Assembly: GCA_021234155.1 (NCBI GenBank)
Contig: JAJEKV010000034.1
Location: 3,649,491-3,713,490, forward strand
From: Isoetes taiwanensis
Taxonomy: Eukaryota; Streptophyta; Lycopodiopsida; Isoetales; Isoetaceae
Reading direction: 5' to 3'
Length of the DNA stretch: 64,000 nt
Below the pieces are notes generated by a model, which was not told the DNA's origin, did no database searches, and saw only the letters and a list, made by a program, of their open reading frames with translations. Shown in pieces: positions 1 through 64,000 of this stretch; position 1 is the first letter of the stretch; every line of letters begins with the position of its first letter. The position numbers and the translations under genes were made by a program.

Positions 1-87
1 TTTCTCTTTGGCTCTTGTCTTTGCCAGGCTCAAATTCTGAGTCAGTACAAGATAGATGGGAATTTTACTCCGATAATCATCAGAATC

Positions 88-227
88 AAAAGGTGTTGAG
101 CAGTTGGAAGGCAGATTATGATGCTCTAGTACTTGGCTTGAACCTCCTTTTGTTATCAAAAGGTTTTGAGCGGTGGAAGGCAGATTTTGATGCTCTGGTA
201 CTTGGCTTGAACCTCCTTTTGTACGCA
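88..227. repeat. Two-copy tandem duplication, 70 bp unit
   Basis: Units 88-157 and 158-227 align with a few substitutions; both contain a run reading GATGCTCT.GTACTTGGCT followed by the same CCTCCTTTTG end. A short open frame crosses it, but it repeats simply because the unit repeats and matches no protein I know. Confidence 0.85.
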
Positions 228-1541
228 GACTTTTTTTTTTGTGTCATTGAAAAGATTGAGCTTCTCACATTAAACGAGAGCGTCTTATTTGCAATGGCTG
301 GGTATTTTTCCCAATGGTTTGTCATTCACCATGTTTGTTTTCCGCTCTTTAGCCTTTGATCTTTTTCAGCTCATAGAGCTCTAAGATTGTCATATGTAGG
401 GTGTTATTTTGATGTTAGTTCGGGTTTGTAGTCTTTTTTCTTCCTTCCTTCTTCTGTAGTAACTGCTTTGAAACAAGCTGAGAGGATCGCAATGGATTGC
501 CACTAGTTCACAGAATTCTAGCAGCGCTTGTAGAATTTGGTACCCGTGTTCCTTCATCTAGTTTATGAGCTCATGTACATTTCTGTAAAAATTTTCAAGT
601 CTTTGGACAATTTTTAATGGGATTTGCCAGGTTCATGTTATGGATCAGCACAAGATACATGAGAATTTAAAACTTATCTCTTTATTCTGATTGCATTAAC
701 GATTTGCTTTCCCTCTTTGAGGTTTTGTTGACCTATTGGAATAACTATTGCTATCCAGTGCACTCATTTCCTAGCTTTCTAGCTGGTGGGGGTTTTTTTT
801 AGATTTATTTTGTGCAAAGATGACAGGCTTTTCATATCCTTCTATTTAGCCATTCTGAATCAAGATTCAGTCGTGTTTGTAGCATTTGTATTTGATCCAC
901 TCTTCTTGAATTGAGTGTTCTGCAAGTGTTCTATAGATTCCTCTATTATGTTTATGGTCATGTTTGCGCTGGAAAGCTCTTATGGCGGCCACTAGATAAG
1001 AGCCACTAGATTGTAGACAATGTTTTGTTGTTGTATAGCCTCATGACCTGGTTGGTCTATTTTAATGCGTCATCTTAGCTACCATTTTCTAGTTTCCTTA
1101 CTGATTGAGTAGTATCTAAAGTGTTTTTGCAGAATTCAAGTTCGCAGATTTAGCATTCAGTTGCTGACAGCAGGAGTAGAATCCTATAAGCCCGTTGATA
1201 TAGAAGTGTCCCTTGCTTTTTCAGCAACTCAAGATGCTTTAGTTTTCTGTTTAAGCTAAGACAAAACCAAGGTTTTTCCCAACTGGCATGGGCCATAAAG
1301 TTTTTATTTCAAAACTAGGTGTAAATCATGTTGTAAGCGGCTATGTCAGGTCTAGTGATTCTGCAATTGGCTCTTGTATTGAGGCTTGACATGATCGAAG
1401 TTTTCAAGAACTACATATCAGCTATGTCAGACAGCCCTGCACTTGGGTATCATTGCTTCTGCATTTCATCTCCATTGTCTTTCGAGTTCTTGTTATTGTT
1501 CTTTTGATATTAAAGTGTGGCAATATTCATCTAGTACGCAC

Positions 1542-1639
1542 TTGATTATAGCATATAGTCTTGATTTGTCCTCGTTTTGGCGCCATGCCCTTGGTTATAG
1601 CATCTAGTCTTGATTTGTCCTCGTTTTCCCTTTGATGGT
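1542..1639. repeat. Two-copy tandem duplication, 49 bp unit
   Basis: Units starting at 1542 and 1591 share TAGTCTTGATTTGTCCTCG with the same preceding TTATAGCAT. The second unit diverges at its 3' end. Confidence 0.8.
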
Positions 1640-1645
1640 ATTCTC

Positions 1646-1759
1646 CCTAAGGTATGGTTTATTTTTACACTGCACAAGTTTCTAGTTGTTTCTCTTGGTC
1701 TTCCTAAGGTATGGTTTATTTTTACACTGCACAAGTTTCCAGTTGTTTCTCTTGGTCTC
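1646..1759. repeat. Two-copy tandem duplication, 57 bp unit
   Basis: Units 1646-1702 and 1703-1759 are nearly identical. Both start CCTAAGGTATGG and differ at about two positions, so this is a recent duplication. It lies immediately after another tandem pair. Confidence 0.9.
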
Positions 1760-4241
1760 GCAGTTGTCAACCATGGGTTAAGCACATTTAATATGACCAC
1801 AGTATAGACCTAGTCCAGGGTAGATGGATGGTGGTCATCATGACCATGCTAGGAGTGAGTAGCGTTTTTACTATAGGTAATCGCACACAAAGATGTCTAT
1901 AGGATTACGAAGTGTCTTGCCATCTAGAAGCCTAGCATGTATAGAAGTCTAGGAATAGAAAGTGTGGCAATGTGTCGGGCCCTTCATGGCTGCGGTAGGT
2001 GCAAGTTTTAGGGTTCATCTAGGATGTATTTATGGTTTGATTGCATCATAGGGATCTTGAAGCTTTAGTTTTGGCCTGTTACAAGGTAGGATTGGTTGTG
2101 CAAGTTTAATTTGGTACGTGGCATGCCATCTTTTTGTTGGTGACCCCTTGTTAGAGGTGGCTCTAGTTTATCATGCAGAATAGACCTTGAGGTAGACTTT
2201 TATAGGTTCATACACTAACGTGGATTGTGTCGTGTATGTGCCTTAGGATTGGGAATGGGTATGTTTTCTTTTAGATCCTATTGACCTTTATTAGGGGGGT
2301 ATTTTACAATATGGTATCTATGTTCTTAGGGAAGTCTCTATATTTTGCCTTCGTTCATTTCATTTGAATCGAGTTGCTACTTTTTTCGTTTGCTCTCTTG
2401 GCATGTTTTGCAAGTAGTCTGGCCTTCTTTACCTTCCAAATTGTTTATTTCTATAGATTGGTCTAGTGGCATAGGACCACTCGCATTGCAAATAATAGGT
2501 GTTGGTATCTATCCTAAGTTGCCTTTTTATGTGAAGCGACCTAGTCGCAAAAGGTTTAGTTTTTTCTTGTGCGTGTCTTGTATCACATATTTGTAGGGCA
2601 TGAGCATTGTGGTTTTTAGACCCTTGTCTACTAATTGTTTTTTCCTTGACTCACACGTTTAAGGATCATGCCTTAGGGTTTGCTACTATTCATGACTCAT
2701 CTGATGTTATGGCTCTGTATAGCTTCTACCTGTGCTCATATTCTTTGAGTTGATCTGCATCAATAGCTTTGCCGCTCTAAGTTGTCTGGGTCTTTCTTGT
2801 AGTGTCATAGTTATAATATATTTGGATCTTCTAGACCCCGGTATGCCGAATTTTGCATCTTTGCCATTTAGTTATACTCGATCTTGAGAAGGTTAATATT
2901 GGCATATGCTCTTTGATGTGTACTATGTAGCATTACTCATTTATATGCTTCACATTTTTATCTAGTTTAGCATTCGTTATTAAGTTAGTCCCTTGTAAAG
3001 TTTGAAGACATCCAGTTTCTCTCTTTACAAGAGTTGGTCTATGTAAGTTTAATTGAATGCCTTTAGTTTAAATGCTAGCATTGCAACTTGGGAAGGACGC
3101 TTGTTATTTGGGCACTATAGTTAGTAGTTTTCCATGTTTGCTAATGGTTTCTATGGTCTAGGTTCATTTAGCTAGCATGTTATAGATATTGCAATTTTGT
3201 ACCTGTCAATTTTGAGTTGTGTTCATGTGCTCTCATGGGGCTTTGAAGGCCAGTTGACCTTGGTAGACCATTGTGTCGCTCTCAAGCCTTGCTTCTGCCT
3301 TTATATTAATCACATGCCTTCATCCGTTTGTAGTGTTGTGTACACGTCATATCATTTTATGGTGCATACTAGCCTTGCCCTTTCTTTGATTTGAGTAGGT
3401 ATTGGGTATTTTTATGGGTGTATAGCTTGATTCTATCATTCCTTGGCCTCTTCTTCCCTTCATTTTTTACTAACCTTTGCATGCTTTAATTTGTGCATAA
3501 TTTGTTGGGGGGTTTTAGGATGTGTGCTTGTTTAAGCTTTCGCTTTCAAACATTTTGTGTTGGTTTGCCCCCTCAAACTATGTCCTTATGGATGCATAGC
3601 TCAATTTTGTAGATTTTGATCTGTGTGGTGTTTTGAGTATGCTTTGAGTTGCACTGATCTAGTTTCTATTTTGGTGCTGTGTTATTCTAAAGCTTTGTAG
3701 TCTTAGGCCGTGTGAAGTTTGGAGCTTTGCTGCTCTTATTCAAGCGGTATTATACTTGTAGTTTTGTGCTCTTAATGTGTTTTACATGTCTTCTTTTATA
3801 CTTGTTCTCTTGCAGCTGAAGGTTGTATGTTTATTCCATTTGGCATTTTAGCACTTGTTTCATCTCTCTTTTAGTGTTCCTTTTGTGCTATTAGTTGTTG
3901 GGACCTGGTTTATGTATTCCTCTCAATGTCTTGCTGCTTTTTCCCCGGCTCCTTTTGCATTTAATGGTGGCTTGGAACCCTTATGTTACCTTGCATGCAC
4001 TCGTTTGTTATTTTTATCTTTATTTCATTTTGTGTGCTTATTGATTCTCTTTGGTTCATCCCTCTTGCTTGGATCTGGCCTTTAGACTTCATTCCACTTT
4101 AGAGTTCAGAGATGAGATCCGTCCTCGTTTCTCTTCCCTTATCTATGTTGTCAAGATTGCACTGGGCATATTGGTTGCTACCTAGCATTCTAGATGCAAG
4201 GACGTGGTCACCGCCCCGGTTTTATCGCCTCTTTTTCAAAG

Positions 4242-5196
4242 ATGGTTGTTGGTTTGTGTTGGAGTTCAACTAGGCTCTAGAAGTATGATTTATCTGCGTT
4301 TCGAGATAAGCAGATAAATCTGCTTCTTGAGACTAGTTGATGTGGCCCCTCTAGAGTGTCCCTTTTGGAGTATTTAAGTCTGTATTTCCCCTTTTGTCTC
4401 TATCAGTCGTTCTCAAGCCTCTCCTCATTAGGTCGCTTGCCCCCCCCTCCCACCCCCTTGTGCCTTACATAGTTCCTTGTTTGGTCATTTGTTCTCTGCT
4501 CTCATTTCTCTGTTCTTACTAGGAAGTAGCTTCTAGTATTCTTGTTCTTGCTAATCTTGAGCCCTCGTGCAGTAACTTATGGTCCTTTGCCAAGTATTTG
4601 TTATTGTGTTGATTCTTTTTCGTGGTTGATGGCTTTTTCTGGGATGTCAACGATAGGGTGGCCCTCGTGTCAGGCAGTAGACGAAGGTGTGGATTTTTTG
4701 TGGTGGCTTTCGCATCGTGAGTGTTTGCCCTCGTGCCTGGGATAGGGGCCTCGTGCCTAGTGGATGTTGCATTTGGTGGTTTTGCAGGTCACAGATCGAG
4801 TTTGATCGGCATGGATGCGCTTATCCTCATGAACATTTGGCTTGCAGATGGATTGGACTTGTCGGCACAAGGCACCTCATGGCAATGGATTGTCACTAGA
4901 CGGAGTGGTTCTCTTTGACTCTGATGAACTCTTATTCTATTAAGGTCATTGTTTTGCAGACGACGGAGTGAAAGATCTTCATCACTACCCTATAGTCCAT
5001 TTTACGACTTTGTCTCATGGTATTTGATTATTCTTGTATGCCTAAAAGGATGGTCGGCACGATGGACTTTGTTGGAAGTGTTTTAAGATCATGTTGTACA
5101 TTTTTATTTGGAAGTAAAAAGGAGGGCTCCTATGGCTCATTCATTCATTCACAGCATGGTTGTTGGTTTGTGTTGGAGTTCAACTAGGCTCTAGAA
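4242..5196. repeat. Identical 41-bp direct repeats 914 bp apart
   Basis: Positions 4242-4282 and 5156-5196 are the same 41 bases (starting ATGGTTGTTGG, ending GGCTCTAGAA). The flanks on both sides differ. They could mark the ends of an inserted unit or a copied fragment; no transposon ends are evident around them. Confidence 0.85.
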
Positions 5197-5239
5197 ATTA
5201 GATGTTATTCTTCATTTCAGTTCTGTGATGATGTTGGTA

Positions 5240-5830
5240 TTTCACTATGTGACATCCATGTATTGGGAAGGGGGGTAGAGGCCTAAAGCTTGTGTAGCAG
5301 ATGATCCTAGATAGCCTACTAGTTCCCAATTACATGCGGCCCGTGCACAGGAACCCGCCTGGTTGTGGGTGGCGGGGCTAGACCGGTTGACAAAGAGGAA
5401 CTTGTCCTTTCACGGATTGACCCCTCTGGTGTGTAAAGCCTACCGGGGGTCTATGCAGGCTAGGCTTAATGGCTTGTCACTGAGTGTGGGCAAGGCATGA
5501 GCTCGACACCTCTTGGGTGATGCGTCACCTTCAATGAGGTTTAAGTCGAATACGGGCAGTGGCCCTCTAGCCGCCTGTGATGGGCATGGATGCCTCTGGA
5601 AGGGAGGTGACTCTCCTCCTGCCTCAGCAGGACTGGGGAGATGCAACCCAGCAGTAGCCCCTCTGGCTATGCACCCGGCAGGCTACGGTCAGGTCCCAAT
5701 ACCTTTCAACCTACTCTGCAAAGTGTGCATAGGAGGGGCGGATGGAGTGGACTACCCTCAGCCATGTTCTTATGCCAGCCAAATCCATTTGCCATGAATT
5801 CTGTCTGCAATGACTTATGGAGGCCCAAGC
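5240..5830 (+). repeat. Dispersed repeat family, copy 1
   Basis: GC-richer block than its surroundings. It matches the reverse complement of 30655-31330 in several places: the stretch containing CAAAGTGTGCAYAGGAGGGG (near 5718), the GCGGCCYGTGCACARGA stretch (near 5337) and a TAGAGRCCT stretch (near 5275). Short frames cross it without homology. It may be an LTR or a nonautonomous element; neither terminal inverted repeats nor target duplications could be settled by eye. Confidence 0.65.
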
Positions 5831-6279
5831 CGTCAGTCGAAACCCCTTGAGTCTGAGCCCTGGGTAGGATTCCCCTTTGTTCATATTGATGTTGTTGTAT
5901 ATGTGATGATTATGATGTGTTCACCCTTCGAGGTGATTGTATTGATATATTGTTATTATGTGCTCATGTTTATTCACGCTTCCGCAGCTAGGTCGATCCG
6001 AAAGGAGATGGGTGAATGACACATCCACTCTTCCCTTGCTGGCTCATTCCACTGGGAGTGGAGTCAGGTGGATGGCCCTGTCAGTTTGGCTGTCAAGGGG
6101 AATGCTCCGCCTTCTGATACGATGTGTGCATCGTATAAGAAGTAGGGGACATCACAAAATCCCTTGTCACAGACATATCAACATTACATCATTTTGTATT
6201 TAACTTCATAATCCATAGATATTTTAACATTACAGGTAAAAGGCCATCTTGAACCAGTCAATGTGGATCAGAATTGTTG

Positions 6280-8610
6280 TCGCTGCTAGTTGGCACTACT
6301 AGTAGTTTCTTGTATTGCCTGAGTTGATGGCATGTCTATGTTAGGCATGCCATTCATATTAACACCACGAATGGTGTATCCTCCTTTTTCCAACCTTCTG
6401 AATTCTGCCTCAGTCAAATTGACCCCTTTCAATACTGGCCAATCCCTTGGTCGTTCAGGTATGTCTGAAAGATACTTTTTGGGATTCCAAGTATGCTTTA
6501 TGTGATCTGGACAAAACTATATCCATTGCCTAATTTTCCCCTTGGGATGTACAATAGTACCATAGTAACTTGGAACAGTTGTGGCACGAGGCCCAGAATT
6601 TATAAAGGCATTGCATTTTTTATTTTGTGGCTCTTTTAGGCCCTGACAATGAGCTTTACTTGTAGCATCTGTGCGTCTAATTGCCCAAGAATTATCTTCT
6701 ACCTATATTTCACAGACATTGAACATAATTCCAAAGTCTAATGTCTTTCTTGTATCATCATCCACTACAAATCTTGGACGATTATAAGCAAACTTGTCTG
6801 CTTGGTGAGAACCATAATTACTATTGTTATACTCAACTGAAGATCTACATCTCTTCAAAACAGTTTTATCATTTCCACCAGATGTTGGTGGTCAAGTTGG
6901 GAGACCACATCTGATAGTTTCAGCATGAACAACATCGAGGCATTTTCTAGGGGTAATACCACTATTGATGGTCGAACTTAATCGTACCATCATGTCTGTC
7001 ACACCTGGCCCAGCAACAATACTTGTCACTGTATGCCTTGGCTTTGGAGCACTGTAGCACAGCCTCAGTAAGGTCAAAGAGGCATGCATCATAAAGATTC
7101 AAGGTACGCTACCCGGTCGCTATCAACCAACTTCCATGTCTTGATTTAGAAAGATTTAATACTAGGTACATGAATTGCTGCATTGATGTCCTTCTCTGAT
7201 ATCATATAATTACCCCATCTAGAAACCCTCTGATGCCACCAAGATAACCAACTAGCTAGACAAGGTAAATTACTTTCAGAAACTTTACTTGGCCACCAGT
7301 CAATGATTTCATTATAAATTGACTCTGCTTCCGTTGCTGTCACACATCTTTGCCATTTCGTACACAAGGATAAATGAGCTGATCTGAACTCTTCAAATAC
7401 ATATTTGTTTGTACGTCTTTGTAGGCATTGATGGAAATGGAAGACACAAGATCTCTCCCGACCAGTCAGCTCCTGACCATTATTATATATTTCTCGAATT
7501 TCATTCCAATTTGCTTGTGCCTTGTCTGCCATAAATCCATAAAATTGAGGAGGTTGAAAATCCTTTGAAAGCATGACCTTATTTATTTTTTTTCTAAAAC
7601 TTCTACTGGGCCAGACAATCCTCTGTCTTCATCTCACATGTGGCTATGGTTAGAAGAGACCGCATCCTACATATGTTGACATTGCATTAGTAGTTAGTTC
7701 ACATGAAATCAACAATTGGAGTGACAGATACAATGAACTTACCCTGGATCATAAACATGGCAAGCTAAAGTAGTCCACCCACTTATTTGCTTCACATGGT
7801 CAAAATGCATCCATGATTTGCCAAGATCTCCACCAGGCCTCATCGTATTCACCAGGTCAACACTAGAACCTGGTCCTGTAGAAGACATCTTAAATACATA
7901 GCAACTTTCCATCTCATCTACGTGGAGTTGATGTGGGAACTTGGATCCCCAAAAATACTGAAACTTGCAATGTTGCTTGATATAGATAATTTTATTATAA
8001 TCATCTGATCCAATCTTGCAATTATCCCGATACTTATCTATCCATTTCCTTAGCATGTTAAACGATAAAAAAAAGTTAGGTTTGGATATGACATAGAAAT
8101 TATTACATATGGTGAAATAGTTAAACTCAATACCTAGATTGATTGCATAGTGGTTCCAGCTTTTCTAGAAATTCCTTGACTTGCTTTTTATCTCATATTT
8201 GGATCTTCCCAATGTCAGCTTCAGATATCAAATTCTTACTTATTATTTCAAAGGTTATCTCATGCTATGTTTGTCTTGGCCCAACTCGATGGCTGACTTT
8301 GGCATGTGTCTCAACCAAGGCACGGACACTTGCAAGTTCTTCTCTACTGGCCGCAACCTTAGTCGGATGCAGGTGTTCCCCAATGTGAACAACAAGTCTC
8401 GTATGTGTATCATTCTTTGGGAGGCAGTAGTATATAGTGACAACACATTGTGATATGCAAACTGGTACTTCCTTGCAATATGCACAGCAAAGGGATCCAT
8501 GGAACTCGGGAATTTCTCCAACATGCAGCCTGGCCTTGAATCATTGCAGAGCTGTGACATCTCTGGTGCTTCACTGTCCTGTTGCAACGGAATCATCTTC
8601 ATTATGCTTG
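6280..8610 (-). pseudogene. MULE-like transposase, decayed
   Basis: Three blocks on the minus strand line up in order. 8056-7739 encodes a segment ending GWTTLACHVYDPG-like (here SGWTTLACHVYDPG). 7574-7146 contains FMADKAQANWNEIREIY followed by CVFHFHQCL and a WW-containing helix. 6850-6270 gives a basic C-terminal tail with RDWPVLKGVNLTEAEFRRLE and a stop near 6285. The spaced D...W and C-x2-H pattern after GFMAD is what MULE-type DDE transposases show around the second catalytic Asp. The N-terminal block near 8600-8255 changes frame at least once and an in-frame stop interrupts the C-terminal block near 6700, so the gene is broken. Terminal inverted repeats were not found. The family name rests on motif resemblance, not alignment. 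Confidence 0.6.
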
Positions 8611-8676
8611 TCCACTAACTCAAGTAGGCGAATTTGTCCACTAACTCAAGTAGTTGTAAATTATTTTGGTAGATCA

Positions 8677-8690
8677 ATGTAGATTGTTTT
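8677..8690. repeat. LINE target-site duplication, left
   Basis: ATGTAGATTGTTTT here equals 9314-9327 exactly and brackets the LINE fragment between them. The four T's may belong to either target or tail. Confidence 0.85.
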
Positions 8691-9313
8691 TTTTTTTTTG
8701 AAGAACGTGTTTTACTTCATATTATACACTCAAAATATTACAAAGTACTTCCAGAAGTAAGAAATGTCCCTGAAGCATCAATCACTTTTAGATGATCACT
8801 CCATATTGGAATTTTAATACTATCAGGCCAATTGGAGATCTTAAAGCAATTATACAACTTCTTACGAATTTCTTGAAGCACCATCTGAGAAGAAATACAC
8901 TTATCATAAAAGACCTTTCTTCGTCTTCGCTTCCATACATTCCATATTAGCCAAGACTTTGCCATGTGAAATGCAATCCTTTTAGAAGCAGTCCACTGAT
9001 TTGGATAAATACCCAAAAGAAAGTGCTGACTATCCAAAGATACTCCAAAAGAGAATGCAGCCAGACCTAAGACTACTCAAATTTCCGCAGACACAAATAT
9101 AGACAGTGCTCCAATGTTTCAATGCACCGCTCGCACATTGGGCGAAATGGGCTTACTCCCGGCTTAAAGCGATGAACCATCTTATTAACTCTCAAAGAGC
9201 GATAAATCACATGCCAAAGTAGAACATTTACCTTTGGAGAATTATATTTAGACCAAACAAGGTTCCAGATGGATTGCCATTGAGAAGGCAAAGTCTGTAA
9301 GTGCCATTTTAAT
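8691..9313 (-). mobile_element. 5'-truncated LINE insertion (3' end of ORF2)
   Basis: On the minus strand the fragment reads from 9313 down to a poly(A) tail (poly-T on plus at 8687-8699). The upstream half (9291-9073) encodes a zf-RVT-like segment: WNLVW...SPKVNVLLWHV, a conserved R-R-LRV stretch, then C-x2-C and H-x3-C spaced pairs (MCERC...EHCLYLC), as at the C-terminus of plant L1-type ORF2. The following 9037-8738 frame carries W-W-x-x-R helices typical of the tail after this zinc finger. Perfect 14-bp flanking duplications support target-primed insertion with 5' truncation. It lies just upstream of the MULE relic's start. Confidence 0.85.
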
Positions 9314-9327
9314 ATGTAGATTGTTTT
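9314..9327. repeat. LINE target-site duplication, right
   Basis: Exact copy of 8677-8690 at the 5' (right) end of the truncated LINE. Confidence 0.85.
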
Positions 9328-9659
9328 AATATGTTGATCATTTGTAATCCCCCAATTACATCATTCATTATAATTCTTTTATAAAAGTTCTTTCAATTTT
9401 TTTTTTTATAGAATAGTTCTTTCAAATGTTTGAAAGTTTCTTCATTACAGTATTTAAAAGTTAAAAAGAAAAGTATGAATGTGTCTTCATAACAATTTTC
9501 AAAAGTAAAAAAAAAAGGTCCCTTAAAAAGGACTAAAAGTTTACTTACTAGAGTTTGTTGAAGTTCTTAAATCCGTTTCTTTGTTGGTATGCTCAAATTG
9601 TTTATACAATATAATAAACAATAGTTTTGATTTAAATATTTTGTTACTATATTCTCATT

Positions 9660-10232
9660 TAGGGGCTACAATGCCACATCACCTTTGGTGAAAGAAGAAT
9701 AAGATTAGAAAGTAAAATTATAAAATCATTAATTCTAAAATTTTAAATTTTAAAATTATATTATAAATTTTTTTAGTGATCTATTTTTTGGGGCTGCGGC
9801 GCCGTAGCCTCTCAATGTGCTTAAAAAATAAGAACTTTAAAATTAAAATATAAAATAATTATTAATTAAATTTATAAACTTATAAATTTTTAACTGTTTA
9901 TTTATAATGATCTAACTAGGGGCTACGGCACCGCAGCCCTTTTTGGTGAAAGAAAAAAAAAGATTAGAAAGTAAAATTATAAAATTATTAATTCAATTTT
10001 TTAATTTTTAATTTTTAATATAATTTTTTTTAATGATCTATTTTTGGGGCTGCGGCGCCATAACCCCTAAATATACTTAAGAAATAAGAATTTTAAAACT
10101 AAAATATAAATTAATTATTAATTAATTTTAATATAAATTAATTATCAATTAATTTTATAAATTTATAAACGTGTAAATTTTTTAACTTTTTATTTGTAAT
10201 GATCTAACTAGGGGCTGCGGTGCCCCAGCCCC
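9660..10232. repeat. Cluster of GGCGCC-centred near-palindromes in AT-rich DNA
   Basis: A 22-bp near-palindrome (GGGGCTRCGGCGCC then RTAGCCCC) recurs at 9790-9811, 9919-9940, 10046-10067 and, diverged, 10211-10232, with a degraded copy near 9661. Spacing is about 127-165 bp. Between copies the DNA is AT-rich and itself repeated (GATTAGAAAGTAAAATTATA and TAATGATCTA blocks). The same unit recurs at 25.3-25.9 kb. It could be a satellite-like array inside a nonautonomous element. Confidence 0.85.
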
Positions 10233-11258
10233 TTTGGTGAATCGAAGGCAAGCACTGGTAAGGTATGGAGGTGTTGGCACTCAATTCAATTATTCCTCAA
10301 ACGTGACGGACCCAATGCGCCCTTTCACAATGCCAAGCGCGCAACACTGCTCAGGGACTTCATTGAACGATGAAAGAAGTCGTACAATGACCTTCATGGC
10401 GCTGCACATGCTTTAGACCTGCGCAACCATGATATGGACCAATATACAGATAAGGAAGTGTAACGTCCTAGGTATGGAAATTTCTAAGTCTATAGTTAAT
10501 TGGGCTGGACAAAATAATAATAATAAGAGGGGTTTAAATTTGTTCATTAGGAGAATGACTTGTGGCAAGAAAGGGAGTTGGAGAGAACGTTTAAGAAAGG
10601 GTATTATTTTCTTGAGATTAAAAGAAGAGGCGAACGGTAGAAGAGGAGGAAAGAAAGGAGAGAAGGGAAAATAATTTGCGGTAGGCATCTAAGTCTGTTG
10701 ATTTCTGTTTTTAATCTTGGTAATCTGTGTAATGAATTCTAAATATTAAATACTGCTTCTTTGTAAATCATGGAATACCTTCTCTTCAGTTTCTGATTCT
10801 TTGCTGCTTAGCTCGAATTGATTTTCTCGCTATAACCCTGATGGCTACAGATAGGAAGCATATTTTAGACCAGCATTATTTTTTTTTCAACAAAAAGAGG
10901 GGAATCAAAACTATCCTTCTTGCTTTCTTTCTTCTGTAAATGTTGTAAAGGGATTCATAATCTCAGCCTTTGTATCATGCCTTGTATAACAAAATTCGTT
11001 GAACACAGCAACCTGGAGAATCCATTTGGATAGAATAAACAAGGCAAAATATAGATCCACAGACAAAAGAGAATACTTGCTCAATCCTCTATTCCTCTGA
11101 TAGTTACTTTAGATAAGTAATGCTTTGAAAGATTCATGCCTTTGTTGAAGCATCGGCGCTCCACATGCCGCTCCACATGCCATGATTTTTGGCTGCCGCC
11201 GAATTAGGGTGAAACAGTAAAAAAGGGGCTTCGCAGAGATAGATATTATTTCTGGATG

Positions 11259-11260
<2 letters not shown>

Positions 11261-11322
<62 letters not shown>
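11261..11322. repeat. (TA)n microsatellite
   Basis: About 31 perfect AT dinucleotides, followed by an interrupted AT-rich tail. Confidence 0.98.
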
Positions 11323-11324
<2 letters not shown>

Positions 11325-11659
11325 TAATATATATAAAATTACTTGGATGTACCCTCATCATATACCTTGTCTATATACTCAAATGAATCAAGGCCGTTTG
11401 TTTGAAAAGCAGCCAGGTGGCAAATTTGTAGCCTTTGGATATCTATGGGGGCATACATGGGGCATGCTCCACATCTCATTACCGTTGGATCAAGGAAGAG
11501 AGGCAAGATCCCATGCGTTGATTTATTTCTTGAAAATGCAACGAAGGTGCAATTTTAATGCTAATTTATGAGGTGGCAATTTAATGGTCGTCAAAATTAA
11601 TTGCCACCTAAAAGTGGCACCCTATTCTAATCATATCTACATTTTCGTAGCATTTTTCT

Positions 11660-11805
11660 CCTCCTCCCGGTTCGAAGTTCGGTTCCCGGCGGTCTAGCCT
11701 TGCCCCCGTTGTTCCAGGGATGTTCTTGACCAACCTCGGCTGAACTCGCTTCCGCTTTGGGTCGCATTAAAAAATAGCAAAGAAAAAAAAAAAAAAAAAA
11801 AAAGA
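11660..11805 (+). mobile_element. Possible SINE 3' part with poly(A)
   Basis: A B-box-like GGTTCGAAGTTC (11669-11680) is followed by about 100 bp of GC-rich sequence and ends in a long A tract (11781-11804). This layout suits a tRNA-related SINE. No A box was recognised upstream and no target duplication was found, so the call is weak. Confidence 0.35.
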
Positions 11806-12880
11806 AATGATTTTAATTCCGACGCTTATTCTTCCACCACCAGGTGATCGTGGCCGATCCGCCATCTTCGAAAGCTTGCATGCCTTTGCTCAAGCTTCCG
11901 ACCGAGATATTCTCGTGGAGGTGGCAAATCCACTATTGGCCCGTGCAATCGCCTTTTTTTTTTATGAAGATCTTGGCTCCATCAACCAAAGGCCTCAATC
12001 TCAACCGCCGCCTATAGGAGAATCGGTTGATTGCACGTAATGTTAATGTTCTTAGTTGCCCTGCTTTAGGTTGAAATGAACGCCTTCATCTATTTTTATT
12101 CTTATTTCAGATATCAAGGATTTCGCCATGACCTTAGAGTCATGCGGCCACTCGGTCGCTTCATGATTGAAGCCTCGTGATTAACAGATGGTGATCCGAA
12201 AGGATTTTTAGGGCCAAGTTTACTTCCTGGATTCGTGACTATTTACTGAAAGTCCTTGGCCATGTGATTTAGTTCCCAATTTAACGGGAATGCCTATATG
12301 GCGGATTTTTTCATAAGCCCATGAGGTTTCTTTGACGGCCAACGATCAAGAGTCGCATTTGCACGCTTAAGAAATGGGATGGAGCTTTAGTCCCTCAATG
12401 GCGGATTTTTTGTGGAGCCAAATCGGTCAGGCAACTCTTATCCACCATTCTTGATATAGAACTCCGATTCAGTGTCCGTGTTAATATGTTTTTGTTAGCA
12501 AACTTGCTTTCTTTTCTATGCCTAATTTGTGTTTTATGTGCATTGCGGATGCCAAGGAAATAGGTGATTGGAAACACATGTAACAAGTCCGATAGACATA
12601 GCTAACGATTTAAGGTAAAGGCCGCCTTCGTGTTTTGTTCTTGATAGTCTAAATCTTGCTTGGAAATCCATCCGCAAATGGTTATTAGATCTCATTCGGT
12701 GTATAGGAGCAACAATCTTGGAGCCCACTGCACTTGAAAATGTTAGTTTTGCACGAATCAACAAAGCTCTGCCGTAATTTCCTTCTTAATATGCTTGTTA
12801 AAAAGACAAACTTCAATGTCGCTTCTTATATCGAGCTCAAAAGATGATTCTTGGTCCAAGGGGTTTTTTTCTCGGATGAG
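11806..12880. other. Stretch with no recognisable gene
   Basis: Short frames occur, for example 11807-12040 with a proline-rich end, but none resembles a family I know. The composition shifts to frequent CCG/GCC trinucleotides, like 42.9-44.5 kb and 52.8-56.2 kb, which suggests related old repeat DNA. Confidence 0.4.
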
Positions 12881-13102
12881 GCAGCCATTGAGCTAAAGAT
12901 TGCCTCATTGCTTGTGCTCCAAGTGTCGTGCAAAGCATCACCGGTTTAGTGAATTCTCTAAGCTTCTATCTCCATTTAAGAGGATCTTAAGGCAGCCAAT
13001 CGAAGTTAAAGATTGCCTCATCACCTTTGCTCCAAGTTTAGTGCAAAGCATTGCTGGTTTAGTGAATGCTCTAAGCTTCTATCTCCATCATAAGGAGGAT
13101 AT
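12881..13102. repeat. Two-copy tandem duplication, about 111 bp unit
   Basis: Units starting GCAGCCA at 12881 and 12992 align through AAAGATTGCCTCAT and GCTCTAAGCTTCTATCTCCAT-type segments with about 15 percent difference by eye. A 71-codon frame crosses both but has no recognised homology. Confidence 0.8.
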
Positions 13103-14984
13103 TACAAAAGAGTAAACTGCACCTTTATGAAAATATGGCTTAAGGGGCGTATGTTGGAATTAAGCCATATTTGTGCCACATCGCCAAGAGGAAGCCGCTG
13201 CTTAATGCAGCTTTATGTTAATGTTTTGCAGGAATGTATCAAGTCGAAAGCAAGTCCCGGCCATTATCTAGCTCTTTTTCCACATAGATAGGGCCACTTG
13301 AGCTAGAAATCGGTTTCAAACTGTTTTAGAAGATGTCTCAAGTAGGCTTTAATTGCATAATATGAAATATCGTTACTTGAGCTAGAAGTCCGGCAACGGC
13401 CCGATAATACTTCGGTGCCAAAGATGGTAACACCTAAATCAATAATATTTTATGGGGAAAGATAAGAAATGGTTGTAACAATGTTTGATGTTTTGCGTCT
13501 TTCGATGAGCTTTGTATTCATCAAATGAACCCAAGCAAGCAAGTTTGCAAGTGCAAAGAAAGATAAAAGATGTTAGCTAGAGTTCCTTCTTAAATCTCTA
13601 TTGCGGGCAATGAGTTTCTTCCCTTCTAATCCGTGATAATGCATAACACGATTTTGACATCAAATGGTTTTAAGAGGCTTGGTGGATCTCAGTAAATATG
13701 ACAAGGCGGTGTGCATATGTAATCGAGATGATGAGATATCTTTAGCTTACGAAAAAAGTCATGCTATAATATGAATACTCGATATTGCACATTCTATTGC
13801 CACAAGCTTTTCAATGTTCTTTTATTCATGAATCAGGTTTGATGTGTACTTTTGTTGCAGCACTTGCATTCAAGTATTGAGTTCATGTCTTCGGTTTGTT
13901 CTTTTGCACGGGCATTATGTATTCTATTGCCTCGAGCTTTTACTTGAAGTTTCATTCGATTTTCAATTTCCAAATTCCTCTTTATGATCATTCTATTGAT
14001 ACATGCAGCTTTGTATGAAGGGTGTTAGGCAATATAAACAACAACCCTCCTTTAATTTTGCATCTGATATAGCTTATCAATACTATGCGGTACCGTTATA
14101 ATGGCTCTAGTGAATTCCACATGCACTGCGGCCATTCTCAACGTCCCGTGTCTATATTTAGCTTTTAAATTTCATATTTCCTACATTGGTGATATCTTCT
14201 TTTTTGGTTGGGTCAGAATTCCACCTTTGCTTTGGGTTCTTTAAGCATCAATGGAACCAGAAGTATTTATACTTCTCTATTATAAGCATTTGTTGCAGGA
14301 TTTGTTTCTTAGAGAATAAAAAGGTTTATTTTTAGGCAATGACAGTAACAGCAACTAAAACTGAGAACATAAAAAATATGCATTTTCATAATGTTGATAG
14401 GAGCATTGCCTATGGCAAGTTCATCCTTAAAGCCACGTATTTTGAATTGTGCGGAAGAAAAGTTGACCTATATGTGTAGAGCACCTCTGCCTTTAGCATG
14501 TACACCTCTCAAATGGAATACTAGTTTGTTATGAAACAAAAATTGTGTTTTGCATCTCAAATTATTATCGAATGCTCTACAACGATAATATCAATTCTAT
14601 CTTTAAAGCACTTTGGATACCCTTTACATTTACTGCCTAACAAGAGCACTTCTTCAAACAACCCCGTCCTGTATAATGTGTTTAGGGTCCATTAGTAAAC
14701 AATCAATTCAATGATTAAAAATCATTTTGTATAGAGGACGCCATTAGAGAATCAACCTTTGTACATGTTTGAGTTCGATGGCTTATGGATGAGTCCACTA
14801 ATCCTAGACTTTTGAAGTCCCCAACGCGTGTCGACTACCTAAGCAAAGACCAGGTGATAACATCTACAACCATCGCTCTAATGTCACAAGGTTATATTTG
14901 CAACAAAGTACTCTAGTTCACGAATGTTCGTCGTGATTAACCCTGCAAGGTATGTTCTTCTAGTCATCATGTAAGGGATTCTTT

Positions 14985-16150
<1,166 letters not shown>

Positions 16151-16492
16151 AGGACTTTTCGGAACATTCTCGAGACTTTCAAAATATCCTAGAACTTTTC
16201 GGAAGTATTTCCCTAGATTCTCTTACCTTCCCATGGATTCCTACATTCTCAAACATTCTAGAACCTATTAGAACAATTTGGAAACTTTTACGGAAGATTT
16301 TCATAGATTCCCCAGTTATGTTCTAGAATTTTCTAGAATATTTTGGAACTAGAAGATTCTAGAACTTTCTAGAGCCTTCGAACATTCTAGAACTCTTTTT
16401 TGAACTAGTTAGAATGTTATACTCCATTTTATCTTAACTGGATTATTACCCTTAAGTATATTTGAAACATAAATTGTTCATAGAATTAATGC

Positions 16493-16550
16493 TTGGTCTA
16501 GTGGTTAGAATGGGGGGGTGGGGGGTCAATGACCAGGGTTCAAATCCCCT
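16493..16550 (+). repeat. tRNA-like A/B-box segment, left arm
   Basis: TGGTCTAGTGG resembles a pol III A box and GGTTCAAATCC (16537-16547) a B box. The spacing suits a tRNA or SINE head with a G-rich insertion between. No cloverleaf was folded convincingly, so this is a relic rather than a functional tRNA. Confidence 0.6.
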
Positions 16551-17276
16551 ACACAACATAAAAATTTTAAAACCTTTCCTTAAAGGATGAGCATTCAACG
16601 TGGGCCGTAGGATCTTGGACCCGATCAAAGAGGCGAGATGGGTGCCATGTGGCAAAAAATCTAAAGCAACATGAGCCATAGGATCCCGGATCGGCGATCA
16701 AGATCAAGAACAACACGGACTATAGGATCGATTACATATAATTCCCAGGTAGGATGTGTCCCAAAGCAATGTGGTAGTAGGATCTGCCGATTAGAGACAA
16801 ATATCGATCAAATCATACGGGCCCATATATATATATATATATAGTCTATATACAAATCCCCGTTCATATGTTTGTCCTCCCAAAGCCACGCGCTGATCCG
16901 AGATCCCACGGCTCACGGGCTTTGAGGACAAACCCATGGGGAACATGGCTTGGGAGTTTGTGTATAGACTATATGTGCTTCATCCCACTGTCCAAGTTGA
17001 TTTAATCCGCCGTTTTATCCGAGATCCTACGCTCACGCCAAGCTTTTGGAACACATCCTACTCTGCACATGGCTTTGGGAATTATATGTAATCGATCCTA
17101 TGGTCCAGGTTGTTCTGATCTTGATCTTTATCTAGGATCCTAATCGACTCATATTACTTTAGATTTTTTGCCACATGGCACGCGATCTCGCCCTTTGATC
17201 GGGTCCAAGATCCTACGGCCCACGCGTTGAATGCTCATCCTTTAAGGAAAGGCTTTTAAAATTTTTATGTTGTATG

Positions 17277-17330
17277 GGGATTTGAACCCCGGTCATTGAC
17301 CCCACCCCCCATTCTAACCACTAGACCAAG
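17277..17330 (-). repeat. tRNA-like A/B-box segment, right arm
   Basis: Mirror copy of the left-arm segment within the inverted repeat: the A-box-like element is at 17318-17328 and the B-box-like GGTTCAAATCC near 17279-17289, both on the minus strand. It presumably arose with the inverted duplication. Confidence 0.6.
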
Positions 17331-17712
17331 AATTAATTGTATGAATAATTTATGTTTCAAATATACTTAAGGGTAACAATCCAGTTAAGATAAAATATAG
17401 TATAACATTCTAACTAGTTCAAAAGAGTTCTAGAATGTTCTGGAAGGCTCTAGAAAGTTCTAGAATCTTCTAGAAAGTTCCAAAATATTCTAGAAAATTC
17501 TAGAACATAAGAGAATCTGGGGGGAATGCTCGAGAATATAGGATTCCACGGGAAGGTAAGAGAATCTAGGAAAATACTTCCAGAAAGTTCTAGGATATTT
17601 TGAAAGTCTCAGAATATTTTGACCATGAGGTCAGAGTTAACATGCAAAGCATGTTTCATCAGAAAATATCTTTTAGCCTATCAGATAAGCTATGCATGTT
17701 ATACCTGAGTTC

Positions 17713-20684
17713 TCAAAAAGAGATACTATTACTGCGTGCTCCAGCAGATGCATCAGGTATGTTGATATTCTCAATCCCTGTCATATTAGTAGCCATTTTC
17801 ACCAATTTTGGTGGCCTAAGTATGCCTGTAACAGCAGTATTATTATTTTGGTTTCTCTTTTTAGCAGGGGCATATCCGAAGCTGCTATTATCACGAAGAT
17901 GGTCCATCAAGAATTTCCTGGATTTGATAGTCTTTTCAATGATGTCAACAGCCTTAGAATTACCAAACTCGTGTTTGAAATTAGCATTTTCATTTTCAGC
18001 CAATCTGTGAGTCATTCTGAACATGAGATCACGTAACTTAAGATATCCAACATATGAAATGACAACTTTCCTTATCGGATCTGAGGCCAACCATCTGGCC
18101 ATAAATGCAAATCTCATCTGAATTCTCTGTTCAGGCCATATCTTGTCCAAATTATTAAACATGAACCAGACCATATGGTCAAACCAAATGATATTATCAG
18201 GACACTTCTCATCTGTCACCTGATCACAGTTGCATCTGTAAAATGGGCAGTATGTTCTCCAAATACGCTTTAGGTAAAAATCAATCCTTGGCTCATTGGT
18301 TTTGGCCATATGGCCCTTCTGTCCAATGTACAGTTCATTTCCAATTTGGCATTTCTTCTCAAGAAGTGAAATACTGAAAGGTAGCTTAACATTTATTTTC
18401 CTGATATGTTTTGTAAACGAAATGGAATCTCTCTCAGCCTTATTAACTTCTTCAGGACTCAAACGTGCCAGCATGATAAACGATTCTTTACTAATTGGAG
18501 CTGTAATTCCCAAGTTTTTGCTAGCCCACAGCATTTGCTGGAATTGATCCCCATGGATCTCAATATTCCTACTAGACATAATAGGAAAGCTGCCACAATT
18601 GAACAAGTTCAACTCTTTAAGACTGTAGGTTTCGATTTCCTCCATAATTTTATCCTCTGAAGAAGGAACAACATTACCTATGCTAGGCCCAGTAAATTGA
18701 TCCGTACAATCCGCATCATCAATATCAAACAGACAATTGTCCAAGGAAACAGCGGGTTCATCAGTTTTTTCCATGCTAGTATCCACTTTGTTGTTTGGAG
18801 TATAAGTATACTTGAGTGAATTCTGTTTTTCCAGAGCAGTTAAGCCTTTAATGAAAGCAAGTAAATCTTGCAAGTCCTTGCTATCCGCATCCATGTGAGC
18901 ACTTGGAAGTTTCTTATAGGTATCCACAATCAAGTCATGACATCTACCATAATCAGCATCTTTAAAGCTTGAAACTAATCCAAGCATGTTGTTGAATCCA
19001 AGGAACAAAACCACTGACATATCTCCATCACCTAGTGTGCATTCTTTGCAGATAATTAAGTTATGTACCTCCTGTAATTTGATGCAAGCCATGACAGCTT
19101 GGACAGCCTTGTTGGGTGCCAAAATACCTGCTGCAGAATATCCCAGCTTTGATAATTCAGGAAGCCAATTAGGTCTACCAGTATTGGGATTCTGGAGACC
19201 AGTTTGTTGAATGTTAACAGCATGGTTGAAGAGACCAGCATCATTATTTTGAGCAACAGCTTCCTAAATAAAGCATAAAAATCAGTATAAAAGAAAACAT
19301 AAGAGAAGGTATAAGTGAAAGCATAAGAGAACAAACTTAAAACACTAGTCCCAATGGCCTCTATGGTTCACACCAGTAAAACCAGTGATTCAAAATGGGG
19401 AGATATATAAATTGGCCTAGCCAAGACCTCATGCATTAACCAGACATCCAAGGAGTCCTATACTAACTAAATAGGAAACCTGAATTTATTGAACCCTAAA
19501 AAGGGAAACCATAGAGGTCATGGGACTGAAAATCATAAAGAATTAACCATATTAACCATGTCCTAGTCACCAATAATATTAGATTAATCTTAAGCATATA
19601 AAATTGCCAAAAATCTTGCTCAAATATTTAACTGCAGATAATCAGCAAGCTACTAAAGCCACATCAATTAGTTAACTCTTATCAATCCATATTATTCAAT
19701 CCACCATGTGTAGCATAATAAATATTCAAACAGATCCAATTATAGCACAATTCCTCAATCAAGTATTAAGACCATTATAAGAACAAACCTACACAGATTT
19801 AGACCACATAATTATAGGAAAAATAGACCAGATATTTATTGCAAAGAAAATCTTTAAAAATAGTCAAGTTTCATAACAGTAGCAAAATGTATCCATCAAA
19901 TAGAATAACCCTGAACAGATTTAAAGTAATATCTTACCATTCAGATAGTACATTACAGAAACACTCACACATAAATGGTTCATAAGCAAGTAAAAATCGT
20001 TCATAAGCCAGTTACCATCTTCAAACATCATAATAACAACAATGCAGGAGAAGAGAGGTCGGTTACCTGCAGCAAATAGCACTTATTAGCCTAAAGAGGG
20101 TAAGAAATACTAATGCTAGCAGGTAAGCTATGAACTCTCTTGGCATTTCTGCCCTTTACCCACAGAATTTTCATACTGAAAATTAATAATGTAATTTAAA
20201 GCCAACACAAAGCTATCATACATCTTGCATTTAAATAATTTGTGAACAGATCAAAATTGCTGTACCATTGTAACCCAGAATTAAGCTGCAGTAATAATCT
20301 CTTATGAGAATTTAGACCATCTAAGTATAAATAATACAAGCAAACCTGATTTGGTTGAATTTCATTGCTAGAATCCTCTTCATTGTCAGAGTCTGCTACA
20401 ATCTCGACATTAGAATCAGCCACAATGACCACATTACTGCAAGAAGTTTCTGCTATTTTGGAGGCATTCCCACAAGGATTCAAGCTTGGAACAAACTTCA
20501 AGATACCCATGTCACCTTTGGCCCTATTTGGATCTAATCCATGCTGTCTGCACAGATCAATTAACTGTGCTTTACTCGGTTGTGGACTGCTGTGTTCTAT
20601 CCCATGCTTCCTCAGAAATTCAATAAGTTTGGGCCTAGTTTGCCCCTTATTACAAGCGCCCTCTGGTCGGCCACTCTTACTCAT
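17713..20684 (-). CDS. Unknown protein with N-terminal SAP/HeH-like segment (two exons)
   Basis: Exon 1 is 20684-20346 (113 codons) and exon 2 is 19263-17713 (516 codons plus TGA). The intron has a CAG|GTTTGC donor and a TTTATTTAG|GAA acceptor in phase 0, giving about 629 aa with no frame break. Residues 17-55 hold two similar helix-turn halves (RPKLIEFLRKHGI, SKAQLIDLCRQHGL), as in SAP or HeH/LEM-like DNA-binding folds. An acidic stretch (DSDNEEDSSNE) follows. Near residues 452-467 a C-x4-C-x-C-x7-C pattern (YCPFYRCNC...EKC) could bind zinc, and W/F-rich helices follow it. The C-terminus is basic and Asn-rich. I do not recognise the family. The long open exon among many broken frames suggests a functional or recently functional gene. 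It may be a host gene or cargo of a mobile element; foldback repeat 2 abuts its 3' end. An extra small exon in the 1.08-kb intron cannot be excluded. Confidence 0.72.
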
Positions 20685-20715
20685 GCTCAAGCTTTCCGAA
20701 TTGGGAAACTAAGTC

Positions 20716-20723
20716 TATTTATA
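20716..20723 (-). promoter_or_regulatory. Candidate TATA box of the SAP-like gene
   Basis: TATAAATA on the minus strand, 32 bp upstream of the chosen ATG. That spacing would leave almost no 5' UTR, so either the leader is very short or the match is fortuitous. Confidence 0.3.
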
Positions 20724-21018
20724 CTGTCTATTTGCTAAAACCAATTAAAGAGATTTTAAGCCCCTAATCCCGTAAGAAATTACAAGTACGTCCAGATAAA
20801 GCGAAACTTATGAGATATCTACAAGAAATATACCAGAAATACTCCAGAATTATTCAAGAGAAATGAAATAAAATATGCATCAATAGTTACCTGTAACTTT
20901 CGAGTTCAGAAGGCACCAAAATATGATTGCATGCAGCTGTCAACAGCAGTTTCCAGAAGAGTCATCTCCAGTTAGTTACAGATCATTTTGTCACTGCCCA
21001 AGTCACGCTTGTCCGCCA

Positions 21019-21060
21019 ACAGAGCATTAGGGTTCGTCCATCGATTAGGGTTCGTCAATA
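21019..21060 (-). promoter_or_regulatory. Two telo-box-like GAACCCTAAT elements
   Basis: On the minus strand the sequence GACGAACCCTAAT occurs twice within 40 bp, about 340-375 bp upstream of the SAP-like gene's ATG. Plant telo-boxes (AAACCCTAA) occur in promoters of growth-related genes. The core is matched here apart from the first base, so the role is only suggested. Confidence 0.3.
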
Positions 21061-21099
21061 CATTAGAGTAAATAAAATTGTATAATATAATTGTATAAT

Positions 21100-22170
21100 A
21101 TAATTTCTCAACTACCCATAAGCTATTACCACAATCTTTTTTAAGCCCTATATCTTCTATTCTGCCCCCTTGCGCACCCTAAGTATATCCTTAACTTGCA
21201 TTGCATACTTAGGCATTTAATTTTGCCACCATAGTTTTGCCATAATCATCCCATGTCAATTGCCCCTAGCTAATTTGCTGCATTCAAACAATATGTTAGC
21301 ATGCCAATTTCATGATATGTAATTTTCCTGGTTGTCAAAATAACACAAATCAACATATCATCATTATACCCATTTACTTATAGCCAAATACTTACTTCAT
21401 GTTTCTGCAATTGTCCACTAGGTGATCTTTCATTTCCTTATTAATCTTTAGGAGTAAAATAGACCTACACCCGTTATGGGCTCAAATTATTATCAATGCC
21501 CTTAATGAGTTCCCAGAAGCATACCTTTGGTATCTAAATTATCCTTGATCGTATTCCCTTTGGTGAAAACAACACATATATTGAAATCCATCAACAAATT
21601 GTCCCCAAAATTCATTCCATATGGTATCAAATTAACCCTTGCCACAACTTCCATTGCTGCCACAAAAAGGGACCTTAACCAACCAACCTCATATTAAACA
21701 ACCAACATCATATTAGATGCTGTCAATGTTCCTTAGTCTTAAGCAAACCCAAGAGAGTCTTACTACATTATAACCTAAGAAAAAATATGTCCAAAGGCAC
21801 AAGACTATCAAGTGGCAACAAATTACCATTACCAAGGTCAACCATCATAATGTCAGCCATTAGTGTGGGACAAGAACACCTTACAGAAGCAATCATTTAC
21901 AAAGAAATATCATCAAGCCCTAGGAACAACAGCATTTTTATTTAATACATGGGTTAATTTAGAACTAGTTCATTCCAACAGAATGTTGCAATGCTCAGAG
22001 CCATATAAATAAATTGATCCCCTTATCATAGATATGGTACCCTCTACATATTAGTTGCATTTATATGATTAAGTAACATGTCCATGGACAACTAATGACC
22101 ATTACATATGTATTATAGGATGGTACTAGAGATTTAAAGGGAACTAAGGCTAATGACCAGATTAAGATTG
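21100..22170. other. AT-rich stretch with no recognisable gene
   Basis: Short frames only, no recognised domain and no clear repeat boundaries. Confidence 0.4.
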
Positions 22171-22173
22171 TGT

Positions 22174-22270
22174 GTATATATATATATATATCCCTGCCTC
22201 CTACCGGAGGGCAGATAAGGTCCCATATGTTAGCAAAAAGGATTGGAGGATCCCTTTGCTAGCAAAGGGA
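22174..22270. repeat. Short (TA)n followed by a perfect 20-bp palindrome
   Basis: A short TA run (about 22174-22190) precedes 22251-22270, TCCCTTTGCTAGCAAAGGGA, which is a perfect palindrome. GG and CC extend it beyond one mismatched pair. The same bases recur nearby as TTAGCAAAAAGGATT and CCCAAAGGGAC. Confidence 0.8.
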
Positions 22271-22691
22271 CCCTCCTGCCGACTAAGTGATAAAAGTTGT
22301 CCCAAAGGGACAATAGTGCAAACACCGAATATGTTGGGTTCAAATAGAATTGTATCGAAAATTGCTTGCAATACATAGGATGAATAGTTAAGGAGGAAAA
22401 TGAAATTCTATTCCCAATTAATTTGGTTCAAAAATAATTAAGAAAATACCAACAGTATATGCCCATTTTATTCTGGTTCTGAATTAACTGCAGAGTTCTT
22501 ATCCTAGGCCTATAATAATTATTATCAGCCTAGCTGCTACACCACACTTGTAATAATTAGAGTAGTCCTATCATAATTACCATTGCTCATATACTGTGTG
22601 CATTAATTTATGGTGCCTCTCGGCCGGAGTCATACCTTCATTTTCCAATCGATAGCTATTTCACATTCCAAACAATGGCGACTGTGTTTCT

Positions 22692-22803
<112 letters not shown>

Positions 22804-22832
22804 CACACTATAATAATAAATAAAACATGTAA

Positions 22833-22890
22833 TGGTTTAGTGGAAAGAAGGTGGGTTTTCTAGTTGTTAATCTAGGGTTCAAGCCCAATC
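22833..22890 (+). repeat. tRNA-like A/B-box segment (SINE head or tRNA relic)
   Basis: TGGTTTAGTGG (22833-22843) resembles an A box and GGTTCAAGCCC (22876-22886) a B box, at tRNA-like spacing. It resembles the segments in foldback structure 2 but is clearly a different copy. No CCA-ready acceptor stem was recognised. Confidence 0.5.
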
Positions 22891-23694
22891 AAACTCTAAC
22901 ATATTTTTTTTCCATTTTTCGTAGGACCTTTTCTTTATAGTCTTTGTCTTGCTTGCCTTTCTTCGTAGAACTCTAAAACTAGAGACTATGACTAATTAAC
23001 ATAACAATAGAAATAGAAAGTTCTCTTAATATTCAAAAATATAGTCAAGAATCCCAGAAATAGTCCAGTTTCGGTGGGCTGGATATACTATTCTTAACAC
23101 TGATCACATAACCTTATGGGATGTATAAGATTTCCGAAGATGTTTGTAAAAACTGCTATCTAGAATCTTCTCCAAAACACTTGGGCCTGGACGTAAGTCT
23201 TGGTACGCCGAATTGATCACTCGGCTAAAATTCTTGAAATAATTCTACCTGCACAGACTCTATACTGTTATTCTCTAAGTATTAAGTCAAAGGATTATAA
23301 CTGCACATTAAGATGGGTGTGAAATATCTTGAACTAACTGGGTGCCTACTTAGTCATAAGACTAACGTCATGTTTTCTTTTCTCTCTGTTTGTTCTCTAG
23401 CTCGTCAAGATTTGCCAAGGAGAACATGAACATTAGAATTTACTTTATGAAGTGAAAAACTGATGTATTTTTGTTTGAACAAGATGTTGACTAGAATATT
23501 AACTCTATCTCGAGCACATGAATATTTATACTTGAGCTCGTTATTCGGATTGAAGATTTTTCTTATTTTTTTATTGTTGTTGTGAATTTATAATAGTGAT
23601 AAGATTTAAACTCTAGCTCAAATTAGAAATAAGACTTAGCCATAAAAGGGTAACTGCTCGAATTTAACGTTTTTCAAGCCGGAAATTTTTGGGA

Positions 23695-23935
23695 ACGTTA
23701 CAGGAAGTTATGGTTTTGTTGAAGAAAGTTGCAAAACTGTACTATCCTAACAGCTCGGACTACAAGCTTTTTATTGCCGAGTTAACCGAGTACCAAAACT
23801 TGAGTGGAAGGTGGGCAGACGAAGAGCTTCATGACGCGTTGGAGAGTCATAAGAAGGAGCCCAATATGGAATCCTATGCATGGTGGCAAACCCATGGGCA
23901 AGTTATTAATACCTTACACAAAAAAAAAAAAAAAA
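23695..23935 (+). pseudogene. hAT-type transposase fragment
   Basis: The frame encodes ...VAKLYYPNSSDYKLFIAEL, a stretch with SGRWADEELHDALE, then an AWWQTHG segment. The spacing of an aromatic helix, a polar linker and P/A-x-x-WW-x-x-HG is what precedes the dimerisation helices of hAT transposases (Ac/hobo family). After HG the frame runs into an A tract (about 23920-23935), so the C-terminal dimerisation helices are missing. The upstream DDE core is absent as well, so only this piece is left. Confidence 0.55.
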
Positions 23936-24089
23936 CAAGACAAGTGACCTGGTATCAATGTAAAACAACTTTCTATATTCAGAATGCAACCATATTCAGC
24001 TTTGAAGTCCATGCCAGAGCATATCAGAGCAGAGCATACCAGAGCAGAAAAGGCTCCTTGTTGTCGATAGTTCAACATAGAGCTAAATA

Positions 24090-25310
24090 GCCTGTTATAG
24101 TAGAAAGAAAGATTGCTCTAATAAAAACTAAAGGCAACAAACAAGCCATCCGTAAGTGGAGCCGAAATGCGAGGCGGATAGAGATCTCTTCGGTTGAACG
24201 GTGTAAAATTAGTCACCACAATTTCTGAGCGTTTCCCAGTTCCAGAATGGTGGCAGATGCTTCTTCCTTACATGCTTACCCTAATATCAAGAATGGCTAA
24301 TAAGAAATGAATTGTAAGAAACTGACAGGCAAGGCCTCACCTTCTGAGATGCAGAAGGAGCTTTCTCCCTGTTTGACTTCGCAGCCACAAGAATGCACGA
24401 AAAGAAAATACGAATATATGTTCAATGCATTTCGATGAGCATAGACTTGTTGTTGTGTAAAAGCGGCCTCATCCGTGACTTCATGGGTAACGATCTTCCT
24501 ACGATGCTATGCTTGGAATAAGCACGTAAAAAGTTTGAGCAATGTGACTTTCAATAAGATTGCGCTATATTGGAGGAAACAACGGTAAAACCCCCGTAGA
24601 ATAGCTCCCACTTGCGATTAAGCCTCGCAACAAAAGTTCGTGGCAACAAAAGCTCCTCTCATTTAAGTTATTCCAAAAAAAAAAAAAAAAAAGAGGAAGA
24701 AACGGGGATTAAACCCAAGACTCGACAAGACTTCCAAGACAAAATCGTGGCTAAGTCCATATTCTTGGATCGAAGCAAGAGAATTGAAGGAAGAGATAGA
24801 AACCGTAAGACGCGAACCGAACTTCGGTGCTAAAACAAGAAAAAAGGAAAACGGGTAGGAATTAAAAATGGAGCGTGGCTATGGCAGAGCAGGGAATGTA
24901 GGCGAGAGATTATATCGCCAGAATAGGGCTTCGGCTATAGCCATAGCCAGCGGACATCGCAAAGAAGGGAAACTAAAGTGGAAGGAAGGGGAGGCTTTTT
25001 CACCAGAGAGATCGATCTCTGTGAATTTTTCCAGCCCCACAAATAGGTCGTGGACCTTTTCCATCTCCGCGGCCAGCAGAGCTCGAAAGGAGGCTTGAAA
25101 AAAAGAAAGGAGGCTTGAAAAAAAAAAGGAAGTTACTCCATGAGTCCGTGACCCTTTCTATCTCCGTGCCCATTTTTGGCAGATTTTCTAATTTCCCTGG
25201 CCTTAGATTTGCAAAAGCCAAGATCTAATGGTGCAAAATAAGGCACATCAGATTTTGATGACATGGAAATTACACGTGGATAGGCTAGAATTGCAAGAAA
25301 GGCTGTAGGC
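24090..25310. other. Noncoding stretch with A-rich tracts
   Basis: Contains an 18-base A tract near 24675 and a small tandem pair (AAAGGAGGCTTGAAAAA twice near 25087-25130). Short frames at 24868-25098 have no recognised homology. Confidence 0.4.
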
Positions 25311-25319
25311 CCGGTAGGG

Positions 25320-25905
25320 CTGGTGTGCTAAAAAAAAAAAAAAAAGATTAGAAAGTAAAATTATAAAATTATTAATTCAATTTTTGAATTTTGAATTTTT
25401 AATATAATTTTTTTTAATGACCTATTATTGGGGCTGCGGCGCCATAGCCCCTAAATATGCTAGAATAATAAGATTAGAAAGTAAAATTATAAATTAAAAT
25501 ATAAAGAATTATTAATTAAATTTATAAATTTATAGACTTATAAATTTCTAACTTCTTATTTATAATGATCTAACTAGGGGCTCCTCCTGGTGAAAAAGAA
25601 AAATAAGATTAGAAAGTAAAATTATAAAATTATTAATTCAAATTTTGAATTTTTATAATATAATTTTTTTCTAATGATCAATTTTTGGGGCTGCGGCGCC
25701 ATAGCCCCTAAATATGCTTGAAAAATAAGATAAAAAGGTAAAATTATAAAATTATTAATTCATTTTTTTTTTAATTTTAAACTTATAATATAATTTTTTT
25801 AATTATCTATTTTTGGGGCTGCGGCGCCATAGTCCCTAAATTACTTGAAAAATAAGAATTTCAAAATTAAAATATAAAGTAATTATTAATTAAATTTATA
25901 AATGC
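25320..25905. repeat. Second cluster of GGCGCC-centred near-palindromes
   Basis: Copies at 25430-25451, 25687-25708 and 25815-25836, plus a half-deleted one at 25577, in the same AT-rich context (GATTAGAAAGTAAAATTATA, TAATGATCTA-like) as the cluster at 9.66-10.23 kb and in the same orientation. Spacing is about 110-147 bp. Confidence 0.85.
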
Positions 25906-26524
25906 TTTATTATGGATATACTTGTTATTTTTTAATTTTGTGCTCATTCAACTGATCGTATTTTCTCTTGCCAATAGTCACTACAGATGTGCTACATTTG
26001 TGGATATTAACATCTTGATATGGTGTCAACCCGTACCGATCCAAATTATAAGCAAGCAGTTTGGACACCACCAAAAAGAAGAAAGAGAATAAAAAAAATT
26101 ACCTTGTGAGTTGTCAGAAAAGATGCGTGAGATGGAAGCCAGTATCGAGAGAAATGTAGAAGAGACACAAGAGACAAGCATGACTGGCAAATCTATTGCT
26201 GATCCTAGCGCATTAGAGGCATCTGCATAAACACAGACTCCGTTACCAATTTCACATATTTCAAAAAAAAAACAAGGACAAGAAAAAGATAAGATAAGAT
26301 GATTTTTTACGTCCACTGGAACCCAACGGGTTATGGGACGGCACATGCACCATCTAAAACCTGGGGACTAGGCCCCGTCACCAAATACAAGAACCAAATA
26401 TTAAAAGACTACCAAGAAGAAGATAATGCTAATGCTAGAGGTAATTTTGTGCTTCTAAAATTATCTAGACATAGCCTGTCCAAGGATTGGACAGCCATTG
26501 ATCTAGAATAATTGCTGCGCCTCC

Positions 26525-26930
26525 CCAGCATTAATCGCCCCATTTCTTTTGCGGTGGGCTGCCCTCACCTTGCGTAGCTCCCTCTTTACTTTACACACAA
26601 CCGAAGAGGGAGAGGTCCTCCCAGTCTTGAGAAACTAGTCCATCCGAGATGGTTGCCATCTTGAGAAGAACATGTGTTTACTAAGAGTGTCTTGAAACGA
26701 ACCAAAAGATGGCGAGGACGATCAGGTCTTTCCGCTCCCACCCTAGTAGCGGAGACAACTCCACCAACCTTCACATGCATGACATCAGAGAAAAAATGCA
26801 AAGCCGCATCCACATCAGAATGGGCATCATCTTCTGCCTCTGCAACCCCTATAATACGTAAGTTCAGGCTCCTGGTAACAGAAGATACCGAGGCAGCCGC
26901 TCCTTTCGCTAGCTCGACATCATGAACTCG
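26525..26930 (-). pseudogene. LINE ORF1-like fragment
   Basis: The minus-strand frame 26925-26700 encodes NLRIIGVAEAEDDAHSDVDA, a helix, VKVGGVVSATRVGA, then RPRHLLVRFKTL. This is the layout of the RRM-like nucleic-acid-binding part of plant LINE ORF1/gag proteins (N-L-R-I-x-G, a D-rich helix, A-x-R-V-G, R-P-R-x-[LV]-V-x-F). The continuation (26700-26525) is in a shifted frame and ends with a basic KVRAAHRKRNGAIN-like tail. It is an isolated relic with no reverse transcriptase beside it on this strand. Confidence 0.55.
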
Positions 26931-27149
26931 GGTCCCCTTGGGATTGTGGAGATGATCAGATTCCCACATCAACATGTTCCCTTTCCAATGTCTGGACTCT
27001 GTGGCTGTAATTCTGTATCTAGTGTCTGTACTGAGGCATCACATGTGCCCACATACTGGGCTTTAGGGTCTGGAATAAAGGCATATATTAACTGTAATAA
27101 GTGTGTCCATCTCTCAATAGACACGATCATAGATGTGGCCGTCATTCCT

Positions 27150-30100
27150 CCCTCAGAATGAATAAGTCGTACCTGGTCACGAAGTAGATGCACTTGATGA
27201 TCAGACCCTAGATGTGGTCGATGCTGCATTTACTGATGAAATTATGTCTAATTTATTGCAGCAGGTAAGAATTAGCAGGGCTACTCTGCCACCTCCTATA
27301 CCTTTGTGTAGGATATTGAAGCATGAGGCAGTTAGAACTGTTGCATCACATACGTTCAACATGAAAGAAACTTTTAGAAAGGATGGATACATTATGGAAA
27401 AGGGGTCTTTCATTCTATCAATATTAATTCCACGTCAGGAAAGCATACCAGTGGATGATGGCATTCTAGCAAGTTGGGAATCCAATCTGGAGACAAGTAG
27501 ATGATGCTTTTGAGGAAAGTGTTCTACGATCTGAAGATTGGAAAGACCTATCAGGTAAAATGTTTATGTGTTGCAGTGGAACGCAGACATGCATGTTTCT
27601 GTTCGTGCAACTTTCATTGGCATAGATCACTCTCAAGAAACACCTCTTCTAGCTGCCTGAATCAAATCAATGAGTAAGTTTTTCGTTTAATATACTTTGG
27701 CTAATTTGTGTAGTGTTTTTTGCCATGCTAATTTTGTAATTCTATAGGTTGAATGAGATGGGTGTAGTTCATACCACCCTGAAAGACACATTGTTCAGCG
27801 TGCATCGAGTTGCAAATTCAAATCCAGAGAAATATGATGAACGCCTAGGTATTGAATTTTTAAAGTCCTTGAGGACCAAGGAGAGTATTTCGACCTTGAA
27901 AGGCAGTGCAACTGAAGTATGGTATTCATTGACGCGACTCGAATATGCTAAGATATTATACTAGGTATTTCCTTTCTTTGGAGTCTTTCAAGTTTTTAAT
28001 TTACTACACACTTGGATTCCTACTGACTATAAATAATTCATATAGCAAAACATAAACAGAGGTATTGAATTGGAAGTTAAGAGTTATCCATCACTCCAGG
28101 AAAGCCCTGAAGATATTGAAAACATTTGTAAAAGGAAAGTGTATGAAAGATGGCAACAGAAATTAAGAAAGTATTTGGCTATTATAAATCCAACCTTGGG
28201 GCTAAGTTGATTAATTGTTGTGACAACTATGGAAACACAATCTAGACACATGAAAATAAGAGTTGAAAAACTGTTAGAAATGGTGAAGGCCAAAGTCCCA
28301 AACAATGTTAGAGACAGATGGATGCATTGGCGGACATCAGGAGCTGCCTTGACGAGTACGTACATGATTCCTAATAATGACAAGCAATTCAGGGAATGGG
28401 TGAAAAAGGAACTTGGCTTGAGCATGTGCTAAGAGGAGTTTGGGCTTTTATGAGAGCACAAAAATAGACTTCGACTTGACCTTGGATATGCCAAGAGGGG
28501 AAGACATAAAAGGTTGGTTCCAGAATTTCAAGTTAGATTATCGAAAGGAAATGTTTAGTACTATTGAGAAGCATATGAGTTCAACCTTGCCCTTTACCGA
28601 GGCCTATGACTTGGAGAAATGTGCTATGCGAGTTTGTTTCAGGTACTGCTAATTTCAATATTTTTACATGTTTTTTTGTCTAGAAGGTATAACTCTATTT
28701 TTTTATTCAGATATTACAAGCACATTGTCAGTAAAGGCTATGCAGTTTCTCTACCAAGGGAGATGACTTCTTGGAATAAAAAAGAAGTCCCAAAAATGTT
28801 TTCTAAGTACAATCTAGATAGAAAAGGGGGTTTATCTAGCTATGAATATGCTAACTGCCCTTGGTGGATTGATTTTCCAGATGGAAAAATATCCTAAAGA
28901 AGAGGAGGAAGAATGGAGAAACCAACAGGTTGGTAACAAGTCTAGAAGGGAAAGCTTGAATGCCAACCATGAATCTTTTGGACAACAGTCACCATTATCA
29001 AAATCTTCTTCAATTAAAAATGTATGAGCTGCAAAAAGGGAACGAAAATTGGTATTGCAGGATGAACATGAGGACATTCTTACAAGTGCACAATCCGAAG
29101 GTCAGCATTCATACAAGCATTATATGATTTGGAAATGGAAGTAGGAGATGTTCTCTTTACTTAAATCAAGAAAGGAATGCCAATTATTCAACAACATGAG
29201 AGAGTTTGCAAAGAACCGTTGCAGGTTGTTCAATAAAATAAAATTGCAGAGAAATGGTAAGTCCAGGAAATGGGGTGCAGATTTGGTTGTAATTGATTTA
29301 CCAACCAATGGCCCTTGCCAGGAATGATTGTGCTGGAATGGAACTCCTGTAATGAAGATTTGGTTGATGCATGTTTGACTATCGGGAACTTGTGCCTCAA
29401 TGACTCAAGTTGGTTGGTTATTATATGTGCTGATGATAAGTCTATGATGGTGAGGTCTTTGGCTATTAAAAATAATCTTGTTTATCTCTCGCAAATACAC
29501 TTTGACCCATGATAAGCCCTTTGGTTATAAAAAAGATAGATTGGGGGTTTTTGAGGCAAATAACCTGGACATTTATATCATGGCACGAGATGGTAAGGCC
29601 CCTGCTTTTCATTTCACAAAAGGGTTTATTGTGGGTAAGATGGAGCATAACAGGACTATATTGAAGCAAAAGATTTATGATTGCACAAGTCGCGGATTGC
29701 TGACAGGTGATAATTGTACCATTGTGAACGTTCAGTCATGATATTTGAATTTTTATTGGATATGTTGTGTCCAAAGGAAGGCATTACGGTTGACCTTCTT
29801 GCATGGAACATGATCCTTAACAGAGGCATGTGCTAGGTTTGGTTCTCACTGCTTTGGTATTGAGAAGGAGGACACATTTGTTGATTTTTTTAAGAACAAA
29901 AGATTATCTAGAATCCTCGTGCAGAGTGAAAATATAGAAGGAAGTACAGGCGGAACCGATTAAAAATTCTAGTGGACTCATCTCTACCTTGGGAGCTGAA
30001 TTGGAAGAGCCGGAATAGTAAGGTTGATAGTGTCTATCTAACTTTCATTATATTGGTTTTTTGCCTCCATCGCCAACACTCACATAATTTTGTTTTCCTT

Positions 30101-30235
30101 GTAGTTCATTGCCAATCTACATGGAGAGAGTGGCTATAGCAATGGCCTTAGCATCTTCCCCAGAAATGAAGGAATATGGCAACAGGAAGACTTCTATTTA
30201 TGTGGATGATGAGTGTGTTGAAGATTACACAATAT
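27150..30235 (+). pseudogene. Methyltransferase-like repeat protein, copy A (broken, multi-exon)
   Basis: A chain of frames runs through this block. 27170-27560 is an N-terminal part (with RTVASHTFNMKETFRKDGYI). 27749-27960 follows an intron ending CTATAG|GTTGAATGAG. 28070-28430 is Lys-rich. 28437-28641 joins 28710-28896 across a 68-bp intron (CAG|GTACTG...ATTCAG|ATAT) to read CFRYYKHIVSKGY. Then comes 29200-29900 with DLVVIDLPTNGP, a helix-strand run with WLVIICADDK, GITVDLLAWNMI and ARFGSHCFGIEKEDTF. A DPPY-like motif preceding a D-x-F-x-G-x-G-like segment and then R-H-C-x-G-I-E-K-D is the order of beta-class amino-methyltransferases; both catalytic motifs deviate (DLPT, DLLAWN). Frames shift several times, so it is broken. 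A 5'-truncated second copy lies at 62.27 kb. It is probably a transposon-borne gene. Confidence 0.5.
28642..28709 (+). other. 68-bp intron of methyltransferase-like copy A
   Basis: GTACTG at the 5' end and TTTTTATTCAG at the 3' end. Removing it keeps one reading frame (F-R-Y-Y-K). The retained intron argues that copy A was not made by reverse transcription of a spliced mRNA. Confidence 0.6.
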
Positions 30236-30654
30236 ACAACTTTACTTTTCTTTATTAGAAATGCATTGGACATAAACTATGCATCCTTCTATTACATATC
30301 CACTTCCGAATTTCTTATTAGTAATTTCGAATTCTGTTTCATTACATCTTCGTTAAATTTGTTCTTCATTAATTCCTCTTTTTTAGTTTCAAAAGTGTTA
30401 TTCCTTTTGCAAGCGTCATGGTTATTTAGATTTACTTTGTTAACAATTGTATTATGCTAAATTACATCCTCTGTACATTAATTTTTCATTATGACAAAGT
30501 GTTTCAACTTTTGTGAGTGGCTTCATTCTTTAAATTTTATAATGTAATACAAGAACTATAAATACTACACAATACCTAATTCGAGTGCACCATGCCATCA
30601 ATATTAAGTAACTTATTTTTTAACAAAAACCCTAAAAAACCATGAAAAAAAAAC

Positions 30655-31330
30655 CTAGCTTTAAAAATCCCCACATAGAACAATGGCTGGGGTACTCCAA
30701 TCCATCCGCCCCTCCTGTGCACACTTTGCAGATAGGCTGGAACATGCTATGGCATGATTGTAGCCTTTTGGAGCGCAATCTCAAGGAATCACCCTATGAG
30801 ACTACTCCGGGTTACATCTCCCCAGTCCGATGAGGCAGGTCAGGGAGACGTCCCCTCCCCAGGCATGACGGATCCTTGGGTGTGCTAGAGAACATGTGCC
30901 ACATCAGTGACCCCCCCGCATCCGTACCCGACTTACTCCCCTAAATCTAAAGGCCTGCTCACCGCGCTCGTTCGAGCTCAGGGCATCCATATAGGCACGT
31001 CTCCTACGACCCAGGGAGTGTCAGACCCATACCGGGCCCACATTCAATGACCGACTATAAGCCTAGCACACTATAGGAGTCATGTAGCCCAACTAGGCAA
31101 GACCCCACCCTCGTTTCACCATCATACCCGTTGTCTGGTGCTGAATCACAACATAGCATCCACAGCCAAGTGGGCTCTTGTGCACAGGCCGCAAACATTA
31201 GGATTTAAGGGATTCTGGCTAGGGGCATCTCTACTTCTGCATAGCCTTGAGGTCTCTACCCCCCCTAATCCGCAGACACACATGAGAAACAGAAAGAGGG
31301 AACACAATCATAATCAAAGTATCCATCACC
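30655..31330 (-). repeat. Dispersed repeat family, copy 2 (inverted)
   Basis: The reverse complement aligns with 5240-5830 over several blocks, including CAAAGTGTGCACAGGAGGGG and GCGGCCTGTGCACAAGA. It lies just after the methyltransferase-like block and carries no recognised coding frame. Copies in opposite orientation 25 kb apart indicate a mobile repeat. Confidence 0.65.
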
Positions 31331-31379
31331 ATCTTAGTGGCACATAAAAGAGAAATTACCCATTCATCTATCAGAGAAG

Positions 31380-32170
31380 GGTCAGTTGAAATACATGCTA
31401 TCTAGGGACTAACCGGTCTCTTGGCTAGAGCCATTGTCACGAAAGGCTTCCATTCTTCAAGTTTGGTTGTCGTAGCTGATGGCTCCTCCTTCTTCCAACT
31501 TCCCCCAAATAGATTTGAGGCAGAATTGGGGGTAAGCCCCATATTTGCCCTTCAAGCTTAGCAAGTTCCCTCTGGCCAATCGATTTGGGCTAGGTGGCAC
31601 TGCCTAATTGGCTAACTTTTACTAATTAATAACCTAATTAGCCTAATTAGGTTATTTACTCACTAATAATTTAGCATAGCTAATGAAAACCCTTTTAGGT
31701 TAACACAAGTTATCCCCTATTGACCCACGAGGGTCTACTTATACCATGGTGATGTGTCATAGTATGTATACATATATCATATAAATACATGGAACATCAC
31801 ATATTGGATTTATTCTAATATCTTTTGAGCTTCCCATGCATCACAATGTATGATTTCATATCAACTCTGCATTGAAGTTTCCACCACCTTTTAGTAATTT
31901 GTTAAGCATTTTGCTAATTCGTTCCAAGTTGTTTGAATTCTCAAACCGTACCCTTCGGTCCTATGTTGACTTTCCTTGTAATATGTGATGTGTTGCCACG
32001 ACATAACCCGTAATTCTTGTAGACTTGTCTATATGATGAGGACAACATCATTTTTAAAGATGGGAGAATGTGTTCCACGTATGTATATGCATTTTTAGGT
32101 ATAAATACATGATACGTCACTATGACTATTTAATGGTGTGTTAATTATTCATAAACTAAGGTTAGCTATG
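31380..32170. other. Stretch with no recognisable gene
   Basis: AT-rich with many TAATTA-type motifs near 31600-31700 and two ATAAATACATG(g/a)-containing segments near 31780 and 32100 that resemble each other. No coding frame. Confidence 0.4.
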
Positions 32171-32174
32171 TTAA

Positions 32175-32580
32175 ATCTAAAATTGCAGTAATAAGGAAGT
32201 TGCCTTCAATTGAAGGACAAAACAGATTGAGTTGGAGCTCCACTCCCATCAAGAAGAAACTTCTAGATGGTTGTAAATAAAGGCAACCCAAGAGGACAGC
32301 CTTTGATTATTAAGTTTAAGACCTTGGAAGATAGATTGAATGCCCTCAAGAATAGGAGAAAACTTGCAACAGTTCCCAAAGTTTTCATGGCTGAAGATCT
32401 CACTCCTATGCAGGTTGAGCACAAAAAGAGATGTCTGCAAGAGGTTGCAGAGGCTCGAAAAGATCCAACCAAATGGGTTGTCTATAGAGATGGCCAAGTC
32501 ATCAACCATGCAAGGGATTGCAAATTGCTTTTGTATCAGAAGCTTGTAACTGCATCTAGCAAAAGGACATTCTCTTAGCT
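32175..32580 (+). pseudogene. LINE ORF1-like fragment, C-terminal part
   Basis: The 32267-32578 frame encodes GQPLIIKFKTLEDRLNALKN, then LATVPKVFMAEDLTPMQ and VEHKKRCLQEVAEARKDPTK, KWVVYRDGQVI. A strand-helix-strand with [KV]-F-x-x-E-D-L-T-P followed by a basic amphipathic helix and a K-W-x-V-x-R strand is the C-terminal half of LINE ORF1 RRM/CTD proteins. The frame is open from 32267 to the stop at 32578, but no ORF2 follows, so it is a truncated piece. Confidence 0.55.
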
Positions 32581-32599
32581 AGAGATTCTAAATTTTCTC

Positions 32600-33690
32600 T
32601 CCATGTGAAAATTGATCCAAGATATGCATGGAATCTATAGAAACAATTTTGTGATGTATTTGCAGGTTCATTGCAATTACCAGCAAACTTATTGTTTGCA
32701 ATGAAGGCCATTTCCTTTCTTGCAATAGGTTAATGCCTGGTTAACATATAAGACAAGCCTACTAAAAACAAAGTGCTTGCAAAGTGGAAGTATAAAAAAT
32801 CACCCAAATAAGTGGGATATTAGCAAAGCATGCAACATGATAAGGTCGATTGAGTAAATATACACATTTTTCTATTATGTTCCTACCATTAGATGGATCA
32901 ACACTCCTTTCACTATGTAGAAGCCTGAAGTTTTTGCCCGCAACAGTTTTGAAGGCGAGTGATAGTTATCTTGAACCTAGTTATCGCCTTCAACCTACTT
33001 ATAGGCATAACTCTGACTAATTTTATATCTATTGGACACATCTCTATTTCTTCAACACAATGAATACATGCACCAATCGGAGTGTCTATATACCACTTTT
33101 GCACAAGACAAATTATCAACAAATGCATACACCTCTTTTGCACTTTTATGCACCTATTTTGCATAGGGTAGATCATCAATAAGGTTTTATGCTCCACCAT
33201 TCAGAAGCTTGACTTTCATTTTAAAACCAAGACTAAGGTATGAATAACCTAATTGAGGTTTCTCTATGTTTTAACAATCATATTTTTAATATGCCGGACA
33301 ATGCTTTTGTTTTGATAGTTGCATCGGTGCAGTATATGATAGTCCTTACCAATGTGTAAGATGTCTTCTACAACTCATGAGCAGATTCAGGCATATGTTT
33401 TTTACGGTAATCTTTTATGGAATTTCATTTTGTCCTAATGGAACAATTCTGTATCGTCATGTTATTCATCTTTTCCTTTTCTTATAATGTTACGGGCATC
33501 CAAAGATGAGCGGAAAAATATGGTGGCAAGAACTGTGGAAGTAGGCTAGAGAAGGTACGCTTTTGGTCTCCATTCTTTTCTTTGTCATGTGCATCTCACG
33601 AGCTTAGTAAATTTCTCATTTGTACAGGCCATGACAACATATGGGTATAAGATAGTTCACACTTACTGTTGATATTGAACAAGCTTCCAG
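32600..33690. other. AT-rich stretch with no recognisable gene
   Basis: Only short frames. A segment near 33490-33550 reads KDERKNMVARTVE on plus, which could be a small exon remnant, but I cannot assign it. Confidence 0.35.
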
Positions 33691-33696
33691 CAAGCA

Positions 33697-33794
33697 ATGA
33701 ACGAAATAAATGCAGGTAATTTTTGTGCTTGGAGAAAAGAAAACAATGAACAAAATAAATGCAGGTAATTTTTGTGCTCGGAGAAAAGCAAATG
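33697..33794. repeat. Two-copy tandem duplication, 49 bp unit
   Basis: Units start ATGAACRAAATAAATGCAGG at 33697 and 33746 and differ at a few bases. Confidence 0.9.
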
Positions 33795-34871
33795 CAATTT
33801 ACTTTCTTTTCCTTTTGCATTGCATACTAATAAATTTGTTGGTTTCATCCAGATGCAAATTCTATACTCTTGCTAGGCATTAACTTTTTTTTTGAGCTCA
33901 TCAATGGGATTTTCATTTCAGTCCACATTCGTGCAAGGTAAAGGGTTTAGGATCATTTTTCTTGGTTGTTTTGCCTGATGCAATTTTTTATTTTCTACGG
34001 AATCATTAGAAACTTAGGAAGGCCGGATTTGCATCAGAGGAGGACCACGATGAACCACAAAAATACTGCTAAAAGCTATTGCATAACTTCGCATGCCATT
34101 CTTTCTTACTGCTTTATGCATCAAGAATACCTTTTATTATTTTGAATTTGCTCAAACCATGGCTTTCCTTTTGGGTCTATAGGATTGCAACAGGATACAG
34201 ACCATATCGTAACGTGTCAAAAACCATCTAGAGCTCTTTGCAAGCTCTTGAGTTTGAGTTCATTTGAAGATCATCATGCATAGGTGTGTGAAGGCTGAGG
34301 TTCTCCCTATAAACTGCTTTATTACATGGTACTGCGCATGTTTGCCCTCCAATAATAATTTGGAAGCAAGTATATTTTGTATGTCCATTTTTTGTGCATC
34401 TCAAATATAGGTTGCTCTTTGTAAGTCTCAATTAGAAAAAAAAAAATATTTAGGTGTTGCCTTTGGCTTGCACGTAGTTTTGGTCGTGCATAGATCAACA
34501 AAACAGAATGAAGACCTCAGGATCTTCAACAGATTCAAGAACATGGTTGTTTGTTCCGTTTAGTTGCAGGTACCTGCTTTGTTAAGCTCTTTGTTTTCGT
34601 TTAGTTGCAGAGGCATAGGAACATGTTCCGGTGCAACCATGAACAAATGTGACATTGGATAATCCTTATGTTTTTAAATCATTTTCAATTTGAGATATAT
34701 GAGTGTCTATTGCCACTTAAAGATGGTAAGCGCCAAGATGTTGCATTCTAGCATATTTTGCTGATGATTCCAAGTAGCTTGGTTGAAGCATTTGATGTTT
34801 ATTATGATTTACTGATTGATTCTAGATTTTGTTCCATTCATACATTGTCCATTGGAGTTGTATTATTGCCT

Positions 34872-34927
34872 CTTGCTGCGGTTTGTGTTGTATTTATATC
34901 TTGCTGCTGTTTGTGTTGTATTTATAT
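34872..34927. repeat. Two-copy tandem duplication, 28 bp unit
   Basis: CTTGCTGCGGTTTGTGTTG and CTTGCTGCTGTTTGTGTTG, each followed by TATTTATAT, start at 34872 and 34900. Confidence 0.85.
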
Positions 34928-34999
34928 TTTATCTTTCCACAAAAGTCTGGGCAAAAAATATTGAATATGGAAGGTTTGCAAATGCTGGCTACTTCTAAG

Positions 35000-35920
35000 A
35001 TCTAAGTCTGTAAGGTCAAACAATATGCTAATATGTTTGTACCATGTTATGGACTACCAGTTCTTTGCCTGCTATGGACTACCAGTTTATTTGCTCTAAG
35101 AGAAACATTGTCCATACCCCTAAGTGTGTATTCATTGTTTTACGGACATTATTGAAAATTTTATTATTGTGTATCCGTCTGCATTGAGCAATTGTAGGGT
35201 AAAATTATATTAATAAGCCAACAAACACAAGCAATGAGAACTGCCAAAATACGCTAAACAAATAAACCCACAACTATCATTTTTTTTAGATTTAAAAAAA
35301 CACTAGAAAATTCATATTGAAAAACATTGCTTAAAATGTTTTTCGGAGTTATATTTGACTATTCGATTTATTATGTTATAGTGCTCATGTTTTTGTATAC
35401 TAGGCATAACTTAATGCGTATATGCTCCAACTTATATGCAATAACGTACATTGCTACCACTTTTTTTGTACAATTATCAAGGTTGGACTCATTGAAGTAG
35501 ACATTCATTAGTACTTATGTGCGACTAGAACAAGTCTGAACATCATGAAACAAGATGAACACATTACAAAACTTGGGCAAAAGCCTAGATGAAACTATCA
35601 CACGTTACTATCACTTTGAGCTCACAAACACACACTACCAACTTTGATTAGATACTATGAAGTCACACAATCACATATTTCATAAAGCTCTAAACTATCA
35701 CAAGCGCCAAGCAATTCTCTAAACATTTATGTTACCTGTGCTATTCCACATATACATCCCATAATTTCTATCCATTCCATGTGCCCAAGGATAATGCCTA
35801 AACCCTAAACCATCACACTTGGCACTTCATTGTAGGTACTTACACAATTACATCTACAAATTTTATTCCACCCTAAAATTGCAATGTGATCTATCGATTC
35901 CACACATCTAGGACTAATGT
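35000..35920. other. AT-rich stretch upstream of a Helitron-like end
   Basis: No coding frame of note. It may be the interior of a nonautonomous Helitron, but no 5' TC terminus was identified. Confidence 0.35.
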
Positions 35921-35948
35921 CCGGCATCGCCGGGCACACGTTTCTAGT
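35921..35948 (+). mobile_element. Candidate Helitron 3' terminus
   Basis: CCGGC-ATC-GCCGG forms a short GC hairpin (35921-35933), followed 10 bp later by CTAG (35944-35947) and then T. This matches the Helitron 3' signature of a GC hairpin about 10-12 nt before CTRR with insertion 5' of a T. The match is structural only: no Rep/helicase gene and no 5' end were found. Confidence 0.5.
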
Positions 35949-35949
35949 T

Positions 35950-38180
35950 ATCAAGTATTATTGCAGAGTCAAATATAAGGGTATCATGTTTTTTTCTCGA
36001 ACTACTTATTGTTTCTCTCATTATTTTGCAAATTAGTAATTTCTTAGATAATTCTTACATATTATAGAACATGAGGTTACAAATATTTCATAAGTAGTTC
36101 CAGAAGAAATTATGGTGTAAACAATGAGAAATAATTCCTAGAAGTTTGGGTTCTAAAAATACTAAAAGGATACGACTATGTGCTGCAAGGGCTATATTTT
36201 TTAATACCCATAGATACTTTATCTTCTAAACTGCCATGCCTAAGGGTTACGAGTTCATCATATCGATGTGAAAGTAAAGTCATGGGACCCACTTCAGCTG
36301 GGTGTTTTGTCCCATAAGTTTCGCCTCCTCATGGATATTAAAAACTATCTACCTATCTATCTTTGAAAAAATGAGTTATACCTAGCATTAACTTTAAACA
36401 AAAATAATGTTGTCTTGAAATTTCTATTCCCTTTCAAATACTATGTATAAGGAATAATGGTTGGAAGCCTATTTACAAGAAATTCGTGGACCTAACCGAA
36501 GTTCCAAATTTTGATAATTCATAGCTACTTTATTTTTGAACAAACCATATGAATATTGAGAGAGATAATACTTAACGTCCATTTTCATTTAAAATTGTTA
36601 TTATCAAGTATAGTTTTTGTTGGATATATGAGTTTCACGAGATCATGGAATGTAATAAACAAGAGTATTTCAAGGTGCGACCAGATTAAAACCTTGAGGA
36701 ATTTGTCCTAGCCAACAACAGAAAAAAGGGGCTATGCAAATAAATTAAGGTCGATCGAAACGAAATGATCTAGAAGTAGAGAACTTAACAAACAAAAATC
36801 AGAGAAAATTTTTGGTCTTTGAAGAATACATGCAATCATGGGAAATCGTCTGAATTAAAGAAATTCTTTATGCAGAAGAATGATAGCTAGAAAAACATGG
36901 CTTGTCCCCACAAACTCCACGCACAAGAAAAATAAGAATTCAGGAGCGTGGACAAAATGCAAGAATTCAGGAACTAGAATAAAGGATCTAAAAGAACAAG
37001 GTGCTGCGCACGGAGGGTTGCCCTTCGTGACTCGAGGGTGAAGTGGCTTAAATCATACTTCAAAGTCATGTTTCACAATCAATCAAAAATGCTACTTCAA
37101 AATAATACAATACTTGATACTTGATTCTTGTTTTCAACAAGAATTTCACCCTTGATCCCTAAAATATTATTCTAGGTCTGGAAAGGGCCAATTCAAGCCT
37201 ACGCAATTTACCTCTTGCGACATTAAACTTCTCCTTGTTTCTCCATCAATAACTCAAATGCCTCGTGATTTTGGTAGCCCCAATGCCACATTATCATCTA
37301 ATAATCTTATGCACGTCGATCCTTATCCTTACAACTCCTCCTCACCTGTACCTACTTGTGCCTGACACTAGTTTAAATTCCCACAACACCTTCGAGCATA
37401 TCTACTTGCTTTGATACCATTGTTAGTTCCTCGTGAAATAGCCTAATCTAATCATATCCCTCAAGAAATCACACAGATCTCCGTGGATATTAATATAATA
37501 TACATCTATTTGTCCTAACCTTTAGCTTCGAGAATGACTTCCAAGAATAAGTGGTAGGCTCTACATTTTGACACTTCTATAAGATCGCCTCAGTTTCTTC
37601 CACATTTATGATCTCTTCTATTGCCACAAAATAGAATCATGTTGCCATTGCATCCAAAAACAAAGTGGACGATATGATTTTAAGAGATAACACCCAAGTT
37701 CTAGGGTCGCTTTTTAACAACCCGGACCCAGAACTAAATGGTGGTTTCCATAACAAGCTAGGTGTCTATTTGCAAAAAAGCACAAACACTTACACCAAGT
37801 CGGAAGACCTCAGTAAAAAAAAAAAAAAAAAGCACATTGGGAAACCTTTTCTAACAAAGGCCGGCAAAAAGCATATACCAAGTTCTTAATGCACCGATGC
37901 CCTTGTCATGTGTAAGACTCTTTACAATCCAAAGTAGTGTAAGAGGAGTATCATCAATGTTCTGCTAAACATGAAATTTTTGCTATGAAAATTTTAGTCA
38001 AATTTCAACAAGTTCAATGCTATTATTACGTCCTAGACTTTGATGCACGCGAAAGAATGAATATGAATGAGATACCACTAGACATTATAAACTATTATTT
38101 ACAATTTTGGCGTTAAATTAATGTACAAATATTTTGTTGAATTAAAAATAACACAAACATGCATTTCACATCTATATCAA
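35950..38180. other. AT-rich stretch with no recognisable gene
   Basis: No coding frame with homology. A 17-base A tract lies near 37815. Confidence 0.4.
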
Positions 38181-38186
38181 ACAAAT

Positions 38187-38346
38187 TGTACCACAAATCT
38201 CCCAAAGCTCCAATTGTTCATTTTAGAATAGATAGACGTGAACTAACTCCTTAAACATGATAATACAAGTTGTGTACCACCTCAAAAGCCCAATTGTTCA
38301 TTTTAGAATAGATAGATGTGAACTAACTCCTAAACATGATAATACA
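38187..38346. repeat. Two-copy tandem duplication, about 80 bp unit
   Basis: CAATTGTTCATTTTAGAATA occurs at 38211 and 38291, and the match continues through ATAGATAGAYGTGAACTAAC. The second unit lacks a base or two. Confidence 0.9.
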
Positions 38347-38349
38347 GTT

Positions 38350-39735
38350 CATTCCATGTTGCTTTCAATATGCACATGTACTATAGAGCGGACATTGTAA
38401 TAAGAAAATAGCACTAGCATCACACCACTTATCACATATCCCGGTTAGGTCGCCGTGGGTTGAGAACACAAAAATTCACCACCACATGGAAAAAGCTTAT
38501 AATGATTTTGGATTCAAAACATAAATATGGGATAAGATACAAAAGGTAGTAAATCATGCAAAGAAAAGCCGGAAACTCTTAGATCCCCTCGGTCAACAGG
38601 CTCTTCACCGCTTTAAAAGCTCTTGTCTTAGTTTTTCAAATTGCCGCTTTGGCATGGTCGACAAGAGAATTTAAGTCGTAAATGGTATCCGAATAATGAT
38701 TCTAAAAAAATAGCTTTTGAAATGGATTGTGGCCCGTTAAAACATACCGGCAAAGTTACTAATATCATGCATCGTAAAACCAAAAATATATCTATTTAGA
38801 AGTATGTATTGCAACAAACCCATTTTAGTTGGCGCATTTTTTGAAGTGATAGAACTGAAAATGATGGACCAAGCTACATAAGCACAAAATTGGTCAAGAG
38901 AGAGGGAGAGAAGGTGGAATGGCAAAATCCAGTTCTCATGCCACATTCATTGTCTATGTGCCATCTATGTTATAATGATACTACATGCGCACACTATAAA
39001 CATAGATGAACTTTGGGAGAAATCTCTGCACGTGCATTCAGGGGCATTTCCTTCGTGTTGGAATTTTGACGGCTTTTTTTGTAAGCACCAACAAGAAGTC
39101 TATTTTCTACTAACTACGAAAGGCCTTGTAGAATTAGATAAACTGGCCATCAAACGTAGTAGCTGCATACCTTTTAAAATGAGCTTCAAATAAAAAAATT
39201 TCCAAAAAATCCCAATCAAGTTGAAGACTGATCTTCTTAAACTACCTTCAATAATCTTGTTAAACTGTTTTCCACTGGACCTGAGAATAAGCGCCGTAAA
39301 AATATAAAATCTCATATTTGTTTAATCAGAACTTAAGCTTTGAAGATAAGAAAAGACCCAAATGAAAAGGCGCTTTGAGATTCAAAAGTAAGCCAAGTCC
39401 AACTTTTGCAGCCTAACGGCCAAAACTGGGATTGATACACTTCCTATCTAGAAGCACAAAACTTACTTTTTGATAAATGTCAGCCCACTTTAGAGTAACA
39501 AATCTAGAGCTTGGCTTCTAGGACTGCCATGTCTGTTGCACAAAATGCCCAAATCAACAATATAGCAAATAAAAAGCAAATCGTTATTGAAATGGTAAGG
39601 AGCACTTGCAATCTTTCCAGAGCACCTGCAAACAGAGAAAATCCTTCCAGGATCAAAAATATATAAAAATGAAAGCAATCAAGGATTTGCTTTGTGGGAT
39701 CAAAACAGGAAATGCTTATACCTCAGTCGCCTCTT
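38350..39735. other. Stretch with no recognisable gene
   Basis: Short frames only. It may hold downstream exons or 3' sequence of the AAA ATPase fragment to the right, but none was recognised. Confidence 0.35.
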
Positions 39736-39739
39736 CTTC

Positions 39740-40348
39740 TTTGATATTTTCAACACTCCATCTCTGAAGTTCCTTTTATTCCACCATCCATCAACGCAAC
39801 AATGTTCCGATACTCGTTGTCCTAATCTCTCACTTCCTTCTTTACGTTCTGGGTGTAATAGCACCCAACTCATCTATAAACACCTTCCAAGAATATTTCC
39901 ATTAGGCCAGGTAAAGCTGAAGACAGATCCAGCAACTCCAAATTTCAGTAAAATGAAATAATGGTAATAACCAGGTTTTATGTAAATAAAAATACTACAG
40001 ATGGTGCAGCATTTTCTGCTGAAGTAAAGATAAGCCCTTAATGCTTCTTCACTCTGTCCATAGAACTCACTGATGATTTCAGGACCATGCATAACGAACA
40101 TGCCAACACCAGCTTCAGAAACAGCAGCACGCGCCAAAGTTGTCTTGCCTGTACCTGAGGGACCATAAAGAAGCACTCCCCCGTTGGTTTAAATCCAACC
40201 TGGAATAGGATTATTGTAGTTAAGTAATCAATACACATAACAAATGAAAATGCTGCACCTCGCGGTGTACCTTTGTCAAAAATATTTGGCGAACAATGAA
40301 AGGTCTATAATTTTTTTTAAGTTCCTCAATTTGCTTCTAGACACCACC
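39740..40348 (-). pseudogene. CIP111/AFG2-like AAA ATPase fragment, three exons with broken frames
   Basis: Three exons are seen on the minus strand. 40348-40271 (GGV.KQIEELK...LSLF.., ending at donor AAAG|GTACAC) has an in-frame TAG. 40199-39996 follows TATTCCAG and holds the Walker [15 protein letters not shown], then [17 protein letters not shown] and NAAPSV. 39883-39740 holds the Walker [10 protein letters not shown], then KEGSERLGQR and LMDGGIKGTSEME. The intron 39995-39884 is GT-AG and phase 0, splitting APSV|VFIDE. The HGPEIIS...GQSEEAL stretch fits the CIP111/SPATA5 (AFG2) branch of AAA proteins, which act in ribosome maturation, rather than CDC48. Frameshifts occur after the exon 2 start, before [10 protein letters not shown] and in exon 3. 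Introns are kept, so it is not a retrocopy. The rest of the protein was not found; possible upstream exons at 40.77-41.52 kb are unassigned. Confidence 0.8.
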
Positions 40349-40769
40349 TAGGGAAGAATAATGATGTCTTTGGCCTACTTATGTTGACTTCCACTTTGTC
40401 GCTGGTGGATAAAAAAGATGGCACAGATGTAGTGGACTTCTCAACTGCCATAAAGCTGATCAAAGTTTTCTGGCTTATGCAAAATGCATTCTGAATCTGC
40501 ATAGGCTTATGATACAGTAAGAGACTAGTATCTTACTAATATATCATCCACCCGTGTATTCAAATTTAGGTCCTTGTCATCTTTCCATCAAAAGCCTCTG
40601 CTTTTTTCACACAATAAAATTGGCAATCCATGCCACAAACTGAAATGGTCACAGAATTGCCTGGAAATAAAAAATTTCATAAAGCCATAGAGTCGCTAAT
40701 GCCACGAGCACTTTCTTTGTCTTCTCAGTTTCATTATCCAAATATATCTTTGCATAGTTTCCCCCCCAT

Positions 40770-41530
40770 TTTCATCTAGTCGGGTCTCCCTTTATGTTCA
40801 GGAGATCATATTCAAGAATGAGATTTGTGCATTCATGTACAAGAACATTATACTTTTTTCCACGAGAATAAGGTGACATAAACAACATTTTTGCAATATC
40901 TTCCGTTCCTACAGCATCCTTCAACAGAAATCACAAAGATGTTGGTATTAACAGCTGGATAACAAAGACTTTTGTGCTAATTGTCTCTCAAAGTTGCACA
41001 TTGTTCTTTACAAGCTGCAAGCTGCAGTAGAAGCCCCCAACAAGGGGAAGTAGTATTAGATCAAGTGAATTGTTATCCTTTATCCTTTACTTGGTTCCAT
41101 GTTTTTCTCTCATTTTTTTATTTGAATGTGTCATTTACTTTTGTAATGTACCTTTTTGATGGCCAGACAGCAGCAAATACAAAATTCGTTCCCATTGAGC
41201 AATTATTAGAACCCTCAGACTAGTAATTGAAAGCAAGTCGTATCCATAGGCGTTCGATCCATTTCCCATGTGAAAATCATGAGATGCCACGGCCACGATG
41301 GACACCTGAGAAAAAAAATTGATCAATGATGATAATACCTATAACAAACTGACCATTGAACAGAAAGTTACTTACAGCTACAAGCTGCGCACAATGGAAA
41401 CGACCTTCAAGCATGGCAGCAGCTTCGGACATCCAAACAATGGCGGGTTGAGGACCCTCCCTAGATTCTGCACTAACCAGGCTCGATTGATAAGGAGATC
41501 TTCCAAGGAAAGGCCATTCATTGCCTAAAA
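40770..41530 (-). other. Unassigned exon-like frames upstream of the AAA fragment
   Basis: Minus-strand frames include DAVGTEDIAKMLFMSPYSRG (near 40920-40860) and one near 41520-41400 (NGLSLEDLLINRAWLVQNLG). Both look protein-like in composition. They could be N-terminal exons of the AAA gene or another relic; I do not recognise them. Confidence 0.25.
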
Positions 41531-41751
41531 GTGCACAGTCCGTTTCGCTAGATCCCGTGAAGCTTCAGAATAAATGTTGGGAGTTGAAGGACTTGAAGGG
41601 TCCCTGTTGAGGTTTCTAGGGGTGCTTCGTGAGCAGAAGAGGATCGAGAAGCCTTTCTGGTGCTTCCCATCAAAAAAAAAAAAGTCTAACTAAAACCTTC
41701 CCTTTGGCTTAGCGGATCAGCCCGGAAATGCCCTTCCCTGTTGATTCCGGT

Positions 41752-41855
41752 CAGCAACATCTGCTTCAAACGGCTCAGCAACCTCTGCTTCAACCTGTTG
41801 CTTCAATGGCTCAGAACCTCAGTTTCAACGGCTCAGCAACCTCTGCTTCAGCACA
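41752..41855. repeat. Short degenerate tandem repeat (TCAGCAACCTCTGCTTCA)
   Basis: Four imperfect copies of an 18-bp core with AACGGC-like joints, two of them nearly identical. A short Ser/Ala-rich frame crosses it; no protein assigned. Confidence 0.75.
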
Positions 41856-42099
41856 TGCCGTCATACACCAAGCCATAGCAATAAAACTGTGACTGCGAGT
41901 TTACTGGCAACAGCCCAGTTTGGAGCAGTCATCAGCATATGCCTAGGATATGCTGGCATATTTTACTGAATATGCCATAAACCCATTATAAACGAGGGTT
42001 TGCCCCTCAAGGGCAACCCAAAAATGGAAAGATTTTATGTTCCCTATGCCAGAAGTAAAGTTGAGATGCCAAAGAAAAGCAAAACCGGCTCGAGAAGTT

Positions 42100-42940
42100 A
42101 GTCGTTCCCAAAAGTGCCCACTAGATCTTAAGCTAGTGCAATACCAAAGCTAGTGCATGTTGATGCATAGTGTCCCCAAACAGACACGTGTAATGCAGTT
42201 CCTTTGGTTTTAGCCATTGTTTATGCCATAATCATTTGCTTCCATCGTAGACGCCAATCACCTCGAGCCCTTTTCTTTATATATTGTACTACACAAGAAT
42301 ATCAATATATCATTTTCATCGCCTCTCTTATCTCGCACCAATCCATTTCCGTTGTTGCAAACATTTACATAGTATCGATCCTCGTTTCTAGGTCAAGAAA
42401 AATTGTTTCTTCCTGAAGAATTTGCAAGGAAATGTAAGCGCAGCTTAACTTTTGAATGGTTAACCTTAAACCCTGCATGCCTTTAAAGTGGAAAAAGCTT
42501 TGAGGATGAAGCAAATGATGAGGCTTTATTTGAAAGTTGAATTGATCCTGGTGCATTGTTGATGGCAAAGAAACCAAATCTAAGCTTGATGCAATCGCCT
42601 TGCATTATTAGTTTGAATTGTCCATTACTTGGTTGTTTGTCCATCATATAGGAGGTATTTAAACTATGCAAATGTTATATTGCTCGAGGCGTAAAATGCT
42701 CTAGTTATGAATAGCACGCTTTGTTATTATTTTAACATGTATAATTCTCAATGGCAAGGTTCTTTTAGGTATATTCGATCCCGATGCCCTCTAATTTTGC
42801 CACTTCCGTAAGGAAAAAATAGGGATAGAAAAAAAAAGGCAAGGAAAATAGAATTGAAAGGAAAAATGTTAGGATGTGTCGAGATTGGAAATGCCGGGCC
42901 TGCTTTGAGGAGACAGAAAGGAATGGGTGATTTTCGCCGC
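42100..42940. other. Stretch with no recognisable gene
   Basis: No frame with homology. Confidence 0.35.
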
Positions 42941-42942
42941 AG

Positions 42943-43003
42943 ACCGGGATTTGAACGAAAACGATGTGGAGTGGATTCAAATGCCGCTAAACCGATCGGC
43001 GAC
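42943..43003 (-). repeat. tRNA-like A/B-box segment
   Basis: On the minus strand GCCGATCGGTTTAGCGGCA resembles a tRNA 5' half with an A box, and GTTCAAATCCCGG a B box, with about 30 bp between. It is a degenerate SINE head or tRNA relic, not a cloverleaf I would call functional. Confidence 0.45.
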
Positions 43004-43009
43004 GGTTCT

Positions 43010-43990
43010 CGGCGAAGAGGTGTCGCTTTTGTGTTCTTTTTTTCCAGCTTGTGTTATTGTATTATAGATAAGATTCTACCATGGCGATCCGCCGATTGCG
43101 TATCTAATTGCGCTTGGATGAGATATGCGGGGATCGCTCTACATGTGAATCGCTTTTGGCTTTCTGTCAGAGGTATAAATAGGCTTAGATTGCCCAAACT
43201 TTTTCACCATTCAATCAAGTGAGATGCTTCATACAATCAGATGCTTCATACACAAATACCGGGTTGATATAAGGTATGTCACCGTGAACTCCCTTTGCTT
43301 TTTTTAATTTTGTGTAATTGAGCTATCGCTTAGAAGCATAATCACCGCTTTGAAATAATTTTCGTGATTGTTTTAATAATTAAGACAAGATAGAAGCCAA
43401 TGATGCCGTGCTCAATATAAATGCATCGAGAAAATCCCCGACAAATGCCTTTGAACCGATGATTCACCGAGATTCAAGGGCCCCAAGAGAAACGAAGTTT
43501 ATGTATACCAATTGTTTACTCGTTTGAAATCGAAGCTTTACCATGGGTCGTGAAACAAATGGTAGGTGTTGGGGACCGTGAGTAAAGCAATGAAGAATCC
43601 GTGTTCTTTAATCCATCCGCTTAAGTTTATCTTCGTGAATGCCGCTTCTTCTCGCTTTTTTTTTTCTTTTCACCTTTTTCAAATCTTTCCAAAATTCCAA
43701 CAGGATAATTCCCGGCCGATCCATCTTCCGCCTAACGGCAAGGCCACATGGCATTATCCCAAAGGCGGGTGGGATTCCGGCCGGAAATCGTTTCAACTCG
43801 CAAATCGGCCACCATTTGCTGAGGCAATTCATTGGTGGCATCCTCGATCTATAGGTGCTCACCTATTTAGTGGTCTAGTGCAACTAAATTTGTGACATTT
43901 TTTACTATATAGCATGCAACTCAGAGATGCAAGATTTGATTGATGAGCATATGAATAGGGCTAAACGTTCAATTGAAAGAGTATCTGTTG
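43010..43990. other. Stretch with no assignable gene
   Basis: A 109-codon frame (43566-43895) is rich in H/W/P but matches nothing I know. Frequent CCG/GCC motifs resemble the repeat DNA at 12 kb and 53-56 kb. Confidence 0.35.
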
Positions 43991-43998
43991 TCAGATAT

Positions 43999-44275
43999 GG
44001 CCAATGGAGTGGGCCAAGGAGAAGAGATCGACACTAGATGGCCAATGGGGTGGGACATATATATATGGTTTAAGATAAGAGGAGGTAACAAGCAAAGTGT
44101 GGAGCATAAATTGATGTTCATGTTAGAAATGTGTAAAGGGTGGGTCATGGAGGAGAAAACTGAATTATAATACACACATTTGAAAAATGGCCAATGGTGG
44201 TGGCTCGTATATGGTTCGAAAAATAAAATGTTAGGGCGCTAAAAATATAAGCTTGAAAAATAGCCAATGGGGTCA
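43999..44275. repeat. Dispersed GCCAATGG motif, four copies
   Basis: RGCCAATGGNGTGG-like motifs occur near 43999, 44039, 44189 and 44263, three of them followed by G-rich stretches. Possibly an old short-period repeat. Confidence 0.5.
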
Positions 44276-44499
44276 CCCCATGTGGTGTTGGGGGATAACC
44301 TCACAAGCACAAAGAAAAAAAAGTCACCTATTGTAGGGTATGAGCACTATTTAATCGGCGCTACCCACTTTCCCAAGGATTCGCCATACGCCACCGCCAA
44401 GCTCAGAGTCTGCTTCATAGTCGATTTTGGCGATTTTGACCTCGGCCTGGCCTTGGCTCAACAATACGATTACTATACAAAATCTTGCCCCTTCTTTTG

Positions 44500-47400
44500 A
44501 GAAAATTATTCGATGAATCTTACCGTTTTGAAGTTCCCTTATATTCCATCTTAAAACTTAACAAGAAAAAAAGAGAAGGCAATTCCCACAAACCCCATTC
44601 CTTTATTAACTTAAGCACCTATCATATCCTTCCCTTGAAATTAATCGATTTCACTTTAATTCTAAGGTTAAAAGTCTTTAGCCTCTCTAGTGAGACTTTT
44701 TTTTTTTTTTCGTTTCATTAATGGCCTAGCTCATCTTTTCCATATCTAACATGCTCCCTTTGACCACACAATCGCTGTTTCGCCATACACGCCTAGTTGT
44801 GCATTATGTGTAAATATTATAATTGTAATTTCTATATGGCTGGCCACAAAATGGCAAAGGACAAATCACACCAATGGCATGGCTGTTACGACCCCCCCCC
44901 ACCAACTTTCAGCAACCCATGCTTTGTTTAGGGGTGGTAAACCCTTCAAACTAAAAGATTAGGGAGATGTAGTGTCTTCAATGAAAGGATATGGATAATG
45001 TATTGTAATTGAACACTTCATGTTTTCCTCCTTTGTGAAATCCATTTGTTTAGGACGTATTAAAGATATTGCAATTGCTAGTTTTGGAGTATTGTAAAGT
45101 TCAAATCCTCGATGCTCTTCACATCGCGATGCCCGTAATTGAGATCTATTCGATTGAGCACAAAAACTTTTGCAAATAATTGGAGAAGAGAATGTTCATG
45201 GGCGGCAAGGTTTAGCGTTGTCATGACAAGGTCACATAAATTTCTTGATATATTAGTATTATGAGTTCAAAAATCTATACACTTGTTTATATACTACAAT
45301 GCATGAATGAATGAATGTTTTTATTATCCACGAAGATCAATCTCCATCATGGGCCCAAAAGAAGTCGCAATGTAACGATAATGATAAATAACCCAGAAGA
45401 GGAATGCAAATTCATACTATAATGAGTTGAATAACCTTTTTTTTTTCCCTTCATTTTTTAAAAATAATGTAGTTAACATGTGTATTCTCGCATGACTTGA
45501 ACATTAATCCCAGTTCCCCCAAAGGGCCAAAACAAATTGGGACCATACACATGTTCTTCAAAGATTTCTCATTTTAGATCCCGCAGGCAACCAAAAACAT
45601 TTTCGTACACATACATAGCATATTTTGCATATGTTTTGTAGAGTATTTCATACACGTAGCACCAAAATAAAAATAATATTACCATTAAATAGAAATGGAA
45701 AACCTTCCACTCCCTCCCCCTCCCACCTCGACCGCTGGATGTTCAACTTTGGCAATCTTGATCTGCAGAGGCCCTGCCATTTTATAGGTGGTTTTGGTAA
45801 TTGTTAGTGGACAATACGGGGATATTTTAATGGTCTTATTTGGGGGGAAGGGCATATGGGGAGGTGTATGCATATGTATTTGGGCATATGTATGTCCCCA
45901 AAGAATCGACCAAAATGATTATATATGATGCAGATAGTACTATGTATACCAGTTTATGTGAGATGATGAGAGTTCCTATGGTATTACTTGATAGATGTTG
46001 CAGCTTTGGCAAACCCTAGAGCGCAAGCATAACATACAACCAATCTGATGTTGATGCTAACTTCAAACATTAATAATCTTACTTGAGGGGACAAATGGCA
46101 ACTTTGGGACATAAATATAACATAGGGCACATGAAAAGAATAAATTATTTGATTGACATGCTTTGTTGTATAGTGGTTGAGGTCCAGAAAGTAAAGGAAA
46201 TGCAATATAGACCTTGATTATTCAAGGGGTAAATGATTATTCATATATTGCATCATTACACTTGAATAATTGTCAAAGATGATACCGTCCGAGAATCTAT
46301 GAGAGAATCTCTTTCAAAGTAAGTAACTAAGCATATTAGCTTACAATCTATCAAATGATATTGAAAGCAAAATACCAAATTAGCTCAAAGATGATGACCT
46401 TCTAAGTTGTCGCTTGTCATCCAAAAAGAAAGTGAGCTAGAAGTTCTGCTAGTCAAAGATATCCCACGCCGCCTTCTCTGATCTACTTGATCTACCTTTA
46501 ATTTTGTTCATTATGTTTAAGCATAAGGCTTATGGATAACAAACTCCGATACTTACATGTAAATATAGTATATGACACAAAGCATATGCCTAGTAATATA
46601 GCATAGCCTAGGGAGCCCATGTTGCACGGCCTAGGAGCTTGTTAGATGTTATCCCATTCTACATCGATCTCCAAATGCACCAAGACGCGCATCCGCAGAT
46701 ATGCGAACTACTAATCCAGATACATCTATGATGCATCCCTCAAAGAAACTTTAATAAGATTTCAACAATTCTTTGCTATGGATGTATTGAACCAAACACT
46801 AATGGAGTCTCCGGCGGCAGACCGGTAATACAAGATCACACTTGGTTGTATGCTTGTGGGGGAAAATGAAGACAACTAACAAAACATAAATCTATTGTAG
46901 ATGCAAAGTAGTTTATTCACTATTACTTTGTTTAAAAAAAGATCTAACAAAAATCCACAAAGCAACAATAATGATCCCAAAGATTTATTACATACAACTA
47001 TCTAAACCCTCCCATTCTATTCTATCAAGATAAAGGAATGTGAAAGTGTGATCAATAGTTGGTCTAAACTTCTCAACATCAATAAAGAAGAACCCATAAT
47101 TCCTTAGTCCAAGTTAGAATTCTTGCTAGCAAATCTTCCAAAGAAGGGCAGGTATGTTATCACAGCAAATAGGAACCACTCAACTTATCGCCATTGTGCA
47201 AGAAATCCTTCTTGAGGGTCCCATTGAACATAAAGCGCTTAAAAAATACTAGTTCTGGTTTTGTGGTCCAATCCCTTGTGACAAACCAAGGTGGGTCATG
47301 TCTACCTTGGTACATTAGGTGGCATCTGTGAGGATGATAGAGTTGTCTTAAGCACAGATCCACTAATCTATGTAGATATTGCCGATGCCCCGAATACCTT

Positions 47401-47560
47401 AGAGATGAGCTTATATGGAGGAGATTATCACAGCTAGGTTTTCCATAGGATGCAAAATGTTGTCTAGAGGTTGTATGAAAACACCCAACAAATGCCACCA
47501 TTGAGCCAATCTATTAACAAAGAAAACAATATGGACACACGCTAGGCTAATCCACTCTTG
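44500..47560. other. AT-rich stretch with no recognisable gene
   Basis: Short frames only. There is a C tract at 44893-44902 and T/A tracts near 44700 and 45440. A 113-codon minus frame (47501-47160) has no recognised homology. Confidence 0.35.
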
Positions 47561-47564
47561 CATA

Positions 47565-48110
47565 ACATGGACATGGAGGGGACTTGATCATCGTATCATT
47601 AGGGAGTTGTTGTATGTCGATGATGTGCAACAACATTTGATGCCCTTTGTAGTTTTTGTCAAAATATCGGGTATATGGGCCAACTCGCTTAAAACCAAGG
47701 TTCTAGTCCTTCCTCCTCTAGGGTAGCCAAAAGCACCTCATTTTACTACATAATGGAGGTGGTAAAACATACAAGTATCTTGGTATAGATTTTATGACCA
47801 CTATGCACCGATACATGTACCCAAAAAAAGGGGACACTGCATGTTGGAAGGCTTTGTATAATCGCGGTAATAATTGCCACCAAGTAGAGCTTCTATGATT
47901 GGCCCCATCAAGCACAATTTTTTGGGTGTTGGCTGAGCCGCTGATTCTCTATGGTATAAAAGTATGGGGTCCCCGTGGATATCACTTGACACATGTGAGG
48001 ATTAGGGGCATGTTCCTGAAAGTCTTTTTGACTCGAGCTCTTGAGCTAATCCAAGAGACGGATTTCTTCCCTACAACGCGACCGGAATGGAATGCCACAT
48101 ACCCTTTGTC
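47565..48110 (+). pseudogene. LINE reverse transcriptase fragment
   Basis: The plus strand gives LLYVDDV (the RT catalytic box, near 47608-47628), then KISGIWANSLKTKVLVLPP, YKYLGIDFMTT (near 47770) and, after a stop, LAEPLILYGIKVWGP. The order YxDD, N-S-x-K-T-x, Y-L-G-[IV]-x-F, and L-x-P-x-x-L-Y-G-x-x-x-W-G is that of plant non-LTR retrotransposon ORF2. Stops and frame changes make it a relic. Neither the fingers region nor the zinc finger was identified around it. Confidence 0.7.
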
Positions 48111-49043
48111 AAAAGGTGGTTCAAATGGGACATGGAACTTCCAATCCTTTTACATACAATGGCCTTAAAGCCTCTGCTAATAAAAGAGAAACGTGCACCT
48201 GCTGTTTTCTTTTCAAATGGAATGTGCAGGAGCCGACATGTGTACAAGTGAACAATGATGCAAACTTGGGATACTTGAAGAAGTACCTGAATGCAAGCTT
48301 TCCGAGTAAACTGTGGGATGCTAGTGCATTATAAGACATAGATCAATCCAATGGTAATTCATGGATACATGTTAGCAAATACTGATGAAGAAGCGTAGTA
48401 ACAACTCTATTCGCACATGCATAGAACATTGCATCTAATTCACATAAGTATGCATCATCTCCTCATTAAAACATGTTGACAAGGTAGTGAACCACATGAG
48501 AATAGGACCTATCGGTGTTGTCGGATGGGATGATTGAAGATGGATACACACTCTTCAATTTTGTCCAGTGTTTGTTTGCCTTTATTAGAGTAAAATACGT
48601 TGGTTTGGTACACCTAACCAGCCACCTTATATGTGCTTTGCATACACTTGCAATGATACTAATACGTGAAGGTTCTTGACCAATAGACCCATTTATCTCG
48701 GCCCGCAACACATTGGTGTCATACTTTTTGTACACATGCATCCATTGTAGTGGAATCTAGGCCTAAGCTAATCAAAGCTTCAATCGTCAAACGACCAGGA
48801 TTGCAATGGAATGTCGTTAGCTTCAAGGTGTTCCGAGTAATCTGCTACTTGTTTCTAGCAAGAACACTATTTGCCATTGTAATGAAATTTGGACCTTGGC
48901 AGAGTTTGTAGCACAATGTGATCTACATGGTAATTAAATTGCCACCTTGTGGAATAATATTTATCTGGTGATCTGGCATCCACGTGGCCTTTGAGCCTGC
49001 ACTAAGATTTACCATAGCTTAGGGCTCCAAACAAAAGAGAAGG

Positions 49044-49050
49044 TATAAAG
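49044..49050 (+). promoter_or_regulatory. TATA box of the RSZ22-like gene
   Basis: TATAAAG 62 bp upstream of the ATG, predicting a start site near 49075 and a leader of about 35-40 nt in a C/A-rich stretch. Sensible position and context. Confidence 0.6.
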
Positions 49051-49111
49051 CAAATAGGGCAAGCTTCCGTCCACTTTGGGACCTCCAACGCGCCGTACAC
49101 ACGCCATAGCC

Positions 49112-50950
49112 ATGTCAAGGATTTACGTTGGCAACTTGCCGCCCCGTATTAGCGAGAGGGAGCTGGAAGACGAGTTTGACACTACGGCACTCTGCGCAGG
49201 TTCTTTCATTTTTCTTCAGTCTCTTTTGAACCGATATCTTTTGCATAGGAGCTGAATTACACTTCTCAAAATCTTTCAGTTTTCCGCCTATTGTTTATTG
49301 CACTATAATTTCCACTGTTTGAAAACCAAGCACATATAATTACACTCTAACATAATTTCTGTACCAGAAAACGTTTGAGAAACTGGAAGTAAACTACGGA
49401 GTTGTTAGCCCTTAAGTTGAAAAAAAAAAAAATAAGAAAAAACAGGACTCGTATAGGGGTGCAGTAGTGAAAAACCTATTCTATAAATCGTTTCTACAAC
49501 GAGCAGTTGTCAATTCGTTTTGCTAATGATCTTCTTTAAAGAAAGGTAAACATGGTAAATGTCGAAGTAGAAGAGTGACATCCTTAACGAAATTCAATAA
49601 TTAACCCATTAAAACTGTATGCAGAAAATAATAGGTAACGTGAAACTTTTTGCTTATTGTATTGCCAATCATATTTATGTTATTTTCGTGTTTCTAATAC
49701 AACGTTCTGACCAATCTCTGTGACATCCATAATCAAATTGGATGATTAACCTGTAAAACTTACCTGTTCATTGTGGACAAAGTGAAATCTTTCTGTTTGT
49801 GCCAATCATTTTTTAAATATTGAAATTATGATAGATTTATGCGCAAAGTGGAACATGATGAAATTATCACAATGGTTGTGGCTTTGTGTCTTGTCTTCTT
49901 GTTTCGAGAAACTACTAAGTATTTATATTGGGGATAGGCTTCACCCAACCGTTACTTTGGATCTGTTATACCTCTGAAGTAAACAGGCTTAAAAACTCTT
50001 TGTATATATTCGCTTCTTTTCATGTGCTTAGTGGATCTCTACTGAAACTCAACCTTAAGGTTCTTCCTGGTCACCATATGGACTTGATAAATGAAACAGT
50101 GTCTGGGTTGCTCGAAAATGCCAGGGTTTGCTTTTGTTGAGTTTGAAGACCAAGGGATGCACAAGATGCATTCGTGGTCTTGATGGTACGCTCCTATATC
50201 TGAATAATGTTGGTATGCGCCTTTTGGAATATTTAGAGTTTATATGATTCATGGACAGCTATATTGATATCAGAGAATTGTAATTGTGCAGGAAGAATGG
50301 CTGGCGGTTGAACTATCACGGAGTTCGGGTGGAGGACCTCGTGGACGGTGAGGATATGAAATGTTATGAATGGAGAGCCAGGCCATTTTGCTCGAGAATG
50401 CAGGTTACGATAGGCTCAGGTGGGACAAGGCACGGGGCCGAGGAAGAAGCCGTAGTCCAATCGGCCACGCTATCGCTCCAGCCCCCATTATGAAAGGAGG
50501 TATAGCAAGTTCTGTTTTCTTGTTGCATAGATATTGAATAATATTTCTTTTGATGATCTGCCATAATTCCTATTTGCAGGTATAGTCGTAGTCCAGTGCG
50601 GCGGGGCTCTCCAATACGTAAAAGTTCCCTACCCAGAGGCTCTCCAGTCCGGGCGGAGTATATCTCCCCCGTGGTAGCATCTCCACTACCCAGGGGCTCT
50701 CCTGTCCGCCGGAGTATATCTCCTCGGCGGGAGCTTATCTCCCCACTACCCAAGGGCTCTCCTCCGCCGGAGTATATCTCCCCGGCCGGGAGCGGTCCAC
50801 CTCGCCGCTCTCGTGAACTACTCTCCAGCATCTAACGGGTAAGTAAGTATTCATTATTGTTTTGCTATGTTTGACTAAACTTCCTTGACTTAAATGAAAC
50901 AGAAATTAAGGCCACGTGGTCGCCAGGATAGTCGGAGTCGGAGTCCCTGA
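49112..50950 (+). CDS. RSZ22: RSZ22-type SR splicing factor (RRM, zinc knuckle, RS tail)
   Basis: Five exons: 49112-49199, 50100-50185, 50292-50499, 50580-about 50838, and 50903-50950. Exon 1 encodes MSRIYVGNLPPRISERELED, the RRM start. Exon 2 holds VWVARK and PGFAFVEFEDQ (RNP1). Exon 3 has the NGWR stretch, a Gly/Arg hinge and a CCHC knuckle (C-Y-E-C/W, GEPGHF, AREC), then RSRSPIGH and YRSSPHYERR. Exon 4 has SPVRRGSP repeats and exon 5 ends DSRSRSP then TGA. One RRM plus one knuckle plus an RS tail is the plant RSZ (9G8-like) class, nuclear proteins that select splice sites. Introns have GT-AG ends, and intron 1 is about 900 bp. Each of exons 1-4 needs small indel corrections (for example in DTYGTLR, at the first Cys pair, and before SPASN) to stay in frame, yet the residues between are conserved. 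It is either a very young pseudogene or a functional gene with assembly errors. Confidence 0.85.
50580..50838 (+). other. RSZ22: SP-rich repeat exon of the RSZ22-like gene
   Basis: The exon encodes repeated [LP]-P-[RK]-G-S-P and EYISP/SISP units at roughly 19-23-residue spacing, from a repeated TCTCC.AGGGGCTCTCC-type DNA unit. Repeats of this kind are substrates of SR kinases and vary in length between orthologues. Confidence 0.7.
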
Positions 50951-51640
50951 CTGTATTCTTCGAGGGCTTGATTGTATGCCTTTTAGCAGACATGTTTTGC
51001 AATATAAAGCTACAATATTCAGAAGAGGCATGCTCTCTCAGCATTTTCTCTAGCAGGCTGCTTGCTAGCCGCATGGAGCAATGTTGGTCGTTAATGGGGA
51101 CTTGGGACCATTGACGCTTGCTCAAGGTCTGCTAAAGTCACGGCTCTGTGCTGTTAAGTCTCTTTCCTTATTTTGATTGACCATTGGTTCCTATCAAATA
51201 CTGTATGCAAGTTTAAAGGAAATATAACAAATTCTATATATTTTGAGTGCAATGCCTAGTGAGTAACTAAGTTTTTGACTTTGTTGGTGTGTGCTGAGGC
51301 GCGTAAATTGAATGGGCACAACATGGCTATGGTGCTGCTATCTGCCTTCTCTCTGCTGTCCTGGGCTAGCAAGTCTGCTATGAGCTTTTTGCAATGGTTT
51401 TTCTGGTCATTCTGCAAGCGTAGCTTGCTAGAATTGAGCTGGGAGGTAATCTCATGTGCAGCATGTTATTTTGAGATATGACTGTTGGTTCTGAGATCTT
51501 CAGGCCTTACAGGCTTTCATCCAGTAAAGTTCTTCTTCTTTCTGTGGTCTTTTACTTACCTATAATTTGGCGTTCGCTCTGGACGGTAGGAGTGTTTTTG
51601 TCATAAGGTATATGAGCAAAAGTTGTACTTTTAAGATGTA

Positions 51641-51646
51641 AATAAA
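51641..51646 (+). terminator. Candidate poly(A) signal of the RSZ22-like gene
   Basis: AATAAA about 690 bp after the stop codon, followed by a T-rich tract. It is the first perfect match in a plausible 3' UTR; plant poly(A) signals are loose, so the true site may differ. Confidence 0.4.
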
Positions 51647-51699
51647 ACATGCTTTTTGTTCAACGTACATAGATTGTGGAACTTTTGTAATCTTGTGTA

Positions 51700-53365
51700 C
51701 ATACAGAAGAATATGTTATGAGGTTATGGTCTGAACTTCAATTCCTAGCATGAGATATCATGGACAGATCCTTAAAAATGCGTGGAGCACCATAAAAGCA
51801 TTACCATAATCATGATCTTGAGATATTCATGATTTGCACCCGTTGATACCATCAGGTTTTAATGCCCAAAAATCTGTAACAAAAAAGTCAAATCTGTCCA
51901 TTTGTATCTTTTTTCTTTCTTATTGGCTCGGCAAGAGCCATTCCTGTTTTGGAAATGGGTAACCGGCGTTTCTTGCATTGGATGGTAACTTCTTGCCATA
52001 ATATTCTGCATCCGTTCAACTTGCTGTGAGCATGGAATTTTTTCATTTTTAACAGGTGACGCTTTCTCATTTTAGTTTCCCATTGATTAGCTGCTTTAAA
52101 TGACTGAAATTTTTTATTTTTGACCTATTAATTCATTTTAACTGTGTATGTCATCAAATATTTTTTGCAGGATTATAATAGGAACTAAGAAATTTATAAA
52201 CGCGTTTCATTTTCAACTATTTGGTGTCGTGATAATTTTTGGGAAATTTAGAAGATGCCTTTATTTGAATGTTTTGGTATTTTGAAGAATTATCAAAATA
52301 CCCCAAAATTGCCGTGATGGAAGAAAGACTATTGACCAATGCAATAAGGTTGCCAAATTATCTTCGAGTAAGATTTTGCAATGGTTTAGCGAGAAAAGGG
52401 GGATGTGGTTTCGGTTTTTTTTTTGTGTGTGTTTGAAAACTAATGGTTAGAAATAGAACTTGGTTCCCTGCATAAGGATGGCCGAAAGCATGCCGGTGGT
52501 GGCCAAATCGCTTTCCATGTGGATTGAGCTTGCTTTTTTTTTGAAGACACCAAATGATTTGATGAGAAGCCTTGGAGGTTTCAATGAGTAGGGCATGATC
52601 TATTTCCATACTCATGTAGGGCTTAGACATGGCTATGCTTTTGTTTATGTACGAGTTTGTATGTACACAGCCCATTCTCGAGGTTTGTTTGTAAAGCTAC
52701 TTTATGAATCTAGAAGTTTGAAGTCACCCCATTTTCGCTTTTGCACCTCCGCTTAACGACCCTCCTCATATAAACCGGCCTGGTGGTGAATACTTAAGAG
52801 ATCCTCTATTATAAACCGCCCAATGTGGTGAATACTTAAGATCGAAGCCTCCGCAACAACCTCTTTAAGTTTCAATGGGATTGTTTAAATGGGCTTTGTG
52901 TAGGGCGAAATTTTAGTGCCCAATTCTCCATATGGTTTGCCGCACCATGTTCGGGCCGCCAGAATTGAAGCTTTTATTCACGTTAAGAGTGTGAGACGTA
53001 GTAGGAGATGGTGCTCCCATTTTGCATGAAATGGTTTAAGAAGCTCCTCTTTAAAGCTTCTTCTTGAGGCTTTTTGTGAAGGTTGTTTATGAATGTAGAA
53101 TGTTGAAGCTTGTGCATGTATTCCGCCGCCGACGCGCCATTTTCTTTCTTACCAAACCGTTTATAGATGCCATCTGATCTGATCTATTGCAAAGCAGCCT
53201 AGTTTTGTGGTTGACCGCTATTTCTTGTGTCAATGCAATGGTGTTCTATTTATTAATCATGTGTATGCACTTGTGTAATCGGGACGTATGTATATGCGCG
53301 CATGATTATGTGTATGGGGAAGCACCTTAACTTATACACGGTCTAAAATGAAAATTCCACACCCC
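51700..53365. other. Stretch with no recognisable gene
   Basis: No frame with homology. TGGTGAATACTTAAGA occurs twice near 52785 and 52835, as part of a 45-50-bp imperfect repeat (ATAAACCGSCC...TGGTGAATACTTAAGA). Confidence 0.4.
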
Positions 53366-53367
53366 TT

Positions 53368-53395
53368 TATTTAGCATATTCAGAGAATTGTGCTT
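53368..53395. repeat. 28-bp direct repeat, left copy (possible LINE flank)
   Basis: TATTTAGCATATTCAGAGAA plus TTGTGCTT. It matches 61746-61773 at 27 of 28 positions. The two copies bracket the long LINE region and may be a target-site duplication or parts of a flanking repeat. Confidence 0.6.
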
Positions 53396-53545
53396 TGGGA
53401 GTGAACAATGAGGAGTGCGGGGCTTTAATGTGGGCGCTTATCCGCCGCCAGCCTCCACCTAAAGGCTTTTTGAGATACAAACCCCAAAATAAGCTCGGCC
53501 AAGCCCCTTCTCCCTAATAAGGGGACAGGATTGATCGCTGTCATC

Positions 53546-53625
53546 GTCCCTTGTAGAAGGGGACACCGATCCGCCCCTTTCAATGTACTAGATTTTGTTT
53601 TTTTTGTCCCCCTCTTGAAGGGGAC
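53546..53625. repeat. Paired GTCCC...GGGGAC hairpins
   Basis: GTCCCTTGTAGAAGGGGAC (53546-53564) and a similar stem-loop at 53606-53625 with CCTCTTGAA in the loop lie 60 bp apart. A third half-site, GGGGACAGGATTGATCGCTG, precedes them. They may belong to the 5' region of the LINE. Confidence 0.6.
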
Positions 53626-55875
53626 ACTACACTGATCTGGGTTTGCAAGGGAGGGTTGAATGGCAAGAATAGACCCCTTTGACCAAGACTTTTTCATGAT
53701 TACTTAGATATGGAAGGATTACGCCTCTTACAAGAAGCAAAGAGCTACATTATAAAGGCCCTCAATCGCTGGCCTTTCTCGTATCCAAATCATGCAATCA
53801 TCTCTTTTCCCATTCAATCGCTAGCTCGCCTCTTCTTATTACAAGAAGCGCCTCTGCTTCCGCCGTGATTGCTTTTTCTCCGCATGCGCCTCATCCGCTT
53901 CTTTTCGTGATAAAAGCCTCAATGTTCCGTGGCTTAATGGGGTTACCACGCTTTTAGCTCTTGTTCCGCCTCGGGCCAACACCTCCAACCTTTGTCCAAC
54001 ACCGCTATTCCATCTTCAAGCTCTCCTCGCGGTCGATTTAACCAAATACTTTGTGATTTTATAGTTTGGATCAAATCTGTGGCTGGGCTGGAGGGATCTC
54101 CCTGGGATCTCTGGCATTCCTTGTGGACTTAATCAAGATTCCTTTATATTTTCTTCATTGGAGAGCAACCGTCCTACTAGCAACACCCTAGCATCTTCTC
54201 GCTGAGTTAAAAAATCGCCATCTCGATCGGACGACGCCCCAAAGGCAAAGTTCTACATATACTGAGATCAACTCACCGATTTCGCCACTTTGGAGCTATA
54301 CAGAGTCTAATGTGGTTCTCATGGAGTATTTATCGCTTCCTATCCGATTCCGGCCAAAATCTCGTTAAGCCGCCTTCTCGTGAGTCTCCCCAAACCGTTT
54401 CATCTTCTTCGTTGTCTCACCGTGGCTCGCTACCCTCGCAACCTCTAATCATTGTCGATCCGGCTTCTTAGTTAATAACTTTATTTGGTGGGATTTGTCC
54501 AAGGCCCCGCTTGATCGCCTTTTGGGCTTCATCGACAATGTATTTCTTTTCCGACCAGCTTTAATCCGCATTGTGGGCTTGCTATCGGGGGACCCATTTC
54601 TGCATCGTATGGAAAGTGAGACAACTCGCTTTGAGATCAAAGTGTTGAGCCAACCCAACGTCCTTGTTACTCGACTTGGCAAGCCACTTCACCGGCTTGA
54701 GTTTTATGGATAAAGCTCTATCTCTATCCGGGGATATGGAGGCTAATGTTTCCCTTTCACTTCATATCCTCAGGTGGCTTAATAGATTCGCCACCTTGAT
54801 AACCTTGGTCTTATTGCCAAGGTTATCGAGGTAATCCGGCTCTTCAAGAAATTAAGAAAACTCGAGCTGGGCATCTCGAGGCCGAAGTTTGGCCGATACA
54901 TACCCTCTTGGCAATCTTTTTATTTTCTCGCCACCTTCCCGAAAGTGAAAGGGAAGCAGATCTCATTTTCAAGAAGGGAGTCATCACATGTCTTCACTGG
55001 CAGATCCTATTCCAAATGATGGAGATCAAATTTAATGCCAAGAGCCCGCATGCCCTTTTTTCTTCCCAACTGGGTCGGCACTTTCTAACCTTAGTTCGAA
55101 AGTTTTGGACCCAGAAGGCCTTCAAAATCATTTCATCCCGGCTTCTAGGCGAAGTTTGTTTGCATGGGTGGCCTCCCAATGAGCCCCCCTAAGATTTGTA
55201 TTTCAACATCTTTAATCCGCTTCCTCAAGCCTTATATTTTCAAAGGTTTCAATAATGAGCTCATCGAGTTTAAACCGCAAGTTCTCTCGGCTTGCCTCGC
55301 CTCGCTTCCATGTGTGGCACCCTAGTGCATGCCGGGATGTATGCTTGCTCGCTATGGCCGAACCCGCTAGTGCAGGAAGAGAAAGGCAAGGTCATGGACG
55401 AAGAAGGTTTTGTTTTGGTCGTGAGCCCGCAAACAAGCCAAGAAGCAAAGGGTCCGAGTATCAAAGGCTGCTGCCGATGATCCTGCTGAAGATCCCAAGG
55501 CCATGTTCGCCGTAAAAACCGGTGCATCAGCCCTCTTATGCCGATAGGACCCCATATGATAAGAGAGCGCCCTCTTACTGGTCCCATCTCCCCTCGGCTT
55601 GGCCCTTCTTCCCTTGCAGATTAGACCATCCCCGGCAAGGATCTCGGGTTATGGATGCTGCCCCAAGAGCTACCGCGGTTCCCCAGCCCCTGCTCATCGG
55701 CCGCAGACACCACTCACTCCCCACCGCTTGCCCATTGATGCACACACCACTCACTCTCCCACCAAGTAGCCCCTCAGATCTGTTGGTGATGCTCCCCTCC
55801 CCTAAAACAACCGCTTTTTTCAGGGTCCAAATTTCCGCAAGTCCGGAGCATGAGGTCAGACTGGCAAGCTTTTTG

Positions 55876-56131
55876 ATGATAATAGAGCCTTTAAGCACCT
55901 TGGATGTGGTGGGAAGATCCCTCCTACTTGATGTAAGTTGTCGCCACTCTAGACCGGGCCGAGGATCGGATTGATAAGCCCGCAGCTTGATGCCGCTTGA
56001 TTAATGATAGTAGAGCCTCTAAGAACCCCTCGGGTCCGATGGAAAGATCCCTTCTACTTCCTGATATAGTTGCCGCTATCAAGATTTGATTGCTGCCAAT
56101 CGAGGATCGGATTGACAAGCCTCCGTGTGAG
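55876..56131. repeat. Two-copy tandem duplication, about 128 bp unit
   Basis: Units starting ATGATARTAGAGCCTYTAAG at 55876 and 56004 share GAAGATCCC or GAAAGATCCC, then CTACTT, a TTGYCGC segment and CGAGGATCGGATTGAYAAGC. Divergence is substantial. Confidence 0.75.
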
Positions 56132-57689
56132 GCCCTTCTAAAAAGATGAAAAAGATAATGGAAAGAAAGCATACAACCGCGGAATTTGAATCGCTATTGC
56201 AAAGGTATTTATGGATCACTCCATATATGACACCTCCAAGAAAAAGGGGATGACTTGGGTTGTTTGGGAAGCATTCAAGTTCGGCTAATCACTCTTGACA
56301 TTTAAACATCACAGGTTAGTCTTTTTCTTACAAATATTAGTCGCCTATAGTTTCTTGTTCACTATATTGTAATGTAAAAGGCAAATGTATCGTAAAAGCA
56401 AGTATTTTGGTTTGTACCAGATCCGGGATGTAGATTGAAGTCTAGATCTATGTACAAGGTTAAAAGATCGAGCCCATTTTCCAGTCAAATTTATTTTGTA
56501 TCCGAGAATGTTCCACATATCGGCACTTTAATGAAACTTTTATGATCAATAGTTTAATTCCCTGGTTACCAAAGCTCTGATTATGAATTTGTGGAAGGAA
56601 GTTAATGTTCTAGCTACTATCAATCCCAAGAACCCAAGACAAATAATAGTGATATGGGATTTGTTTGGCAACTCATTTGGTGCTATATTTGTGGTTTGAT
56701 TTGGTTAAATATTCCTCCTCAGACTTCATCTAAACAGGGATCGAGTTCAATGTTTCAAAATATATGGACAATCTTAGAGGGTCACCATGGAAGTTATTGA
56801 GGGGCCACTTTATACCATGAGGTCACAAATAATAAATGTAATAATGTACTATGTTAATGGGGTGTCACCATGGAAGTCGATGGGATTGTAGTATGTCATT
56901 GTACTAGCACATTTATCAATAGGAATAACAAACCCACCACTTGGGTTGTTATTATTTGACCCATTATTTTGGTTAAATCTACTTTGAACTCGAACACCGT
57001 GTTCTATGTACAACATTGGGCTAGCACTAATGGTAGCTAGGCTACCTTCACCCTTTCCAAGTTAGGAACATTTTGGTACATATGTTTAACTAAATGCTTT
57101 AACCAAGTGGGAATGGGGCTGGCATATGGGAATTTTGACCATTGGCAACAAGATTGGGTAAGGGGCCTTGTATGGCAGTTTTTGGGAGGGGAATGATTCC
57201 AAATAAAATGGCAATATGGGGTGATTATATGGGATATCATATGGGGTTCTATGTACAATAAGGACAAAGATGATTATTTGGACGTTAAATGGGGAGGGGA
57301 CTTCTACTACTTGGGCCCATCGTTTGCATCACATGGTCTAAATCCATTTTCGGGCTAGGGTGATGGGCCACATTCAAGTATGGTTGTAATAGCACACCTA
57401 AGGCGCCAAGTAGGGATAGAGGGCCACTTTAAGGCCAGCCTGGTGGGGGGACCCACGCTTTTGTATTTAAGATGATATTGGTGTATCTTTCCGTGGTTGG
57501 CCTCTCTGGAGATGGGGATCGATGCAAAAAGGAAAGGTCATAGATCCCCCGCCTTCACCGGACCTGGACCGATTGAGGCCATCGGGGAAATACACTCCCA
57601 TAGGTCATATTTACGCCGGTTCGTGGCCCATGTGCGAATGTTCTTAGGGTAAATGTAGACACCGCAACCTCGGCCGAAAAGATTATTAT

Positions 57690-60600
57690 ACTATACACTA
57701 TGAAAATTGTCTCCTGGAACCTCCGAGGTATTAAAGGCATCCCCGAATGTGGCAGAGTGTTTGCAGCCATACGCCCATGAAGGCGTATGTTATTCTCCTA
57801 CAAGAGCATAGACTCCGACTTCAAGCAAGTTCTATAGGTAAATGGGTAGGTGGCAACTACTCCTCCTTTAGTTGTGCAGGAACTAAAGGTGGCACCGCAT
57901 CCTCCTGGAGAGGCCTTGTTCAAAAGTCCTACTATGTCACCGGGATGGTCGATGGCGTGGTGACCTTTGAATCTAATGAGAGTCAATGGGGGTCATCAAT
58001 ATATACAAATAAGCCCCGCAGAAAAAGGGCCGCTATGTGGAAAGAAATTGAAAGTCGGATAGGTCATCAAGGGATGTCACCTAAAATTGATTTTTAGGGG
58101 AGATCCAACATGACCGAAGTGTGGGACCAAAAATTGGGTTGCATAGAAATCTATCGTGAGAAGAGGATACCTCTTGGAACTCATTGCTTGATAGTGTGGG
58201 ATTTAACTTGATTCCACCTTCCAATGCTACCTTCTCATGGTCTAATAAGCAGACGCCAAGATCGAGTATATTGCCTTATTAGATGATTTTATATGGCTAA
58301 TAAAACATCATGCTTCATGGATAAATGCTATGTGAGGGGAGCTTGCCTCTCCCACTGGACATGTTCCCCAAAGCCTATTTCTGAAAAATATGCCTACCAT
58401 CGGGCAAGCGGGAAATATCCCTTTCAAATTCAATACCTTGTGGGCTAGGAAAGGAGGCATTTTGCAAGCCTTTTAGGGTATTTATATCCTCCTCTAATGA
58501 TCCTAATCTTCTAAGCATGAAAGCCCTGGTTGAGAAGCTCAAAGCAATGAAGACCTCGTTAAAGTGGGGGAAGAGCAGAGCCATGGAGTTCAAAAAGGAA
58601 AGATGGATATATACAATCAGCCTGAGAATAGTTAAGCAGACTTATTATCCGATCCACACAACATTGCTAAACGAACACCGAGGCAGAGTTGGAGGGGAAA
58701 GCAAAGGCAATTGAGGAGGAGGAGGCTAGAGGGGCAGCTGTCACCAAAACTAAGTGGTATGCCTAACTTGACCATGAGAACTCCAAGTGTTTTTAGAATG
58801 GTCGGTGCTAGGTTAGCCGATAATAGTATCTCATCGATTAAGGATGGCAATTCAAATGTATTGAGGAACCGCAGGAGATCGATCATTTATTAGGGAAAGC
58901 TTTGAGAATCAATTTAAGGAAGATCCTATACCTTCCTCTTTACCATGCTCGATGGCATTCTCGCTAACTAAAGTGGATTGGGGGAAGGTTACCCGTGAAG
59001 AAAATCGCAGCTTTTACTACGTGAACATAGAGGGGGGATGAGATCTACAAGACCTTATGCTCCCTTGCAGCGTGGGAAATCTCCCGCACAAATGGTTTTC
59101 CTCCGCACTTTTGCCCTAATTTGGGATGTGCTTGGACCGACTTCATCGAAGCTGTTTGTGGAGCATGGTTGTCATGCTCCCTACACCTACTACTAGCAGC
59201 CAGTGGTTTATCACTCCTTGTTCTAAGGTTCCAAGACCTCAAAGCCTTGGGGAATGGAGGCCATTGCACTCACCAATGTCATCTATAAAGTAATCATGAA
59301 GGCTATTGCTAACCGCTTTGAAACCAATTTTGAATGTGGTCATCAAGGTATGAGTAATCAGCTTTGCCAAAGTATACATATTATTGATAACTACCTTTGT
59401 GCTCGTGGAAGGTCTCCATTGGTGCCGGTGCCTCCAAACAAAATTGTGTAATGATTAAGATGGACTTTAGAAAGGCATATGATTCTTTAGATGGGGAAGG
59501 GGTTGCGCTCACCATGTTCCATATGGGTTTTGAGCTCCACTTTATTCGCTTGGCCTGCGGATGAATAACTAGCATCCGCGCCTACGGTCCCGGGTTAATG
59601 GACAACCATCCGGGTTAAACTCAAGAAGGGGATTAGGACAGGCTGCCTCACACTCCTTACTTATTCCTCATCATGGCCAACCTTGACAAGAATGGTTCAG
59701 CTTAAAGGTGTTAGAGGGGGATCTCGAAGGGCTTACCTTTCCGGGGTGCAGAGAAGTTAACAATTATGCAATATGCATGACACCTTCATGTTCCTCGCGA
59801 TATGATGACAACAGTTTCCACTCATTTCGAGAGATTCTGACGTCCTTTGAGGTTATATCCGAATTGGCCTTTAATGCAAATAAGTGTGTAGTTCTCCCGG
59901 CTTCGATAGTCCCATTGATCCTCGGGCCTGGTCCGCCTTCCTGTGGGCAAAATTGAGAATCGCTTTGGGTCTTCCCTCGCTTTCTCGACAACCCTTCAAA
60001 GGCCTCCCGGCCCCATATTGATAAAACTCGAAAGAAGGTAGGTTTATGTCCATTAAAGACCTTTGGCAACATCCTGGTCGGGTGACAGCTTGCTAATGCA
60101 AGGCTAGCCCTCATATCTATTACATTTCATCATGATTGCCCGTAAAGGGGCTTTACAATCAAAATGCAAACTATCATCGTGGAAATTCATCCGGGGTGGC
60201 ATGGCTAAGGTGGCCCGGAGGAACTGCAGGTTCTGACAAAAGGGATTTGGGGATTGGGCTGCAAAGACCCTTTCATACTGTGTACGCCTTGGCAAAATTT
60301 TTAAATTTGTTTGAGAGTACTACAAGGAGTCATCTACTTTATCACCGGCTTTTGAAATTTGTATCCTATTGGTTGAAGCAAGGTAAGCTATCGGGAAAAA
60401 GCCACCTCCCTGCAGATGAATTGGGGTTTTATTTTAGCTTCAAAGTAGCCCTGCACGCCCTCAGAATGAGAAAGATTCCTCCAAGCGTACCGACGGGCAA
60501 ACATCTTTTTGCCCCTATAAATCCTCTAGGAAGCGTGTGGGTTTACTATTCCTGAATACCGTGGTATGGGGAGGAGGGTCTTCCTCCGCCCCTCACCCCA

Positions 60601-61688
60601 GCATCTTCATTAAGTGGAAGGGCCGTGAATCACTAGGGTTGCAAAGATCTCGGTGGATGAATGGGAGATGGGTCCTGTTGGACTACATTCAAGAGTAAAA
60701 CTAACCCAGCGGTGACCGTGAAGGGTGCTACGAGATATCTTAGGCAAAAGTCACCAACCTATCTCGAACAAGGGGACCTTGTGAGGAATGGCGGGTTATG
60801 GACATGCACAAGATAATGTGGCTAGAATTCATCGAGGACTATGTGTAGATACTCCTTTGATAGCTGAGGTAAGGCTTGGGGTGAGCAATGGGTTGCCAAA
60901 GCCGCTTTTAGCCAACTCCCCGAAGTCTCTTTGTTCAAGAAAATACAATTCTTCAGTGGACAGCTTTGCAAGGAGGGTTTAGTACAAAGGAAGTTTATTC
61001 AATAAGGGTATTCTCGACAATGATAGGTGTCCACTCTGCTGCCATACCACCTTAATCTACTGAACACCTTTTCCTCTCGCCTTCGTGATTGCGTAGTTCG
61101 CAATCGGTGTTTGCTCCCCATCATTGATTGATGATACAATTATCCGGGAGATGGCCAGATTTATCAATTTCACTGATAGGTGCGTATCGGCTTCCCTTTT
61201 TAGTGAATATTGCGACATGGGTCATTTGAAGCACCGATGTGATGTGGCACTTAGTGGCAAAGGATTCCATATTGAAGCTAAAGAACTCTTTCAACTCGTA
61301 AGTAGCAATCGATGGCGCTATCACATCACAGAAGCATGGTATTACAACAAGGGTCTTGATGACTTGATCCTTCCGGCTCCTACTTCTATTTTAAGTGTCA
61401 TCGGCTGATAATGAAGCAAGGAATGACAAAGGCATCGTGACTCCTGGACTATTCAGGATTTGAGAATGTTATGAGGACCCAAGAGGGAATCCAGCGCTTC
61501 CCTCTATAGTACCTGCTTTATGGTGAAGATGGGCTTTAATCTCCGCATAGTACCCCTAAAGTAGGGAAGACGAAGATGCTCTTCAGAGTACACATGCGGT
61601 TCCCGTCCCCACAACATCCGAGGGTCTCACTAAAAATACACCGCTTATTTTAATATATATATCTAATCTTACCTCCAAAAAAAAAAAA
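57690..61688 (+). mobile_element. LINE ORF2 (endonuclease, reverse transcriptase) with poly(A) tail, decayed
   Basis: 57701 onward encodes MKIVSWNLRGIKG, the start of the plant LINE AP-like endonuclease, continued by LLQEHRL and a frame with KWVGGNYSSFSCAGTKGG. Around 59254-59390 the RT begins, with IALTNVIYKVIMKAIANRF. KMDFRKAYDSLDGEGV (near 59458) carries the first catalytic Asp region, and KKGIRTGCL the next motif. The YADD box near 59765 is disrupted. A frame at 60136-60555 with DLGIGLQ and downstream Cys residues near 61030 covers the C-terminal part. An A tract at 61677-61688 ends it. Stops and frameshifts are frequent, so it is inactive. Domain order is right for one L1-type element, unlike the short LINE relics elsewhere in the window. 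Confidence 0.75.
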
Positions 61689-61745
61689 CAAAATAAGGAG
61701 TGCGTAATAATTGCCTTGTGATAACTCACAAGTGAGGTGATTCTA

Positions 61746-61773
61746 TATTTAGCATATTCATAGAATTGTGCTT
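61746..61773. repeat. 28-bp direct repeat, right copy (possible LINE flank)
   Basis: 27/28 match to 53368-53395, located 58 bp after the LINE poly(A). Around it, AATAAGGAGTGCGTAATAAT (61694) and AATAAGGAGTGCAATAATTG (61829) form another pair, so the flank is itself duplicated. Confidence 0.6.
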
Positions 61774-62272
61774 GATCCAATGATCCAAAAACAATAAGGA
61801 GTATAAAGAGGAACAATAAGGAGTGCAATAATTGCCTCATGGAAGTGAGTGTGATTCCTAGGATGATTCTTTGGCATAATACTTTAAGACTCCTCTCTAT
61901 AATTACTTACACGTTAGCTATTTTGTGCTAACACTCTATTGTAATTTTTCGACATCGCTGCATAGGTACGAAAATTTTGTTGGCTATGATGCCCTTCGTA
62001 ATAATGCGTTCCCATATCTCTACTCTCTTTCACAATCTTCTTGCACGACAATTGATGAACGCCACTGAAAAAGGCCGAAAAAATTTGGGGTCTTATCTTG
62101 CACCGCTTCATCGCCAGATAGAAGAGGGAAAAACTGGCAACGCCTTACAGCCATTGGGGCCGACTACTCATGGGCAATGCTCAGAGTAGGTGACGATCGC
62201 GGATTACATTCTAAAAAAAAAAACTAGTACTTTTTCTATTCTCCTCGAGGATTCATGAGGCATACAGGCTCG

Positions 62273-64000
62273 CCTCAGAGGAGTTTGGGCTTTATGAGCA
62301 CAAAAATAGACTTCAATTTTGACCTTGGATATGCCAAGAGGGAAGACATAAAAGGTTGGTTCCTGCACTTTCAAGCTAGATTATCGAAAGGGAAATGTTT
62401 AGTACTATTGGAGAAGCATATGAGTTCAACCTTGCCCTTTACCGAGGCCTATGACTTGGAGAAATGTGCTATGCGAGTTTGTTTCGTGTAATCGCTAATT
62501 TCAATATTTTTACATGTTTTTTGTCTAGAAGGTATAACTCTATTTTTTTATTCGATATTACAAGCACATTGTCAAGAAAGGCTATGCGCTTTCTCTATAA
62601 GGAGATGACTTTTGAATAAAAAGAAGTCCCAAAAATGTTTTCTTAAGTACAATCTAGATAGAAAAGGGGGTTTATCTAGCTATGAATATGCTAACTCTTT
62701 GGTGGATTGATTTTCCGATGGAAAAATATCCTAAAGAAGAGGAGGAAGAATGGAGAAAACCAACAAGTTGGTAACAAGTCTAGAAGGGAAAGCTTGAATG
62801 CCAACCATGAATCTTTTTTTTGACAACAAATACCATTATCAAAAATCTTCTTCAATTAAAAATGTAAGAGCTGCAAAAGGAAACTAAAAATTTGGTATTG
62901 CAGATGAACATGAGGACATTCTACAAAGCACAATCCAAGGTCAAGATTCATACAAGCATTATATGATTTGGAAATGGAAGTAGGGAGATGTTCTCTACTT
63001 AAATCAAGAAAGGAATGCCAATTATTCAACAACATGAGAGAGTTTGCAAAGAACCGCTATGCGTTGTTCAATAAAATAAAATTGCGTAGAAATGGTAAGT
63101 CCAGTGAAATGGGGTGCAGATTTGGTTGTAATTGATTTACTAACCAATGGCCCTTGCCGTGAATGATTGTGCTGGAATGGAACTCCCTGTGTAATGAAGA
63201 TTTGGTTGATGCATGTTTGACGGCCTGAACTTGCAGCCTCAATGACTCAAGTTGGGTTATTATATGTGCTGATGATAAGTCTATGATGGTGAGGTCTTTG
63301 GCTATTAAAAATAATCTTGTTTATCTCGCGAAATACACTTTGACCCATGATAAGCCCTTTGGTTATAAAAAGATAGATTGGGGTTTTGAGGCAAATAACC
63401 CTCGACATTTATATCATGGCACTTAATGGTAAGGCCCCCTGCTTTTCATTTCACAAAAGGGTTTATTGTGGGTAAGATGGAGCATAACAGACTATATTGA
63501 AGCAAAAGATTTATGATTGCACAAGTCGATTGCTGACAGTGATAATTGTACCATTGTGAACGCTCACCATGATATTTGAATTTTTATTGGATATGTTGTG
63601 TCCAAAGGAAGGCATTACGGTTGACCTTCTTGCATGGAACATGATCCCAATGAGGCATGTGCTAGGTTTGGTTCTCACCGCTTTTGGTATTGAGAAGGAG
63701 GACACATTTGTTGATTTTTTTTAAGAACAAAAGATTATCTAGAATCCTCGCAGAGAAAAAATATAGAAGGGAAGTACAAAGTGAACCATTAAAATTCTAG
63801 TGGACTCCATCTCCACCTTGGGGAGCTGAATTGAAGAGCCGAATAGTAAGGTTGATAGTGTCTATCTAACTTTCATTATATTGGTTTTTTGCCTCCATCG
63901 CCAACACTCACATAATTTTGTTTTCTTGTAGTTCATTGCCAATCTACATGGAGAGAGTGGCTATAGTAATGGCCTTTAGCATCTTCCCTTTAAATGAAGG
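62273..64000 (+). pseudogene. Methyltransferase-like repeat protein, copy B (5'-truncated, runs off window)
   Basis: Homology to copy A begins abruptly at 62273 (copy A 28432) and continues collinearly to the window edge. It includes the intron (the acceptor is altered from TTCAG to TTCG), the DLVVID segment (near 63118) and the RHCFGIEK-like segment. Sequence upstream is unrelated, so this copy lacks the N-terminal part. It differs from copy A by dozens of 1-3-bp insertions and deletions with few clean substitutions, which break the frame throughout. It lies 0.5 kb after the long LINE. Its 3' end is outside the window. Confidence 0.7.

Follow-up and report, generated by a model that had tools for sequence, protein, structure and literature searches.

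The window locus and its damaged copies

The window is the whole stretch of 64,000 nucleotides analysed from Isoetes taiwanensis (GenBank assembly GCA_021234155.1, contig JAJEKV010000034.1); in the genome searched, which comprises 1,658,258,908 bases in 1,110 contigs, it is C1039:3649491-3713490, where C and L labels denote contigs and loci, respectively. The block at 27150..30235 is the second gene of a decayed DNA transposon copy, and this copy is dead; the reading frame of the gene is interrupted by frameshifts and stop codons. The features of the locus are as follows:

6161..8539, minus strand: remnant of a transposase-like gene, divergent from the methyltransferase-like gene (tblastn match 6358-8522)
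9764..10156, plus strand: first part of a tandem repeat between the two genes (TRF period 129, 3.1 copies; GGCGCC at 9798 and 10054; matches the C1090 array)
10234..25331, no strand: foreign sequence of about 15 kb that splits the element (gap in the colinear C1090 match; no N runs)
25332..26288, plus strand: element resumes with the rest of the tandem repeat (GGCGCC at 25438, 25695 and 25823)
26289..27181, no strand: about 0.9 kb missing here from the C1090, C231 and C1100 elements (the colinear match breaks from 26287/26288 to 27182 in all three)
27259..27657, plus strand: damaged N-terminal exon (tblastn with the L021 N-terminal exon, E 2.8e-52; alignment A2; ParB-like motif by eye only)
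28046..28646, plus strand: middle exon, whose frame changes between 28420 and 28431 (the two frames are 88% and 94% identical to L003)
28706..30015, plus strand: methyltransferase-like exon with broken frame (tblastn matches in frames 2, 3 and 1)
29295..29309, plus strand: motif IV DLPTN, in DLVVIDLPTNGP (D-x-P-T invariant in 24/24 aligned copies)
29792..29809, plus strand: damaged SAM-binding loop DLLAWN, in GITVDLLAWNMI (DLLAGTGS in L002)
30640..30672, plus strand: element right end, ...TTTAAAAATCCCC (seven other places likewise stop matching at 30672)
62274..64000, plus strand: second copy (L004), 5'-truncated and running past the window end (92.3% identity to 28429-30172)

The three peptides quoted in the original prediction, DLVVIDLPTNGP, GITVDLLAWNMI and ARFGSHCFGIEKEDTF, all lie on the plus strand in the order given there, ARFGSHCFGIEKEDTF in another frame; about 166 codons separate DLPTN from DLLAWN. 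The block is also present twice in the window, as had been claimed. With 1.3 kb beyond the window, L004 matches the first copy as far as 31481; because this likeness continues 809 bp past the end of the element, a segmental duplication appears likelier than a second insertion. An inverted match of 71.6% was observed between window positions 5590-5770 and 30677-30866; the latter segment starts just outside the right end, which could place the element within or next to a further repeat.

A two-gene transposon with head-to-head genes

The element is a two-gene DNA transposon with defined ends, 9-bp target duplications and head-to-head genes. Elements A (C1044) and B (C974) match over about 8.2 kb, at 94-98% in the main pieces, and are bounded by the 9-bp duplications TTGCAACAT and ATTTGTTAT; C1090, a near relative of the window copy, is flanked by GAAGTGTAG on both sides. 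By eye, the target duplication is matched at 9/9 bp in A, B and C1090 and at 8/9 in C231. The element ends form short, imperfect terminal inverted repeats: GAGTGTAATTTTTT / GGGAAATTTTTT for A and B and GGGTGTAAATTTTT / GGGGATTTTCAAAG for C1090. The element type is perhaps Mutator-like; a survey of Mutator-like elements (MULEs) gives target duplications of 8-11 bp and describes some MULEs without terminal inverted repeats (PMC6446971). A search for element ends, proposed in the original prediction, gave the right end at about 30672 in the window and full ends in A, B, C1090 and C231; the left end was not found in the window. At the right end, five different flanks were counted by eye among eight places including the window, one flank being common to L002, L006 and L010 and another to L014 and L015.

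The transposase-like gene is carried on the strand opposite to the methyltransferase-like gene and in C1090 has open frames of 588 and 382 residues; a C-x-C...C-x-H stretch was seen in it by eye, and Pfam searches of the 588-, 382- and 107-aa frames of C1090 and of the frames of A and B gave no relevant transposase match. Window positions 6291-8539 are 92.7% identical to the transposase part of C1090, and 6161-6292 are 92.4% identical to a further part. Within the 15-kb insertion, a 516-aa open frame (17716-19263, minus strand) has no Pfam match, and a frame at 20199-20708 (minus strand) has a weak SAP match (0.0099) below the cut-off; these frames perhaps belong to another mobile element. LINE-like reverse transcriptase frames, recognized by eye in L025:2-1351 (plus strand) and in a joined C974 stretch at 3357-4994 (minus strand), adjoin or overlap element edges.

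The pairing of the two genes recurs across the genome. The C1090 transposase query gave at least 79 matches (74 of 1,299 candidates scored), 40-100% identical to it and merged to 71 loci; with all listed anchors, 35 of the 71 lie within 12 kb of a family gene, and the genes are head to head in all 35. The anchors were 106 of the 121 protein rows (extra pieces of listed loci dropped) and all 132 N-terminal rows, to which the full-anchor run added 100 listed of the 118 motif IV pattern sites described below; this run judged the side by the transposase midpoint, so that C1054, with overlapping coordinates, counts as divergent. With a smaller anchor set and a stricter definition of side, 33 of 71 loci had a neighbour, 32 of them divergent and C1054 'other'. 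The chance of a family-gene neighbour is estimated at about 0.003 per transposase locus. At the remaining 36 loci no family gene lies within 12 kb among those listed, the lists being partial; the transposase of the window is counted here because of the nested insertion. The original prediction of a domesticated or transposon-carried protein is therefore borne out in its second half by the ends, target duplications and linked transposase; nothing supports domestication.

A methyltransferase-like family with an altered motif IV

The recurrence of the block exceeds chance: a DNA search with it gave 17 matches genome-wide, including the two in the window. Protein searches gave at least 121 matches with L003, the most open close relative, as the query (115 of 531 candidates scored) and at least 132 with an N-terminal frame (131 of 731 candidates scored). 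The family gene has several introns and very many copies, and many of the matched members have open frames.

A beta-class DNA amino-methyltransferase fold is predicted across the whole domain by structure prediction and structural match; structural alignments to CcrM, RsrI, PvuII and the bdelloid N4C enzyme (PDB 6pbd, 1eg2, 1boo, 8s9m) have 12-15% identity. Motif IV precedes motif I; in L048, motif IV is at 201-204 and DLLTGTGS near 368-375. The predicted fold and this motif order agree with the beta-class assignment first made for the block. The Pfam N6_N4_Mtase profile, suggested earlier as a check, matches intact relatives over the cut-off (L038 at 1.7e-8, L050 at 6.9e-8; L024 and L029 just over) and L048, L049, L051, L053 and L036 below it, in every case through the C-terminal part of the profile only; neither the broken frames of the window nor the near-open frames of the close copies L003, L007, L009 and L014 have a Pfam methyltransferase match. 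Phage DNA methyltransferase families also match intact relatives. A profile of alignment A1, which holds 24 of 25 chosen frames (L019, at the same place as L002, was left out), had no match among PDB sequences at E 1; of 28 pattern matches in IMG/VR and 271 in GTDB genomes, none was confirmed as an A1 relative.

The motif IV of beta-class DNA amino-methyltransferases is (D/N/S)PP(Y/F/W); its aromatic residue stacks on the flipped base, and loss of the aromatic (Tyr to Thr) would be expected to cripple methyl transfer. All 24 A1 rows have D-[LF]-P-T-[NH]-[DE], and the standard motif is absent. As judged from the alignment, DLPT is a family trait and not damage of the window copy, because D-[LF]-P-T is carried by 24/24 aligned relatives; DLLAWN is read as decay of the window copy, because GTGS stands at that place in 11 of the 12 A1 rows reaching the column (L052 differs). 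Decayed copies are more variable, e.g. INLPTND in L013. Thus, of the catalytic positions first taken to be altered in this copy, only the glycine loop is damaged here; a consensus of copies restores GTGS but not DPPY (0/24). Because D-[LF]-P-T replaces the standard motif IV, the family is, on the modelled structure, a relative of the beta-class enzymes by fold and not a member with the standard active site.

A degenerate DNA pattern encoding D-[LF]-P-T-N, preceded by two hydrophobic residues and followed by D/E, has 118 genomic sites versus 7 for the reversed pattern; synonymous codons vary among the listed D-[LF]-P-T-N matches, which points to selection on the residues. Pairwise dN/dS, listed only for pairs with at least 100 codons and dS below 0.9 and biased downward because the loci were picked for open frames, is at most 0.50 in 30 of 33 pairs for the methyltransferase exon (exceptions 0.60, 0.72 and 1.85, where the pair at 1.85 has a single synonymous change) and below 0.50 in seven of eight pairs for the N-terminal exon (the eighth, 2.07, has one synonymous change). 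The 30 low-ratio pairs of the methyltransferase exon are suggestive of purifying selection.

A second family in the same genome retains an aromatic residue. A genome search with PF01555 scored at least 150 matches among 1,442 candidates, every one above the cut-off; among ten loci examined (L056-L065, e.g. L058:705-2055), counting frames of at least 80 residues, D-[LI]-P-Y-G-F occurs in six and DAFSGSGTT in seven. An A-D-L-P-Y-G-F-like pattern has 445 genomic sites and none reversed. L057, L060, L061, L063, L064 and L065 have in common a right end with a short hairpin (about ACGGGAGTTGTGCAACACTCCCGT) followed by TTTGCAAC or AATGCAAC, and end in TGCAAC; because these right ends are unlike those of the focal elements, the DLPY-type family probably belongs to a different kind of element. 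That a mobile element spreads an active methyltransferase in a plant, as the original prediction had envisaged, is accordingly doubtful for the focal family; the second family keeps the DLPY-type motif.

The N-terminal part of the focal protein contains a PLCRI...GNHR stretch in alignment A2 that resembles ParB by eye only. ParB was dropped as a demonstrated N-terminal domain, as profile searches gave no significant match: Pfam ParB_N has 0 matches in the genome, A2 (14 members) matched no ParB family in Pfam, and the N-terminal profile search against PDB remained at chance level. Neither family's N-terminal exon gave a phage match in a separate search. The L048 N-terminal frame matched no phage family, and that of L050 matched a single one, phrog_9592 (9.6e-4), whose function is not known; most of this match lies outside the conserved part. 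The N-terminal exon of the second family has three weak hits, to the ParB models TIGR03764 (0.0072) and phrog_723 (0.019) and to DUF6551 (0.016); a profile comparison of the two families aligned seven columns with a score of 13.2 versus a shuffled maximum of 22.6 (50 shuffles). The AlphaFold model of the N-terminal exon has a mean pLDDT of 38.9. A BFVD match, A0A6J5MMM5, is named ParB/Sulfiredoxin, and two phage methyltransferases checked for ParB fusion were both plain enzymes.

Palindromic sites between the genes and the putative role of the protein

What is new here is the iteration of palindromic sites between the two genes. Three to six copies of a GGCGCC-centred palindromic site with lineage-specific flanks lie there in 10 of the 11 elements examined: A 3, B 3, C1090 5, C231 6, C1100 5, window 5, L048 6, L049 6, L053 3 and L050 3, allowing one mismatch where needed and leaving out a seventh upstream one-mismatch match in L048 (1324). 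The eleventh, L034, has one site, with less than 700 bases upstream covered. The core is GCGGCGCCGC in A and B, TCGGCGCCGA in L050, ACGGC[G/A]CCGT in L048, L049 and L053, and in the focal lineage GCGGCGCCAT inside the arms AGGGGCT...AGCCCCT. Between the genes of L049 and L053 only one-mismatch sites and no exact GGCGCC were found, and L053 has no exact site at all. GGCGCC and GGCACC versions stand side by side in the L048, L049 and L053 arrays, a mix that is expected if CpG is lost by deamination of methylated cytosine. The tandem repeats between the genes have a period of 137 in C1090, C231, C1100 and A (with a related array in the window), 70 in L048 and 64 in L049; for B, L050 and L053 the repeat finder gave no such array carrying the site. 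Repeat unit sequences vary by lineage, and most units keep the palindromic core.

The intergenic portion of eight loci, as bounded for this analysis, makes up 12.2 of 93.8 kb and holds 24 of their 27 exact GGCGCC sites; whole-locus shuffles gave 0.2-0.7 sites on average, with maxima of 2-4. Beyond the core, marked symmetry is confined to the focal lineage, with 8-11 of 12 arm pairs; it is weaker in A and B (5-9) and in L048 and L050 (6-7), and at least seven arm pairs occur at 863 of all 44,260 positions (about 2%). Flanks differ with element lineage, with matched two-sided changes at one position in three of four lineages. The exact 26-base focal site occurs 14 times in the genome, never reversed, on six contigs that all have family members: five have family matches, and on C514 N-terminal and transposase matches flank its two sites. 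The L048 version has 84 genomic sites in 44 arrays, none reversed, although neither the sites of one array nor the arrays of one lineage count as independent. A family gene in the same orientation lies downstream of 18 arrays, a transposase flanks 4 on the opposite side, and 19 have at least one of the two (shifted control: mean 0.04, never above 1). In none of the 44 is the only family gene wrongly oriented; the other 25 lack a neighbour among the listed genes, the lists being partial.

On present sequence evidence, a SAM-binding regulator without methyl transfer is the likeliest reading of the second gene. The product would still bind SAM, having lost or changed methyl transfer, and would bind the iterated GGCGCC-centred sites in its own element; once bound it may control the divergent promoters or their silencing, in the way that VANC does for VANDAL elements. 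This explanation as a whole is given an even chance. Points against it are the weak arm symmetry outside the focal lineage, the absence of exact GGCGCC between the genes of L049 and L053, the 25 arrays without a listed neighbour, the restriction of the Pfam matches to the C-terminal part of the domain, the missing Pfam transposase match and the unsupported ParB-likeness of the N-terminus. A broader view is held tentatively, as less probable: a prokaryote-type methyltransferase may have become a catalytically silent, SAM-binding recognition protein which, with its sites, would form a self-recognition system keeping the element expressed, protein and sites changing together by lineage and independently of VANC.

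The explanations weighed here are not mutually exclusive. Transposases often bind internal repeats, and it is possible, though short of even chances, that the GGCGCC arrays are bound by the transposase or by host factors for the divergent promoters, the methyltransferase-like protein acting elsewhere. The position of the arrays between divergent genes fits such binding; host factors sit poorly with flanks that follow element lineage, with two-sided matched changes at one position in three of four lineages, and with an exact focal site found all 14 times on contigs with family members. These lineage-specific flanks and the distribution of the focal site point to an element-encoded binder, without telling which one. 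The protein could also be an active but atypical amino-methyltransferase, in which D-[LF]-P-T-N is an altered motif IV and adenine or cytosine is methylated at or near its own GGCGCC sites; this is considered unlikely, as the aromatic position is Thr in 24/24 rows, even though the motif IV Asp and second Pro and the glycine loop are kept, dN/dS has signs of purifying selection, a DLPY-type family shares the genome, and a comparable Ectocarpus protein has been proposed by its authors to modify its own element (PMC12477816).

Less probable still is a non-catalytic partner of the DLPY-family enzyme that supplies target choice. METTL14 pairs with METTL3, and a METTL14-METTL3-like arrangement could be seen in two diverged families of one genome, only one of which has the aromatic residue; the two families are, however, carried in elements with different right ends. 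A host gene family captured by transposons or duplicated near them would account for several introns and very many copies, but the gene lies inside the element ends and is divergently linked at many loci to a single transposase type, whose copies are 40-100% identical to the query, which makes this the least probable of the explanations.

The candidate target sites inside the element make the effect of such proteins on that element directly testable, and a second origin of VANC-like regulation is suggested as a possibility. A single plant genome holds 118 sites of a conserved-looking version without the standard motif and 445 of a DLPY-type version; methyltransferase domain hits in such genomes may therefore be transposon proteins.

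Among known systems, CcrM, RsrI, PvuII and the bdelloid N4C enzyme share with the focal protein the whole-domain fold and the order of motif IV then motif I; their motif IV is of the DPPY/SPPY type, and D-[LF]-P-T stands in its place in the focal family. A precedent has been published in algae, whose transposons can carry ParB-methyltransferase proteins. The accessory protein of Sola1-1_Ec32 from Ectocarpus, the closest published counterpart found, with a ParB-like domain and a predicted N4C/N6A methyltransferase, is encoded opposite to the transposase, as in the focal element; its authors suggest that it binds and marks its own element, a self-modification, and cite green and red algal cases (PMC12477816). 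Sola1-1_Ec32 is, however, a Sola element of a brown alga, whereas the focal element is found in a vascular plant, has 9-bp duplications and site arrays, and encodes motif IV D-[LF]-P-T and an N-terminus ParB-like by eye only. Phage ParB-N6_N4_Mtase fusion proteins have been described with a methyltransferase domain of the focal type (PMC12704722); the plan would be comparable if the focal N-terminus were ParB-like, but that part has no significant ParB match. The main text of the MULE survey makes no mention of methyltransferase or ParB (PMC6446971), and among the matches listed from the open-licence PubMed Central literature no such protein was found in a lycophyte or a Mutator-like element. 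DUF1985 and DUF287 had no Pfam match in the focal frames scanned (one small exon excepted; both models are assumed to be in the library). The array plan resembles the target repeats of the Arabidopsis VANC anti-silencing proteins: VANDAL elements are likewise DNA transposons with an accessory gene and noncoding tandem-repeat motifs that change between subfamilies, located upstream of the transposase and in introns (PMC5735166). The VANC proteins presented there have DUF1985/DUF287 regions and an experimentally tested function (PMC5735166), whereas the focal protein has a predicted methyltransferase fold and arrays known from sequence.
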